Assembly (NCBI GenBank): GCA_009192285.1
Contig: CM018604.1
Span: 4,993,746-5,057,745 of the forward strand
Direction of reading: 5' to 3'
Source: Morchella semilibera
Taxonomy: Eukaryota; Ascomycota; Pezizomycetes; Pezizales; Morchellaceae
DNA: 64,000 nt
The notes under the pieces are model-generated. The model had not been told where the DNA came from and did no database searches. It was given only the letters and a program-made list of their open reading frames with translations. Within the stretch, counting starts at the first letter, position 1; each line of letters begins with the position of its first letter. Of this stretch, positions 1 through 64,000 are shown one piece after another. A program made the position numbers and the translations under genes.

Positions 1-52
1 GGCGATTAATCAGACATACAAGAGAAGGGTCCCGTTCCTATGCCGTCCCTAG

Positions 53-1107
53 TCACTCTGACGCATTTGTTCCATTCGTAAGCCCTGATGTCGGGGCATT
101 GGAAGTTTCGGGAAGGCCATTAGAGGCGTCTTTAACCAAAACATCGCCATCATCGTCTTCCTCGTCAAGGTCCTCGGGATGGCTTGTTATCTATTAGCAT
201 TTATTGGAAATAAACAAATAATTTAAGACTTACCCTAAAAGATTTACTACCTCCTTCATTTCATAATGCCTTTTTCTCATCTCAGCGAATTTCCTGTGCT
301 TTTCCTCTTCCTCTGGGGTCTCTGGATCATCGCCGGGCTCGCCGTGGTGTTCGCTCATGGAGTCATCTTGAACTACAACTTGTTTTGGCGAATGACTTTC
401 CTTAAACTTCATTGGCACGGCCTCTTCAGGCTCTCCGAGCTCTAACCCAGGGATATCCTCCTCGCGCATAGCATAATCTTTTCTGGTACTTTTTGCTCCA
501 TCTGTGCTTGACTCCCCAGCCCCTGCCCTCACGGCATCTAGCTCATCTACAACCAAGTCCTCTGCATCCAGTGTCCGGAACTCAGCTTCATCCTCTAGGG
601 GATCATAGCGCTTTGCGTACGGCGTCTTGGGCTCCGTGATTTTCATGGTGCTAGTCTTTTGTTGTTCAGTCAAATACAGATTGGCCTCATCCCATTTGAG
701 ACGCGGGGAGGGTTCCTGATCTTCAGCATCCCCATCTTTGCTATTTGTATATGATTGACGACGAGAGCCAACACGGACTGGGGTTTGACCAGCCGACGAA
801 CGGCGCCTTCCAGCATTTTGAAGTGTGTTTTGGAGAGTGATATCTTTCTCTGAGTGCGAAAGTTCCATAGGAGAGGATACTGGGATATCCTCTGATGTAA
901 CATCTTCAGGATCAAGAAAGACACTGTTCACAGGTTTTAAGGTCGGGGAGCGGTGATAGGAGTTTGAGTTCTTAAGAATTCCTGAAGGGAAGTGTTAGTG
1001 GCTAGGGATCGTTGGGGGTTTGGGGGTTTGGGCGAGTAAAATCGACAGAGCATACCCCTAGGACGTTTGCTGCCAGGTCCATCGAGATCAGGGGGTGAAT
1101 GAGACAT
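53..1107 (-). CDS. GLC8: Protein phosphatase 1 regulatory inhibitor-2 (IPP-2/GLC8 family), three exons
   Basis: Encodes a homologue of inhibitor-2/Glc8, a mostly disordered regulator that binds the catalytic subunit of protein phosphatase 1. I read three exons on the minus strand: 1107-1056, 981-234 and 182-53, giving about 309 residues. Splicing exon 1 to exon 2 rebuilds the GILKN PP1-docking motif near residue 18. Exon 2 carries the KWDEANL motif, then KITEPKTPYAKRYDP, then the RKRHYEMKEVVNLLG helix. Exon 3 begins at the second possible acceptor and continues HPEDLDEEDDDGD to a stop at 55-53; the earlier AG would stop at once. Intron 1 (74 nt) has a CTAAC branch site; intron 2 (51 nt) starts GTAAGT. 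Family and motifs are established knowledge; the exon borders are inferred from splice signals. It looks intact. Confidence 0.88.
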
Positions 1108-1747
1108 ATTTGACGTTGGCGGAGGATGTGTAGAGAACAGGGTGGGGAGGGAGGCGGGGAGATTTATTTTGCAACTAGTAAAAGGTAGCGGCTAAAGCGC
1201 ATCAAGAAAAATATACCAGGTACTGAGCGGGGGGGAGGGGGGGGGTAGGGGCAGGCGGATGGAAGGACAACAACAGCTGTTGCGGTTGAGTAAGCGTTGT
1301 TCTTCTAGGTCTTCGAGACGGAGGGTAGGTAAATTGAGGCGAAAAGAAAGATACTTAGGTATGGCAGAGATGTATGTATTCTTTCTTTGCCAAACACAGG
1401 GTTTATAAAACTTTTGTAGCTTTACATTTCAAGCTACTGTGGTGCTGCGGGGTGCTCCGCAGTGCTACTACCGCCAGGGGACCAGTCCGACTGCAGTCGA
1501 CTACGAGGGGCCAGTCCATGGACGGACTGCCTTGGCATTTTGGACTGCATTTTGGACTGCATGGACTGGGACTTTCAAAACTTGGCAGTCCGTCCAGCAG
1601 AATCAGCGACTGCTGGACTGTGGACTGCATAATGTATATAATAGGTTTAGTTAATTGCTGCCTTGGCAACGTGCTAAAAGTCAAAATGACAACTCGGTAG
1701 TGGTAGCGGGGGAGTTAAACAACAATTTTTTTTTTACTGTAGCGATA
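1108..1747. other. Intergenic DNA upstream of GLC8 with a GGACTG-rich cluster
   Basis: No convincing gene. It should hold the GLC8 promoter. A G-run lies near 1228-1246. Between about 1482 and 1640 the hexamer GGACTG or its complement CAGTCC occurs nine times, which makes several spurious small reading frames. See the findings. Confidence 0.5.
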
Positions 1748-1889
1748 TAGACCAGCTTGCCCATAAACGAGCACGGCCCATCAGCGAGCGTTGCCTGCAA
1801 TTTTTCCCGTTGCAACGGATGCTACCCACCAAGTATTTTGGGTGTACGCTCGTTGAGGGGCCGCGCTCTCTGATGGGCAAGCTGGTCTA
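1748..1889. mobile_element. Short fold-back element with long terminal inverted repeats
   Basis: The ends TAGACCAGCTTGCCCAT and its reverse complement bound about 142 bp. The inner parts of the arms also pair imperfectly, giving arms of about 45 bp and a nearly palindromic element. TA occurs at both edges, so a TA target duplication (Tc1/mariner-like) fits, but three bases (ATA) also match. It carries no coding sequence. Confidence 0.65.
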
Positions 1890-2860
1890 ATATTTGCAGC
1901 TATATTCTTTATTTCCCATTAACCATGGCAAGCCAGAACATTTTTAGTTTAAGCGGATCTGAAGTGGGACCTTCATTTACTAGACCTCAACCTCATGCGA
2001 TTGCTCCAAATGATTATGAATCCAACGATAGAGAAACTGTAGATGCGGTAACAACCTATTCACAGGATACATTCACAAAAAATGAATCCAACAACCTTAT
2101 CCTGATAACAAGCAAGATTGAAAGGCAAATTTTGTCAAGGGTACCGAAAGAGAGATCAAGCTGGATTTGGAAGCATAGAACCTTATATCAAGCTGCTGAT
2201 CGGAATGGTGTTACGAGGGATCGTGGGCGATGTAATTTATGTATGTTTTTTTATTTAAATTATGAACTTAAAAAAATATAAACTTATCTATTAGGCCCGG
2301 AATGCGAGAAGGCAGCTACTTATTTAGACTCCACGACTAAAACACTATCGGACATCTTGTCAAATCACATAATTTTCATAGCAATATTGATGCGGGAGAT
2401 TATGATCTAAATGATACCCCTGAATCGAAGTTTACTGACCACCAAAAATCTACGAATGTTCTAGCGAGAGTTGTTTTCAACGATAAAGTCTTTAAACAAC
2501 TATATGTACAATGGATAATCACCAATAATATATCCTTGCAACAAGCAGTTTCTCATGAGCTACGATATTTATTGGCCTATCTGTGTGCGGTGGTAAGTAA
2601 TATCACTACCAACTCTATGTAATTAATATACTAGGCTGATATCAAATTCAATGCTAGGTGGCAAGCTTTACAGAGCTAACGAAAGCAATGCCAAAATCAC
2701 CGACGACTATTAAAACATTGATTATGTCTTCCTACTGATATAATCGAGAGATAATAAAGAATTTATTGTATAATTCTGTTTCCTCAATTCATATAAGCTT
2801 TGATGGCTGGACATCGCCAGATAATTTAGCTTTGTTGGGTGTCGTAGCTCATTGGCTCAG

Positions 2861-3490
2861 TGTGACGGAATAACTCGACGCAAAGAAGAAGATGACAATG
2901 ATGACGCAGAAGGATCCGAGGAACACAGCCTAAGCGACGAGGAGGCCGACGAAGACAAAGGCAACACCGGGCAGGCACAAGCACAGGCACCGGCGGAGGC
3001 AAAGACAAGGGCAAAGGCACAGGAACACAGGGCAGAGGAGTGAGGACCGAATGGACCTCAACAAGAACGACGAGAGGTACTATGGTTTTCCTCTTTAGAG
3101 GAGAAGATCTTGGGTACGAGGAGCTATGGCTTAGGAATAGGAGTAGATTCCCATGTACCGAGATAACAGGAAGACGAGACAGAGAGGAAAGAAAGAAAGA
3201 ACTAAGGAAAACCTCTAGCCCCCGCTATTTAACACATCTCCCCTACCAGTCCGCTATGACCCACACTTTAACCCATCGAACCTAATAGAAACCTGTCGCT
3301 ACCACACCTCGTATTCCTCCCCACCATCTCCGCTATTTACATTACCAATCAATCACGCCACCGAACCTCCTAGAACCCAATGACGACATCCCCCCCCCAA
3401 CATACCTCTTCTTTGCTTAACATTACCTAAACAACCACAACATCGCTTCGACTACCGATCCTTCGATAACGATGACAAGACGCCGGGACA
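2861..3490 (-). mobile_element. Solo LTR-A (Ty3/Gypsy-type), inside the hAT transposase
   Basis: A 630-bp copy running TGTGACGG to CCGGGACA on the plus strand, so it is inverted. Flanks CTCAG and CTCAA form a 5-bp target duplication with one mismatch. It splits the hAT transposase between VVAHW and LNEKGK. No internal region is attached, so it is a solo LTR fossil. Confidence 0.88.
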
Positions 3491-4384
3491 CTCAATGAAA
3501 AAGGCAAAACATATCATGTACTTATTGGACTTCAACGGGTTTTGGGAATGCAAACAGGGGAGAATCAAGCAGGAATAGTTTGGTCAATAATTACGGAGCT
3601 TCAAATTGAAAATAATCTAGGGTTTTTTATCCTCGATAACGCCAGCAATAACCTTACAGTTTTGCGATCTTTGGAGCAAAGATATCAACTTATGGCGGAT
3701 AATTCAACGAGATACACGCATTATAACCTCCTTGGCATTCAAAGTTCAAAGTACGTACGCTGTTATGGCCATATACTCAATTTGGTTGTCAACGTTTCTC
3801 TTTACGGGAAAAAATCTTCGGCTTTGTTGAGTTTAGAAGAAAAAAAGACTGTAGAAAAAGAAAATCAAGAGATAGAACGTTGGGGTAAAATTGGACCCTT
3901 AAGAAAACTACGTAACATAACTGTTTGGATACATGGGAGTCTTGAACCTTTCATGAAGACGTTGAAAAAATGGTTGGAAAAGAAACTCAAGCGCGTACAC
4001 TAATTCTTGGAAATGTAACGCGTCGGACCGGTGATTATGATAGACTTGAGCGAGCATTCAAACTTTGTTTTGCTATCGATTATCACGTTCATAAAGTACT
4101 CTGCCTAAACCATAAAGCAACAATTGAAAAAGACATTTTGGCATCGGAAGATTGGCATGTTTTGGAACAGATTTTTGAATTTCTACGCCCATTCCGAACA
4201 GAGACTTTAAACCTCGAAGGCAACAGTACACAAGGGATATTATGTGATGTTTATCCCTCTTTTGAGGCATTATCCCGACACATATTGACAACTCAGCTCA
4301 AGCTATAAGGACAATCTATTTTTCTTGATTGGTCATTAGAGCTTGCCCGACTAAAGATCGAGAAATATTATAGCTTCAATGACT

Positions 4385-4521
4385 CATCAGCAAGACTTCA
4401 TTTGTCTCCTGATGTCTCCTGAGTCTCAGGAGACTCAAAAAATCTCCAGGAGTCTCAGGAGACTCTCAGGAGACCCGGGAGACTGTTGGGAGACTCCAGT
4501 CATAAGTTGAGTTTGCTGATG
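4385..4521 (+). mobile_element. MITE-CAT copy 1
   Basis: 137 bp, CATCAGCAAG ... TTTGCTGATG, filled with CTCCTGAG/CTCAGGAG words. It lies in the hAT transposase between the FNDSS block and the following block. The flanks (CT/GA) do not show a clean 2-bp duplication. Confidence 0.85.
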
Positions 4522-4947
4522 GAGTTATCGCCAATTACGTGTGCGTCAATTATTTTACACCCAAATATGGATAGATTCTTTGACGACGAGGAATATGGTT
4601 GGGGTTTAAAGAAAGATTGGGGGGATAGAGCAAAGGTTTTGGTTCAAGAATTATGGGAGATATCCTATAAATCAATAACATTACACAATGTCTCAGCAAG
4701 TAGTTACCTATCGCCAAAACGAACATTGAATCCTGAAACTCAAAATTATCATCGGAGATTCAAGAAACAAAGACTCAATCCTACAGTCATTGCTGATGAG
4801 CTGAGCTGGTATTTATTTTGGTTAAATAACAATATTATGGTGGATAAATTAAAGACAGTTATATTTCCTGGTTAGCAATTAAGGCCTTGGATGCATTTTC
4901 TGTTCCTGCAATGTCAGCCGAATGTGAAAGGGTTTTTAGTAGGTAAG

Positions 4948-6315
4948 TGTCCCGGCATCTTGGTATTGGTCCCGGAGGTTTGGTAGTCAAAGTGCTGTTG
5001 TAATTGTTTAGGAATGGTTAAGCGAGGAAGAGGTGTGCTAAGGGAGGTTGTCATCATTTAGTTCTAGGAGGTTTGATGACGTGATGGATTTGTAATGTAA
5101 ATAGCGGAGATGGTGGGGAAAAATGTAAGGTGTGGATGCGACGGGTTTCTGTGGGTTTCTATGAACTAATGTATGAGTCATAGCGGACTGGTGGAGGGGA
5201 AGTGTTAAATAGCGGGGTTAGATGTTTTCCTCAGTTCTTTCTTTCTTTTCTCTCTGTCTCGTCTTCCTGTTATCTCAGTACATAGGAATCTACTCCTATT
5301 TCTAAGCCATAGCCTCTCGTACCAAATACTCGATCCTCTGATCAGAGGAAACTCGTAGTACCTCTCATCGTTCTCGTTGAGGTCTATTCAGTCCTCACTC
5401 TCCCTACTCTGTACCATTGTGCCTTTGCCCTTGCCTTTGCCTTTGCCGGTGCCTGTGCTTGTGCCTGCCCGGTGTTACTTTTGTCTTCATCGGTCTCCTC
5501 GTTGCTTAGGCTGTGCTCCTTGCCATCTCTCTGCATCCCATTGTCATCTTCTTCCTTGCGTCGGGTTACTCTCAGGGAGGTGGTGTGGTGTAGACTTCGT
5601 TCCGCAAGGTACAGGATTTATAGAAGGAGTAGGGTAGGGCAGAGAGTCCACAAGGAGTCTCTGATCGCGACGTGTAAGCGGAGATACCAGTAGAGGTCTC
5701 TCTCCACAGACATAGAAGGTATTGTAGGGTGACAAAAGTTTCCGTGATCCTGCAAAAGGGTGGTTCATGAACCAACTATAACTTGGCGGCCACAAGAGAT
5801 ATAAAGGAGATATTAGTTTATTAGAGGGTTCAAGGTCAATAGAACATAGTATCTAGGCTGAAATCCCTATTTCTAGCTTTTCGGGTTTTACTTTTAGGAA
5901 TTTTCTGCTGGTTTCTATGCAGAAATCACGAGAACTTTTGTCACCTCACAATAGATAGGCGACAGCGATACTTCTCAGTAAGGAGTGGTATGAAAGTGGG
6001 ACAGCGATAGTCACTAGGAATAGAGACTATGAAATATATTGATAGATAGTTACAGAAGACATTGAGTAGAGGAGAAAGAGGGAAGAAAGAAAAGAACTGA
6101 AGTAGACACCGTTGCCTCCCTTATATATCCCTATTCCGGAGCCAAGCCTGACTCATACCCTCGCGTAACCCCAACTATGACTCACATTCTCGTACAACAG
6201 AAACCCATAGAACCTATTCTGACTCATCCCCGCCTCTGAGCTTACAGTAATCCCAACCCTGCCAATCCTTCCGGTCCTCCGAACCTAGCGTATCCATGAA
6301 ATTTACTCCGTCACA
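4948..6315 (+). mobile_element. Solo LTR-A interrupted by another LTR-like insertion
   Basis: Starts TGTCCCGG and ends CGTCACA, with the perfect 5-bp duplication GTAAG at 4943-4947 and 6316-6320. It landed in the hAT transposase at a splice-donor-like GTAAG. The body is about 637 bp once the inserted block 5571-6302 is discounted. Fossil LTR without internal region. Confidence 0.88.
5571..6302 (-). mobile_element. Unclassified LTR-like insertion (LTR-E) within LTR-A
   Basis: About 731 bp placed near the 3' end of LTR-A, with TTACT (perhaps TTACTC) repeated on both sides. Read on the minus strand it has a TATATAAGGGAGGC promoter-like stretch, as the other LTRs here do. The ends are not TG...CA. 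The family is not recognised. Confidence 0.55.
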
Positions 6316-6437
6316 GTAAGTAGTTGGATAAATTATTCTATAATTGAAATATAGCTAACAATGATAATTCAGTGCAAAGCAACAAGTAACTGACCGCCAC
6401 AATCAGCTAGATGAGTCAACGATAGAAGCAGGGGAAT

Positions 6438-7057
6438 TATCACGGCGTACTATGGAGTTCGCAGGGGAGGAGGATATTCGGGAATGGGGTTTCGGTTGCG
6501 GTGTTTCTTTTTTAGGTTCTTGGAGTTTCTATGGGTTTTCGTTACACGATGTTATGAGTCATGACTGTACAGGGATTAGGAGGGGTATATATACGTTGCT
6601 ACGGATCTTTCCTTTGTTCTTTTCTTTCTCTTTTCTTTCTTACCTGTTCTTCCTGTTATCAACCCTACGTTTTAGTTTCGTTTATCTCGTATCTTTAGTT
6701 CTGAATATATTACGTCATACCCATAGCATTCGCCAAGACCCTATTGGGTCTTCCATAGTATCTCGTCCTCGTCTCGTCTCGTCTCGTCCTTGCCTTGCCT
6801 CGTCTCGCTTTGTCTCGCCTTGCTTCGTCCCTGCCTCGCTTCGTCCTGTTTCGTCCATAGTCTATGACCGTAGTACGTATCGTCTACTGGTACCTTCGTC
6901 TCCACGTCTTCGTTAGAGAGGCCATCTGGACCCTCTGCCCTACAACTCTGCTCCTCGGTTAAGTCTCCGCGGTCTCGCCCCTCGTCTTCGTCTTCGCTTT
7001 CGCCTCGGTTGTGTACCTCGGCTCTCTTGCTTGTTGTCTCCGTGTTGCTCCGTAACA
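6438..7057 (+). mobile_element. Solo LTR-D
   Basis: 620 bp, TATCACGG ... CCGTAACA, with the perfect 5-bp duplication GGAAT at 6433-6437 and 7058-7062. A TATATATACG stretch before a pyrimidine-rich tract resembles the other LTRs. It lies in the last coding segment of the hAT relic. Its start resembles LTR-C and Gypsy-2, its end LTR-B. Confidence 0.8.
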
Positions 7058-7196
7058 GGAATGTCAAAAGCCATGGGCAAGAACAGGTTTAATATTATTT
7101 CAATCAGCGGGAGAGGTTTCAGAGTTTTTGTCAGAACAGGAGAAGAAGGAGTTAACGCAGCAAACAATTCAAAAATAGAATTTTGTATATAGTTTT

Positions 7197-7271
7197 CATA
7201 TAGGGGAGCTTGTAGAATAAGGGAGGAAATATCAATGGGGTGCCAGAGGCTACTAGTGTTGGTAACAAATG
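7197..7271. other. 3' flank of the hAT relic
   Basis: Sequence between the end of the hAT reading frame and LTR-A. It continues on the far side of LTR-A at 8558. No hAT terminal inverted repeat was seen. Confidence 0.4.
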
Positions 7272-7469
7272 TGTCCCGGCGTCTAGGCATCGGTCCCGAG
7301 AGTTTGGTAGTCAAAGTGCTGTTATGATTGTTAGGGTAATGCTAAGCAAGAAAGGGGTGAGTTAAGGAGGGGAGTGTCGTCATTGGATTCTAGGAGGTTT
7401 GATGGCATGATGGATTTGTAATGTAAATAGCAAAAGGTGGTGGGGAGGATACGAAGTGTAGTGGCGACT

Positions 7470-7606
7470 CATCAGCAAGATTTCATTTGTCTCCTGATGT
7501 CTCCTGAGCCTCATGAGACTCAAAAAATATCAAGGGGTCTCAGGAGACTCTCAGGAGACCCGGGAGACTGTTGGGAGACTCCAGTCACAAGTTGAGTTTG
7601 CTGATG
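7470..7606 (+). mobile_element. MITE-CAT copy 2
   Basis: 137 bp with CATCAGCAAG ... TTTGCTGATG ends, inserted in LTR-A. Comparison with other LTR-A copies suggests a GA duplication plus an extra CT at the left edge. Confidence 0.83.
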
Positions 7607-7823
7607 GATGGGTTTCTACGGGTTTCTATAAAGTGATGTATGAGTTATAGCGGACTGGTGAAGGAGGGGTATTAAATAGCGGGGTAAGATGTTTTCCTTA
7701 GTTCTTTCTTTCTTTCCTCTCTGTCTCATCTTCCTGTTATCTCGGTATATGGAATCTACCCCTATTACTAAAAAACCATAACTTCTCGTACCAAAGATTC
7801 GGTTCTCTCGAAAAGAGGAAATC

Positions 7824-8328
7824 TATCACGGCGTGGAGCGTACTTAGTAAGGTGGCGGGAAGAAGGATTAGTCAGGGGTTTTCTAAGTTGTTCTATAAGG
7901 TTCTAAGCAGGGATTCTATGAGTCAACGTTGCGCATGTATTTCTAATAGAAGGATTCTCCTTGGGTTCTATGGGTTTCTATGGGATGAGTCAGCGAGAAG
8001 ATTTCAGGGCTATATATAGGGAGCTCTCTCTCTCGCTTGTAGGGTTTCTCTTTCTTTTCTTTCTTCTTCACCCAACTTTCTTTTCCTTTAGTCAATACAA
8101 AGCTTCTGGACCTCTAGACACCCTTGAACCCCACTTCTGCCTCTACTTTCAAGAAGGAAGGAGGAAACCCATAGTCCCGTTTGCGTTCCCTGCTCTGTTT
8201 CGCTTCGCCCCTCATCCGGTAACTATATCGGTTGCTTTACGTTGCCTTATATACTTTCGTTCTGTTCCGTTCCGCCTCGGTTGTGTACCTTGGCTGTCTC
8301 GCTTCTGTTCCCGCCTCGCTCTGTGATA
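7824..8328 (+). mobile_element. Solo LTR-C inside LTR-A
   Basis: 505 bp, TATCACGG ... CTGTGATA, flanked by the perfect 5-bp duplication AAATC. The 5-bp duplication and the TATATATAGG promoter-like box suggest an LTR although the ends are not TG...CA. No internal region. Confidence 0.82.
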
Positions 8329-8557
8329 AAATCCATAGTTCCCCCATCGTTCTCGTTGGGGTCCATCCGGTCCTCACTCTCCCTGCCCTGCACCCTTGTG
8401 CCTTTGCCCTTGCCTTTGCCTTTGCCGGTGCCTGTACATGTGCCTGCTCAGTGTTGCCCTTGTCTTCGTCGGTCTCCTTGTCGCTCAGGCTGTGCTCCTC
8501 AGGTCCTTCTGCGTCATCCTTGTCATTTTCTTCTTTGCTTCGGGTTACTCCATCACA

Positions 8558-8810
8558 AAATGTAGAGGCGCCAATGGCTGCCAATCTAAAGGGACGAGAG
8601 ACCAACTGCTGCAAAGCTTGTTAATGGAGGTGTCAGTGACTACCTCCACTGATAACAAATGTAAAGACGCCAGTGGCTGCCAATTTAAAGGGACAAGAGG
8701 CCAACAGCTGGTAGTAAGGATGGTGTTTAATGATGGTGTTGATAGAACCATAGATATTGCCAGCACTGGAGTTGAAGGTGGGGTTGATGGTGGGGTTCAA
8801 GTTGATGGTG
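8558..8810. repeat. Imperfect tandem duplication, unit about 95 bp
   Basis: The block around 8558-8640 (ACAAATGTAGAGGCGCC, then GGCTGCCAAT) recurs at about 8652-8735 with scattered changes. The first unit's opening bases lie before LTR-A at 7262-7271. Short GGTGTTGATGGTGGGGTT-type repeats follow to 8810. It is probably the non-coding 3' side of the hAT region; function unknown. Confidence 0.5.
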
Positions 8811-9266
8811 TATCACGGAGCGAAGCGGAGGTTTAGGTAGAACAAGCCAAGGTACACTACCTAGACGGGACGTAATCGAAATATCCAAAGCGGGGCAAGG
8901 CGAGACTATGAGAGCGAGGCGGGAACACGAGGTAGAGCCAGAGAACCGAATGTATTCTAAAAGACTACAAACCTCCTGAAGATAGGAAGGTTGCGTGAAG
9001 AGGAAAGGAAAGAAACTATCTACAAGCGAGGGCAAGGCCCACATATATATATCGCACCACCCGTCCTGATGACTAACCCGAATATTCCTGTACAGAACCC
9101 CATAGAACCCCCCCAAGACCCTTACGTCCAAACCCATCCTTATCCCCTATATCCGAAACTTTATTTCCGAACCGAACCCCTAGTACCGAAACCCCAAGAA
9201 CATAAGAGAACCCCTGACTAATCCCTCTTCCCGCAACACCACTTGACCGCGCTCCACGCCGTGATA
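8811..9266 (-). mobile_element. Solo LTR-C, inverted
   Basis: 456 bp, TATCACGGAG ... GCCGTGATA, with the perfect 5-bp duplication TGGTG at 8806-8810 and 9267-9271. Fossil. Confidence 0.85.
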
Positions 9267-9486
9267 TGGTGGGATTGTGGAGAGTTCGTGGTGGAGAGTT
9301 CGTGGACTGTAGGACGGATTGTGAAGGACGATGCCAAGCCGTCCATCCATATGCAATTCAAGACTGGAGGGTTGGACGTGTTGCTCTGCACCCGTTTGGC
9401 TAAACCTGGCGACACCTTACTTTAATCAAGACATCTGCTGTATCTAGACCATGGCTGCAACAGTTCAGATCACAGTGTCTACTTTG
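9267..9486. other. Unassigned DNA between LTR-C and a mariner-type element
   Basis: Continues the sequence broken by LTR-C, including a short repeat of GAGAGTTCGTGG. No supported gene. Confidence 0.35.
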
Positions 9487-9488
9487 TA

Positions 9489-9936
9489 CCGGGTGTGTAT
9501 CATAAATGTATGCCATCTGTAGCAACCGAAGCAATCAATGATACAGGACCATTTTTGCTGGAGAAAAAAATATCCAGAACCCCCTGTATATTTTCACTTT
9601 AAAAAATCACAATAATATCTAAGCAGCCCCCCCCCTAAAAAAATAGAAAAAAACTGTAGTAATATTTTTTTCTTTAACTTCCTGAGTAGTTTTTCTATCC
9701 TTTAGTTCCTATCAAAAGTTGTTGTGCTAATGAATTTGTGAATAAACGAGAGTCTAATTAAGGTGATAGAGATTGTGTTGCAAAAGCTGTATAGGAGACT
9801 ATCCAAATACTATTTTGGCTGCCAAGTATTATCTTATTTGAAGAATTATGTATATTAGACCAATCATAACCTTTAGTAGGCTCCCTTTTGAAAATTTCCT
9901 AAAACAGGGTTCTCAGTACATACTCTCAACACCCGG
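9489..9936. mobile_element. Non-autonomous Tc1/mariner-type element (CCGGGTGT ends), copy 1
   Basis: 448 bp, CCGGGTGT ... ACACCCGG, flanked by TA on both sides. It shares internal words such as GGCTGCCAAGTATTAT with the copies at 22301-22760 and 62920-63381. Its ends match those of the transposase-bearing element at 18185-19861. No coding capacity. Confidence 0.75.
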
Positions 9937-9938
9937 TA

Positions 9939-10298
9939 CTGTCGTGTCCAAAATCCTTTGGCCGTTTTGGTTGACGGCTGCAACCCGTGAAGCCAACAAA
10001 ATATCAACTTGATAGAAAATACATAGTAGTATTTAATAAAATATCAGGAAAAAAATATGACCAGAATTTGCTGTACTCTTCACCTAATTCCAGAAATAGT
10101 ATATTTATTTTTAGTAAGGAATTTACCAACTTATTTATCTAACTGGAGAAACATTTGCCCTTATTAATTAGGACTGTAAGAAAGGGCTTGTTTTTATTAT
10201 AAGATAATATCTATATTTAATTTTGTAATATTTTAAAAGTTGTTGCTGGTATTTTCATATGTGTAGCAAAATTTCCTGGCGTCTTATCACTGGACCTG
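9939..10298. other. AT-rich DNA without recognised features
   Basis: About 360 bp of AT-rich sequence. No open frame, RNA or repeat that I can support. Confidence 0.4.
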
Positions 10299-10435
10299 GA
10301 TCAGCAAGACCTCATTTGTCTCCTGATGTCTCCTGAGCTTCAGGAGACTCAAAAAATGTCCAGGGGTCTCAGGAGACTCTCAAGAGACATGGAAGACTGT
10401 TGGGAGACTCCAGTCACAAGATGAGTTTGCTGATG
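10299..10435 (+). mobile_element. MITE-CAT copy 3
   Basis: 137 bp, first base changed (GATCAGCAAG), ends TTTGCTGATG; TG duplication on both sides. Confidence 0.82.
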
Positions 10436-10449
10436 TGATAGTTACTTTA

Positions 10450-11415
10450 CCGCCAGTCCACATATTATTATCAGCTTGATATAGGGTCTAGTTAAACATG
10501 ATATAAGGCTGATTTGGCGTTTCATATGATATTTTTTATCATGTCTCGTTGAAGCCAACTTTTGGCTCAGTCTGATATTTTTATCATATGATATCATGGA
10601 GAAGTCCTATATAATATTGATTTTACTCACTGAAAACCCAAATGCGCAGGTAGGCCAGTACTCACACTTGTTCTGCATAGGGAAATTTCACAGATTAAAT
10701 TCTTATTTATTTCACGATTTAATACTATATACATATGTCTAAAAATTATTACTACAACGGCTTGCCTGCTTGCCTGCTTCATTACATGTTCTGTACAGTA
10801 CGCTACAATACGGTAAATTGCGGTACAATGCTTGGTTCTGCCGGCGTGCTCATTTGGATTTGCTGGGTTTGGTGCTGGATTCACTAAATTCACTGGATTG
10901 GGTGCCTAATTCACCGATTAGCTCGTATCCTAATGATGAGGATGATTGATTAAAGGGGAGAGCGTAGATGAAGTCGTAGAGATGAATCCGTTGAGAGGGA
11001 GCCGTAGAGATTCGCTACTTGATTCGCTGCCTGCTTCACCAATTAGCCCATGCCAGTATTTGGACGATGTAATACTCAATTGCATTGGAGGTGAAGGCAT
11101 AGAGATGGAGGCGTAGAGATGAAGGTGTAGAGATAAAGGTGTAGAGTTGAAGGTGTAGGGAAGGTGCTCGTAGAAGGAAGGAGGACGTGATATATCTCTA
11201 AGTCCCCAACCCTAACCCTTATTCCCGCTGATATTTTTCATCATCTGATTTCTCCGTGAATGATTCACCCCTAATTGAGCCTGACTGAGATGTGAATAGG
11301 CTCCAAATATCATGTTATCGCTCAATCAGGAAAGATTGAAGGTGATTCTGTCATATCACGCTCTAATCAGACCCCGGTCTCAAAATCAGCCTGATATTTT
11401 TATACGAACTGGCGG
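10450..11415. mobile_element. TA-flanked non-autonomous DNA element with CCGCCAGT ends
   Basis: 966 bp. CCGCCAGT at the left and ACTGGCGG at the right are preceded and followed by TA. The inverted repeat extends imperfectly through TATTAT-ATCAG-CTGAT and the GGGTCT words, so the terminal repeats are about 50 bp or longer. The interior holds GTAGAG-type short repeats (about 10965-11165). No transposase. Confidence 0.65.
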
Positions 11416-11417
11416 TA

Positions 11418-11836
11418 ATGTAAGCAGTCATAGTATTATTGTGGTTAATGGAGTAAAGTTAAGCGAGCGAGGGATAAGATAAGGTCGTCAGTAGATTCTA
11501 TGAAGTTCGGTTGCAGGAAGTATTGATGATAAGATTTAGTGAAATGGTGGGGAGGAATACAAAGTGTGGTTACGGTGTGTTTCTATAAGTTTCTATACGC
11601 TGATGTTACAGAGTCTTGGCATAGTTCCCAGTGATTTAGTAGTCATAGCGTTGTTATAACAGAAGGAGCTATGTTCATCAGCAAGACTTCATTTGTCTCC
11701 TGATGTCTCCTGAGCCTTGGGAGACTCAAAAAATAGGCAGGAGTCTCAAGAGACTCTCATGAGACCCGGGAGACTGTTGCGAGACTCCGGTCAGAAGTTG
11801 AGTTTCCTGATGTTAAGCGAGGAGGAGGTAGGATGA
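11418..11836 (+). mobile_element. Degenerate LTR-A fragments with a MITE-CAT
   Basis: 11440-11600 matches the middle of LTR-A and 11604-11836 its 5' part, both strongly diverged. MITE-CAT copy 4 (11675-11812) sits in the second piece. The next LTR-A begins at 11837. Confidence 0.6.
11675..11812 (+). mobile_element. MITE-CAT copy 4
   Basis: 138 bp, CATCAGCAAG ... TTTCCTGATG, with TT on both sides. Confidence 0.82.
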
Positions 11837-12097
11837 TGTCCCGGCGTCTTGGCATCGGTCCCGAGGGTTTGGTAGTCGAAGCGCTGTTATGATTGTTAGG
11901 GTATTGCTAAGCAAGGAACGGGTGCGTTAAGGAGGAGGGTGTCGTCATTGGGTTCTAGGAGGTTCGATGGCGTGATGGATTTGTAATGTAAATAATAGGA
12001 GATGGTGGGGGGAAATGCGAGGTGTGGTAGCGATAAGTTTCTACGGGGTTCTATTGGGTGAGGAATGAGTCATAGCGGATTGGTGAAGGAGGGGTGT

Positions 12098-13293
12098 TGT
12101 TACGGGACGGGGTCGGGGGAATCGGCAGAGGGAATCTAGAGCAAGAGCAGAGTCGGGCAGAGAGTCCACAGAGAGTCTCCAATTTCAACGTATACGCGGA
12201 GGCACCAGTAAATGGCTCGAATCACGGTCATAGGCAGGAGCGAGATGCGACAGAGGGCCAAGGATCGAACCGAGACAGGCGGATTCAGGACACGGTGTTA
12301 CCAAGGGGCACAACCAATAACAGGGACGAGGCGAAGTATAGAACCAAGTATATCTTTAATATCAAGACAGGGAAAGAAACCAGGTAGAAGACGGAGACAG
12401 AGAAACCTAATGTCCCGGCGTCTTGGCATCTGTTCCGACAGTCCGGTAGGCGATGCATGGTTGTGGTTGTTATGGCAATGTTAAGCGAGAGTGGGGAGCG
12501 CAAGGTGGAGGTTGTCGTCATTGGGTTCTAGGAGGTTCGATGGCGTGATGGATTGGTAATGTAGAATAGCGGGAATGGTGGCGAGGATTACAAGGTGTGG
12601 TAGCGACGGGTTTCTATGGGATTCTGTGAGCGGATGTGTGAGTCATAGCGGACTAGTGGAGGAGGTGTGTTAAATAGCGGGGATAGATGTTTTCCTTAGT
12701 TCTTTCTTTCTTTTCTCTCTGTCTCGTCTTCCTGTTATTTTGGTACATAGGAATCTACTCCTATTTCTAAGCCATAGCCTCTCGTACCAAAGACTCTTTC
12801 CTCCATAAGAGGAACCTTCTAGTATTCATCATTGTTCTCGTTGAGGTCCATTCGGTCCGCACTTTCCCTGCCCTGTGTTCCCGTGTCCTTCCCCTTACCT
12901 TTGCCTTTGCCGGTGTCTGTAATTGTGCCGGCCTGTCGTTGTCCTTGTCTTCGTCCGTCTCCTCGTCGCGTAGACTGTGCTCCTCGAGCCTATCTGTATC
13001 ATCATTGTCATCTTCTTCTTTGTGTCGGATTACTCCGTCACACCTAAAGAGAAAGGTTGATAACAGGATGTTGCGTAAGGAAACAAGAAAGAAAAGACAA
13101 AGGAGATCCTAGCCTGTATATATAACCTTTCAATCTCACCAATAACTAATTCGTACTACGGAATCCTATAGAAACCCAAAGAGAAACTACCCAAACCACT
13201 AACCGATCCACATACTAAACCCCGATAACTCATCCCGAAGAAATCCAAAACTATTACTTAATCACTTCCTACCATCCAAGACGTGCCATAACA
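12098..13293 (-). mobile_element. Solo LTR-B inside LTR-A, itself carrying an LTR-A
   Basis: TGTTACGGG ... GCCATAACA on the plus strand, so inverted, with the perfect 5-bp duplication GGTGT at 12093-12097 and 13294-13298. It contains a complete LTR-A (12411-13042). Without that it is about 560 bp, close to the 552 bp of the copy at 49647. Confidence 0.87.
12411..13042 (+). mobile_element. Solo LTR-A inside LTR-B
   Basis: 632 bp, TGTCCCGG ... CGTCACA, with the perfect 5-bp duplication CCTAA. It is the innermost level of the nest 11837-13671. Confidence 0.9.
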
Positions 13294-13671
13294 GGTGTTA
13301 AATAGCGGGGATAGAAGTTTTCCTTAGTTCTTTCTTTCTTTTCTCTCTGTCTCGTCTTCCTGTTATTTCGGTACATAGGAATTCACTCCTATTTCTGAAC
13401 CATAGCTTCTCGTACTAAAGACCCTGTCCTCCTGAAAGAGGAAACTCCTGGTACCTCTCATCATTCTGGTTGAGGTCCATTTGGTCCTCACTCTCCCTTC
13501 CCTGTGCCTTTGTGCCTTTCCCCTTGGCTTTGCCTTGGCCGGTGCCGATGCTTGTGCCTACCCAGTGTTACCCTTATCTTCGTCGGTCTCCTTGTCGCTT
13601 GAGCTGTGCTCCTCGAGCCCTTCTGCGTCATCATTATCATCTTCTACTTTGCTTTGGGTTACTCCGTCACA

Positions 13672-15367
13672 CTAAGACGAGACCACCTTTACTAGACTAA
13701 CACAGTCCGAGTTCTTCGCACCATAGTTTATTAGGGCCTCTCTAGCTACCAATGCATTTGACTGTCAAAAGCTTCATACGGATCTCGAAGGATTCTTTGT
13801 CGCTCACCCTGTAGTGGACCCCGCTGCAACGGAAGAAGCGAAGCAAGCGTATCCCCTCCTTCAAAGAGCGCACGGAGGGGTCTAGCAATATGCGATTGAC
13901 CTCGCCGCTCATCGCTCTGGAACCGAACAAGGTCGGGCTGAGTTCCACAAAGAAATCCAGGGACTACGGGCTAAGATCAAAAAGTTGCAAAAAGGAGTCA
14001 AGGGAGGTTTAGAGGAGCTCCATGATGACTTAACCAAGCCATCCAAATCACAGAAACTCCCCGACCCGGAGAAATACCGGGGGCGATCGCAAGACCCTCA
14101 GGACCTTTCAGAGACAAATACAGATCAAACTTACAGCTAACCTTGATCGCTTCTTGACCTCGGCTCAACAACTTGCGTATTCTATCTCTCAATTGGAGGG
14201 GCCAGCGGCGGATCAATTTATTATTTATATTACGAATAAAGGAATTGCCCTTGATTCCATGGCGGAATTTTTTGAAATTCTGAATAATGCTTTTGGGGAT
14301 CCGGATCGCACTGCCACTACTGCTCGCAACTTAAGGGAGATCAGACAACGCCAACATACCTTTTCTGAGTACATTGCTGAATTCCAGCGGCATGCTGCTG
14401 ACTCTGAGTTCAACGAGGCGGCCAAGATTGAATGTCTTTTGGAAGGGCTTAACCAAGATTTGATGGTCCTAATGATTCAGAATGAAACCCCAATGACTAT
14501 TAAGAACTGTGGGGTACTTCTCCAACGCCTTGACAACAAACAACGAGCCTTGCAGGCCAGGATGGGGAGGTTTAGATTCCAGATCCCTAGCGCCCCCACT
14601 ACTCATCCTTTTGCTCCTCGCCCACCTGTTGCATTAACAGTATCCCCAGTCATACGAGGACTACCTCAACCACCACCGAAGAGTACTGCGCCAGCAGCCC
14701 ACCCTTCCTATACTCCAGGGGGAGCTGTCCCGATAGACGTGTCTAATAGTCGTTGTCATCCGGATCCCAGGAAGAGGGAATCATGTCGGATTGAGAATCG
14801 TTGTTATCACTGTGGGGGAGTGGGACATTTGGTTAGAGACTGTATGCTTTCGCCCTTGGGGGCAGCACCCAGGATGAGGGGAACGTTGTTGGAAGCAAAG
14901 CAGGAGAAGAAGGAAAAGGAGGAAGAAATGTTGTTGGAAGAGGAGGAGTTAAAAGATTTGTCCCTGGCCTAAGCGGCATAGCCTAGGGACCTCCCATGGT
15001 TTTTTCTAAGGTGTCCATTTCTCAGCTTTCAGTATCAGAAGAGGAGCTGGATGAGAATCAATTGATTGTAGTTTGTTCTATTTCGCAAAATAAAAAATCT
15101 ATTGTACCCACCTATGCATTAATTGATACTGGAGCGTCGGGATATGCATTCATAGATGAAAACTTTGTGCGCCGCCATGAATTAATGATAAAGAATTTGA
15201 GGACTGAGAGGGAGATTGATGTGATTGATGGAAGACCTATTGAATTAGGAAAAGTAACTAGGGAGGTGACGTTGGAATTGGAGAATAATGGGCATGTGGA
15301 GGAATGCTCCTTCTTCGTTACAAAACTTGGACATTATCCGATTGTGATGGAAATACCTTAGATGAGG
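13672..15367 (+). mobile_element. Gypsy-1 fragment: gag and protease region
   Basis: Ty3/Gypsy retroelement fossil on the plus strand following an LTR-A. The gag region (about 13990-14972) has a capsid-like segment and a CCHC zinc knuckle near 14800. The aspartic protease segment (14996-15361) shows the DTGASGYAF active site. Reverse transcriptase, RNase H and integrase are absent because the copy is cut off by LTR-B at 15368. Broken. A second fragment of the same family lies in opposite orientation at 16794-18103. Confidence 0.82.
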
Positions 15368-15565
15368 TGTTACGGGACGGGGTCGGGGCCCAGAGGATAA
15401 AGCAGGCAGAGAATCTATAGAGAGTCGGGCGCGAGGTACAAGGGATGACGGAGGCTTGGTTATCAACTGAGGCAAGCGGGTTCGGCACGACGATACCAAA
15501 GAGCACAACCGGAGACAAGAGGCAGGAGTAAAGAGTATAATCAAGTATATTTTAATAATCGAAAC
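15368..15565 (-). mobile_element. LTR-B fragment
   Basis: The TGTTACGGGACGGGG end of LTR-B, about 198 bp, stops where LTR-A begins at 15566. The other end of this LTR-B is not seen beyond that LTR-A. Confidence 0.7.
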
Positions 15566-15875
15566 TGTGACGGAGTAACCCGACGCAAAGAGGAAGATGA
15601 CAATGATGACGTAGAAGGACCCGAGGGACATAGCCGAAGTGACCAGGAGACCGACGAAGACAAAGGCAACACTGAGCAGGCACAAGCACGGGCACTGGCG
15701 AGGGCAAAGGCAAAGACAAGGGCAAGGGCACAAGGACACAGAGCAGGGAGAGTGAGTAGCAGATGGACCTCAACGAGAACGATGAGAGGTACTATGGGTT
15801 TCCTGCTTTGAGAGGACTGAGTTTGGTACGAAGAGCTATGGCTTAGAAATAGGAGTAGATTTCTATGTACCGGGA

Positions 15876-16322
15876 TATCACGGAGCGAAGCGGAGGACTA
15901 GGCGAAACGGCCAAGGTACACTACCAAGCCGGACGAAACTGTTTTATCGAAGCGGGGCGAGGCGAAACTATGGGAGCGAGACGGGATACGAAATAGAACC
16001 AGAGAACCGAGTATATTTTAAAGGACTACAAACCCCTGAAGATAGGAAGATTGCGTGAAGAGGAAAGAAAGGAAACTATCTACAAGCGAGGGCAGGGCCC
16101 ATATATATATTTCATCACCCGACCCGATGACTAACCCGAATATCCCTGTACAGAATTCCATAGAACCTTCCAAGACCCGCAACCCTGAACCCGATCTATC
16201 CCCTAATCCCGATCCCCTGTTACCGAACCGAACCCCTGCTTTAGAAACCCAAAGAACATAGACGAATCCCTGACTAATCCCTCTTCCCGCAACACCACTA
16301 AACCCTATTCCACGCCGTGATA
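15876..16322 (-). mobile_element. Solo LTR-C inside LTR-A
   Basis: 447 bp, TATCACGGAG ... GCCGTGATA, flanked by CGGGA and CGAGA, a 5-bp duplication with one change. Confidence 0.82.
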
Positions 16323-16329
16323 CGAGATA

Positions 16330-16466
16330 CATCAGCAAACTCAACTTATAACTGCAGTCTCCCAACAGTCTCCCCAGTCTCCTGAGAGTCTCCTGAGACT
16401 CCTGGAGATTTTTTGAGTCTCCCGAGGCTCAGGAGACATCAGGAGATAAATGAAGTCTTGCTGATG
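16330..16466 (-). mobile_element. MITE-CAT copy 5
   Basis: 137 bp in reverse orientation (CATCAGCAAAC ... AGTCTTGCTGATG), perfect TA duplication, inserted in LTR-A. Confidence 0.87.
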
Positions 16467-16793
16467 TAACAGGAAGACGAGACAGAGAGAAAAGAAAGAA
16501 AGAACTAAGGAAAACATCTATCACCGCTATTTAACACACCTCCTCCACTAGTCCGCTATGACTCACACATCCGCTCACAGAATCCCATAGAAACCCGTCG
16601 CTACCACACCCCGTAATCCTCCACACCATCTCCGCTATTTTACATTACTAATCCATCACGCCATCGAACCTCCCAGAACCTAATGACGACAGCCTCCACC
16701 TCGCACTCCCCGCTCTCGCTAAATATTACCCTAACAATTACAACCATCCATCGTCTAACGAACCATCGGGACAAATGCCAAGACGCCGGGACA

Positions 16794-18103
16794 ATTAACA
16801 GCGTAGAGAGTGGTCGAGTAAATTTGAACGGTAGGGTACTGGGAAAGTTTCTTATACGATCGAGGAGTAACGGCTGAAATATGTGTAACGGGCCTTTCAG
16901 GTGGTGAAGTCGAAATCCCCCGAGTAACAATAGGTTTGCGGTTAGCTATATGATGTTCAAGGCATACTGTTGACTGGAAACGAATCTCATGCCTTCCACT
17001 ATCAATCAAAACTCCATGATTCCTCATCCAAGGTATTCCCATCACGATCGGATAATGTCCCAACTTTGTAACAAAGAAAGGACACTCGTCTACATGTCCC
17101 TTAATTTCCGATTCCAACGTCACCTTCCTAGTTACCTTGCCGGATTCAATAGGCCTTCCGTCAATCACATCAATCTCCCTCTCAGCCCGCAAGTTCTTCA
17201 TCTTTAATTCATGGCGGCGCAAAAAGTCTTCATCAATAAATGCATATCCCGACACTCCAGTATCAATCAAGACATAGGTGGTTACAATAAATTTTTTATT
17301 TTGCGAAATAGAACAAACTACAATCAATTGATTCCCATCCATCTCCCCTTCTAATACTGAAAACGTTGAAATAGACACCTTAGAAAAAACCTTTGAAGGT
17401 CCCTGGACTATGCCGCTTAGGCCAGGGACAAATCTTTTAACTCCTCCTCATCCGATAACATTCCCTCCTCCTTTTCCTTCTTTTCCTTCTTCGACTCCAA
17501 CAACGCTCCCCACATCCTAGGTGCTGCCCTACCTGAGGCGAAAGAGTACAATCCCTAACCAAATATCTAACTCCCCCACGGTAATAACAACAATTTTCCT
17601 CACGATGTGCTTCCCTTTCCCTGGGATCCAGACGACGACGACTATTAGACAAGTCCATAGGAACAGCTCCCCCTAGGGTATAGGAAGAGTGGGCCGCTGG
17701 TGCAGCACTCTTCGGTGGTGGTTGGGGTGGTCTTTGTATGACTGGGGATGTTGTTGATGCAACAGGTGGGCGAAGGGCGAAGGGACGACGAGCAGGGCCA
17801 CTGAGAATCTGATATCTGAACTGCCCCATCCTGGCTTGTAAGGCCTGTTGTTTGTTATCAAGACGTTGAAGACATCAGCAAACTCAACTTGTAACTGGAG
17901 TCTCCCAACAGTCTCCCGGGTCTCCTGAGAGTCTCCTGAGACTCCTGGATATTCTTTGAGTCTCCTGAGACTCAGGATACATCAGGAGACAAATGAAGTC
18001 TTGCTGATGTTCTTCTGCAATTTTAACTGCAGGTACCCCATAGTTGAAGAGGGCGACAATGTCCCTTTTGGTATTGTAACGGCTTTTTTGAATAGCTGGG
18101 GTG
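16794..18103 (-). mobile_element. Gypsy-1 fragment, inverted: protease and gag region
   Basis: Same family as 13672-15367 in the opposite orientation. The protease region (about 16794-17378) carries DTGVSGYAF and GHYPIVMGIPW. The gag C-terminal part (17437-17872) and a little more gag beyond a MITE-CAT (17873-18009) follow. Reverse transcriptase and integrase are missing. Broken. Confidence 0.8.
17873..18009 (-). mobile_element. MITE-CAT copy 6 (in Gypsy-1 gag)
   Basis: 137 bp, reverse orientation, interrupting gag. The flanks are GA and TT, so the duplication is not clear here. Confidence 0.83.
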
Positions 18104-18361
18104 GATATGGCGGGGTGTTGATGTGGGGGTGAAGGTTATGCGAGACTCGTTGCGATGTCACAGGACTTGTTGGACACGGATGTACCGGGTGTTGAGGCTA
18201 AGTCTGGAGACGCTCGAGTCATTGGTCCACTAAAAATGCAAGTCGTGATTGGCTGATATTTGGGCCAAGGTAGGACACCGCCACTGCCACGAAGTGGAGG
18301 AGGGGTGAGGACTCTTTCAAACTGTGAACTTTTGCACCCGCTAATATCATTGATATCCAGG

Positions 18362-18541
18362 CCCGCTTGATGCCCCAGACTCGGAGGTGCCGTTCAACGC
18401 TTTAAGACCCTGCTCGACGCCGTGATACCTGCTTGACTCGGAAGCCATAGCACCCCGCTTGATACCGTGACACCTGCTTGACGCCATAGCACCCTGCTTG
18501 ACTGTGGCATCCTGCTTGATGCTGTGACACCCTACTTGACC
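18362..18541. repeat. Degenerate minisatellite (CTGCTTGAC words) upstream of the mariner transposase
   Basis: About eight imperfect repeats, roughly 20-40 bp each, built on GCTTGAC with CCGTGA or CCATAGCACC spacers. They end directly at the transposase ATG. Confidence 0.6.
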
Positions 18542-19674
18542 ATGAGGCAGAAAAGAAGGCGGTCCAATCATCATGAAAACACCCAGAATAAAGAGACTAC
18601 AAGAGATGAAAGAGTCAGCATTATTACTTTGAGAGAGTCAGGGAAGAGCTGGAAGGAGATAGAGAGAATAATGGAGATAGATTTCAGAATCTGCCAAGGA
18701 ATATTTAGGCGAGCAAGAGCAAATGGGACTCCAACAAACAAAAGAAGACAAGGTAGACCACCTATTTTCAATGCAGCAGAAAAAGAGAGACTACGAGAGT
18801 TTGGTACAAGGGATAAGAGGACACGTCGTCTACCTTGGGAGGCTATAATCGATGAGATGGGATATGCTTGTTCTGCTAGGACTCTACGGAATGTGATTGC
18901 ATCTATAGGTTATCATAAACGTTTGCCCCGTAAAAAGTAAGACCTCTAGTCTCTATAGAACTTGAAGATTTGAAGCTAATAATAAATAGATGGGGAATAT
19001 GGCCAACCAATTTAATCAAGAGAGTTGAATGGTGTCAGGCAAGGCTCCATTGGACATATGATGATTGGTTTCACACTGTTTGGACAGATGAGTCTATCTT
19101 TAATACAGCTGGATTTGGCCATCGTCCTTGGGTCATCCATCGACCAGAAGAAGAGTATCATCCCGACTGTTTAGATGAAACCTGAGAGTCAGGAAGAAAG
19201 AGTACAATGATCTGGGGTGCCTTTTGTGGAAAGATGAAATCAGAACTAGTGTTCACTCCCGCTGGTGTCACTATTAAGTCTCATGTCTATAGAAATCATA
19301 TTTTAGATCCTTATCTAATTCCGAGTCCCTTCTGGCATCGTACCTGTGAAGAGTATGGATGGACACAGGTAGTGGAGGACAACGCACCTAGACATAAAGG
19401 ACTAGCTATTACCTACAGAGAGATCAACGAGCTAGAGTCTCTTGAATAGCCTCCACAGTCACCAGATCTAAATCTTATAGAGGCACTTTGGGCAGATATA
19501 GAGACTGAATTAGGAGAAACCATTAGGCTGGTACGAGATATAGAGGTTTTGAAAGTCATGATCAGGAATGCTTGGGATAATATCAATGTAGATAGACTAG
19601 ATGGACTGATAAGGAGTATGCCTAGAAGACTAGCAGCAATTATTGCTGCTGGTAGGCATGCTACTCGATATTAG
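18542..19674 (+). pseudogene. Tc1/mariner transposase, decayed
   Basis: DDE-type transposase. The ATG at 18542 is preferred over the upstream GTG at 18524. The N-terminal part (18542-18937) is basic with a helix-turn-helix (LRESGKSWKEIERIM) and a second HTH, then stops. The catalytic part resumes in another frame at about 18946: WTDESIF holds the first Asp near 19085, VEDNAPRHK the second near 19380, and SPDLNLIEALWADIE the final Glu near 19470. The end is at 19672-19674. A frame change near 18938 and in-frame stops after DCLDET (19183) and ESLE (19447) make it non-functional as it stands. The superfamily is clear from the motif order; the clade is not resolved. Confidence 0.8.
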
Positions 19675-19863
19675 ATATGTTCGTGGGTTCACGAACAGGT
19701 GTGGCTGCAACCGTAAGGGGGTGTCTCCGTATTTCTTTCCTACATACAAATTATTGGCTCGGCGTCAACAGCTATTGGCTCCATGGCGGGTGCCACTCGT
19801 GGCACCCATATAATTTCAACCAATCGACCCGGGCGTCTCGGTATTTAACGTGCATACCCGGTA

Positions 19864-20883
19864 CAAAACAATAGGTGGTGGCAAGACCCAAAGCAACCAA
19901 CCAGACGGTCCATATTTGTCCTTTGAACCCGGCAGTTCCAAAAATGCAAATACTCCATTTGTTGGGAAGCGGCGCCACTCCATACACAATTCCTGCTCTG
20001 TCGCTCGCGTTTTCTATATATATATATATAGTTCTTATTGCGGTACCCGAGTACCAATATAAAAAGTAGTTTCACGTTTTTTGTCCAGGCGCTATGTATT
20101 AGAATCGCCCTCCGCTATAACGAATATTGGGCAATTTTCGTCAGGCACAGCAAATTGTTCGTATGGTAAAACAGGCTAAAATCTTCGACTGTATGTATGT
20201 ATCAAAGTCTCGGCGTCCAGGAAAACCTAGCGAGTAATACACACTGAGTTGTGAAACGAACACCCAAAGATCTGAAACTAACACAAACAAATTTAACTGC
20301 TATATTGGATATATGGTCTTAACGATTATATAAAGAGTTTTGTGGGTACGGGGGTGGTTGGACGGAGGAGGACCTCGCTAGTCTGGAGATTTTGTCAGGT
20401 AGGCTGACTGCGACCGGCATCATGCCTGGAAAAGTAGCCTTCAACGGCCGATTCCCAGAGCGTGAAATGCTGAAGAACTGTAGCCCTATTCATGAAACGC
20501 AGTGTACAATTTAACAGTATCTGCGCGATTATATGGGCTTTCAACGATCCCTCTGAGAACATAAAACCTTGTGTCGATACCCAGCAGAACGCTGAGCGAA
20601 TGACGAGGTCAACACCGACCAGTCCGTCGAGAAGTGAAGACTGGACAGTGTTAAGCCAAAGTTCTGTGGGGAGGAAGAAAGGAAAAAAAAATAAGCGCGG
20701 AGCGAAGCTCAATTTATAGGCTCATCGATCCAGGGTTTTATTATGTAAGCATGTGAAACTCCGGCAGCGTCCATGACCTCGGCTATCAACAAATAGGCAA
20801 GCCGTAGGACTTCGGAACAAAATCACAAAATCGCAACTTCACTTGCTCAGCCTTGAGACCCTTCCCAACCGGTATTTATCACT
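19864..20883. other. Apparently unique DNA upstream of SDH3
   Basis: No recognised repeat apart from a short TA run near 20019-20032. A minus-strand frame (20395-20712, 105 residues, ending SRHDAGRSQPT) and an overlapping plus-strand frame are open, but neither matches a family I know. Both may be chance. The SDH3 promoter should lie at the right end. Confidence 0.4.
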
Positions 20884-21571
20884 ATGTTTTCAAGCACTGC
20901 ATTTAGAACAGCTTCAAGGCGTAGGTACCATCAATTTTAAAACCCCCTCTGCTTGAGCTAAAGCTAACATCATTGTGCTATGCGATAGTGACTTCGAGAC
21001 AAACTAATCCTCTTCTCAAATCGACCTCCATCAGAGTGACATCTTTGAGCTCTGCTACCCAAACTAGGTAGAGGGTACTTCGAGCTAGATGTGCAACGCT
21101 TTCTGACAATGAACTACTGCTCACAGACTTGCGGGCACTACATCAGAGAATGTCGCCCAAGACCAGGCGCACTCGATTCTCGTTGCCCAGCGCAAACTGC
21201 GTCCTGTATCTCCTCATCTCAGCATTTATCAACCCCAGTTGACCTGGTATCTGTCCAGTTTTAACCGTATCACTGGTCTTGCTCTCTCCGGGGGTATCTA
21301 CGCCTTTGCCCTTGCATATCTTACAGCTCCCGCCTTTGGCCTACACCTCGAGTCAGCTACAATCGCTGCTGCATTTGGTTCTCTCCCTATAGCGGCGAAA
21401 ATTGGGATTAAGGCGGCGGTGGCTCTGCCATTTACCTTCCATTCATGGAACGGAATGAGGCATCTGATTTGGGATGCCGGTAAAGCACTGGATATCAAGG
21501 GAGTTTACAGGACTGGATACGTCGTGCTGGGATTGACAACCCTGAGTACAGCATACTTGGCGTTCATGTAG
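20884..21571 (+). CDS. SDH3: Succinate dehydrogenase cytochrome b subunit (SDHC), mitochondrial, three exons
   Basis: Membrane-anchor subunit of respiratory complex II in the inner mitochondrial membrane; it helps bind haem b and ubiquinone. Exons are 20884-20920, 20989-21067 and 21127-21571, giving about 186 residues. Both introns are short (68 and 59 nt); the first has GTAGGT and a CTAAC branch. Exons 1-2 make an Arg/Ser/Thr-rich presequence (MFSSTAFRTASR...). Exon 3 has RKLRPVSPHLSIYQPQ, then SFNRITG, three hydrophobic helices and HSWNGMRHLIWD, the family signature with the haem-ligand His. Family and motifs are established. The first two exon borders are inferred; a two-exon model using the same donor and an acceptor at 21146 also keeps frame. 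It looks intact. Confidence 0.93.
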
Positions 21572-22298
21572 ATAAATATTGGAAAATTAAGGTGTTCATT
21601 GGGGGCTATCCCATACTTTCATAGTAATTGTGTTGTGGCAGAAGAACACGGCTGGGGTTATAGGAAATTAGCTTTTATAACAGGAGATCTGTTGGTTCTA
21701 GAACACATTTCCCCCTGTAAAGAGCTGTTCTGTAGGCTTGCTATAAAACCTATTTCGTATTCTTTCAAACGTTCTTTTATTTAATCTAGCCGTATTAATC
21801 CCACACGCGGACAGCGCGGAGTCGATCAATCAGAAAAACAAATTCTAACGGCGCGTCTTACACGGCCGAGTGATGGTTTATGAGTCCGACGTATCCCGGC
21901 ACTAGTTGGTTGGTTCATTGGAAATTTGTTGGTCCATCTAATAGTGGAAGATAGTATCATGCCCATCCCTACTAAACCTCTGGGAGGGCTGGGTGCGGGG
22001 GTATTTTTCAAATTTTATAGGCGTTTGTAGAGCCCCACCTGGGTGGGGCTCTACAGATCTACCCGCCTTGAAGTATAATTACAATCCCAACACCTTAAAT
22101 GACCAAAATAATACACAATATCTTCTGGGGGTTCTTCTGAGGTTCCAAAAAAAAAAAAAGCTAAAAAAAAAAAACGAAAAAAGCCGACAGACCGCTGTTG
22201 GTCAGTCCGCTACTAGCCATTGGAGATATGGAGATCCTATTTACAATCTTTATTCTAGAAGAATTATGTGCGCTAGGCCTAGTTTATAAAATTTGATG
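21572..22298. other. Intergenic DNA 3' of SDH3 with a 30-bp palindrome and A-runs
   Basis: No gene supported. A nearly perfect palindrome at 22026-22055 (TGTAGAGCCCCACC, TG, then its complement) stands out, followed by two long A-runs at about 22147-22174. Confidence 0.5.
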
Positions 22299-22300
22299 TA

Positions 22301-22760
22301 CCGGGTGTTCACCTTTAGTCTGAAGAACTCTGCTTCATTGGCCAAAAATGCAGGGATTTTAAATGGGAGCAACCAATTATCATCAATCACACACCAGCCT
22401 TAGCGCACCAAATTTGTATGGGGAAAAAAGTCTGAAGAACTTTCATATACCTTCACTCAAAATCTAAATATTTTGCTAAAAATACAAAAAAAGGACTGCA
22501 GAATAGCGCTGACTTCCAGCTTCCCCTAGATAAGATTTTGAGCTCATAAGCCCTTGTGGGAAACATTTTTTGGTGGAGTTGGGTGTAAACAACAGTCAAA
22601 TTGCAGTCTCAGAGGTTGCGTTGCAAAAGACGGGGGGCAACCTATTCAAGTACCTTTTCTGGCGCCAAGTATCATTTTCTGTTGCCAAGTATCATTTTCT
22701 GCAGCTTCAACCAATCATACCTCCAAAAAAATGTTCTTCAGAATAACCCACAACCCCCGG
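22301..22760. mobile_element. Non-autonomous Tc1/mariner-type element (CCGGGTGT ends), copy 2
   Basis: 460 bp, CCGGGTGT ... ACCCCCGG, flanked by TA. It shares GCCAAGTATCATTTT-type internal sequence with the other copies. Confidence 0.75.
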
Positions 22761-22950
22761 TACAGTAGTAAGTGGTTGCTATAATTTGCCCCGGTACAGG
22801 CTCACAAACAACCAATAATATCACTAGTTTCCAGATTTCTGAATTTTAGAAACCTGAACCGACCCCTCCTCTCCCTCTTTTCAGAGTCAAATTCTGGAAT
22901 CCCGCTATAAAGTGTATAAATTCAAATTACTTAATCGTGTCATCCGCAGG

Positions 22951-23190
22951 CTCTACCAACCATGTAAATGAATCAAAAAATGCATTCATCAGCAGGATTT
23001 TACATGTCTCAGGAGATTATTTGGGTTTCAGGAGACTGAAGAGACTGTCAGAAGACTCAGAAGACTCCAGTCATAAACGGTAAAACTTGCTGATGTTATT
23101 CAGGCTTATCACTTTTAATGTGCTTTTTAAAGAAATCAAAAACTGAGCAAAAAGACACCTTTTACTATGGGTATGGTACAGCACTTCTTA
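22951..23190 (-). mobile_element. Fragment of the CTCTACC-ended element, split by a MITE
   Basis: Matches the reverse complement of about 62385-62498, including TTATCACTTT and GAGCAAAAAGACACCTTTTA. The CTCTACCA end is at 22951; the other end is missing. The MITE at 22987-23095 interrupts it. Confidence 0.65.
22987..23095 (+). mobile_element. MITE-CAT subfamily 2, copy 1
   Basis: 109 bp, CATCAGCAGGATTTTAC ... AAACTTGCTGATG, with a TT duplication. It shares ends and CTCAGGAGA words with MITE-CAT but has a different interior. The second copy is at 61781-61869. Confidence 0.8.
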
Positions 23191-23811
23191 AGGATGACAT
23201 ATCGCGTATCACGGCGTGGAGCGTAGTTAGCGACGTTGTGGGAAGCAGAATTAGTCAGGAGTTTTTATAGTGTTCTATGAGTTTCTAGTACAAGGATTCT
23301 ATGAGTCAACGGTATATATGTATTTCTAATAGAGATGTTTCTGTGGGGTTCTAGGAGATAAGTCAGCGAAGGAATTCTGGGGCTATATATAGGAGGCTCT
23401 CGCCCTGGCTTGTAGGACATTCCTTTCTTTCCTTTCTTCTTTATGCAACCTTCTTGTCCTTTTTGTCAATCTATACTTTAGGATCTTTAGTCTTCGCCAA
23501 GACGTCCCTGATATCCCTTAAGGGACCTCAGGACCTCTTATACATCAACAAACTCAACTTGTGACTGGAGTCTCCCAACAATCTCCCGGGTCTCCTGAGA
23601 GTCTCCTGAGACTCCTGGATATTTTCTAAATCTCCTGAGGCTCAGGAGACATCAGGAGACAAATTGTCCTGTTGTCTTGGCATCGGTCCTGAGAGTTTAG
23701 TAGTCGAAGCGCTGTTGTGATTGTTAGGGTAATAATAAGCGAGAAAGTGGTGTGCTGAGGAGTGGGGTGTCGTCATTGGGTTCTACTAGTAGGAGGTTTG
23801 ATGGCGTAATG

Positions 23812-23948
23812 CATCAGCAAACTCAACTTGTGACTAGAGTCTCCCAACAGTCTCCCAGGTCTCCTGAGAGTCTCCTGAGACTCCGGGATATTTTTGAGGT
23901 CTCCTGAGGCTCAGGAGATATCAGGAGACAAATGAAGTCTTGCTGATG
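23812..23948 (-). mobile_element. MITE-CAT copy 8
   Basis: 137 bp, reverse orientation, perfect TG duplication inside LTR-A, confirmed against empty LTR-A copies. Confidence 0.88.
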
Positions 23949-24136
23949 TGGATTTGTAATGTAAATAGTAGAGATAGTGGGGAGGAATACGAGGCGTGGG
24001 TGCAATGAATTTCTATGGGTTTCTATGAGCTGATATATAAGTCATAGCGGACTGGTGGAGGACGAGTGTTAAATAGCGGGTTTAGATGTTTTTCTTAGTT
24101 CTTTCTTTCTTTTCCCTCTGTCTCGTTTTCCTGTTA

Positions 24137-24273
24137 CATCAGCAAGACTTTATTTGTCTCCTGATGTCTCCTGAGTTTCAGGAGACTCAAAAAATATCCG
24201 GAGGTCTCAGGAGACTCTCAGGGGACCCGGGAGACTGTTGGGAGACTCCAGTCACAAGTTGAGTTTGCTGATG
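24137..24273 (+). mobile_element. MITE-CAT copy 9
   Basis: 137 bp with a perfect TA duplication. The empty site CTGTTATCTC is seen in other LTR-A copies. Confidence 0.9.
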
Positions 24274-24331
24274 TATCTCAGTACATAGGAATATACTCCT
24301 ATTTTCAAGCCATAGTTCTTCGCCTTAAAGA

Positions 24332-24468
24332 CATCAGCAAGACTTCATTTGTCTCCTGATATCTCCTGAGCCTCAGGAGACTCAAAAGATCTCCAGGAGG
24401 CTCAGGAGAATCTCAGGAGACTTGGGAGACTGTTGGGAGACTGCAGTCATAAGTTGAGTTTGCTGATG
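24332..24468 (+). mobile_element. MITE-CAT copy 10
   Basis: 137 bp with a perfect GA duplication inside LTR-A. Confidence 0.88.
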
Positions 24469-24892
24469 GATCTCGTTCTCCTCAAGGGGAAAATTCATAG
24501 CACCTCTCATCGTTCTAGTTGAGGTCCATCCAGCTCTCACTCTCTCTGCCCTATGTCCTTGTGCCATTGCCTTTGCCTTTGCCTTCACCGGTGCTTGTAC
24601 TTGTGCCTGCCCGGTGCCACCCTTGTCTTCGTCGGCTTCTTCGTCACACTGACTGTACTCTTTGAGTCCTTCTGAGTCATCATTGTCATCTTCTACTTTG
24701 CGTCGGGTTACTCCGTTACACAAATGAAGTCTTGCTGATGTAGTCTCCGTGCTTTCTCTTGCCCCGTTCTCCGTACATAGTTAGCCCACTACGTCCATCC
24801 TCGCTCTACCTTGCCTCGCTCTGCCTTACTTTCTTCTGTCTCTATTGTGTACGTTGGCTCGCCCCATTATGCCCTCGCCTCGCTCCATGATA

Positions 24893-25516
24893 TCGGTATT
24901 CCAGCTGAAACAATCTTGGTTATTAAGGATACTTTTCAACCAATTGGAGGGTTGCAATTCAGCCACTTTACAGCTGGAAACGATATTTTAGCCACAACTT
25001 TGTAATAAAAGGATATAAATAGGTATAATATAGTTCTATTTCACTAGTTCTTGACACTTTTTATATACAAAAATAGGTAGATGGCATCGTTAATAATTTT
25101 TCAACAAGACAAAATATGAAAAATCTATGAAGTCAAAATCTTTATCATACCTATACCAAAAATTTGGCTTTATAGATTTTTGATATCTTATTTGGTTGAA
25201 AGATTATTCTCAGTGCAATTTATGTCACCTTTAAGGCACTCCATACTATAAACGAATCAAAAAATTTATTTAAATAGCTGGTAGAGAGGCCACACAAATG
25301 GTAATGTATAAATACATGTATATACTTGTTTGATATACTTTAATCTAAAACCGCCCATTACAGGGATTTCAATCGCTTACGTAATCAATATTTTCATTAA
25401 ATAAAATATTTCACTTGATATAAGAACTTTGCCTGTTCCAACAACAAGTGAAGTATTTACACCATTAGGATCTGCAGTAACTTGAAGGTCTGGATCCTTC
25501 CTCAAATCCTTCCCTT
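24893..25516. other. AT-rich DNA with a short plus-strand open segment
   Basis: 24893-25005 stays open (reads IGIPAETILVIKDTF ... ATTL) and may be the end of a lost coding sequence; I do not recognise it. The rest is AT-rich with no feature I can support. Confidence 0.3.
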
Positions 25517-25624
25517 CATTAGCAAGACTTCATTTGTCTCCAGATGTCTCCTGAACCTCAAGAGACTTTTACGAAACCTGGGAGAGTGTTGGGAGACTCC
25601 AGCTATAAGTCGAGTTTGCTGATG
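25517..25624 (+). mobile_element. MITE-CAT copy 11 (shortened)
   Basis: 108 bp, CATTAGCAAG ... TTTGCTGATG, TT duplication, with about 30 bp missing from the middle. Confidence 0.8.
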
Positions 25625-25853
25625 TTGTCATGGACAGAGAGTTGTCTCAAATTCACTTTTCTTGCTGCCTTGCCCACCAAAAATCCCATTAATATACTAG
25701 TCAATATTACAATCTGGATCCAAAATAAAAATTTTGATACGCTAACTTATTTTTTCTACTTTACTGATAGGTTAAATCTAGAATTGCTAGCAAAATTTGC
25801 TGTTTTGACTCTGCTTTTATAGTTTTTTCTCTCTCCCTTACTTTGAATATCAG

Positions 25854-26486
25854 TGTGACGGAGTAACCCGACGCAAAGAAGAAGATGACAATGATGACGC
25901 AGAAGGACTTGAGGAGCACAGTCTACGCGACGAGGGGACTGACGAAGACAGAGGCGACACCGGCCAGGCACAAGCACAGGCACGGGCGAAGGCAAAGGCA
26001 AGAGAAAGGGCACAAGAGCGCAGAGCAGAGAAGGTGAGGACCGAATGGACCTCAACGAGGATGATGAGGGGTACTATGAGTTTCTTCTTGTCAGAGGACC
26101 GAGTTTTTAGTACGAGAGGCTATGGCGTAGAAATAGGAGTAGATTCCTATGTACCAGAATAGCAGGAAGACGAGACAGAGAGAAAAGAAAGAAAGAACTA
26201 AGGAAAACATGTATCCCTGCTATTTAACACCTCTCCTCCACTAGTCCGCTATGACTCACACTTTCGCTCATAGAACCTCATAGAAACCCGTTACTACCAC
26301 ACTTCGTAATCCTCCCCACCATCTTCGCTATTCTACATTACCAATCCATCATGCCATCGAACCTCCCAGAATCCAATGACGACAACCTCCATCTCGCACT
26401 CCCCACTTTCGCTTAACATTACCCTAACAGCCACAACCGTGGATCGCCTACCGAACTGTTGGAACAAATGCCAAGACGCCGGGACA
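25854..26486 (-). mobile_element. Solo LTR-A
   Basis: 633 bp, TGTGACGG ... CCGGGACA, with TATCAG on both sides (six bases, where most copies show five). Fossil. Confidence 0.87.
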
Positions 26487-26516
26487 TATCAGCTCTTTCT
26501 CTCTCTTCTTTCAACC

Positions 26517-26963
26517 TATCATAGCTCAAACTCCCGCACCTCGCCTTCCGCCAAGGTGCCTCTAAAACAGGGTTGTTCGATAGTATCGGTCGAGACCGAA
26601 GGCAAAAGTATAAATTAAAAAAGAGTTCGGGTGATAGAATGTAAGCGCTAGGAAGGATTGGGTAGCGACAGAATAGAAGTACTGGTATTGGGAATAGTAT
26701 CGATGTCACTGGAGCGTAGGAGTTTCTATGGGGTTCTATGGTGTGAGTCATTGTCGTAACGAGATAGTTATATATATAGTGTGTGTTCTTCCCTATGTTT
26801 CTGCCTCTCCAGGCAACGTCTTTTTTCTACTAGCAATCTATATCTTTAGCTTCGGCCCCTCTGTTCTCGCTTCGTCCCTAAATCCAAACCTGAACCTACC
26901 TCGACCCTGGTATATCCTGAGCCAATCACGTCCTGTATTTGTAATTTGACCCTGTCCCGTCTT
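26517..26963 (+). mobile_element. Diverged solo LTR related to Gypsy-2
   Basis: Begins TATCATAGCTC and shares CCGCCTTCCGCCAAG, the GAATGTAAGCGCTAGGAAGG block and GGCAACGTCTT with the Gypsy-2 LTRs. The right end is approximate. Older than the 53-60 kb copy judging from its divergence. Confidence 0.7.
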
Positions 26964-27099
26964 GCCCCTGAACTCGACTTAGTCCCATCGGACAACCCCA
27001 ATACCTCTTCAGGAATGATGAGTCTTGCTCTTTTGATTTTCCAATTATCATTAGAGTTGGTTTTAGGCTTATTCTCAACTCTTTACCTATATTGTTTAT

Positions 27100-27860
27100 T
27101 GTGACAGAGTAACCTGACGCAAAAAAGAAGATAACAATGATGACGCAGAAAGACTCGAGAAGAACAGCCTCCGTGACGAGGAGACCGACGAAGACAGGAA
27201 CAACGCCAGGCAGGCACAAGCACAGGCACCGGCGAAGGCAAAGGCAAGAGCAAGGGCACGGAAACGCAGAGCAGAAAGAGTGAGGACAGGATAGACCTCA
27301 ATGAGAACGATGGGAGATACTATAGCTTTCCTCTTTTAGAGGACAGAATCTTTAGACACGAGGGGCTATGGCTTGAGGATAGGAGTAGATTCCTATATAC
27401 CTATATAACGGGAAGACGAAATATAGGGAAAAAAAAGAAAGAACTAAGGAAAACATCTATCTCCGCTATTTAATACTCCGCCTTCACTAGTTCACTATAA
27501 CTCATACGTCAACCTATTGAAACCTATAGAAATTCATCGCAACCACACCTCGTATTCCTCCCCACCATCTTTGCTATTTACATTACAAATCTATCATGCC
27601 ATCGAAGCTCCTAGAATACCATGGCGACACCCCCTCCGTAATTCACTTCTTCCTCGCTCAGTATTCATCAGCAAGACTTCATTTGTCTCCTGGCATCTCC
27701 TGAGACTCAGGAGACTCTGGGGCTCTCAAGAGACTCTCAGGAGACCCTGGAGACTGTTGGGAGACTCCAGTCACAAGTTGAGTTTGCTGATGTCACCCTA
27801 ACAATCATAACAGCGCTTCGACTACCAAACTTTTGGGACCGATGACAAGACGCCGGAACA
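27100..27860 (-). mobile_element. Solo LTR-A with a MITE-CAT
   Basis: TGTGACAG ... CCGGAACA with the perfect 5-bp duplication TTTAT. Contains MITE-CAT copy 12. Confidence 0.88.
27666..27792 (+). mobile_element. MITE-CAT copy 12
   Basis: 127 bp, CATCAGCAAG ... TTTGCTGATG, flanked by TT and TC. Confidence 0.83.
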
Positions 27861-28079
27861 TTTATGTATTTCTTCCCTAATTCCTTTCTATGTGATAGCT
27901 CGTTAAAGTCTTTTATTATGTTAACTTATAATTGACTTGAGTTTGCGTGCAATTTCTGTATTATCTTTCACAAACCTTACCGTTTGTCTAGCAAACCTTA
28001 TTACATTTCTAGAAGTCCTAGTGGTAGCTATTGGAGTTGGAATTGATTGGCAAATTTCTGATGTCTTAGCATTCTTGGC

Positions 28080-28118
28080 TGTGACGGAGTAACTGGGAGG
28101 CAAGGTAGAGGAAAACAA
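28080..28118 (-). mobile_element. LTR-A end fragment
   Basis: TGTGACGGAGTAAC and about 25 more bases of an inverted LTR-A, cut off by the Plavaka terminus that follows. Confidence 0.55.
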
Positions 28119-28210
28119 CATCAGTAAGCCTATTCTACCCTACTGGAGGCCCGGGAGGTGCGGGAGACGTTTGGAGACACCCGTCAAACTTTCGATCTCC
28201 AGGGGCTTAC
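28119..28210 (+). mobile_element. Left terminal fragment of a Plavaka-2-type element
   Basis: 92 bp starting CATCAGTAAGCC, nearly identical to the left end of the element at 48340 (shared GGCCCGGGAGGTG and CACCCGTCAAACTTTCGATC). It is truncated directly by LTR-A at 28211, so a second copy of that transposon once existed here. Confidence 0.72.
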
Positions 28211-28834
28211 TGTCCCGGCATCTTGGAATCAGTCTCGGGGATTTGGTAGTTGAAGCGCGGATGTAACGAATAAGGAAGAGTTAAGCGAGAAAGGGGTGTA
28301 CTAAGGGGGGGGTGTTGTCATAAGGTTCTAGGAGGTTCGATGGCGTGATGGATTTGTAAAGGAAATAACAGAGATGGTAGGGAGAAATACGAGGTGTGGT
28401 AGCAATGGATTTCTATTAGGTTTTATGAGCGAATGCGTGAGTCATTTCAGACTGGTGGGGGAAAAGTGTTAAATAGCGGAGATAGATGCTTTCCTTAGTT
28501 CTTTCTTTCTTCCCTTTCTGTCTCGTCTTCCTGTCATCTCGATAAATAAAAATATACTCCTATTTCTAAGCCATAGCATCTCGTACCAAATACTCGATCC
28601 TCTGACAAGAGGAAACTCATAGTACCTCTCATCGTTCTTGTTGAGGTCCATTCGGTCCTCACTCGTTCTGCTCTGTGCCCTTGCCCTTGCCTTTGCCTTC
28701 TCCGGTCCCTGTGCTTGTGCCTGCCAGGTGCTACCTTTGTCTTTATCGGTCTTCTTGTGGCTTAGGCTGTGCTCTTCGGGTCCTTCTGCGTCATCATTGT
28801 CATCTTCTTCTTTGCGTCGGGTTACTCTGTGACA
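28211..28834 (+). mobile_element. LTR-A at a junction between a Plavaka end and Gypsy-2
   Basis: 624 bp, TGTCCCGG ... TGTGACA. Flanks CTTAC and AACTT do not match, and each side is a different truncated element. It is probably a product of recombination between LTR-A copies. Confidence 0.8.
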
Positions 28835-31800
28835 AACTTCGAAACATGAAAGACAGGATGTATCTTCATCGTAGAGGGCAGATCAAGTTCGTAGTCGTAA
28901 GGGCTAATAACAGACTTAATCTTAAATCTGCCGAGGTGTTTCCAATCGAGCTTCCGGGAGGGCCTAGTGGTATGAATATTCCTGGTATTCAACCATACCT
29001 TGTCACCTACATTATAAACGGGGGCAGGAACTCGGTGGGCTTTGGCATTAGTCTCCTGTTGATCCTGAGCATAGCGTATCTCAGCTTGCAGATGGTCGTG
29101 GATCTCAGCGATTTTTTGTATAAGAATATTGGTAACCTGAGAGCGGTTCGTAAGCGGGGGTAGTGCCAGGTTTTCCGTAAAGCGAAGGTCAAAGCCATAG
29201 TTTGCCATAAAGGGAGAGGCCTGTGTCGTTTCCGATGGTTGATTATTCGAGGCAAATTCAGCAAGCGGTAGCCAATCCACCCAGTCATCCTGTTGATAGG
29301 ACACATAACTCCTCAGGTATTGTTCCATTACTGCATTAATCTGTTCTGTCTGACCATCCGTTTCGGGGTGGAAAGCGGAATATATCACAATATTAATCTT
29401 GAGAATCTTGCACAGAAATTTCCAAAACCTGAATGTAAACTGAGTACCGCGATCGGAGACAATACTGGTAGGAAGACCGTGAAGTTTCCAAACATGGTCA
29501 ATAAACAAACGGGCAAGATTCTCCGATCCGGTGGTCGTATTGCAGTCAATATAATATCTCATCTTCGACAGGCGTTCAATCACAACAAGGATAGCATCAT
29601 TTCCCTTACTCTCCGGTAGTCCTGTAACAAAGTCCATGGAAATATGTGTTCAAGGTCTCTGAGGAATCGGTAGAGGGCGAAGAACTCCATAGGGGGCATG
29701 TCGAGACGTCTTGCTACGGCTGCAGGTATGGCAATTCCTGATGTAACGGTCGACAGTATTGCGCATCCCGGGCCAATAGTACGAACTGGCTAGGAGTTGA
29801 AAAGTCTTTGCTTTTCCTGGATGGCCTGCTGACGGAGCATTATAGTGTTCTTTCAGCAAGTACAAGTGCAAGGACTCATCGTCTGGAACAAAGAGTTTTC
29901 CGCGGTAGGTCAGGAGGCCTTTCCTGGTTGAGCATTCTACTAGGGTAATCTCTCGGGAATGCCTAGCGCCATCTCGAAGGAGTCCTAAGATCTTATTCGG
30001 AAATGGGTCAGTGACATAAGCCTGTTCAGAAAGTTTTTCTAGGGGTGACTGTCCTCGGACAGCCAGAATAGCTGCCAACAAACCCAAGTTATGGGACTTC
30101 AACACTGTCTGACTTTGCTGCGTTAGGCGTTCATCCCCCTCTTTAGGTAGATCTCCTGATCTCTTAGTCAATGCATCCGGTTTCCCTCCCTGCTTCCCTG
30201 GCCGATACTTAATCACATAATTAAACCGACAAAGGAACTCTGACCAGCGTGCTTGTCGGCGATTCTGGTCCCTTTTGGTCATAAAATATTCCAGATTCCG
30301 GTGGTCGCTCAGAACTTCGATGGATTCGGCGACACCCATCAATTTAACCCTCCATTCTTCGAAACACTTGATAATGGCCAACAGCTCTTTATCATAGATC
30401 TCGTAATTGCATTCGGCAGGGGAGTGGGTTCCAGAAAAAAAAGCAACAGGGTGCAGAATATTCTCATCACTGTATTGAGAGAGTGTACCACCCGAGTCAT
30501 AATCGGAAGCATCTGATTCCACAATGGCCTTGCGGTCGAAATCGAAGTAACGAAGAATCGAGGTAGTAGTAAAGGCCGTTTTTAATCCCTCGAACGCCGC
30601 TTCGCAAACCGGTTACCATATAAACGGTACATTTTCCTTGGTAAGCGTGGTGAAAGGACGAACAATCCCTGAATAATTCCTAATAAACCGCTGGTAGAAA
30701 TTCGCCCAACCGTTGAACACTTGTATGTCTCTAACATTAAGAGGACGAGCCGACTTAACAATTGTCTCGATTTTCTTGGGGCCGAGCTTAAGGCCTTCAG
30801 TGTTAACAATCATGTCCAGGTACTTAACTTCTTTGACCTGGAATTCACATTTCTCGGGGGAGCAATAAAGATCGGCATCGATAAGAGCTTGCAGGACTTG
30901 ATTAACATGCTCGCGGTATGATTCCAAATCCTCACTATAAATAAGGATGTCATCAAGGTAAGCCGTGCAGAAGCGATCCAGGAAAGGGCGAAGAGTATCA
31001 TTAATGAAATGCTGAAAAACGGCAGGGGCATTGGTCAGTCCGAAGGGCATCACTTTATACTGAAAGTGGCCAACTCTGGTACGAAACGCGGTTTTCCATT
31101 TATCTCCAGCTGCGACTCGAACCAGGTTATAGGCATTCTTCAAGTCCAACTTGGTATACCATTTGGCCTTGCAGAGTTGGTTAAACGTTTCCTTAGGCAG
31201 TGGTAGGTAGCGATTCTTAACCGTAATAGTATTCAGACTTCGGTAATCTACGCAGAATCGGAGTCCACCACCAGGCTTTTTCACAAACAGGACAGGAGAT
31301 CCGGTGGGGGAGGAACTGGACTCAATAAACCCTTTCTTCAACATATCGTCGATATATTCGATCAATGCGGCCAATTCATCTCGAGACATGCTATACAGCG
31401 GACCAAAGGGGGGTTTCTTTCCTTCATGAAGATTAATCCGAATATCATAGGGACGATGAGGTGGTAACATCTAGGGACCCTCCTTTCCAAACCATTGCCA
31501 AAAGTGTTGATGTTCTGGGGAACTAGGGCAGCAATTTCTGGGGGGATCACTTCCGTAGAGCCACCGAGGAACAGGGCATAAACAGTCAGTCCCTGAGTAG
31601 TTTCGGCGAAGGTAGCGGCACTAACAATTTCAAAGTCGTGACTAGAAGAAAGCGGCGATGATATTGCCCTAACAAAGGCGGGCACTTGATCATCATTGCA
31701 GCGTTGGAGACAGCGAGGGGACCCAAAGGTCAACGAGTTATCCACAAAATTAATAGTAACATTATGTCGGCGAAGCCAGGGGATTTCTAGCATCAACGGA

Positions 31801-34747
31801 TAATGTCCCAGGTGGGTAACATAGGCGGAAATCTTTTCGGTATGGCCTTGAATACGAAGGGAGAAGTGAGCAATATGGGTAATGCTACTAGAGGAGATTT
31901 CTCTTCCATCGATAACATGAAGAGCACGGCGATTGGGAAGAAGAGTAGTGGGAATTTCCTTGTGGCGTACAAACGATTCATCAATGAATGCAAATCCGGA
32001 AGCCCCGGTGTCAACAAGCGAGTAGGTTTTAACAGCTTTATTCTCATCAGATACGATACATGAAACAACAAGATGATCGTTATCTGAAACCTTCTCACCA
32101 AAGACACCAGAAGCAGCAGAAGCAGACAAAGAAAGAGGGGGGACCTGGCCTAAGCCACCTAAGACAGGTCCTCGTGAAAACCCGACTGATCCGGGGCAGC
32201 AGCAGACATCAAACCAGGAGAACCCAAACCCAATGAACCAGCCCCAGAAGAAGAAGAGAAAACACCAAAAGGAAACTCAAAAGCATAATCAGGAGAGGAA
32301 GAGGGACGAGAAGCATTATTAACCATAGGGGGCGCGCCGGCCCCAGACATAACCGGAGGTATGCCGACCTCAGAAGTAGCAGCAACACGAGTAGGATGAG
32401 CAATAGGATGAGCAGGACATTCAGCAGCGAAATGCCCAGGACCTCCACAATACATGCAATGTCCTTGGGCGGCACGGCGGGCGCGTTCAGCGGGGGTAAT
32501 AGGACCACAACGCTGAGGGCGGCGGGCACCAGAGAGATCTATTGGCACCGCACCCCTTGGAGAGTAAGAGGGGTGAGGAGAAGGAGCGGTAGGAGCGAGA
32601 GCAGGAGCACGAGCAGGAGCGGAAGAAGCAAAAGGTGAACGAGCGACGAAGGGGGAAGAGCGATCCCTGGCACGAGCATCCCGGAGCCTATTATCCAGCT
32701 TCTAGAGCAAGAGAACATATTCGGAAGTAGCGGCAGGGACGTCGTGATGGATTATAGCGGAGCGGAACTCACGAGAGAGTCCTTGGGTAAGTACGTGTTT
32801 CTTGGCCTCATCGTTCCACCTAACTCCAGCAGCCAAACGTTGGAATTCAGCGAAGTAAGTGGAGAAGTCTCACCCTCCTTGGGTAAGACGCTCGAGTTCT
32901 CTCTCGGTGATGGCGATACGATCCGGATTCCCGAAGGCGGTCTCCAGAATAGTAATCAAGGCTTCAATATCCTCCAGGTCGATGCGTCCTACAACAACGA
33001 GGGGCATCACCTGGGCAAGAGCGCGACCGGAGAGAAGATTAATAGCATCAGCAAGGCGGGCTTGGTGTCCCGGCGTCTTGGCACCTACAGTCCGGTAGGC
33101 GATGTATGGTTGTGGTGGATAAGGGAATGTTAAGCGAGGACGGAGGGTGTGTTACAGGCATGACGTTACGGGGATTCTATGAGCTTCTATGGCGTGATGG
33201 ATTTGTAATGTAAATAGTAAAGGTGGTGGGGAGGAATACGAGGTGTGAAGGCGATGGAGTTCTACGGGTTTCTATGAGTTGATGTATGAGTCATAGCGGA
33301 CTAGTTGAAGAGGGGTGTTAAATAGCGGATGTAGAGGTTTTCCTTAGTTCTTTCTTTCTTTTCTCTCTGTCTCGTCTTCCTGTTATCTCGGTACATAGGA
33401 ATCTACTTCTATTTCTAAGCCATAGCCTCTCGTACCAAATACTTGATCCTCTGACGAGAGGAAACCCATAGCACCTCTCATTGTTGTCGTTGAGGTCCAT
33501 CTGGTCCTCACTTTCCCTGCCTCGTGCCCTTGTGCCCTTGCTCTTGCCTTTGTCTTCATCAGTGCCTATGCTTGTGCCTGCCCGGTGCTACCTTTGTCTT
33601 TGTCGGTCTCCTCGTCGCCGAGCTGTGCTCCTCGGGTACTTCTGCGTCATCATTGTCATCTTATTCTTTGCGTCGCGTCACTCCGTCACACTGGGGCAGC
33701 AGGAAAATGGTCATGGTTGGAGAGCATTTTCAGACGGAGTTGGGTAACAAAGGGGTGAAGCTTCTCCCTCTTGCCATCCAACTTAGGCGGGTCGGGGACA
33801 TTCTCGAAGCGGGGAGCAACAGCGGCTGGGGGGGGAACTACCGGGGGAACAGCAGGAGGAGCGAGAGGAGGGGCAGCCGGAGAGAGAGAAAGTTCAAAAT
33901 CTACTTGTCGGTGGGGAGGAGCAGGAGGAATAGCAGGAGGAGTGGCAGCCTGGACACGAAGACTCTGATTAATTTGACGGACTTCCGCCAACTGGGTCTG
34001 TAGGTCGGCCACTTGGGCAGCAAGATCCTGGACGCAGTCTGCTGCGTTCAAGGCATGGTCTCGTTCGGCCATCAAATGGGCCAGATCAGCACGGGCCTGA
34101 TTCCTCTCGGTCAAGACCCGATCCCGGATTTGCGAAATCGCGGTCAGGTTTCGGTGTAGGAGAACGGCATCAACATTAAATTGTTGTTGGAATTCGGTAA
34201 GAGCAGCAGGGAATACCCATTTTGCTTGAGCGGACATAGTATATATCGGGAGCCGAAGGCTGAGGCAACGTAGTCTAACGGGGAGGGATCAGGTCAGGGA
34301 CGGGGCAGTGTAGATTAAGTGGTAGAGGCAAGACGGGGTCGGCTCAGGATATACCAGAGGCGAAACGGGTTCAAGTTCAGGGTCAAGTACGAGGCAGGGA
34401 CAGGAGAGCCGAAGCCAAAGTAATATATTACTAACAGAAAGAAGACGTTGCCTGGAGAGGCAGAAACATAGGAAAGAACGAGCACTATATATACAGCTAT
34501 CCCCTCGCACCGGTGACTCATACCATAGAATCCCATAGAAACTCATACACTTCCGTACCACCCATACTATTCCCGATAATCTCAATTCTATCCCGTTACT
34601 TCCCAACCCCTCCTAACACCTACATTCCATTACCCGAACTCCCTCCTAATACATCATCCTGCTTCCAAGATCGACCGATACTATCCAACAACGCTGTTCC
34701 GAAAACACTTTGGCGGAAGGTGGGATGCGAGAGACGGAGCCGTGATA
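28835..34747 (-). mobile_element. Gypsy-2 (Ty3/Gypsy chromovirus), inverted copy lacking its 3' end
   Basis: Retroelement fossil. On the minus strand it has a 474-bp 5' LTR (34274-34747), gag (about 32160-34237, with a CCHC knuckle near 32440) and protease (about 31500-32129, DTGASGFAF). Reverse transcriptase (30613-31470, YLDD) follows, then RNase H and integrase (28835-30522, with the HHCC-type zinc site and D,D,E core). The chromodomain end and 3' LTR are gone, replaced by the LTR-A at 28211. A further LTR-A (33066-33690) interrupts gag. Broken, with several lesions. Close relative of the plus-strand copy at 53628. Confidence 0.88.
33066..33690 (+). mobile_element. Solo LTR-A within Gypsy-2 gag
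   Basis: 625 bp, TGTCCCGG ... CGTCACA, flanks CTTGG and CTGGG. The uninterrupted gag of the other Gypsy-2 copy confirms the insertion. Confidence 0.87.
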
Positions 34748-34865
34748 CCTCATGTGTTTAACATCCTGTTATAGGTAGCTGGAGGTATCCCAAAGTCAGA
34801 AAGAGACTTTTAGAGATCTTGGTGTGCCTTACTCATGATATCCAGATTCTGATATGGATTGAAGT

Positions 34866-35247
34866 TCAACTCTTCGACGGATATGCCTGTTTTCCAAAAT
34901 TGTAGATAAACCAGATTGCGGTGCAAACGAGGCTAATAAATGCCTGGGATATATCATTAATAAAACCAGGATACCTGGCCCCACGAATTTTAACACCTTT
35001 GTAATACTTTAGAAATATTACTTCTACAATTTCAGGGGCCCAAAGGTGAAGCAAGCCTGTCTAGTGGCTGTCAGCACCTTGCCGAAGGCTCATAGAACGG
35101 TGGAGAGAGCTCTTACAGTATAATAATCAGGATCGCTTATAAAACGATCATTCTCGAGGAGAAAGTACACCTTCTTACCCTTTGCCTCTAGCGTTTTCTC
35201 CTCGCTCAAGCTATACAAAAAATTCTTCGACATGCAGTCCTTCACTG
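34866..35247 (-). pseudogene. DUF6532-like relic, interrupted upstream by a MITE-CAT
   Basis: The minus strand reads GKKVYFLLENDRFISDPDYY at about 35183-35124 and APEIVEVIFLKYYKG ... RYPGFINDISQAFISLVCTA at 35045-34930. This lines up with the DUF6532-like gene inside the large Plavaka element (VKYLLAGDRFNCDPDHY, then APQIPRFIVYCYYK ... KHPEFSGYINRTFLSV). In the fungal DUF6532 family such blocks are typical; function unknown. The two blocks are in different frames or exons. It looks like a relic lying just outside the large element. Confidence 0.6.
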
Positions 35248-35384
35248 CATCAGCAAGACTTCATTTGTCTCCTGATATCTCCTGAGCTTCAGGAGACTCA
35301 AAAAATATCAAGGAGTCTCAGGAGACTCTCAGGAGACCTGGGAGACTGTTGGGAGACTCCAGTCACAAGTTGAGTTTGCTGATG
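35248..35384 (+). mobile_element. MITE-CAT copy 13
   Basis: 137 bp with a perfect TG duplication, next to the DUF6532-like relic. Confidence 0.87.
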
Positions 35385-35505
35385 TGTAAAAACAAGGTGC
35401 GATCTCACCCGCGAACAATTGATTTAAACCTAATCGAAGCAGTTAGCGAAGGCTCACTAAGTCCTCCGAAAGGCGCGCGAGACACTCACGTCGCCCCTAG
35501 CTAAC

Positions 35506-35681
35506 TGTGACGGAGTAACCAGACGCAAAGTAGAAGGTGACAATGATGATGTAAAAGGACTCAAGAAACATAGTCTACTCGATGGGGAGACCCACGAAGA
35601 CAGGAACAATGCCGGGTAGGCACAAGCACAGGCACCGGCAAAGGCAAAGGCAAGAGCAAGGGCGCAAGAGTGCAGGGCAGA
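35506..35681 (-). mobile_element. LTR-A, left part, split by the 17.4-kb Plavaka element
   Basis: First 176 bp of an inverted LTR-A, ending ...GGGCAGA. The sequence resumes with GAGAGAGTGAGG at 53079. Together the parts give about 630 bp, the full LTR-A length. Confidence 0.88.
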
Positions 35682-35835
35682 CATCAGGAAAAAAATGTGG
35701 CTGCGTCTTGTGGCGCCCAGGCGCCACAATTGGCACAAGACGTCAAAGACGTCAAAAACCAATAGCTTACCTGCATCTCCGCGCCCCCGCGCCGCAAGAT
35801 GATCGGGGTCTCCCAAGATGTAATCCGGGGAAATT

Positions 35836-35902
35836 CCGACGAAAACCCGTCTTTTGACGAAAATTAGTCGTTTGACCCCGCCGCCTGACTCGTCGTCTGA
35901 CG
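35836..35902. repeat. Left subterminal repeat of the large Plavaka element
   Basis: Short repeats CCGACGAAAAC, TTTTGACGAAAA, AGTCGTTTGACCCCG, ACTCGTCGTCTGACG. In reverse complement they resemble the array at 52750-52970, as expected for subterminal transposase-binding repeats. Confidence 0.55.
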
Positions 35903-36056
35903 CTTTTACTTAGTGCTATAGTTTAACTTTGTCATCTGGCCTTGTCGAAAGACTATAGTACTTCGTTTCATTTCGTCGATAGCCTGTAATTTCATCTTTT
36001 TACTAATTTATGCCCTTTTAACATCTCTTTCCTCATCATTCACTCTCTAGTTTCCC

Positions 36057-36687
36057 TGTCCCGGCGTCTTGGCATTGTCCTGACAATTCGGTAGGAGATG
36101 TACGTTTGCGATTGTTAGGGAAATGTTAAGTGAGAGCGGGGAGTGCGAGGTGGAGGCTGTCGTCATTAGGTTCTGGGAGGTTCGATGGCGTGATGGATTG
36201 GTAATGTAGAATAGCGGAGATGGTTGGGAGGATTACGGGGTGTGGTAGCAACGGGTTTCTATGAGGTTCTATGAGCGAGAGTGTGAGTCATAACGGACTA
36301 GGGAAGGAGGTGTGTTAAATAGCGAGGATAGATGTTTTCCTTAGTTCTTTCTTTCTTTTCTCTCTGTCTCGTCTTCCTGTTATGTCAGTACATAGGAATC
36401 TACTCCTAATTCCAAGCCATAGCCTCTCGTATCCAATACTTGATTCTCTGACGAGAGGAAACTCATAGCAACTCTCCTCGTTCTCGTTGAGGTCCATCTG
36501 GTCCTCACTTTCCCTGCTCTGTGTCCTTGTGCCCTTGTCCTTGCCTTTGCCTTCGCCGGTGCCTGTGCTTGTGCCTGCCCGGTGTTGCTTTTGTCTTCGT
36601 CAGTCTCCTCGTCCCTAGACTGTGCTCCTCGGGTTCTTCTGCGTCATCATTGTCATCTTCTTCTTTGCGTCGGGTTACTCCGTCACA
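36057..36687 (+). mobile_element. Solo LTR-A inside the large Plavaka element
   Basis: 631 bp, TGTCCCGG ... CGTCACA, with the perfect 5-bp duplication TTCCC at 36052-36056 and 36688-36692. A good reference copy for the family. Confidence 0.92.
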
Positions 36688-36930
36688 TTCCCCATGCTTT
36701 ACTTGCGACGAACCTCGACGTTAAATGGCTCAAATTCTGACGATGTTCTGACGATATCTAACGGAAATCGTGCACGCACAACGATCCGGTGTAGGTTCTT
36801 AGACGGGAGTTTTGCACGTCGAGAGGATATCTGACGTGTGTAGATGACCACAGACGGCTCTACATACATCACCTTTGAGTCGAGTGATCTCACATCAAGG
36901 ACTCTAATGCATTCAAATATATATGTACAT

Positions 36931-38913
36931 TTATCGTCGAACGCGCTTTCTATTTGGCCTAACTAGGTTCCGTCTTTTACGTCCTCTTTTATTCATGATA
37001 TCCCCTGTAGTCGACTCACCGTGTTCCTCCTCCTCATTGTCTTCCTCCTCCGTGACGTCCCTGGGTGCTTCGGATTCATTCACTTCGTTCACCTGACTTT
37101 CTCCCTGATCACTTTCGTCGTAAGCTTCATTCATACAATAGTCACCTGCCTCGCCGTCGTTGTTTTCCGACTCTTTATTAGAATCTAGAACCAGTTCTTC
37201 ATCGTCTTCCAAGCCCTCGCCTATCTTTCGTCGGAGATCCGCCAACAAACTGTTCACCCCCGGGTCGATGATTGCCTCCCGACTCTCTCTGCCGACGATT
37301 TTCGCGGTGGTCGTTCTATTGATCCGTTTTGTTATTTCACAGCGGATATTAGCTACCATCAAACCTGACGATTCCTCGTGGGGAAACGATCGTTCCCACG
37401 TTCGCATATGTTTTTCAAAGATCACTAATTCGAGACGTCATTAGATACTATGTTAGGAAAGGCTTTATTATGGAGTCACCTACCGCCACAATAATCCCTA
37501 TTAAAGACCCCGTTCCTCCAGTTGCTACCCCCTAAGATGCAAACCCTGAGGGCGTGGTAGATCGCCGTAGATACTAAACAGATAAAAACGTCCGATTGAT
37601 ATATCCGCTAAACTCTGGATGCTTAATAGCGATCCCACGATTAGTCTTGTAGTAGCAGTACACGATAAAGCGGGGTATCTGCGGTGCGGCAAAGTGCCAT
37701 TGAGCAGGCTGTTTTCGTCAGTTGGAAACACACATTTGATAAACGACGAATTGCATGGGATATATAACTTCGTAGTGGTCAGGATCACAATTGAACCTAT
37801 CCCCTGCTAATAGATATTTGACCCGTTCTTTGGCCATCTCTGTGGTAAGACCTTTCAACTGGTAGTACGATTTGATGATACTCTTCGCCTTTCCCATCAT
37901 GTGAGAGCGAGCACGTTGATGGGAAAAATCGTACCTGACTCTCGAGGCTCAAAGTTAATTCGCCCTCCTGATCCTCCGTTGCCCGATCCCATGACTTTTT
38001 GACCATACTTCTCAGCTCAAGTACTGAAGGGAGGGGATTGGTGAAAAGGGTATCTTTCGTTATATCTCATCCTGCCTTCTCCAATAAAACTCTGTGAGAA
38101 ACGTCAAATCGCCCAAGGTCTCTCCGTCTCTCACCTCTTTTGACTGTAAGGAGCCCCGAAGAAAGGTCAATCGACGATTCCCTCCTCCCTGAAACCGACC
38201 TTTCTCCTTGACTATGTTCCTGACTGCTGCTTGAGGGTGGCCTAGACGACCCGGGACTCAGTGATCGACTTTCGAGGGCGATTAATGTGCTTCCCCGACG
38301 GTGGCGGCTTGGTGTAGGGAGTGCGTCTCCTGGCGAACACTCCTGTGGTTGGGAAGATTTGGTGCTCTGGCGATAGCGGTGGCCCGGTGCAGGCGATTCA
38401 TCTTTCGACAAACCATGGCGTGATTGAGATGATCTCATGTCCTGGGGACGACGGCGGATAGGTGTAGGTAATGTGCGTTTTGACGCAATGTCCTGAGTTT
38501 GAGGTATTTCTGGTGGAGGACTTGAAAGTGGGGAGGTGGACGCTCTTCTAACAGGAGGCTTCCTGACTTTGGCTAAAGACCTTTCTCCATGAAGTTTTAA
38601 ATCTATATTTGTTGAGGCTCTCTGTGATGGTCCCTCGTCACCCGAAGTTTGTGACTCGTCGTTCACCCATCTGCGTCTTTGCGAGGAGGATCCTGATGTT
38701 TGGTGCTCGTCATTTACCGCTCGCCTACGTGTCTGCGAGGAAGGTCCTGAGGTCCACCTCATCGATTCGCCTGGAAAAGTGCTGGGAACCTCCTGTGATG
38801 AGTGCACCTGTCATCGCCCGGATTTGCTTACCCTTTTTCCCTCTGATAACAGGCGTTTGTTGAGAAGGCGTAGTTTCGCTCCCGTTGAATGGATCTGGCA
38901 GTCGTCGTGGCAT
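36931..38913 (-). CDS. DUF6532-like cargo gene, six exons, one apparent frameshift
   Basis: Function unknown. My model on the minus strand: exons 38913-38832, 38770-38135, 38023-37935, 37888-37769, 37708-37484 and 37424-36931; all five introns keep phase. The N-terminal 240 residues are disordered and Ser/Arg/Pro-rich (RRRAVNDEHQTSGSS, RRPQDMRSSQSRHG). The DUF6532-like core follows: LELRSMVKKSW, KSYYQLKGL, VKYLLAGDRFNCDPDHY, APQIPRFIVYCYYK, then STAIYHALRV and NWRNGVFNRDYCG. The tail has EKHMRTWERSFPHEE, an acidic run and a basic end (RGRKRRNLVRPNRKRVRR). In exon 5 the frame shifts near 37575, between TFLSV and STAIYHA, so this copy may be damaged or the intron model wrong there. The homology is from memory of the family and from the relic at 34866-35247; not searched. 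Confidence 0.6.
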
Positions 38914-39277
38914 CGTCGGAATCTGATCATCAGAATATGGTCGTCGTATGTTACAAAGAGTTGGAAATCAACCTGGGGGGGCGGGGGTATGAGCAAAAAG
39001 GGGTGGCTAGGGATGGGGATGGGGGTGGGGCGGAGTGACATACGAGTGTAATAGCGAAATAGGATGGACGGTGATCTCATTAATACATACATGTAGGGAT
39101 CTAAGTAAGATATCTGACTAGCAGATGGTAAACGCTCCACTATCCTAAACGCCTAGTGTGAATATAACTAGCTATCCAAAACGAAATAGCGCAAAAGACT
39201 AGCACAGTTCTGTATTCTAATGTAAGCTCAAGCAGTCGATACATTCACATGTATATATCGACGTACCACTAGGATGA

Positions 39278-39908
39278 TATCCCGGCGTCTTGGCATTTGC
39301 TCCGAAAGTTCGGTAGGCGATGCATGGTTGTGGTTGTTAGGGTAATGTTAAGCGAGAGTGGGGAACGCGAGGTGGAGGTTGTCGTCATTGGGTTCTGGGA
39401 GGTTCGATGGCGTGATGGATTTGTAATATAATTAGCGGAGATGGTGGGAGGAATACGAGGTGTGGGTGCGATGGGTTTCTGTGGGTTTCGATGAGCTGAT
39501 GTTTGAGTCATAAGCGGACTGGTGGAGGAGGCGTGTTAAAAAGCGGGGATAGATGTTTTCTTTAGTTCTTTCTTTCTTTTCTCTCTGTCTCGTCTTCCTG
39601 TCATCTTAGTACATAGGAATCTACTCCTATTTCCAAGCCATAGTCCCTCGTACCAAATACTGGATTCTCTGACGAAGGGAAACCCATAGCATCTCTCCTC
39701 GTTCTAGTTGAGGTCCATCTGGTCCTCACCTTCCCTGCTCTGTGTTCTTGTGCCCTTGCCCTTACCTTTGCCTTCGCTGGGGCCTGTGCTTGTGCCTGCC
39801 TGTTGTTGCCTTTGTCTTCGTCAGTCTCCTCGTCCCTAGACTGTGCTCCTCGGGTTCTTCTGCGTCATCATTGTCATCTTCTTCTTTGCGTCGGGTTACT
39901 CTGTCACA
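39278..39908 (+). mobile_element. Solo LTR-A inside the large Plavaka element
   Basis: 631 bp, TATCCCGG ... TGTCACA, with the perfect 5-bp duplication GATGA at 39273-39277 and 39909-39913. Confidence 0.9.
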
Positions 39909-40120
39909 GATGATATATTATGCCATAGTCCAGCAACCAAATCCACAAACGACCAAATCCAAATCCAAAAAAAAAAAAAAGCAGAAGCTAAGGAAAGCGA
40001 TGAGCATATCAAAAAAAGACTAAGGCAAACAAAGGGTTGAGCTACTGAAAAATAGAGAAACGTAGAGAAGTCACAAAAGGATCAAGAAATAACTTACAAA
40101 CGACGAAGCTAGAGGGAGAT

Positions 40121-40754
40121 TGTCCCGGCGTCTTCGCATCTGCCCCGACAGTTCGGTGGGTAGTGTACGGTTGTGGTTGTTGGGGAAATGTTATGCGAGA
40201 GCAGGGAATGCGAGGTGGAGGGTGTCGTCATAGGTTTCTAGGAGGTTCGATGGCGTGATGGATTGGTAATGTAAATAGCGGAGATGGTGGGGAGGATTAC
40301 GAGGTGTGGTAGCGACGGGTTTCTATGGGATTCTGTGGATGATGATATGTAGTCTTGGCGGACGGGTGGAGGAGGTATGTTAAATAGCGGGGATAGATGT
40401 TTTCCTTAGTTCTTTCTTTCTTTTCTCTCTGTCTCGTCTTCCTGTTATCCCGGTACATAGGAATCTACTCCTATTTCTAAAGCCATAGTCTCTCGTACCA
40501 AAGACTCGATCCTCTGACAAGAGGATACTCATAGTATCCCTCATCGTTCTCGTTGAGGTCCCTTCGGTCCTCACTTTCTCTGCTCTGTGCTCTTGTGCCC
40601 TTGCCCTTGTCTTTGTCCTCGCCGGTGCCTGTGCTTGTGCCTGCCTGGCGTTGTCCCTGTCTTCATCGGCCCCCTCGTCGAGTACACTGTGCTCTTCGAG
40701 TCCCTCTGCGTCATCATTGTCATCTTCTTCTTTGCGTCGGGTTGCTCCGTCACA
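40121..40754 (+). mobile_element. Solo LTR-A interrupting the second cargo gene
   Basis: 634 bp, TGTCCCGG ... CGTCACA, with the perfect 5-bp duplication GAGAT at 40116-40120 and 40755-40759. Confidence 0.9.
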
Positions 40755-41672
40755 GAGATTAGTTCTACCCTTCGTCTGTTTCCCTCGCCATACTACTACT
40801 ACTCGAAGGAACAGGTGATAAACTTGAAATGCTTGAACAATCATAGTTGGATATGGTAGGAGGTGGAGGAGCCCGGACCAAAGACGACCACCGGCTAGGC
40901 TGGTCATTCGACGACCACTGACCAGGCCGACTAGGAGTCGATAGGGAGGAAGAGAGGGGTGGAAAGGAAGGGGTGTTGGGCGTGATTTTGGTGTAGAAGA
41001 GGACGGGGGAGGGGCTATAGCTGTTAAGGGAATAGGTGCTGCAAAACCGGGCCTCTGGCGATTTGAATGTATCAATATCTCTATATACCGACGAAACACC
41101 AGACTCTGGTAATTCGATAGGGTTATGCTCTAGTGAGGATGATGATAGGGATATAGTAGTAAGTTCTGACGACGGCAAAAGGGCCAGGTCAGGTGAAGTT
41201 ATTGATTTAAGTCCTATCTTAATTGGTGTTGAAGAAGGCCCTGCCCCCATTCGTGCAATTCTGCTGACATATAAGGATATGGATTAGCCGTCTATCTTCT
41301 TTCTTTCCTTCGGTCGTCCGACTCACGTTGTAGCAGTCCCCCTCGTTTCCAGTGGCAGTGCCCTCCCCTTCCCCGTCCCACTCCTCCCGCCCATGTTATT
41401 CCCCTTCCCCGGCGCCTTCCCCTTACCCTTCCCCTTCCCCTTCCCTTTCCCCTTTGCAAGTGCCTTTCCCTTTCCCTTGCTCTGGGGGTTCTTGTCCCCC
41501 TCGTCATCCTCCGGGTCGTCATCCCCCGAATCGTCATCCTCCGGGTCTTTGTCCTTTGGGTGGTCGTCTTCCAGGTCGGCCTCCGGGTCGTCATCGTTCT
41601 CTGGGTCGTCCTCGTCCTGCTCCTCCGGGATCTCATCCACGTCAGTTGTGGGGTCTGTCAGGGCTGGGCTGT

Positions 41673-42298
41673 TGTCCCGGCGTCTTGGCATCGGTCCCGA
41701 GGATTTGGTAGTCGAAGCACTATTGTGCTTGTTCAGGAATAGTTAAGCGAGGGAGGGGTGTGCTAAGGAGGGTTGTCGTCATAGGTTTCTAGGAGATTCG
41801 ATGGCGTGATGGATTGGTAATGTAAATAACGAAGATGGTGGGGAGGAATAGGAGGTGTGGTAGCGATGGATTTCTATGGGATTCTGTGAGTGATAGGGTG
41901 AGTCATGATAGCGGACTAGTGGAGGAGGTGTGTTAAATAGCGGGGATAGATGTTTTCCTTAGTTCTTTCTTTCTTTCCTCTCTGTCTCGTCTTCCTGTCA
42001 TCTCAGTACATAGGAATCTACTCCTATTTTCAAGCCATAGCCTCTTGTATCCAATACTTGATCCTCTGACAAGGGGAAATTCATAGCATCTTTTATCGTT
42101 CTCGTTGAGGTCCATCTGGTCCTCACTTTCCCTACCCTGTGCCCTTGTGTCCTTGCCCTTGCCTTTGCCTTCGCCGGTGCCTGTGCTTGTGCCTGCTCGG
42201 TGTTGTCTTTGTCTTCGTCAGTCTCCTCGACTGTACTCCTCGGGTTCTTCTGCGTCATCATTGTCATCTTCTTCTTTGCGTCGAGTTACTCCGTCACA
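41673..42298 (+). mobile_element. Solo LTR-A inside the second cargo gene
   Basis: 626 bp, TGTCCCGG ... CGTCACA, with the perfect 5-bp duplication GCTGT at 41668-41672 and 42299-42303. Confidence 0.9.
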
Positions 42299-43083
42299 GC
42301 TGTTTCTGCCCGGACACATGATCTTGGAGTTGAGTCGGTCGACAGCTAGTTGCTCCTTCATCATTTCGCTCCAACTTTCACGAAAGTAGGGAAATGATGG
42401 AGGTGGTGGGGTTTGCCTCCCCTGGTTGTCAGCTTCATGGTAAATTACCATTAGGCGTACTTTGGACAACGCAGCGCAAGCCCGAAGCCACACCTCGACG
42501 TCCTTGTCGGTCTTTAGGAACATATAATTCTGCATGAGTGTATACCTCCTTACAGGTCTGGGTGGATTTTTGGGAGAATGAGCGAACTCCTCATCGAGGA
42601 CGAAGGAGCCTATCAAGTGACGAATCGGCGGGTATGAGCGCTGATACAGTATCTTATTCTGGCTTCTGAGATGGCGCGCTCGGCTCTGATTATTCTGACG
42701 ACTTCCGATATATACGGCCCGCGGAGCCTTATGTGACTCAGGATGGGGGTGTCGTTATACGTTTTAGGGGTCCAGTTAGGCATCACCCACTGCGTGTTTC
42801 TAACAAAAGGAGCGACAGGAGTGGTCCGGAAAGCCCTTCCCGCAGCGACATCCAACGTTGACCTACGATACCGACTTGGAACGACTTGAGATATTCCAAC
42901 AGGCCAGTCAAATAGGGCAGGGTCGAGGGTGGGTAGGGGCGGAGTTTTATCTGCCTCTTCATTGGTCTCCTCGGCATAGTCGTCCGCTCCATCTTTCCTA
43001 ACCTTTTGTTTGACGCCCTTGTGCTTGGTTTTTTCTTTTGGCTGCTTTTCTTTTAATCGACGAGCCTTGTTCCTCTCTGCCTC

Positions 43084-43220
43084 CATCAGCAAACTCAACT
43101 TGTGACTGGAGTCTCCCAACAGTCTCCCAAGTCTCCTGAGAGTCTCCTGAGACTCTTGGATATTTTTTGAGTCTCCTGAGGCTCAGGAGACATCAGGAGA
43201 CAAATGAAGTCTTGCTGATG
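43084..43220 (-). mobile_element. MITE-CAT copy 14 (inside the second cargo gene)
   Basis: 137 bp, reverse orientation, perfect TC duplication. Confidence 0.87.
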
Positions 43221-43829
43221 TCAGCGAACTCTTCCTTTTCTGGCTTAGACTTTCGCTTGCAGAAGTCTTGAAGTATAGAGTTGAATGCCTTTCTGACGAG
43301 AGAGCCCTAATAGGTTGCTCGGTCGTCTGGCTGATTCAAGAGATGGGGGTATATGGGCCATGGCGGATGTGCTTCAAGTCGTTGCTCTACTTTATCCCAC
43401 TCGGCTTGCTCGGCCTGTTTCCTGCTTTTGATGACCTTGCGGAGTATTTAGTCACGCATATCGTTCATCATATGATGCCATTCAGCCGGAGTTTTGCCCA
43501 GCATTGCTTTACAGTCGGAGGCAGTTAGCGCCTTCGCCCCCAGCATATCCTGACAAAACTTCTTAGCAACCCTTCAGCATCCACAGTAGGATCTCGGGGC
43601 AGGGTCCCTACAGCGTCCCGGCAATCTTCTAACGTCATGCGCAGTATCCAAGGGTCTTGGACCAGCTTGTTCTTGGCCCTTTGGCCACGTTTTTGTCGTG
43701 GTAGCGGCGGCGGCGTCGGCGTTGCAGAATCGCCGGGATTTCCACGAGTATTTGGACGTTTGCTTGGGTCTTGGGATTGACCTCTGACTCAGGTAGGAGT
43801 CTTTTGTGACCTCTTCTGGGAATTGCCAT

Positions 43830-44353
43830 TACGACTAATTTGAAGCGTCGGAGGTTTCGTCGGATGTTTGCAGGTTTCGTCGGAAGATGGGGAATGTGGT
43901 AAGAAGATGAAGAAGATATCCAAGTGAAGATGGGGCATCCGACGAGATATATAGAGAGCCGAGATCCTCAAAAGAAGAATTATAGTGTGGGGCTCAATTG
44001 GACAACTCCTGTCGAAGAACAAAGCAAACAAAGGAAACATAGTGAATATAAGGCATCTCTTCTCCGGATGTGGCAAAGAGCTTCACCAACTTTGATGAAT
44101 GGTCGGTTGTATATGAGGTTTGTCGGCGAGAGGTGGTGAGCTTAGGCGTCGTTATGAGGTTTGATATCAGATGATTCAGAGTCTTGGCACCTACCGACTA
44201 GGCGTCGTTTGACGAATGTCTTGGCTTACGCCTACCAACGTCGATAGGATATCACCGCCTGCCAGTGCTCCACCCCCCTTTGCCTAATCGTTCCACCATA
44301 TAGGCTCTCTACCACGACCTCATGAACTCAATACCACCGAACCTATCAAGAAG
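43830..44353. promoter_or_regulatory. Divergent intergenic region between the second cargo gene and the Plavaka transposase
   Basis: About 520 bp separating two head-to-head genes, so it should carry both promoters. CGTCG/CGACG words recur (43855-43885, 44195-44215). No specific promoter element could be assigned. Confidence 0.4.
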
Positions 44354-47320
44354 ATGTTTTGCCCATACTGCCCCAGAACATACCGCCGCGTAGGGAATCT
44401 CACGAGGCACATTGCCTCCCTCCACGCAAACGAGGAGTGCGAGGACAAGAACGACCTGCATCAGGATCCAGAGGAAGGCGCAGGACCAGTGGAGATTGGG
44501 GCAATTGCCAATTCTGATGAGGAATGGACGGATTCTGAGGCCGACTCGGTACAAGAATCTGACTTCGATGCCTCCGACGATCCCTGCGCGGGAGTACAGC
44601 TAGGGCAATCGGAGAGTTACCGGGACCATTTGAAGGATGACTGGCAACCTTGGGCCCCTTTCAAAGATGCCGCGGAATGGCAATTAGCCAGATTCTTCTT
44701 AGAGCACAAACTAACGTCGTCATCAATTGACGACTACTTTAATGAGGGTCTACACAAGGCTAAGGTGGAGGAACGAACGTTCCAATCCGCCTACACCTTC
44801 CAAAAGAAACTAGAGGAAATGGCCGGATTTCCACCAAGTTTCAAATATGGTACAGTCGGGGACGGAAATGGCAAAACGACCGAGTTCTATTACCGGGATC
44901 CCGTCGAGTGTACCAGGTATCTACTAGCCCAAGAATGCTATGTGGAGGAGATGGTGTATGTCCCAGTAAAGGTATACAATGAAAAAGGACTGCGGCTTTA
45001 CTCGGAGATGCATACGGCGGATTGGTGGTGGGGGATGCAAGAAAGACTTGCACCTGGAGCTACCGTCGTTCCTATCATCTGTAGCTCTAATGTAACTCAT
45101 CTGACCAACTTCTCGGGGGACAAGAAAAGCTGGCTCGTATATATGACGGTAGGCAATATCCCAGGCAAGGTACGGTCGAAGGCCTCGAGCAAAGCGCATC
45201 TTCTCTTAGCCTTTCTGCCGGTTCCGCCGAAGGTAATCGGAGATGCGGCGTATAAGGAGAAAATGCGATTACGGGTGTCGGAAACATTGAAGATGGTTAT
45301 GTCAGTTATCCTCGAGCCTCTAATCAACCTCAACCAGGACTCGGGGGTCATAATGGATTGCGCGGACGGCTACCAAAGGCGGTGCTGGCCTGTGCTCGCG
45401 GTATGGTTGGCTGACTATATGGAGAACTGCAACATCTTGAGCACCAAATTCAACATGTGCCCCAAGTGCGAGGTTCCTGTTGATAGACTGGGAGAATACC
45501 AGACAGAGCCGACGGAGGCTTACCCCCTGAACCAGAATAACTATCGGCTGATGTACGATGATTACATCGCACGGAGGTCGGTTGACCTGGGGACGAGGGA
45601 TCAGAAGAGGCGGATAAAGGTGTTGAAACAGTGGTTCGACGCGCGTGGGATACGACCAACCTACAATCACTTCTGGGACCTACCCTACATTAACGCTTAC
45701 GACCTTCACAGGCCGGATATGCTTCACGTCGTCTACCTGGGAATTCTAAAACATCTGATGGAGTGGTTGGAGGACTTTCTGAACGAGCATAATCGTTTGG
45801 GTGATTTCAATATGATCTGGACCCTCATGCCTCCATATCCCGGCTTTGTGCAACCGACGAAACCATATCAGGCGATTACTCAATGGCAAGGAAAGGAGAT
45901 GCGAAACTTCCTGAAGATAATCCTACCAGCTCTAGCATCAGCCCTCAGAAGGCCAAAGCCAAGTCAGGTAGGGCCTTTTAAGAGAGCCCTCAGATGCGTC
46001 AGATCCCTTGTCAACTGGGTGCTTGTAGCTCAGTACCGTTCCCATAACAATGCAACGATAGATATGTTGGAGGGATATCTAGAGGATTTTCACAGGACCA
46101 AGGGCGTATTCAGGAAATACCGAGCGAGCAGGAAAACTGAGAAACCTGCAGCACAACGACGAAGGGAGCTCCTACAGGAGTACGATATAGAATTAGCGAA
46201 TCTCAACGGATCATCCGTTGCTAGACAAAGACTTGTCAGTGATCAAAGGCTAAACATGTAGGCGGAAATAGACGAAATTCTACGAACAGAATCGCACTTC
46301 AACTTTCCAAAGATTCATTTGATGAGCCACTTCACCGAACATATCCGGCAGTTTGGCAATATTCCCGACTTTTCGATGGAATCTTGCGAGATGGCGCACA
46401 AGGACCAGATCAAAATACTATATCGTCAGAGCAATCGCGTGAATCTGACGATACAGATATTGCGCACGTTTAATAGGGACTACACATTCGCCATACAGGA
46501 GCTAAATCTGATACAGCTAGCTCGAGAGGGGTTTTCTACTGCAGAACTTATCGACAACCTTCGACTAGGGCCCCCAGCGTTGAGAAACAAACGACGAAAG
46601 GCCAGACGAAATTAGGAGGACCTCTGCGACGATCCAGATATGGAGCTGGAGATGATAGCACCATTAAGCCTAAGATCGGAAGAGGCAGAGATTGAAAGGA
46701 GGTCAGTTAGCAGCAGGGAGCAAACGACAACGGTGGGAAGGGTGGTTATACCGGGGGCAGAGGCAAGGCTCGGTTTCTATCTTGGTTGTTACTTCAGGAG
46801 GGAACTCAATGTCAGCGCTGAGTATATGCCAGGAAGAATTTGGGAGTGGCAGGTGGAGGTTTTCAGGCAACTCAACGTGCCGGTACTGCTACATGGCGAA
46901 GGCGACGAAAGAGTAGTCCATGCACTTCGCACTACAGGTAGTTTAGACTACAGGGGGTCAGCGCCAAGAAAGGATTGGGTTTGGTTTCAACAGGGGCCAC
47001 AAGGACTAAACGATCCACTACAGGGGCTTCGTCTAGCAACGCTCCTGAATGTGTTGAAGTTGAAAGACCCGGGACGGAGGAGAGCTAGATTACTCGCGGT
47101 GATCCGACCTCTAAAACCGGACTTTCAGGGAGCCACAGATGAGAATCACGGCCTGGTGAGGGTATCACTGAGAGCGGCATCATCCGACGATGTTTGGGTA
47201 GTTGGTATCAAGTGTATCGTTGGGGCCGCACATCTAGTGCCGGAAACACCGTCGGAGGGGACAAGGAGGTGGCTAGTCAATAGCACAATCGACCTGCATA
47301 CGTTCAACTTGATATACTAA
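44354..47320 (+). CDS. Plavaka-type transposase with two in-frame TAG codons
   Basis: DDE-fold transposase of the Plavaka group (distant relatives of CACTA/En-Spm). The ATG at 44354 opens a C2H2 zinc finger (CPYCPRTYRRVGNLTRHIASLH, residues 3-24), then an acidic linker. The long conserved region includes WWGMQERLAPGATVVPIICSS and the MDCADGYQRRCWPVLAVWLADYMENC block (near residues 335-360). CPKCEVPVDRLG, YDLHRPDMLHVVYLGILKHLMEWL, HFNFPKIHLMSHFTEHIRQFGN and the C-terminal RDYTFAIQELNLIQ follow. One frame runs 989 codons to the stop at 47318-47320, broken only by TAG at 46259-46261 and 46613-46615. Both could be CAG (Gln) changed by C-to-T, as repeat-induced point mutation does. The end is WLVNSTIDLHTFNLIY. 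It lies centrally in the 17.4-kb element. Probably the inactive source transposase. Confidence 0.85.
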
Positions 47321-48339
47321 TGTCGTATTTGGTAAGCTCCGTCCTCAATAAGTGATCTAGGATCGTCAGGTATTAATAGGTGTATAGGTGATGCAGGGGG
47401 TTAATCTTTCGTTGAATCAACTTGATCTTTTAGGAGTGTGAAGGCGACGAGAACCTTAGGGTATTGATTATTCGAATGCAACACTATTAATGTATTTTTA
47501 AAGTACAAACGACGAATGAATATACTACTCCTCTTTCGATAGTGCTAGAAACAATATGGCAGTGCCGAGAAACATCTATTTGATGCGCCGGCAATGTTTT
47601 TGTTCTGTTTCATTTCGCAGCGGCGCCAGTCATTATCCGCGTTTCCCCCAGATATGTACGTCTTTATCCACGTGGGTAGTGATAGTAGTGTAATAAGACG
47701 TGGAATCTAGATGCCAGATGAAAGACGAGAATCAGAAGACGTGAACCTAACGACGAAGGTCGGAAGAAGGAGCGAAGGGGCGAATGGTCTTTAACGCCGG
47801 AACGGAAAGCTCTGAGCAGAAAGCAGGGCTAGGGTTTGAAAAGAGGGATTGTAACCCCCATGTTTTCGCCTTTATCATCTCTACACGCCTTTATCACTAC
47901 AGCTTCACCCTTACGGCTTCATCTACCCCCCATCCTCCGCCTTAATCTCCATCTTGAATATCTTCCTACGTCCTGCAATTCACATCTGTACTAACGTTTA
48001 TATAGACTTCAATCCCCTAGAATTACGCTTAAAGAAAACGACGCTTAAAGGTGGGATAACCCCCACTTAGTCTTTTTTGGATTGATACACGTCCCGACGA
48101 GGAAGGGAAGGCAAACAGCAGTCCCTCAAATGACATCTAACTTGGGTACTATTAAATGCCGCTGTACGGGCAGCCGCGGGTACTAATACAGAGCACTGAC
48201 ATGTACACTGCTGGATGCTTTCCCGACCTTCTGAGGATGCGTGTATGCGTCTGTCGATTTGTGAAAAGTTTACCTTGAGGTCGGGGCCATGGGAGCACCC
48301 GTCTGAAAAGCTCAATGTCCCACGCCTAAGCAGCGAAAA
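47321..48339. other. Non-coding 3' region of the large Plavaka element
   Basis: No supported gene. Contains scattered CGACGAA words (47505-47515, 47750-47760), like those elsewhere in the element. Small frames here overlap on both strands and look accidental. Confidence 0.4.
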
Positions 48340-48639
48340 CATCAGCAAGCCTATTCAACCCTACCGGAGGCCCGGGAGGTGTGGGAGACGTTCGGAGACA
48401 CCCGTCAAACTTTCGATCTCCAGGGGCTTACCCGCCCGTACGAGGGCCTCCTGAGCCTTTGCAGGAGCCTCCGAGCCTTCAAGAAGGCTTAGCGGGCTCT
48501 CCTGATGCTAAGCGGCGCTCTCCTGGCGCCATCTGGAGGCTTTGTAATATTCTCTCCCAAGAGGCTACGAGATATCGTAGACCTCCACACTAGTAAGAGG
48601 TTTTCGTTTAGAGAGGCTTCAGAGACGCTCTGTTATAAG

Positions 48640-48975
48640 CCCAAGGATGAGTAGGGCGTTCTCGTGAGGGCTCCCCAAGCCCTCCTGCTATCTCCGGAGG
48701 ATTAAGCGAGATCTCCCAAGCTCTCCTGTAATCCTGCCAATCTCCTGGGCTCACCTGAGGGCTCGCCAAGCCCTCCTGATATCTCCGGAGACTGCTGATG
48801 ATTAAGCGAAACCTCCCAAGCTCTCCTGCGATCCCTGTCAATCTCCTGGCCTCTCCTGAGGGTTTCCCAAGCCCTCCTGATATCTCCGGAGACTCTTGAA
48901 GATTAAGCCAGATCTCCCATGCTCTCCTGTAATCCCTGCCCATCTCCTGGGCTCTCCCAATATCTCCGAGGACTT
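48640..48975. repeat. Left subterminal tandem repeat of Pla-2
   Basis: About three imperfect units of roughly 110 bp, each with AAGCCCTCCTGATATCTCCG and GATTAAGCGAGATCTCCC-like words. Confidence 0.65.
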
Positions 48976-49075
48976 TCAAACTATTACTAATCTACTGATA
49001 CCTCAAAATCCACTTTGATTATTCATACCATANAGGCCTTCAGGGCCCTGCGGAAAGGGGTGAGCTTATAACATG

Positions 49076-51429
49076 CGCTGATGGCTATGTGCGCCTATGT
49101 TATCCGATACTATGTGCATGGATGCGGATCAACCAGAACACGCCTCGCTGCTAAACCTCAACAATCAGGCCTGCCCTAGGTGCGAAGTTGATTTCAAGGG
49201 CCTAGGGAGCCTTCAAGAAAACCCGCCACGCATTCAGGGAGCGATATATCGAAATGGTAGAGCGTTATAAGGAGGATATGTCAGATACAGCACCCATTGA
49301 ATACCTAGTGTCGAAATCCTTCAAAACTCTGTACAATGCTTTGTGGGCCTTGCCGAAGGCTCAGGTGTATGATCTTCACAAGCCAGATATGTTGCATAAT
49401 ATTTATCTCGGCCTATTGAAACATATGATGGAATGGACTCAACCGTTTTTGAAAAAAACACAATCGGCTAGAGAATTTTGATCGGGCTTGGGCGTCCATT
49501 AAGCCTTACCCAGGGCTTGCTGTACCAAATAAGGCTTATCGGGCAACTGCTCAATGGCAAGGTAAAGAAATGCGTCATCTCGGCCGGATAATTCTAGGAG
49601 CCTTTGCAGTGGCTCTTTGGAACCCCCCAAAAGCTTCGCAGAGCAATGTCGCGGCATGTTCGGGAAGGTAGGAAGTGATTAGTAATGAGTTCGGGTTTCT
49701 TAGGGATGAGTTATCGGGATTTAGTATGTGGATCGGTTGGTGGTGCGGGGAACTGTTCTTTGGGTTTCTATGGGTTTCCGTAGTATGGATTAGTAATCGG
49801 TGAAATTGGAAGGTTATATATATATGGCTAGGATTTCCTTTGTCTTTCCTTTTCTTCTTTCCTTACGCAACCTCCTGTTATCAACCTTTTCCTTTAGGTT
49901 TCTGTTCCCGTTCTCGTTCTTGGTTCTCTATTCTGTTCGATAATAAAATATACTTGGTTCTATACTCCACCGCGCCCTGTCTTCGGTTGTGCCCCTTGGT
50001 ACCCCGCTCCTGAACCCGTCCGCCTCGGTTAACCCTTGGCCCTCTGTCGTCCCTGGCCCTTGTCCATGACCGTGATCCGAATTATCTACTGGTGCCTTCG
50101 CGTATACGTTGAAATCAGAGATTCCCTGTGGACCCTCTGCCCGACCCTGCTCCTGCTATAATCCTCTCGCCCTAGTACCCCGACCCCGTCCCGTAACAAG
50201 CAACTTCGGGAGATCCTTGAGGTGTGTTCGGTCACTAATCGATTTCCACTTGATGGCACAGTACACTACGCATACAAAAGAAACACTAGACTATCTTCAA
50301 GGGTATCTCGAAGATTTCCACAAGTATAAGGATGTGTTTCTGGAATTTAGAGCCGATAAACGAACAAGGAAAGAGGCAAAGGATCAAACAAAGGCGCTGC
50401 AAGGCTCGGGAAGCATTGACAGAGGCCTGGCGGAGCTTGAGGAAATTCGCGAGGCTTCTCATTTCAACTTCATTAAAATGCATCTTCTTTCACACTTCCG
50501 GGGGCATGTAGAGCGATTTGGTAATATTCCAATGTTTTCAACCGATGTGAGCGAGTTAGCTCATAGGCAACAAATTAAGATGGCTTATGCAGCCTCCAAT
50601 AAGGTCGACGCAACAGTTCAGATTCTCGGTTACCACTCAAGGCGTATGGCTATAGAGATACGGGTCTTAAATCTAAAAGATATCGTTGTCAGTCTTCCAG
50701 AACATTACGAGGGCCTCCCAAGCCATCGAGAGAGCCTCCGGGGCATGTTGGAAGTATTCAAAAACGAGGACCCACAAAGGACAAACGAAAGATTCCTAGA
50801 CGATGATAAACACCCGGAACCTAGGATGTCGACCCCCGACGGTGGACCCCACATATTATCTGATATCGCCGATATGATTAAAATCAATAGAAGAACACTA
50901 GCAAGAGTGGTGTCGGAATATGGTCAGGGCCTGAGCCGGGGAGAACAAGGCTTATTGAGCCTTCTGGAGTGCCTGGTGGGGTGCTTTAAGTGCCTACAGG
51001 TGCCAGTATCAATTTTTCAGAAGCCTGACAGTTACGAGATACACAATATACGGTGTACGGGAGAGGCATTATTTAGGAAAAAGGTCGACTCGAAATGATT
51101 GGGCATGGATTAAGGTGGCCACAACGGAGCCGTAGGGAGCCTTTCAGGGACGCCTACCAGGGCTTGTACGAGCAATATTCAAGATACGTGACAGTATATC
51201 GACGAAAACATATCAGCTTTGTCTTGTAGAGCTACTGGAAGCCAAGGATAGGGGTCTTCCAGACGGCTCACACGGTCTTCTTAGAGTTGCGAGGCGCTCT
51301 CGGCAAAGGTTTTGGGTAGTTAATATCAGTAGTGTTTTGGGAATGGCTCATTTGTTCGAGCTGGGACAGGGTCAATGGCTTGTGAACACGAGGATAGATT
51401 TGAGAACGTGGAATGAATTCGATATATAG
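49076..51429 (+). pseudogene. Truncated Plavaka transposase of Pla-2, split by LTR-B
   Basis: Begins at ADGYVRLCYP, matching the ADGYQRRCWP block of the 44354 transposase, so about the first third of the protein, including the zinc finger, is missing. Then come VYDLHKPDMLHNIYLGLLKHMMEW (49360-49435), LRCVRSLIDFHLMAQYTTHT and LDYLQGYLEDFHKYKDVFLEFR (50225-50355). HFNFIKMHLLSHFRGHVERFGN (50460-50525), ASNKVDATVQILGYHSRRM and an end at WNEFDI (51429) complete it. An LTR-B lies between residues corresponding to KASQSN and the LRCVRSL block, and several frame changes and stops occur. The relationship to the larger transposase is clear, but the copies are well diverged. An ambiguous base (n) is at 49033. 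Confidence 0.75.
49647..50198 (+). mobile_element. Solo LTR-B inside Pla-2
   Basis: 552 bp, TGTCGCGGCATG ... GTCCCGTAACA, with the perfect 5-bp duplication AGCAA at 49642-49646 and 50199-50203. Defines the full length of the family. Fossil. Confidence 0.88.
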
Positions 51430-51689
51430 TGACAATGTCTCTGGTGGCCTGGGGAAAGGTACAAGAGGCCTTCATAAAGGCTCGAGTGACTTCAGCTGGC
51501 ATAGAATGTATTTAGAATAAAATTAACATGATAGTAAACGAAACAATATGATCTAGATCGGGGACTCATGAGGGCTCCAGAACCCCTTATAAAGGCGCAG
51601 AAGGCCAGAAGCTCCCGGGCGGCGGGGTAGCCATAAAGAGCTGTATATGTTTTTTGCGTGAAAATAGGTTGTTGGTGGCCTCCGAAACT

Positions 51690-51950
51690 TACTAATCAAA
51701 GCTCGGAAGCCCTCTGGAAGGCTCGGGAGGCGAGAAACAATTAGCGAGGTGTCAGGAGAGGAGGGTAACAGAAGGCTCAGGGAGCCCTCTAGAAGGCTCA
51801 GGAGGCTACATACAATTAGCGAGGTGTCAGGAGAGGTAAGGAGGGTAACAGAAGGCTCAGGAGACTCTCTAGAAGGCTCGGGAGGCCATCGGGAGGCTCG
51901 GGAGGCAACAAATAGTTAGCGAGGTTATTAGGAGAGACGGGAGGGTAATT
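51690..51950. repeat. Right subterminal tandem repeat of Pla-2
   Basis: Three imperfect units of about 80 bp with AGAAGGCTC(A/G)GGAGGC, ACAATTAGCGAGGTGTCAGG and GGAGGGTAACAGAAGGCTCA words. Confidence 0.65.
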
Positions 51951-52013
51951 GCCTTGGCAACGGCCTCCGGAGACCCAGTCAAGCCTCTGGAGAGAGTTTG
52001 AATCTTGCTGATG

Positions 52014-52749
52014 AAGCACTGAGTCAGGATGCAGGATTAATCTACTGGTCGGAAGACCAATGCCTGCCTATCATTCTCGTCTTTCGCGAGCTTGCTCGAT
52101 AGCCAGACTCAGTCTTTGAACGGTGCAACTCGACCTCTCCCGATCAATCCGCATCAAATGGTCCTCGCATGAGGGTCCAGAGAACGACACAAATCTGAAT
52201 TAGGGAGTTCAATTAGTCTAACGTCTTTTTTTTTTTTTTTAGATATATATCCCTACGGAAATCCATCACTGAGTCGAGCACGGCAGCGAGGAATCGAGCA
52301 CGTAGCTAGGTAGGCTTCTACTAGTCGTTGTGGTATTCTATCAGGGGAGGTATCATCTTTGGGAAATTATTTTTAATATGGGTTCTAAGAGCGTCGAAAA
52401 ACCGATATGCCTTTGTTTCGAAACCTCAGGATCGCGACAAAACAAATTTTCGATGTTGAAAACGCCCCCCTTGTATAAATATAGATATAGAATACGGTGT
52501 TTCATAGAGATTTAATCCTTGAAATATGGCAATATAGAATCAGAAGGGTTTTCAGTATAACGACGCACCAAGAGCTTTAATCCAATAAACTTTATTCTCC
52601 AGAAGACTCATATGGGCATTATCGCTTGGTGAAAACATGTAGGACCGTGAGGCCAAATGACGGAGTCAATCAAGAGGATCTCGACGAGATCAAACTACTG
52701 TTCTGATATATCAAAGTGAAATAAAAAGACTAACTTTAACAACTAATCT
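52014..52749. other. Non-coding right part of the large Plavaka element
   Basis: No gene supported. A T-run lies at about 52229-52241. Confidence 0.35.
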
Positions 52750-52970
52750 AACGACGGGGCCAAGAGACAAAAAAAGACGATGAGTCAAAGGACGGGGTCG
52801 GGAGACGGGGTCGAAAGACGAGGAAAGACGACGAATCAAAGGACGGGGTCGAAAGACGGGGTTGAAAGACGATGAAAGACGACGAGTCAGAAGAAGGGGT
52901 CGGGCGACAAAGTAGAACAACGAGTCGAACGACGAACTGAGGTTGCAAGACGAGTCGAGAACTAAATTGT
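52750..52970. repeat. Right subterminal minisatellite of the large Plavaka element
   Basis: Irregular tandem repeat of GACGGGGTCG, AAAGACGA and ACGAGTCAAAGG words, about 11-40 bp apart. Complementary in sense to the left array at 35836-35902. Confidence 0.65.
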
Positions 52971-53078
52971 GTCATGAAACGCGGATTTGGTTCAAAAGAT
53001 ATGATTTTTGGAGAAAAGACGAGATTTGCACCTTGGGAGAGCCTCTTGCGTCTTGGCGAAACATATTTTTTCCTGATG

Positions 53079-53535
53079 GAGAGAGTGAGGACCAGATGGA
53101 CCTCAACGAGAACAATGAGAGGTACTATGGCTTTTCTCTTTAGAGGATGGAATCTTGAGGTACGAGAGGCTATGGCTTGAGAATAGGAGTAGATTCCTAT
53201 ATACCAAAATAACTGGAAGACGAGACAGAGAGAGAAGAAAGAAATAACTAAGAAAAACATTCATCCCCCCTATTTAACACACCTCCTTCACCAGTCTGCT
53301 ATGACTTATACGTCAGCTCATAGAAACCCGTAGAAATCCACCGCAACCATACCTCGTATTCCTCCCCACCATCTCTGCTATTTACATTACAAATCCATCA
53401 CGCCATCGAACCTCCTAGAATCCAATGACGACACTCCCTCCTTGACTCACCCCTCCCTCGCTTAGCATTAACCTAACCATCATAATAACGCTTCGATTAC
53501 TAAACCCCTGAGACCAATACCAAGACGCTGTGACA
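53079..53535 (-). mobile_element. LTR-A, right part, beyond the large Plavaka element
   Basis: Continues the LTR-A interrupted at 35681 (GAGAGAGTGAGGACC...) and ends GCTGTGACA. The outer flanks of the whole LTR (CTAGC/CTAAC-like and ATATC) do not match, so it may itself sit at an older rearrangement. Confidence 0.85.
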
Positions 53536-53627
53536 ATATCATGTTCATCCACCCTTGTTTCCCGTAATTATCTCTCCCTATTTACTTCTGCTTTCCTTGC
53601 CAACTGGTATTCCTTTAATTCCTCTAC
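53536..53627 (-). pseudogene. Distal piece of the Myb/SANT-like gene, beyond Gypsy-2
   Basis: The minus strand reads VEELKEYQLARKAEVNRER, a charged helical segment. It follows on from the segment at 59908-60090 once Gypsy-2 (target TCTAC/TCTGC) is taken out. It then stops. Confidence 0.4.
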
Positions 53628-54132
53628 TATCACGGCTCCACCTCTTGTACCCCGCCTTCCGCCAAGACGTCTTCGGAACAGGGTGGTTGGATAGTGTCGG
53701 TCGATGTCGGAAGTAGAATGATGGATTGGGAAGGAGCTCGGGTAATAGAATGTAAGCGCTAGGAAGGATGGGGTAGTGTAGGGTTGGAAGTATGGGTATT
53801 AGGAATAGTATGGGTGATACGGAAATGGGGGAGGTTCTATGGGATTCTATAATTATGAGTCAGCGGTGTGACGGGGTAGTTGTATATATAGTGTTCGTTC
53901 TTTCCTATGTTTCTGCTTCTCTAGGCAACGTCTTCTTTCTGCTAGCAATACATTACTTTGGCTTCGGCCCTCCTGTTCTTGCCTCGTCCCTGAACCTGAA
54001 CTTGAACCTGAACCTGAACCTGAACCTAAATCTGAACCTGCCTCGCCTCGGGTATCTCCTGAACCAATCCTATCCTTATCCTCGTCCCTGGATCTACCTC
54101 GCTACCCCTTAACCCAACCCCGCCCCGTTGGA
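53628..54132 (+). mobile_element. 5' LTR of Gypsy-2
   Basis: 505 bp, TATCACGGCTCC ... CCCCGTTGGA. It has a TATATATAGTG promoter-like box near 53883 and a hexameric CCTGAA-type repeat near 53996-54040. Confidence 0.88.
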
Positions 54133-55648
54133 CTACGTTGCCTCAGCCTTTGGCTCCCGAGATACTATTATGGCATCCTCTGGATCCTCGTTTATGATCG
54201 CCCCCGAACCTGTGATTACCGATCGCATCGCTAATAGCGATGTGGTTCCCGCTACCTGGGCTGCCCCCGCGGATGTCCCAGCTTTTACCGAACAATATAA
54301 CCATGACAAGGCCCTTCTTTTCGACCTGCTGGGATATAATATTTCTCGCATCTGGCACGAAAGGGACATGGCCCGCCTCGAGAGAGACACAGCCTTGAAT
54401 ACTGCCTCCGTTATCCCTGACCTTGAACAGCAAATCGCAAGTCTGGAGGGCCAGCTCGTGGAGGTCCGCCAGCTTAATAGCCTACTGTCGGCCCAGGTGG
54501 CTGCTCCTCCTCCTGCTCCTCCCGTTGCTCCTCCTCTTGCTTCCTCCGTTGTTCCTCCCCCTGTTCCTTCTGTTGCTTCACCTCCCGTTCCGCCTGCTGC
54601 CCCGCCTCCAGCTTTACCCTCAACCCCTCGCTCTGAGAAAGTTCCTGACCCACCTAAGTTTGATGGTAAGCGGGAGGAACTTCGCCACTTTGTTACACAA
54701 CTCCGCCTCAAGATGCTTGCCAACCATGATCGCTTCCCTGCTGCCCAGGCCCGCCTGGCCTATGCTATTAATCTCCTTTCAGGACGTGCCCTTGCCCAGG
54801 TAATGCCCCTCGTTGTTGGAGGACGCATCGACCTGGAAGACATCGAGGCCCTGATTACTATTCTGGAAACCGCCTTTGGAGATCCAGACCTCATTGCCAC
54901 CGCCGAGCGAGAAGTCGAACGTCTTACCCAAGGGGGCCGAGACTTCTCTACTTATTTCGCTGAATTCCAACGCTTGGGCGCTGAGGTTAGATGGAATGAT
55001 GAGGCTAAAAAACATGCACTGACTCAAGGGCTCTCTCTCGAGCTCCGCTCTGCCATGATCCACCACAACGTTCCTGCTGCTACCTCCGAATACGTTCTTT
55101 TGCTCCAGAAGCTAGATAATCGGCTTCGGGATGCTCGTGCCAGAGATCGTTCCTCCCCTTTTGCCGCCCGTCAGTCTTTTGCTTCCTCGGTTTCTCCTCG
55201 TTCTTCTGCTCCTGCTCCCGCTACTCCTGCTCCTCACCCCTCTTATTCTCCAGGTGGTGCGGTGCCAATGGATCTCTCTGGTGCCCGTCGCCCTCAATGT
55301 CGTGGGCCTATTACCCCTGCTGAACGTGCCTGCCGTGCCACTCAAGGGCTCTGCATGTATTGCGGAGGCCCTGAGCATTTTGCCGCTGAATGTCCTGCTC
55401 GCCCTGTTGTTCGTCCCGCTCGTGTTGCTGCTACTTCTGAGGTCGGTATACCTCCGGTTATGTCTGGGGCCGGCGCGCCTCCTGTTGTTAATCAAGCTTC
55501 TCGTCCGTCTTCTTTTCCTGGTTATGTTTTTGGGTTTCCTTTTGGTGCTTCTTCTTCTTCTGGCTCTGGTTCTTTGGGTTTGGGTTCTCCTGGTTCGATG
55601 TCGGCGACTGCCCCGGATCAGTCGGGTTTTCACGAGGACCTGTCTTAG
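54128..55648 (+). mobile_element. gag region of Gypsy-2
   Basis: Structural protein region: coiled-coil-like N-terminus, a Pro/Ala/Val-rich linker (about 54490-54630), the retrotransposon gag domain (from VPDPPKFDGKREELRHFV) and a CCHC zinc knuckle (CMYCGGPEHFAAEC). Cytoplasmic capsid protein in this family. Confidence 0.88.
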
Positions 55649-55677
55649 GTGGCTTAGGCCAGGTCCTCCCTCTTTCT

Positions 55678-58600
55678 TTGTCTGCTTCTGCTGCTTCTGG
55701 TGTCTCTGGTGAGAAGGTTTCGGATAACGATCATCTTGTTGTCTCATGTATCGTATCTGATGAGAATAAAACTGTTAAAACCTACTCACTTGTTGACACC
55801 GGGGCTTCCGGATTTGCATTCATTGATGAATCATTTGTACGCCACAAGAAAATTCCCACTACTCTTCTTCCTAATCCTCGCGCTCTTCATGTTATCGATA
55901 AAAGAGAAATCTCCTCTGGTAGCATTACCCATATTGCTCATTTTTCCCTTCGCATTCAAGGTCATGTTGAAAAAACTTCCGCCTACGTTACTCGCCTGGG
56001 ACATTATCCGCTAATGCTAGGTATCCCCTGGCCCCGTCGACATAATGTTAATATTAATTTTGCCGATAATTCGTTGACCTTCGGGTCCCCTCGCTGTCTT
56101 CAACGTTGCAATAATGATCAAGTCCCCGCTTATGTCAAGGGAATTACCTCGCCACTCCCCGTCAATCACGACTTCGAGATTGTTAATGCTGCTACCTTTG
56201 CCGAGACCACCCAGGGACTGACTGTATATGCCCTGTTTCTTGGTGGTTCGACGGAGTCGATACCCCCAGAAATTGCCACTCTGGTTCCTCCCGAACATTA
56301 CCACTTTTGGCAACGGTTTGGCAAGGAAGGTCCCCAGAAATTGCCCCCACACCGTCCCTATGACATTCGGATCAATCTTCATGAGGGAAAGGAACCCCCC
56401 TTCGGTCCTCTATATAGTATGTCTCGAGATGAGCTGGCCGCATTGATTGAATACATCAACGATATGTTGTAGAAAGGATTTATTGAGTCTAGCTCCTCCC
56501 CCGCCGGATCCCCCGTTTTGTTTGTGAAAAAGCCTGGTGGTAGACTTCGATTCTGTGTGGATTACCGAGGGCTGAATGCGATTACTATTAAGAATCGCTA
56601 TCCATTGCCGCTGCCCAAGGAAACGTTTAATCAACTTTGCAAGGCCAAATGGTATACCAAGCTAGATTTGAAGAATGCCTATAATCTGGTCCGGGTTGCA
56701 GCTGGAGATGAGTGGAAAACTGCGTTCCTCACCAGAGTCGGCCACTTTCAGTACAAAGTGATGCCCTTCGGATTGACCAATGCCCCCGCTGTCTTCCAGC
56801 ATTTTATTAATGATACTCTTCGCCCCTTCCCGGATCGCTTCTGTACAGCTTATCTCGACGACATCCTTATTTATAGTGAGGATTTGGAATCTCATCGCGA
56901 CCATGTCAATCAAGTTCTGCAAGCTCTTACCGATGCCGACCTTTGTTGCTCTCCTAAGAAATGCGAGTTCCAGGTTAAAAAAGTGAAGTACTTGGGCATG
57001 ATTGTTACCACCGAGGGCCTTAAACTTGACCCCAAGAAGATTGAGACTATTCATCAGCAAGACTTCATTTGTCTCCTGATGTCTCCTGAGCCTCAGGAGA
57101 CTCAAAAAATATCCGGGGGTCTCAGGAGACTCTCAGGAGACCTGGGAGACTGTTGGGAGACTCCAGTCACAAGTTGAGTTTGCTGATGTTGTTAAGTGGG
57201 CTCGTCCTCTAAATTTTAGGGATATACAGGTGTTTAATGGTTGGGCCAATTTTTACCGGCGCTTTATTAAATATTACTCAGGAATTGTCCGCCCTCTTAC
57301 GACGCTCACCAAGGGAAATGTACCGTTTATATGGTCTTCAGTTTGCAAAATGGCTTTCGAAGGGTTAAAAACCGCCTTCACTACTGCTCCGATTCTTCGT
57401 CATTTTGATTTTGATCGAAAAGCTATTGTGGAAACAGACGCTTCCGACTATGTTTCGGGCGGCACACTCTCTCAGTATAGCGATGAAAATATTCTTCACC
57501 CCGTCGCTTTCTTTTCCGGAACACACTCCCCCGCTGAGTGCAACTATGAGATATATGATAAGGAGCTGTTAGCCATTATCAAGTGTTTCGAAGAATGGAG
57601 AGCTGAACTGATGGGTGTCGCCGAACCTATTGAAGTTCTGAGCGACCATCGAAATCTGGAATATCTTATGACTAAGAGGGATTTGAATCGTCGACAGGCA
57701 CGCTGGTCAGAGTTTCTTTCTCGGTTTAATTATGTGATTAAGTATCGGCTAGGAAAGCAAGGGGGAAAACCGGATGCATTGACTAGGAGATCAGGAGATC
57801 TGCCTAAAGAGGGGGATGAACGCCTGACGCAGCAAAGTCAGACAGTGTTGAAGTCCCATAACTTGGGTTTGTTGGCAGCTATTCTGGCTGTCCGAGGACA
57901 GTCACCCCTAGAAAAACTTTCTGAACAGGCTTATGTCACTGACCCATTTCCAAATAAGATCCTAGGACTTCTTCGAGACGGCATTAGACACTCCCGAGAG
58001 ATTACTCTAGCAGAATGCTCAACCAGGAAAGGGCTTTTGACCTACCGTGGAAAACTCTTCGTGCCAGATGATACGACTCTGCATTTGCATTTGCTTCAGC
58101 AACACCATGATGCCCCATCAGCAGGCCACCCCGGAAAAGCCAAGACCTTTCAACTTCTCGCTCGTTCGTACTATTGGCCCGGAATGCGCAATACTGTTGA
58201 TCGTTATGTCAGGAATTGTCATACCTGCAGTTGTAGCAAGACGTCTCATCATGCCCCCTATGGCGTTCTCCGCCCGTTACCAATTCCACAGAGGCCCTGG
58301 ACTCATATTTCTATGGACTTCGTCACCGGATTGCCCGAGAGTAAAGGAAAGGACGCAATTTTAGTTGTGGTTGACCGTCTTTCCAAGATGAGACATTATA
58401 TCCCCTGCTATACTACTACAGGATCTGAGGACCTAGCTCGTCTCTTTATTGACCATGTCTGGAAACTCCATGGCCTTCCCACTAGTATTGTTTCTGATCG
58501 GGGTACTCAATTTACATCTCGGTTTTGGAGATCCCTATGCAAGGCACTAAGAATTAATATAGCCATGTCATCGGCTTTCCACCCAGAAACTGATGGTCAG

Positions 58601-59469
58601 CGGAACGAGTTAATGCAATCATGGAACAGTATCTTCGGAGTTATGTTTCCTATCAGCAGGATGATTGGGTAGACTGGCTTCCACTTGCCGAGTTTGCATC
58701 AAATAATTATCCCTCGGAAACTACGCAGGTATCTCCTTTTATGGCCAACCACGGGTTTGACCCTCGTTTTACGGAAAACCTTGCTCTGCCCCCGCTCGTT
58801 AATGGCCCCCAAGATACGAATGCTCTTGTCGATAAAATGGCTGAGATATATGATCAACTGCAAGCTGAAATGCGCTACGAACAGGACCGACAAGAAACCA
58901 ATGCCAATATCCACTGAGTCCCTGCTCCAGTCTACCATGTGGGTGATGAGGTATGGCTGAATGCCAGGAATATCCAGACTACTAGGCCATCTCGGAAGCT
59001 CGATTGGAAACGCCTTGGAAGATTTAAAATCAAGTCGGTTATTAGTCCTTATGCCTACGAACTCGATCTTCCCTCTACGATGAAGATACACCCTGTCTTC
59101 CATGTTTCGAAGCTGGAACCTTGTGCTATTGATCCCCTACCAGGACATATTCCTCCCCCCGCACCTCCGGTAATTGTTGATGGTGATGAAGAATGGGAAG
59201 TTGATGAGTTATTGGACTCCCGTCTTCGTTATTCACGTCTGCAGTATTTGGTTAAGTGGAAGGGTTATGATGCACCAACCTGGGAGTATGCGGAGAATCT
59301 TACCAATGTTTCCCGTCTGTTGACCCGTTTTCATACGGTATATCCCACCAAGCCGAGACCTGACGGAGTTCTCGCGGAGCTCGAACCTAATAAGAGGGCA
59401 ACTATCATGGCTCCACTTCTTGTACCCCGCCTTCCGCCAAGACGTCTTTGGAACAGGGTGGTTGGATAG
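55678..59469 (+). mobile_element. pol region of Gypsy-2 (protease, RT, RNase H, integrase, chromodomain)
   Basis: Contains the DTGASGFAF protease site and FCVDYRGLN and YLDD of the reverse transcriptase. The ETDASDY RNase H start, the HHCC-type zinc site near 58110-58240 and the integrase core (MDFVTGLPES ... VSDRGTQFTS) follow, with a C-terminal chromodomain. Broken in several places, including one MITE insertion. Confidence 0.88.
57052..57188 (+). mobile_element. MITE-CAT copy 15 (in Gypsy-2 pol)
   Basis: 137 bp with a perfect TT duplication. The empty site (GAGACAATTGTTAAG) is seen in the inverted Gypsy-2 copy near 30757-30771. Because Gypsy-2 is young, this MITE moved recently. Confidence 0.93.
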
Positions 59470-59907
59470 TGTCGGTCGATGTCGGAAGTAGAATGATGGA
59501 TTGGGAAGGAGCTCGGGTAATAGAATGTAAGCGCTAGGAAGGATGAGGTAGTATAGGGTTGGAAGTATGGGTATTGGGAATAGTATGGGTGGTACGGAAG
59601 TGGGGGAGGTTCTATGGGATTCTATAATTATGAGTCAGCGGTGTGACGGGGTAGTTGTATATATAGTGTTCGTTCTTTCCTATGTTTCTGCCTCTCTAGG
59701 CAACGTCTTCTTTCTGCTAGCAATACATTACTTTGGCTTCGGCCCTCCTGTTCTTGCCTCGTCCCTGAACCTGAACTTGAACCTGAATCTGAACCTGAAC
59801 CTGAATCTGAACCTGCCTCGCCTCGGGTATCTGCTGAGCCGATCCTGTCCTTGTCCTCGTCCCTGGATCTACCTCGCTACCCCTTGACCCGACCCCGCCC
59901 CGTTAGA
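59403..59907 (+). mobile_element. 3' LTR of Gypsy-2
   Basis: 505 bp, same length as the 5' LTR, about 96 percent identical by eye. Confidence 0.88.
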
Positions 59908-60252
59908 TCTGCCAATGTCTTCAAACAAGAAACCAATTTAGAATAATGCCTGGCTTCAATATCTCTCAATTCCGTCAAGATAGTATTATTGGTATTCTCC
60001 TCTCTAGCAAGTTCATCAAGCACTTCATCAATTCTTATTGCTATATCATTTTTTCTTTTCTTCGTAAAACGTGACTGTTCATTTTCCTCCTGTCCCGGTG
60101 TCTTGGCATAAATCCTGATGGTTTGGTAGTTGTAGCGCTGTTGCGATGGATGGAGTTAGATTGAGCAAGAATGGGGTGAGATGAGGTGGAGATGTCATCA
60201 TTAAGCTGTATAAGGTTCTATGGCGTGATGGATTGGTAATTGAAATTAGCGA

Positions 60253-60389
60253 CATCGGCAAGACTTCATTTACCTCCTGATACCTCCTAAGTCTCAGGAG
60301 ACTCAGGAGATATCAGGAGGTTGCAGGAGACTTTCAGGAGACCCGGGAGACTGTTGGAAGATTCCAGTCACAAGTTGAGTTTGCTGATG
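60253..60389 (+). mobile_element. MITE-CAT copy 16
   Basis: 137 bp, CATCGGCAAG ... TTTGCTGATG, perfect GA duplication within LTR-A. Confidence 0.87.
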
Positions 60390-60757
60390 GAAGTGGTAGG
60401 AAGGAATACGAGGTGTGGTTCTGACAGATTTCTATAGGTTTCTGTGAGCGAATGTATGAGTCATAACAGACTGGTGGAGGAGAGGTGTTAAATAGCTGGT
60501 ATAGATATTTTCCTTACCTCTTTCTTTCTTTTCTCTCTGTCTCGTTTTCCTGTCATCTCGGTACATAGGAATTTACTCCTATTTCTGAAGCCATAGTTTC
60601 TCGTCCCTAAGACTTTGTCGTCCGAAAGAGGAATAACTATAACACCTCTCATTGTTCTCGTTGGGGTCCATCTGGTCCTCACTCTCCTTGTCCTGTATTC
60701 TTGTGCCTTTGCCTTTGCCTTTGCTTTCACCGGTGCCTATGCTTGTGCCTTCCCGGT

Positions 60758-61266
60758 TGTCACAGAGTGAAGCAAAGACAAGGACGAGAGGTGCCAAGGT
60801 ACACAACCGAGGCGAGAGGAGGCGAAGCGGACACGCATAAGACTAAGCAAGGTAAAGGGCAGGGGAGGGGCACAGGACGATAGACAGAGCGAGGCGAGAT
60901 GGGGTACGAGGCGGAGACTATAGGTTTCCTCCTACCTTCTAGAGAGTAGGAGCGGGAGGACTTAATGGTAACTAGAGATCCTAAATCTTTGTATTGGTTA
61001 AAGGATAGGAAGGTTGCGTGAAGAAGAAAGGAAAGAAAGAGAAATTCTACAAGCGAGGGGAAGAACCCCCTATATATAGCCTCAGAATCCCTTCGCTGAC
61101 TCATACTATAAAAACACATAAAACCCCAAGGAAATCCCCCTATTAGAAATACATACGCAATGTTGACTCTTAGAATCCCTGCTACAGAAACTCATAGAAC
61201 ATCATAGAAAACCCCTGACTAATCCTTTTTCCCACAATATCATTAAATACGCTCCACGCTGTGATA
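60758..61266 (-). mobile_element. Solo LTR-C inside LTR-A
   Basis: 509 bp, TGTCACAGAG ... GCTGTGATA, with the perfect 5-bp duplication CCGGT. Confidence 0.87.
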
Positions 61267-61780
61267 CCGGTATTGCCTCTGTCTTCGTCGGTCTCCTCGT
61301 CGCGTAGGCTGTGCTCCTTGAGTCCTTCTGCGTCATCATTGTCATCTTCTACTTTGCGTCAGGTTACTCCGTCGCACCTCCTCACCACCCTCTATACTAC
61401 CTTGAAGCCTAATTTCATACCTTTTACGGACCAAACCACGAAGTGAAGTATCTCATATAATCTACCCTTCTCCCTCTAGCCTTCTTGCTCTTTCCACTGT
61501 AACCTGACGTAATAATGGATCAATATTACCTTAATCCTACCTAAATACTAATTCATCCATATCTTGAATAAATTGGTTCAGATCTTCGTTGGCTCCTGTC
61601 TTTTGTAGTGACTGTGACTGATCACTTTTGTGAAATAAGATCAGCTTCCTTATCCGAGCCCGGCAGGAGTCTGCAGTCCTTCTAATACCTATTTTGGATA
61701 GCTGGACTGACACCTCCAACTACTTTTCTGGAGTTCACCCTCTGATGCAATTGATTAGATCATCAGCTAAAACCTGTCTA

Positions 61781-61869
61781 CATTAGCAGGATTTTACAAG
61801 TCTCAGGAGATTATTTGGGTCTCAGGAGACTCAGGAGACTCCAGTCATAAATGATAAAGCTTGCTGATG
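61781..61869 (+). mobile_element. MITE-CAT subfamily 2, copy 2
   Basis: 89 bp, CATTAGCAGG ... AGCTTGCTGATG, perfect TA duplication. Shares its interior with 22987-23095. Confidence 0.8.
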
Positions 61870-61993
61870 TAGCTAACGCCCTATTCTCCTATGGCTCCCA
61901 CTTCGCTTCTTTTCCTGAAGACTTTTTAACCTACACCTCGGCGTTGATAACTGCATCATGGTACGGACTTGTGGAAGCATCCGCTGTAGCGGT

Positions 61994-62498
61994 CTCTACC
62001 AGCTATGTAAATGAATCTTTTGATTCATTTTTCCATACAGTCAGTTTTGGTAAATGAATCTCTTGACTCATTTAGAGGGTATGCTTTTGTAAAAGGCACT
62101 CAGATTCATTTTTCATGATGCTTTTCCATGATGCCTTTTTCTCATCAATTTTCTGATGCTTTTCCTCACCAATTTTCTGACCCTTTTCCTTTCTGGCGAT
62201 TCAAAACACCTCAAATAATGTATTAATATATTGTCTGATAACATAGGTTATAAGATTCAGGTTAAGTAATCGCAATAGCCAAGGTTCAGTTCCTTGGGAG
62301 ATCAATTCTTTTTTTCTTTCAAAGTTTTATAAGAAAAAGCACTTTAAATGTATCAAATGGAACTAAGGATTCATTTTTTGATTCGTTTACCCATAGTAAA
62401 AGGTGTCTTTTTGCTCGGATTTTGATTCCTTTAAAAAGTACATTAAAGTGATAAGACTGAATGATGAATTTTTTGATTCGTTTACATAGTTGATAGAG
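61994..62498. mobile_element. Non-autonomous element with CTCTACCA ends
   Basis: 505 bp with imperfect inverted ends of about 25 bp (CTCTACCAGCTATGTAAATG and its counterpart). GGT stands on both sides (a possible 3-bp duplication). Its interior is full of GAATC/GATTC palindromic words. A fragment of another copy is at 22951-23190. Confidence 0.62.
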
Positions 62499-62917
62499 GG
62501 TTGGAGAAAATGTATCTCCTATGCTATATGTGTACTGGGGCACAACAAGTTGAAACTGGAACAAACTCGTGACTTGAGCACTATGGTGCTCAGAGTACTG
62601 ACTTTGATTGTTTGGAGAGTGGGATATAATAGTTTGTTGACTTCGCTAATGTTCAGTACAGGTTCAAAAAAATGGTTTTCTACCTACCTCCCTGCATATA
62701 GGTTCCTGTACATTAGCATCCTCTCATTTTTCCTATTGGCCAGCACCTCCAGGCCTAAAAATCCATCTTTTGGAATTGTAGCAGGTCGCATGAAGATCCA
62801 GGTCAATCAAATTTGGACTGGGCTGGCTTTCACGTGGCTGTGAAGTGATCTGGGTCTGTATCGCAAACTCTCTAATAAAGAATAAAAAGTATGAGGGTAC
62901 ATAGCTATAAAAGAAAG
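62499..62917. other. Unassigned DNA
   Basis: A plus-strand frame (62490-62843) is open, but part of it lies in the neighbouring element and it matches nothing I know. I make no gene call. Confidence 0.35.
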
Positions 62918-62919
62918 TA

Positions 62920-63381
62920 CTGAGTGTGCACTTTAAATACCGAGATACATGTATTGATTGGGTAAATTTGTATGGGCAACAGGTGTGGCAACCAAAAGCA
63001 TCCAATGAATCTTGGCCTTGGCTGCAGATGGGGGAAAGAAGTACGGAGACACTTCACACATTTTCATTTAAAAAATCTAAATATTTTCCTAAAAATACAA
63101 AAAAATAACTGCTGAATAGCACTCAATTTCAGCTTCATCTGAATAGTGATTTGTAGTCATCAAAAAGCATTTTGGTGAAGTTTGAAAAAAACAAGAGTAG
63201 AAAAGAGGTCAAGGAGGTTGTGTTGTGAGAACTGTGGGGCACACTATCCAAATACCTGCTTGGCTGCCAAGTGTTATTTTTTCAAAAAATTATATCATCT
63301 GCCCAACCAGATCCTTTTGCAGGCCCTCACTTTTTAAAATTCCCTAAAGTGGGCGTCTCAGTACTTACCCTTACACCCCGG
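62920..63381. mobile_element. Non-autonomous Tc1/mariner-type element, copy 3
   Basis: 462 bp, CTGAGTGTGCAC ... ACACCCCGG, flanked by TA. Its first about 90 bp match, inverted, the right end of the transposase-bearing element (19777-19861). Confidence 0.72.
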
Positions 63382-63383
63382 TA

Positions 63384-64000
63384 CAAGGAAAAAATAGTAC
63401 ACAATAGACCTAAGCCCTAACCCGGCAGCATGACATCAGGTTTAAATCACATGATATATTGCTTTTTCCTCACCTAGTAACCCGCACTAATGTATGAGAG
63501 AGATTTTCCCTATGTCTCGTACATCCGGGTGATACCACAGATTACACAAACTTTGTTCCAAGCGTTGATTCCATCATATATTCCAGACCGTCTAAGGGTA
63601 ATGGCATTGTATACAGTGATATTATATAATACATGTATATACAATATACAGGCACCCACGGGGATCCGTCTGATGGACATTTGACGCCAAATAACAGAGT
63701 CATGCAAGAAATTACTGCAAACAAAACCACCAGGCAGGATCCATCATTAGGAGGTGAGCGACTGTAGTCTTCTTAGTTCCGAACTGGACTGGGTCGGCAT
63801 ACCACTCATCCTGCAGCGGAAGCGAGCGACACAAGCGACACAAACGCCTGTGCTTAGGCTCTTGGCGCAACTCAATTCAGGGGTCAGGCTGCATAGGCTC
63901 TGCTGCTCTCTCCTTTTCCCTTTTCCACTCTTCTTCATACTGCGTCAATCCCAGCATACTACGCCCCCTCCCCCAGCTCTCTACCTCTTCTCGTCTACAC
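63384..64000. other. Apparently single-copy DNA at the right edge
   Basis: No repeat family seen above recurs here and no frame is convincing. The last 250 bp are richer in C and T and could be the upstream region of a gene beyond the window. Confidence 0.35.

Follow-up and report, generated by a model that had tools for sequence, protein, structure and literature searches.

A PlavakaB transposon family of a morel with two additional genes and a predicted BAH-fold domain in its transposase

The element and its insertion site

The window, a 64-kb stretch of the genome of the morel Morchella semilibera, contains a PlavakaB element that interrupts a long terminal repeat of the type called LTR-A here. 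The element carries a transposase gene and, on the opposite strand, a DUF6532 gene and a Lys/acid-rich middle gene, P2; it has itself been invaded repeatedly (Table 1).

Table 1. Features of the PlavakaB element and its insertion site (window positions)
Feature	Position	Strand	Remarks
Split LTR-A target, 5' part	35506..35681	+	
Target duplication GA, left copy	35680..35681		
Whole PlavakaB element, window copy	35682..53078	+	17,397 bp including nested insertions; based on ends and copies
Left terminal inverted repeat	35682..35694	+	CATCAGGAAAAAA
Later insertion, solo LTR-A	36057..36687	-	duplication GGGAA; missing in C17 copy
DUF6532 gene, several exons, degenerate here	36931..38913 (limits approximate)	-	PF20149 on C17 copy and at G000:C2:5031358-5031663
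Later insertion, solo LTR-A	39280..39908	-	duplication TCATC or ATCATC
Later insertion, solo LTR-A	40121..40754	-	duplication ATCTC
P2, Lys/acid-rich middle gene	41323..43829 (limits approximate)	-	broken by LTR-A and 137-bp insert
Later insertion, solo LTR-A inside P2	41673..42298	-	duplication ACAGC
Later insertion, MITE-like, inside P2	43084..43220	.	about 137 bp; gap in C17 alignment
Plavaka transposase gene	44354..47320	+	in-frame stops at 46259-46261 and 46613-46615
Predicted BAH-fold C-terminal domain of transposase	46688..47317	+	residues 25-234 of last open stretch
Later insertion, PlavakaB family 2 deletion derivative	48340..52013	+	3,674 bp; CATCAGCAAG..CTTGCTGATG; duplication AA
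Subterminal tandem repeats, home family	52773..52908	+	51-bp unit x2.7, containing GACGGGGTCGAAA; near right end
Right terminal inverted repeat	53066..53078	-	
Target duplication GA, right copy	53079..53080		
Split LTR-A target, 3' part	53079..53535	+	

In the whole window the terminal sequence has exactly two occurrences, one at each end of the element and on opposite strands, with GA on either flank. When the two parts of the interrupted LTR-A are mapped on intact LTR-As they overlap by exactly two bases, GA (for example, 25854-26029 and 26028-26428), and the joined halves align with other LTR-As over the full length with no gap at the junction. Thus, the original prediction of two exact inverted ends, a GA duplication outside them and the splitting of one LTR-A, as distinct from two diverged copies, is borne out. 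The history of this LTR-A is nevertheless untidy, because the 5-bp outer duplication that several other LTR-As have is missing (CTAAC on one side, ATATC on the other).

PlavakaB has been defined by CATCA..TGATG ends and 2-3-bp duplications (Kojima 2025, PMC12730594). Such termini are found in the family of the window copy (the home family) and also in two others, families 2 and 3. Target duplications are direct in three of five home-family copies, the other two forming reciprocal pairs; for family 2, ten end pairs were fetched, nine with both ends, and six of these nine match over 2 bp and none over 3.

Removal of the later insertions leaves about 11.04 kb (summed), close to the 11 kb or so that had been proposed, and the copy on contig C17 is 11,260 bp long. 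The home family measures about 11.3 kb, and the exceptional size first attributed to the element is due to nested insertions.

The transposase and its C-terminal domain

The assignment to Plavaka rests on a match to the transposase domain PF18759 (E 4.4e-73), as had been anticipated. In the C17 copy the transposase is one open frame of 1028 codons, and the window copy is an old, now defective one. Of the 261 C/T and G/A differences between the two, 113 (54 + 59) fall in CpG, more than in any other context, and 17 + 26 in CpA/TpG. RIP was considered as the cause of this decay and rejected: since CpG outnumbers CpA/TpG, methyl-CpG decay fits better than CpA-type RIP.

Alignment of 19 transposases (17 of 35 proteins and two from genome loci) shows the D, D, E triad of PlavakaB (D250, D342 and E683), with a C(2)C motif (C373/C376) and an H(3-4)H motif (H659/H663) lying after D342 and ahead of E683. 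Three of the 19 are without the second D, one has a gap in place of the C motif and one stops short of the H motif and E. E519 (in KEMR) was dropped as candidate for the last acidic catalytic residue in favor of E683: both the invariant H(3)H and the range aligned with RAG1 would put the last E after 659-663, a choice based on sequence conservation and not on model coordinates. The core is predicted to be a RAG1/Transib-type DDE fold with a CCHH zinc site, and it is this fold, seen in structure models, that would place the enzyme in the CMCT clade. Sequence profiles of the core searched against the PDB found no relative, only zinc-finger chains (E 0.23-0.46).

For the C-terminus, structure models predict a BAH fold. 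Sequence profiles do not single it out: no BAH family (PF01426) is among the matches of the 19 full proteins or of the 11 aligned segments of the domain, and profile search of the segment against the PDB found no relative. RAG1/RAG2, ProtoRAG and Transib make 5-bp duplications, as opposed to 2 bp here, and chromatin reading in the RAG system is assigned to a separate protein domain, the PHD finger of RAG2, whereas here the predicted BAH-fold domain forms part of the catalytic polypeptide. The protein may be a naturally occurring RAG1-type enzyme whose catalytic chain bears a chromatin-reader fold; if so, a single protein would suffice to test whether the RAG/CACTA lineage can transpose under the guidance of chromatin.

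The DUF6532 and P2 genes and a proposed mechanism

The presence of at least two other genes, one DUF6532-like and one Lys/acid-rich, was correctly foreseen: PF20149 matches the DUF6532 gene in the C17 copy (E 8.6e-8) and in the window copy (E 6.4e-5), and P2 is rich in Lys and acidic residues. Homologue searches yielded two for DUF6532 and, among the best-sharing 8000 candidates scored, eight for P2. Within this genome both gene types turn up again in two other PlavakaB families, their order and orientation unchanged, and on that account they look like element machinery. We are confident, if short of certain, of a three-gene PlavakaB family of about 11.3 kb encoding a DUF6532 protein, P2 and the transposase, and working broadly as follows. 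The transposase would cut the element out and paste it in much as RAG1, Transib and CACTA enzymes do, leaving 2-bp duplications. DUF6532 and P2 would assist, most probably by binding family-specific subterminal repeats, like TNPA in CACTA, or else by relieving silencing, and the BAH domain would bind nucleosomes and bias insertion toward repeat-rich chromatin. Of the 18 flank pairs examined, 8 have LTR-A or another PlavakaB element within 110 bp; this is a raw count, with C1 and C4 entered as two, and not a measure of preference.

More tentatively, and with the balance tilted slightly against it, PlavakaB may be a three-component chromatin-homing system, in which a BAH reader fused to a RAG1-like transposase steers insertion into silent, repeat-rich chromatin, the transposase acting together with two dedicated partners. 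DUF6532, an uncharacterized fungal domain, would then be a transposon protein (an end-binding cofactor or an anti-silencer) and so acquire a role class, and its copy number should track that of PlavakaB across fungi.

The repeats that such partners might bind differ between families. Family 2 has a 101-bp repeat (x9.6) near its left end, which is not just subterminal, since a second, inverted array (x5.2) lies between its two P2 genes. Four subterminal motifs were tried: GACGGGGTCG is found at the ends only, GTCGAAAGAC is enriched toward them, AGACGACGA is spread across the element and GGTCGAAAGACG has too few occurrences to judge. The transposase of the VANDAL elements of Arabidopsis is of the MULE type. 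VANDAL resembles PlavakaB in having extra genes and family-specific tandem repeats; its VANC protein binds noncoding tandem repeats of its own element and removes silent marks (PMC10398659). By analogy, the accessory proteins might serve chiefly in anti-silencing and not in strand transfer, which we regard as possible but doubtful: PlavakaB families have tandem repeats of their own (101-bp in family 2, 51-bp in the home family), and the C-to-T decay of old copies, commonest at CpG, is what methylated copies would be expected to show, but a TNPA-like role explains these features equally well, an element-encoded CACTA protein that binds subterminal repeats being needed for excision (PMC2613891).

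CACTA/EnSpm of plants, whose DDE transposases belong with those of Plavaka to the same broad clade according to Kojima (PMC12730594), is alike in its CA..TG ends, its subterminal repeats and its combination of a transposase with another element-encoded protein. It differs in the 3-bp duplication of the element studied in PMC2613891 (2 bp here) and in having TNPA and TNPD as transcripts of one gene; here the genes are separate and divergent. The PlavakaB of Kojima 2025 shares CATCA..TGATG, 2-bp duplications and the transposase residues D, D, E, C(2)C and H(3)H. In the excerpted text, however, the Plavaka families are reconstructed from Agaricomycotina, with none named from Pezizomycotina, and the extra gene is TET/JBP; here the host is a morel, the element carries DUF6532 and P2 as its extra genes, and its transposase is predicted to have a BAH-fold domain. 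(Pfam finds no TET/JBP domain among the ORFs scanned.) The claim that such an element had not been described therefore survives only in part. Its ends and duplications are already in PMC12730594, and in Amoebidium repeats flanked by Plavaka are reported to reach 50 kb (PMC11244446), but our literature search found no paper with the DUF6532/P2 gene set, or with a BAH-fold domain in Plavaka.

DUF6532 and P2 had been put down as cargo, that is, as host genes captured by this one element. In favor of this, no function is known for either, there is space for passengers in the element, and in the C4 copy most of the DUF6532 gene is gone (only about 35% of that stretch is left). Against this, and making capture very unlikely, stand the fixed order and orientation of both gene types in other families and the company that DUF6532 keeps: 34 of 51 matches have a divergent Plavaka partner (all 128 Plavaka rows being merged to 71 loci), and 10 of the 12 with no Plavaka match within 15 kb are still in or beside Plavaka pieces. 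Six of these ten are less than 10 kb from a P2 match, one is inside paired family-2 ends, two have a family-2 left end at a distance of about 0.7 kb and one is in a truncated home-family copy. A second association count used a shorter Plavaka list, likewise of 71 loci, with 2 of 14 rows left out. Some counts are doubled, contig pairs C9/C10, C12/C13 and C21/C22 being near-identical in position; 46 of the 51 matches remain without C10, C13 and C22, and the 34 of 51 is counted with these contigs included. Comparison of P2 between family 3 and the C10 element (dN 0.57, dS beyond estimation) is compatible with purifying selection, weakly so. Comparison of close family-3 copies is uninformative (NG86 dN/dS 0.43-0.97; YN00, which ran in only two of the comparisons, 1.63 in the transposase and 0.64 in P2).

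Other copies of the home family and family 2

The check on whether the CATCAGG ends enclose the same interior elsewhere goes in favor of the element, since four more copies (C1, C4, C17 and C19) do so. An artefact, with two LTR-As misjoined about unrelated repeats or with a chimeric assembly, is hardly credible as the origin of the window structure: the outer LTR-A duplication is indeed missing, the C1 copy contains 1590 N and the flanks of C1 and C4 are swapped, but the LTR-A halves fit together base by base around a 2-bp duplication, and the recurrence at four other places includes C17 and C19 copies that each have their own matching target duplications. Family 2, whose host is most probably edible and not a pathogen, looks recently active, with seven left ends and eight right ends at 100% identity over the whole query; it offers a practical test system.

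Insertion site and nested insertions

As a transposon insertion, the window element is ordinary. Exactly two sites in the window, 35682 and 53078, carry the 13-mer CATCAGGAAAAAA, in opposite orientations; GA lies outside each end, in agreement with the exact inverted ends and target duplication of the original prediction. That the element splits a single LTR-A is likewise borne out: placed on intact LTR-As, its flanks lie next to each other and overlap by 2 bases, and when joined they align with other LTR-As along their full length. The 5-bp outer duplication of the LTR-A itself was looked for around the split LTR-A and none was seen, but its absence concerns the history of the LTR-A, not the Plavaka insertion. 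A fragment (34749-35507) of the DUF6532 region of a second PlavakaB family (family 2; 92-96% identity) adjoins the split LTR-A; the target area was, therefore, already a nest of elements.

Relative to the C17 copy, the window copy has gained several inserts: four solo LTR-As, each with a duplication of its own, one insert of 137 bp, and a larger one that is a deletion derivative of family 2. Among the matches listed, family-2 left ends number at least 40, at least seven of which match the full query at 100% identity, and right ends at 100% identity at least eight. Ten end pairs were fetched; both ends are visible in nine, six of which have matching 2-bp duplications.

Elements, inserts and LTR-A parts (window coordinates unless a contig is named; G000, the window's own genome, its contigs named C1, C2 and so on)
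Feature	Location	Length	Flanking 2 bp	Remarks
Window copy	C2; 35682-53078	17,397 bp	GA/GA	full-length, paired ends
C17 copy	C17	11,260 bp	CG/CG	full-length, paired ends
C4 copy	G000:C4:1679515-1692609	13,095 bp	CA/AA	full-length, paired ends
C19 copy	C19	13,126 bp	CC/CC	full-length, paired ends
C1 copy	G000:C1:2029519-2046906	17,388 bp	AA/CA	1590-N run; part of interior twice
Split LTR-A	35506-35681 and 53079-53535			flanks of window copy
Nested family-2 insert	48340-52013		AA	ends CATCAGCAAG..CTTGCTGATG
Full family-2 copy	C2:1736376-1748077	11.70 kb	TA	in another LTR-A
Family-3 element	C20	10.68 kb	GA/GA

Home-family copies and exchanged flanks

Searching the genome that the window belongs to (56.76 Mb in 23 contigs) for the ends of the home family, that of the window copy, gave 24 matches to the left end and 43 matching pieces of the right end, which pair into five full-length copies; among the stretches fetched, only partial copies lie at two more places (a left part on C20 and a right part at C1:2725703-2726941). 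The expectation that the same ends bound the same gene set elsewhere is borne out, with one exception, the DUF6532 stretch of the C4 copy. The stretches of the C17 copy with the transposase and with P2, the Lys/acid-rich middle gene, are at least 98% covered in all four other copies; its DUF6532 stretch is 92-100% covered in the window, C19 and C1 copies but only 35% in the C4 copy, where the genome-wide PF20149 (DUF6532) matches include none. Element positions ~1213-4857 of the C4 copy, the place of the DUF6532 stretch elsewhere, are largely other DNA, though the copy is young by identity.

Where aligned, identity to the C17 copy is 99.3% for C4, 99.2% for C1, 97.9% for C19 and 97.0% for the window copy. 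Because of this last value, and of changes from C17 (C>T 96, G>A 110, T>C 26, A>G 29) whose commonest context is CpG, the window copy is, judged from sequence, among the oldest and would have decayed in the manner of methylated DNA. Other copies have an inverted repeat with ~100-bp arms near the right end (~10450-10705 of the C17 element), of which the window copy seems to have one arm only, near 52380-52480.

The flanking dinucleotides match in the window, C17 and C19 copies and do not match in the C4 and C1 copies. The left flank of the C1 copy and the right flank of the C4 copy are adjacent pieces of one other-family PlavakaB transposase gene, with AA at the joint, and the two remaining flanks have CA in common. 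From this reciprocal pairing it follows that the C1 and C4 copies have exchanged flanks, either by ectopic recombination (a translocation) or through an assembly misjoin inside the repeat, a possible reading given the 1590-N run in the C1 copy.

A recurring gene set

The real interest of these elements lies in their recurring gene set, together with the predicted RAG1-like core and BAH-fold tail of the transposase. The Plavaka transposase and two other genes expected inside the element were found. The transposase is a single open frame of 1028 codons in the C17 copy, with two stops in the window frame, and the DUF6532 gene and P2 lie on the opposite strand. The three gene types recur, in unchanged order and orientation, in families 2 and 3, both PlavakaB; family 2 has P2 twice. 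The closest relatives of the transposase, at 61% identity in Morchella sextelata and at 63% over 83% of the query in M. snyderi, make a morel the most likely host.

Families 2 and 3 have P2 proteins that align well with each other. Home-family P2, several copies of which carry stops, may be grouped with them by position and by a profile match (probability 78%, E 1.8e-5); another home-family P2 fragment gave no profile match. A protein search with family-2 P2, scoring only the best-sharing 8000 candidates, found eight proteins, four from Morchella records (one M. snyderi, three M. conica) and four without a named source.

Across the genome there are 51 DUF6532 matches and 128 matches to the Plavaka transposase (PF18759), the latter merging into 71 loci. 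Of the 51, 39 have a Plavaka locus no more than 15 kb away, and 34 have a divergent Plavaka partner, compared with a mean of 0.68 (maximum 4) in 1000 random placements and 1.96 (maximum 7) in 1000 shifts by 30-150 kb. A p-value for the association is not to be read at face value, because copies of one family are non-independent and some contigs are duplicated. (Many matches lie at near-equal offsets in the contig pairs C9/C10, C12/C13 and C21/C22, which suggests duplicated or haplotype contigs.) P2 matches lie between the partners in 20 of the 34 pairs. In the reverse direction, 36 of the 71 Plavaka loci have a divergent DUF6532 partner within that distance and 35 have none. Twelve DUF6532 matches have no Plavaka match nearby; by other evidence, ten of these are in or beside Plavaka pieces and two (C20:31512 and C21:2592718) are not.

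Subterminal repeats, literature and surroundings

The motif GACGGGGTCG, one of four tried and picked after looking, occurs with at most one mismatch at five sites in the C17 copy, once near the left end (minus strand) and four times near the right end (plus strand), and at none in the middle 9,860 bp. The repeats of family 2 are different: a 101-bp tandem repeat (x9.6) lies near its left end, its P2 genes have another array, in inverted orientation, between them, and its nested copy has a 75 bp x2.4 repeat near the right end. Mechanism beyond cut-and-paste we infer.

Plavaka is reportedly named in Iyer 2014. No BAH-domain transposase was found by title or abstract start in the open-access papers searched; an earlier mention in Iyer 2014 is possible. 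PlavakaB was defined by Kojima 2025 (PMC12730594), where Plavaka families from Agaricomycotina are described; the word BAH is absent from its main text. Among the open-access papers searched, DUF6532/PF20149 turned up in one on Ganoderma, in which the domains are only listed. In family-specific repeats and an extra element-encoded protein, the elements resemble CACTA/TNPA and VANDAL/VANC, as described in PMC2613891 and PMC10398659, respectively.

In the window, whole or partial LTR-As number at least 13 between 2859 and 42298; most are solo LTRs that begin with TGTGACGG and end in GGGACA, and several have 5-bp duplications. What looks like a younger LTR retrotransposon (53626-59904) has two 504-bp direct repeats, 96% alike, around ~5.3 kb, the interior resembling 28837-33065. 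A short repeat family containing CATCAGGAGACAA, with about ten occurrences in the window (43084-43220 and 35248-35384, for example), probably consists of Plavaka-derived MITEs.
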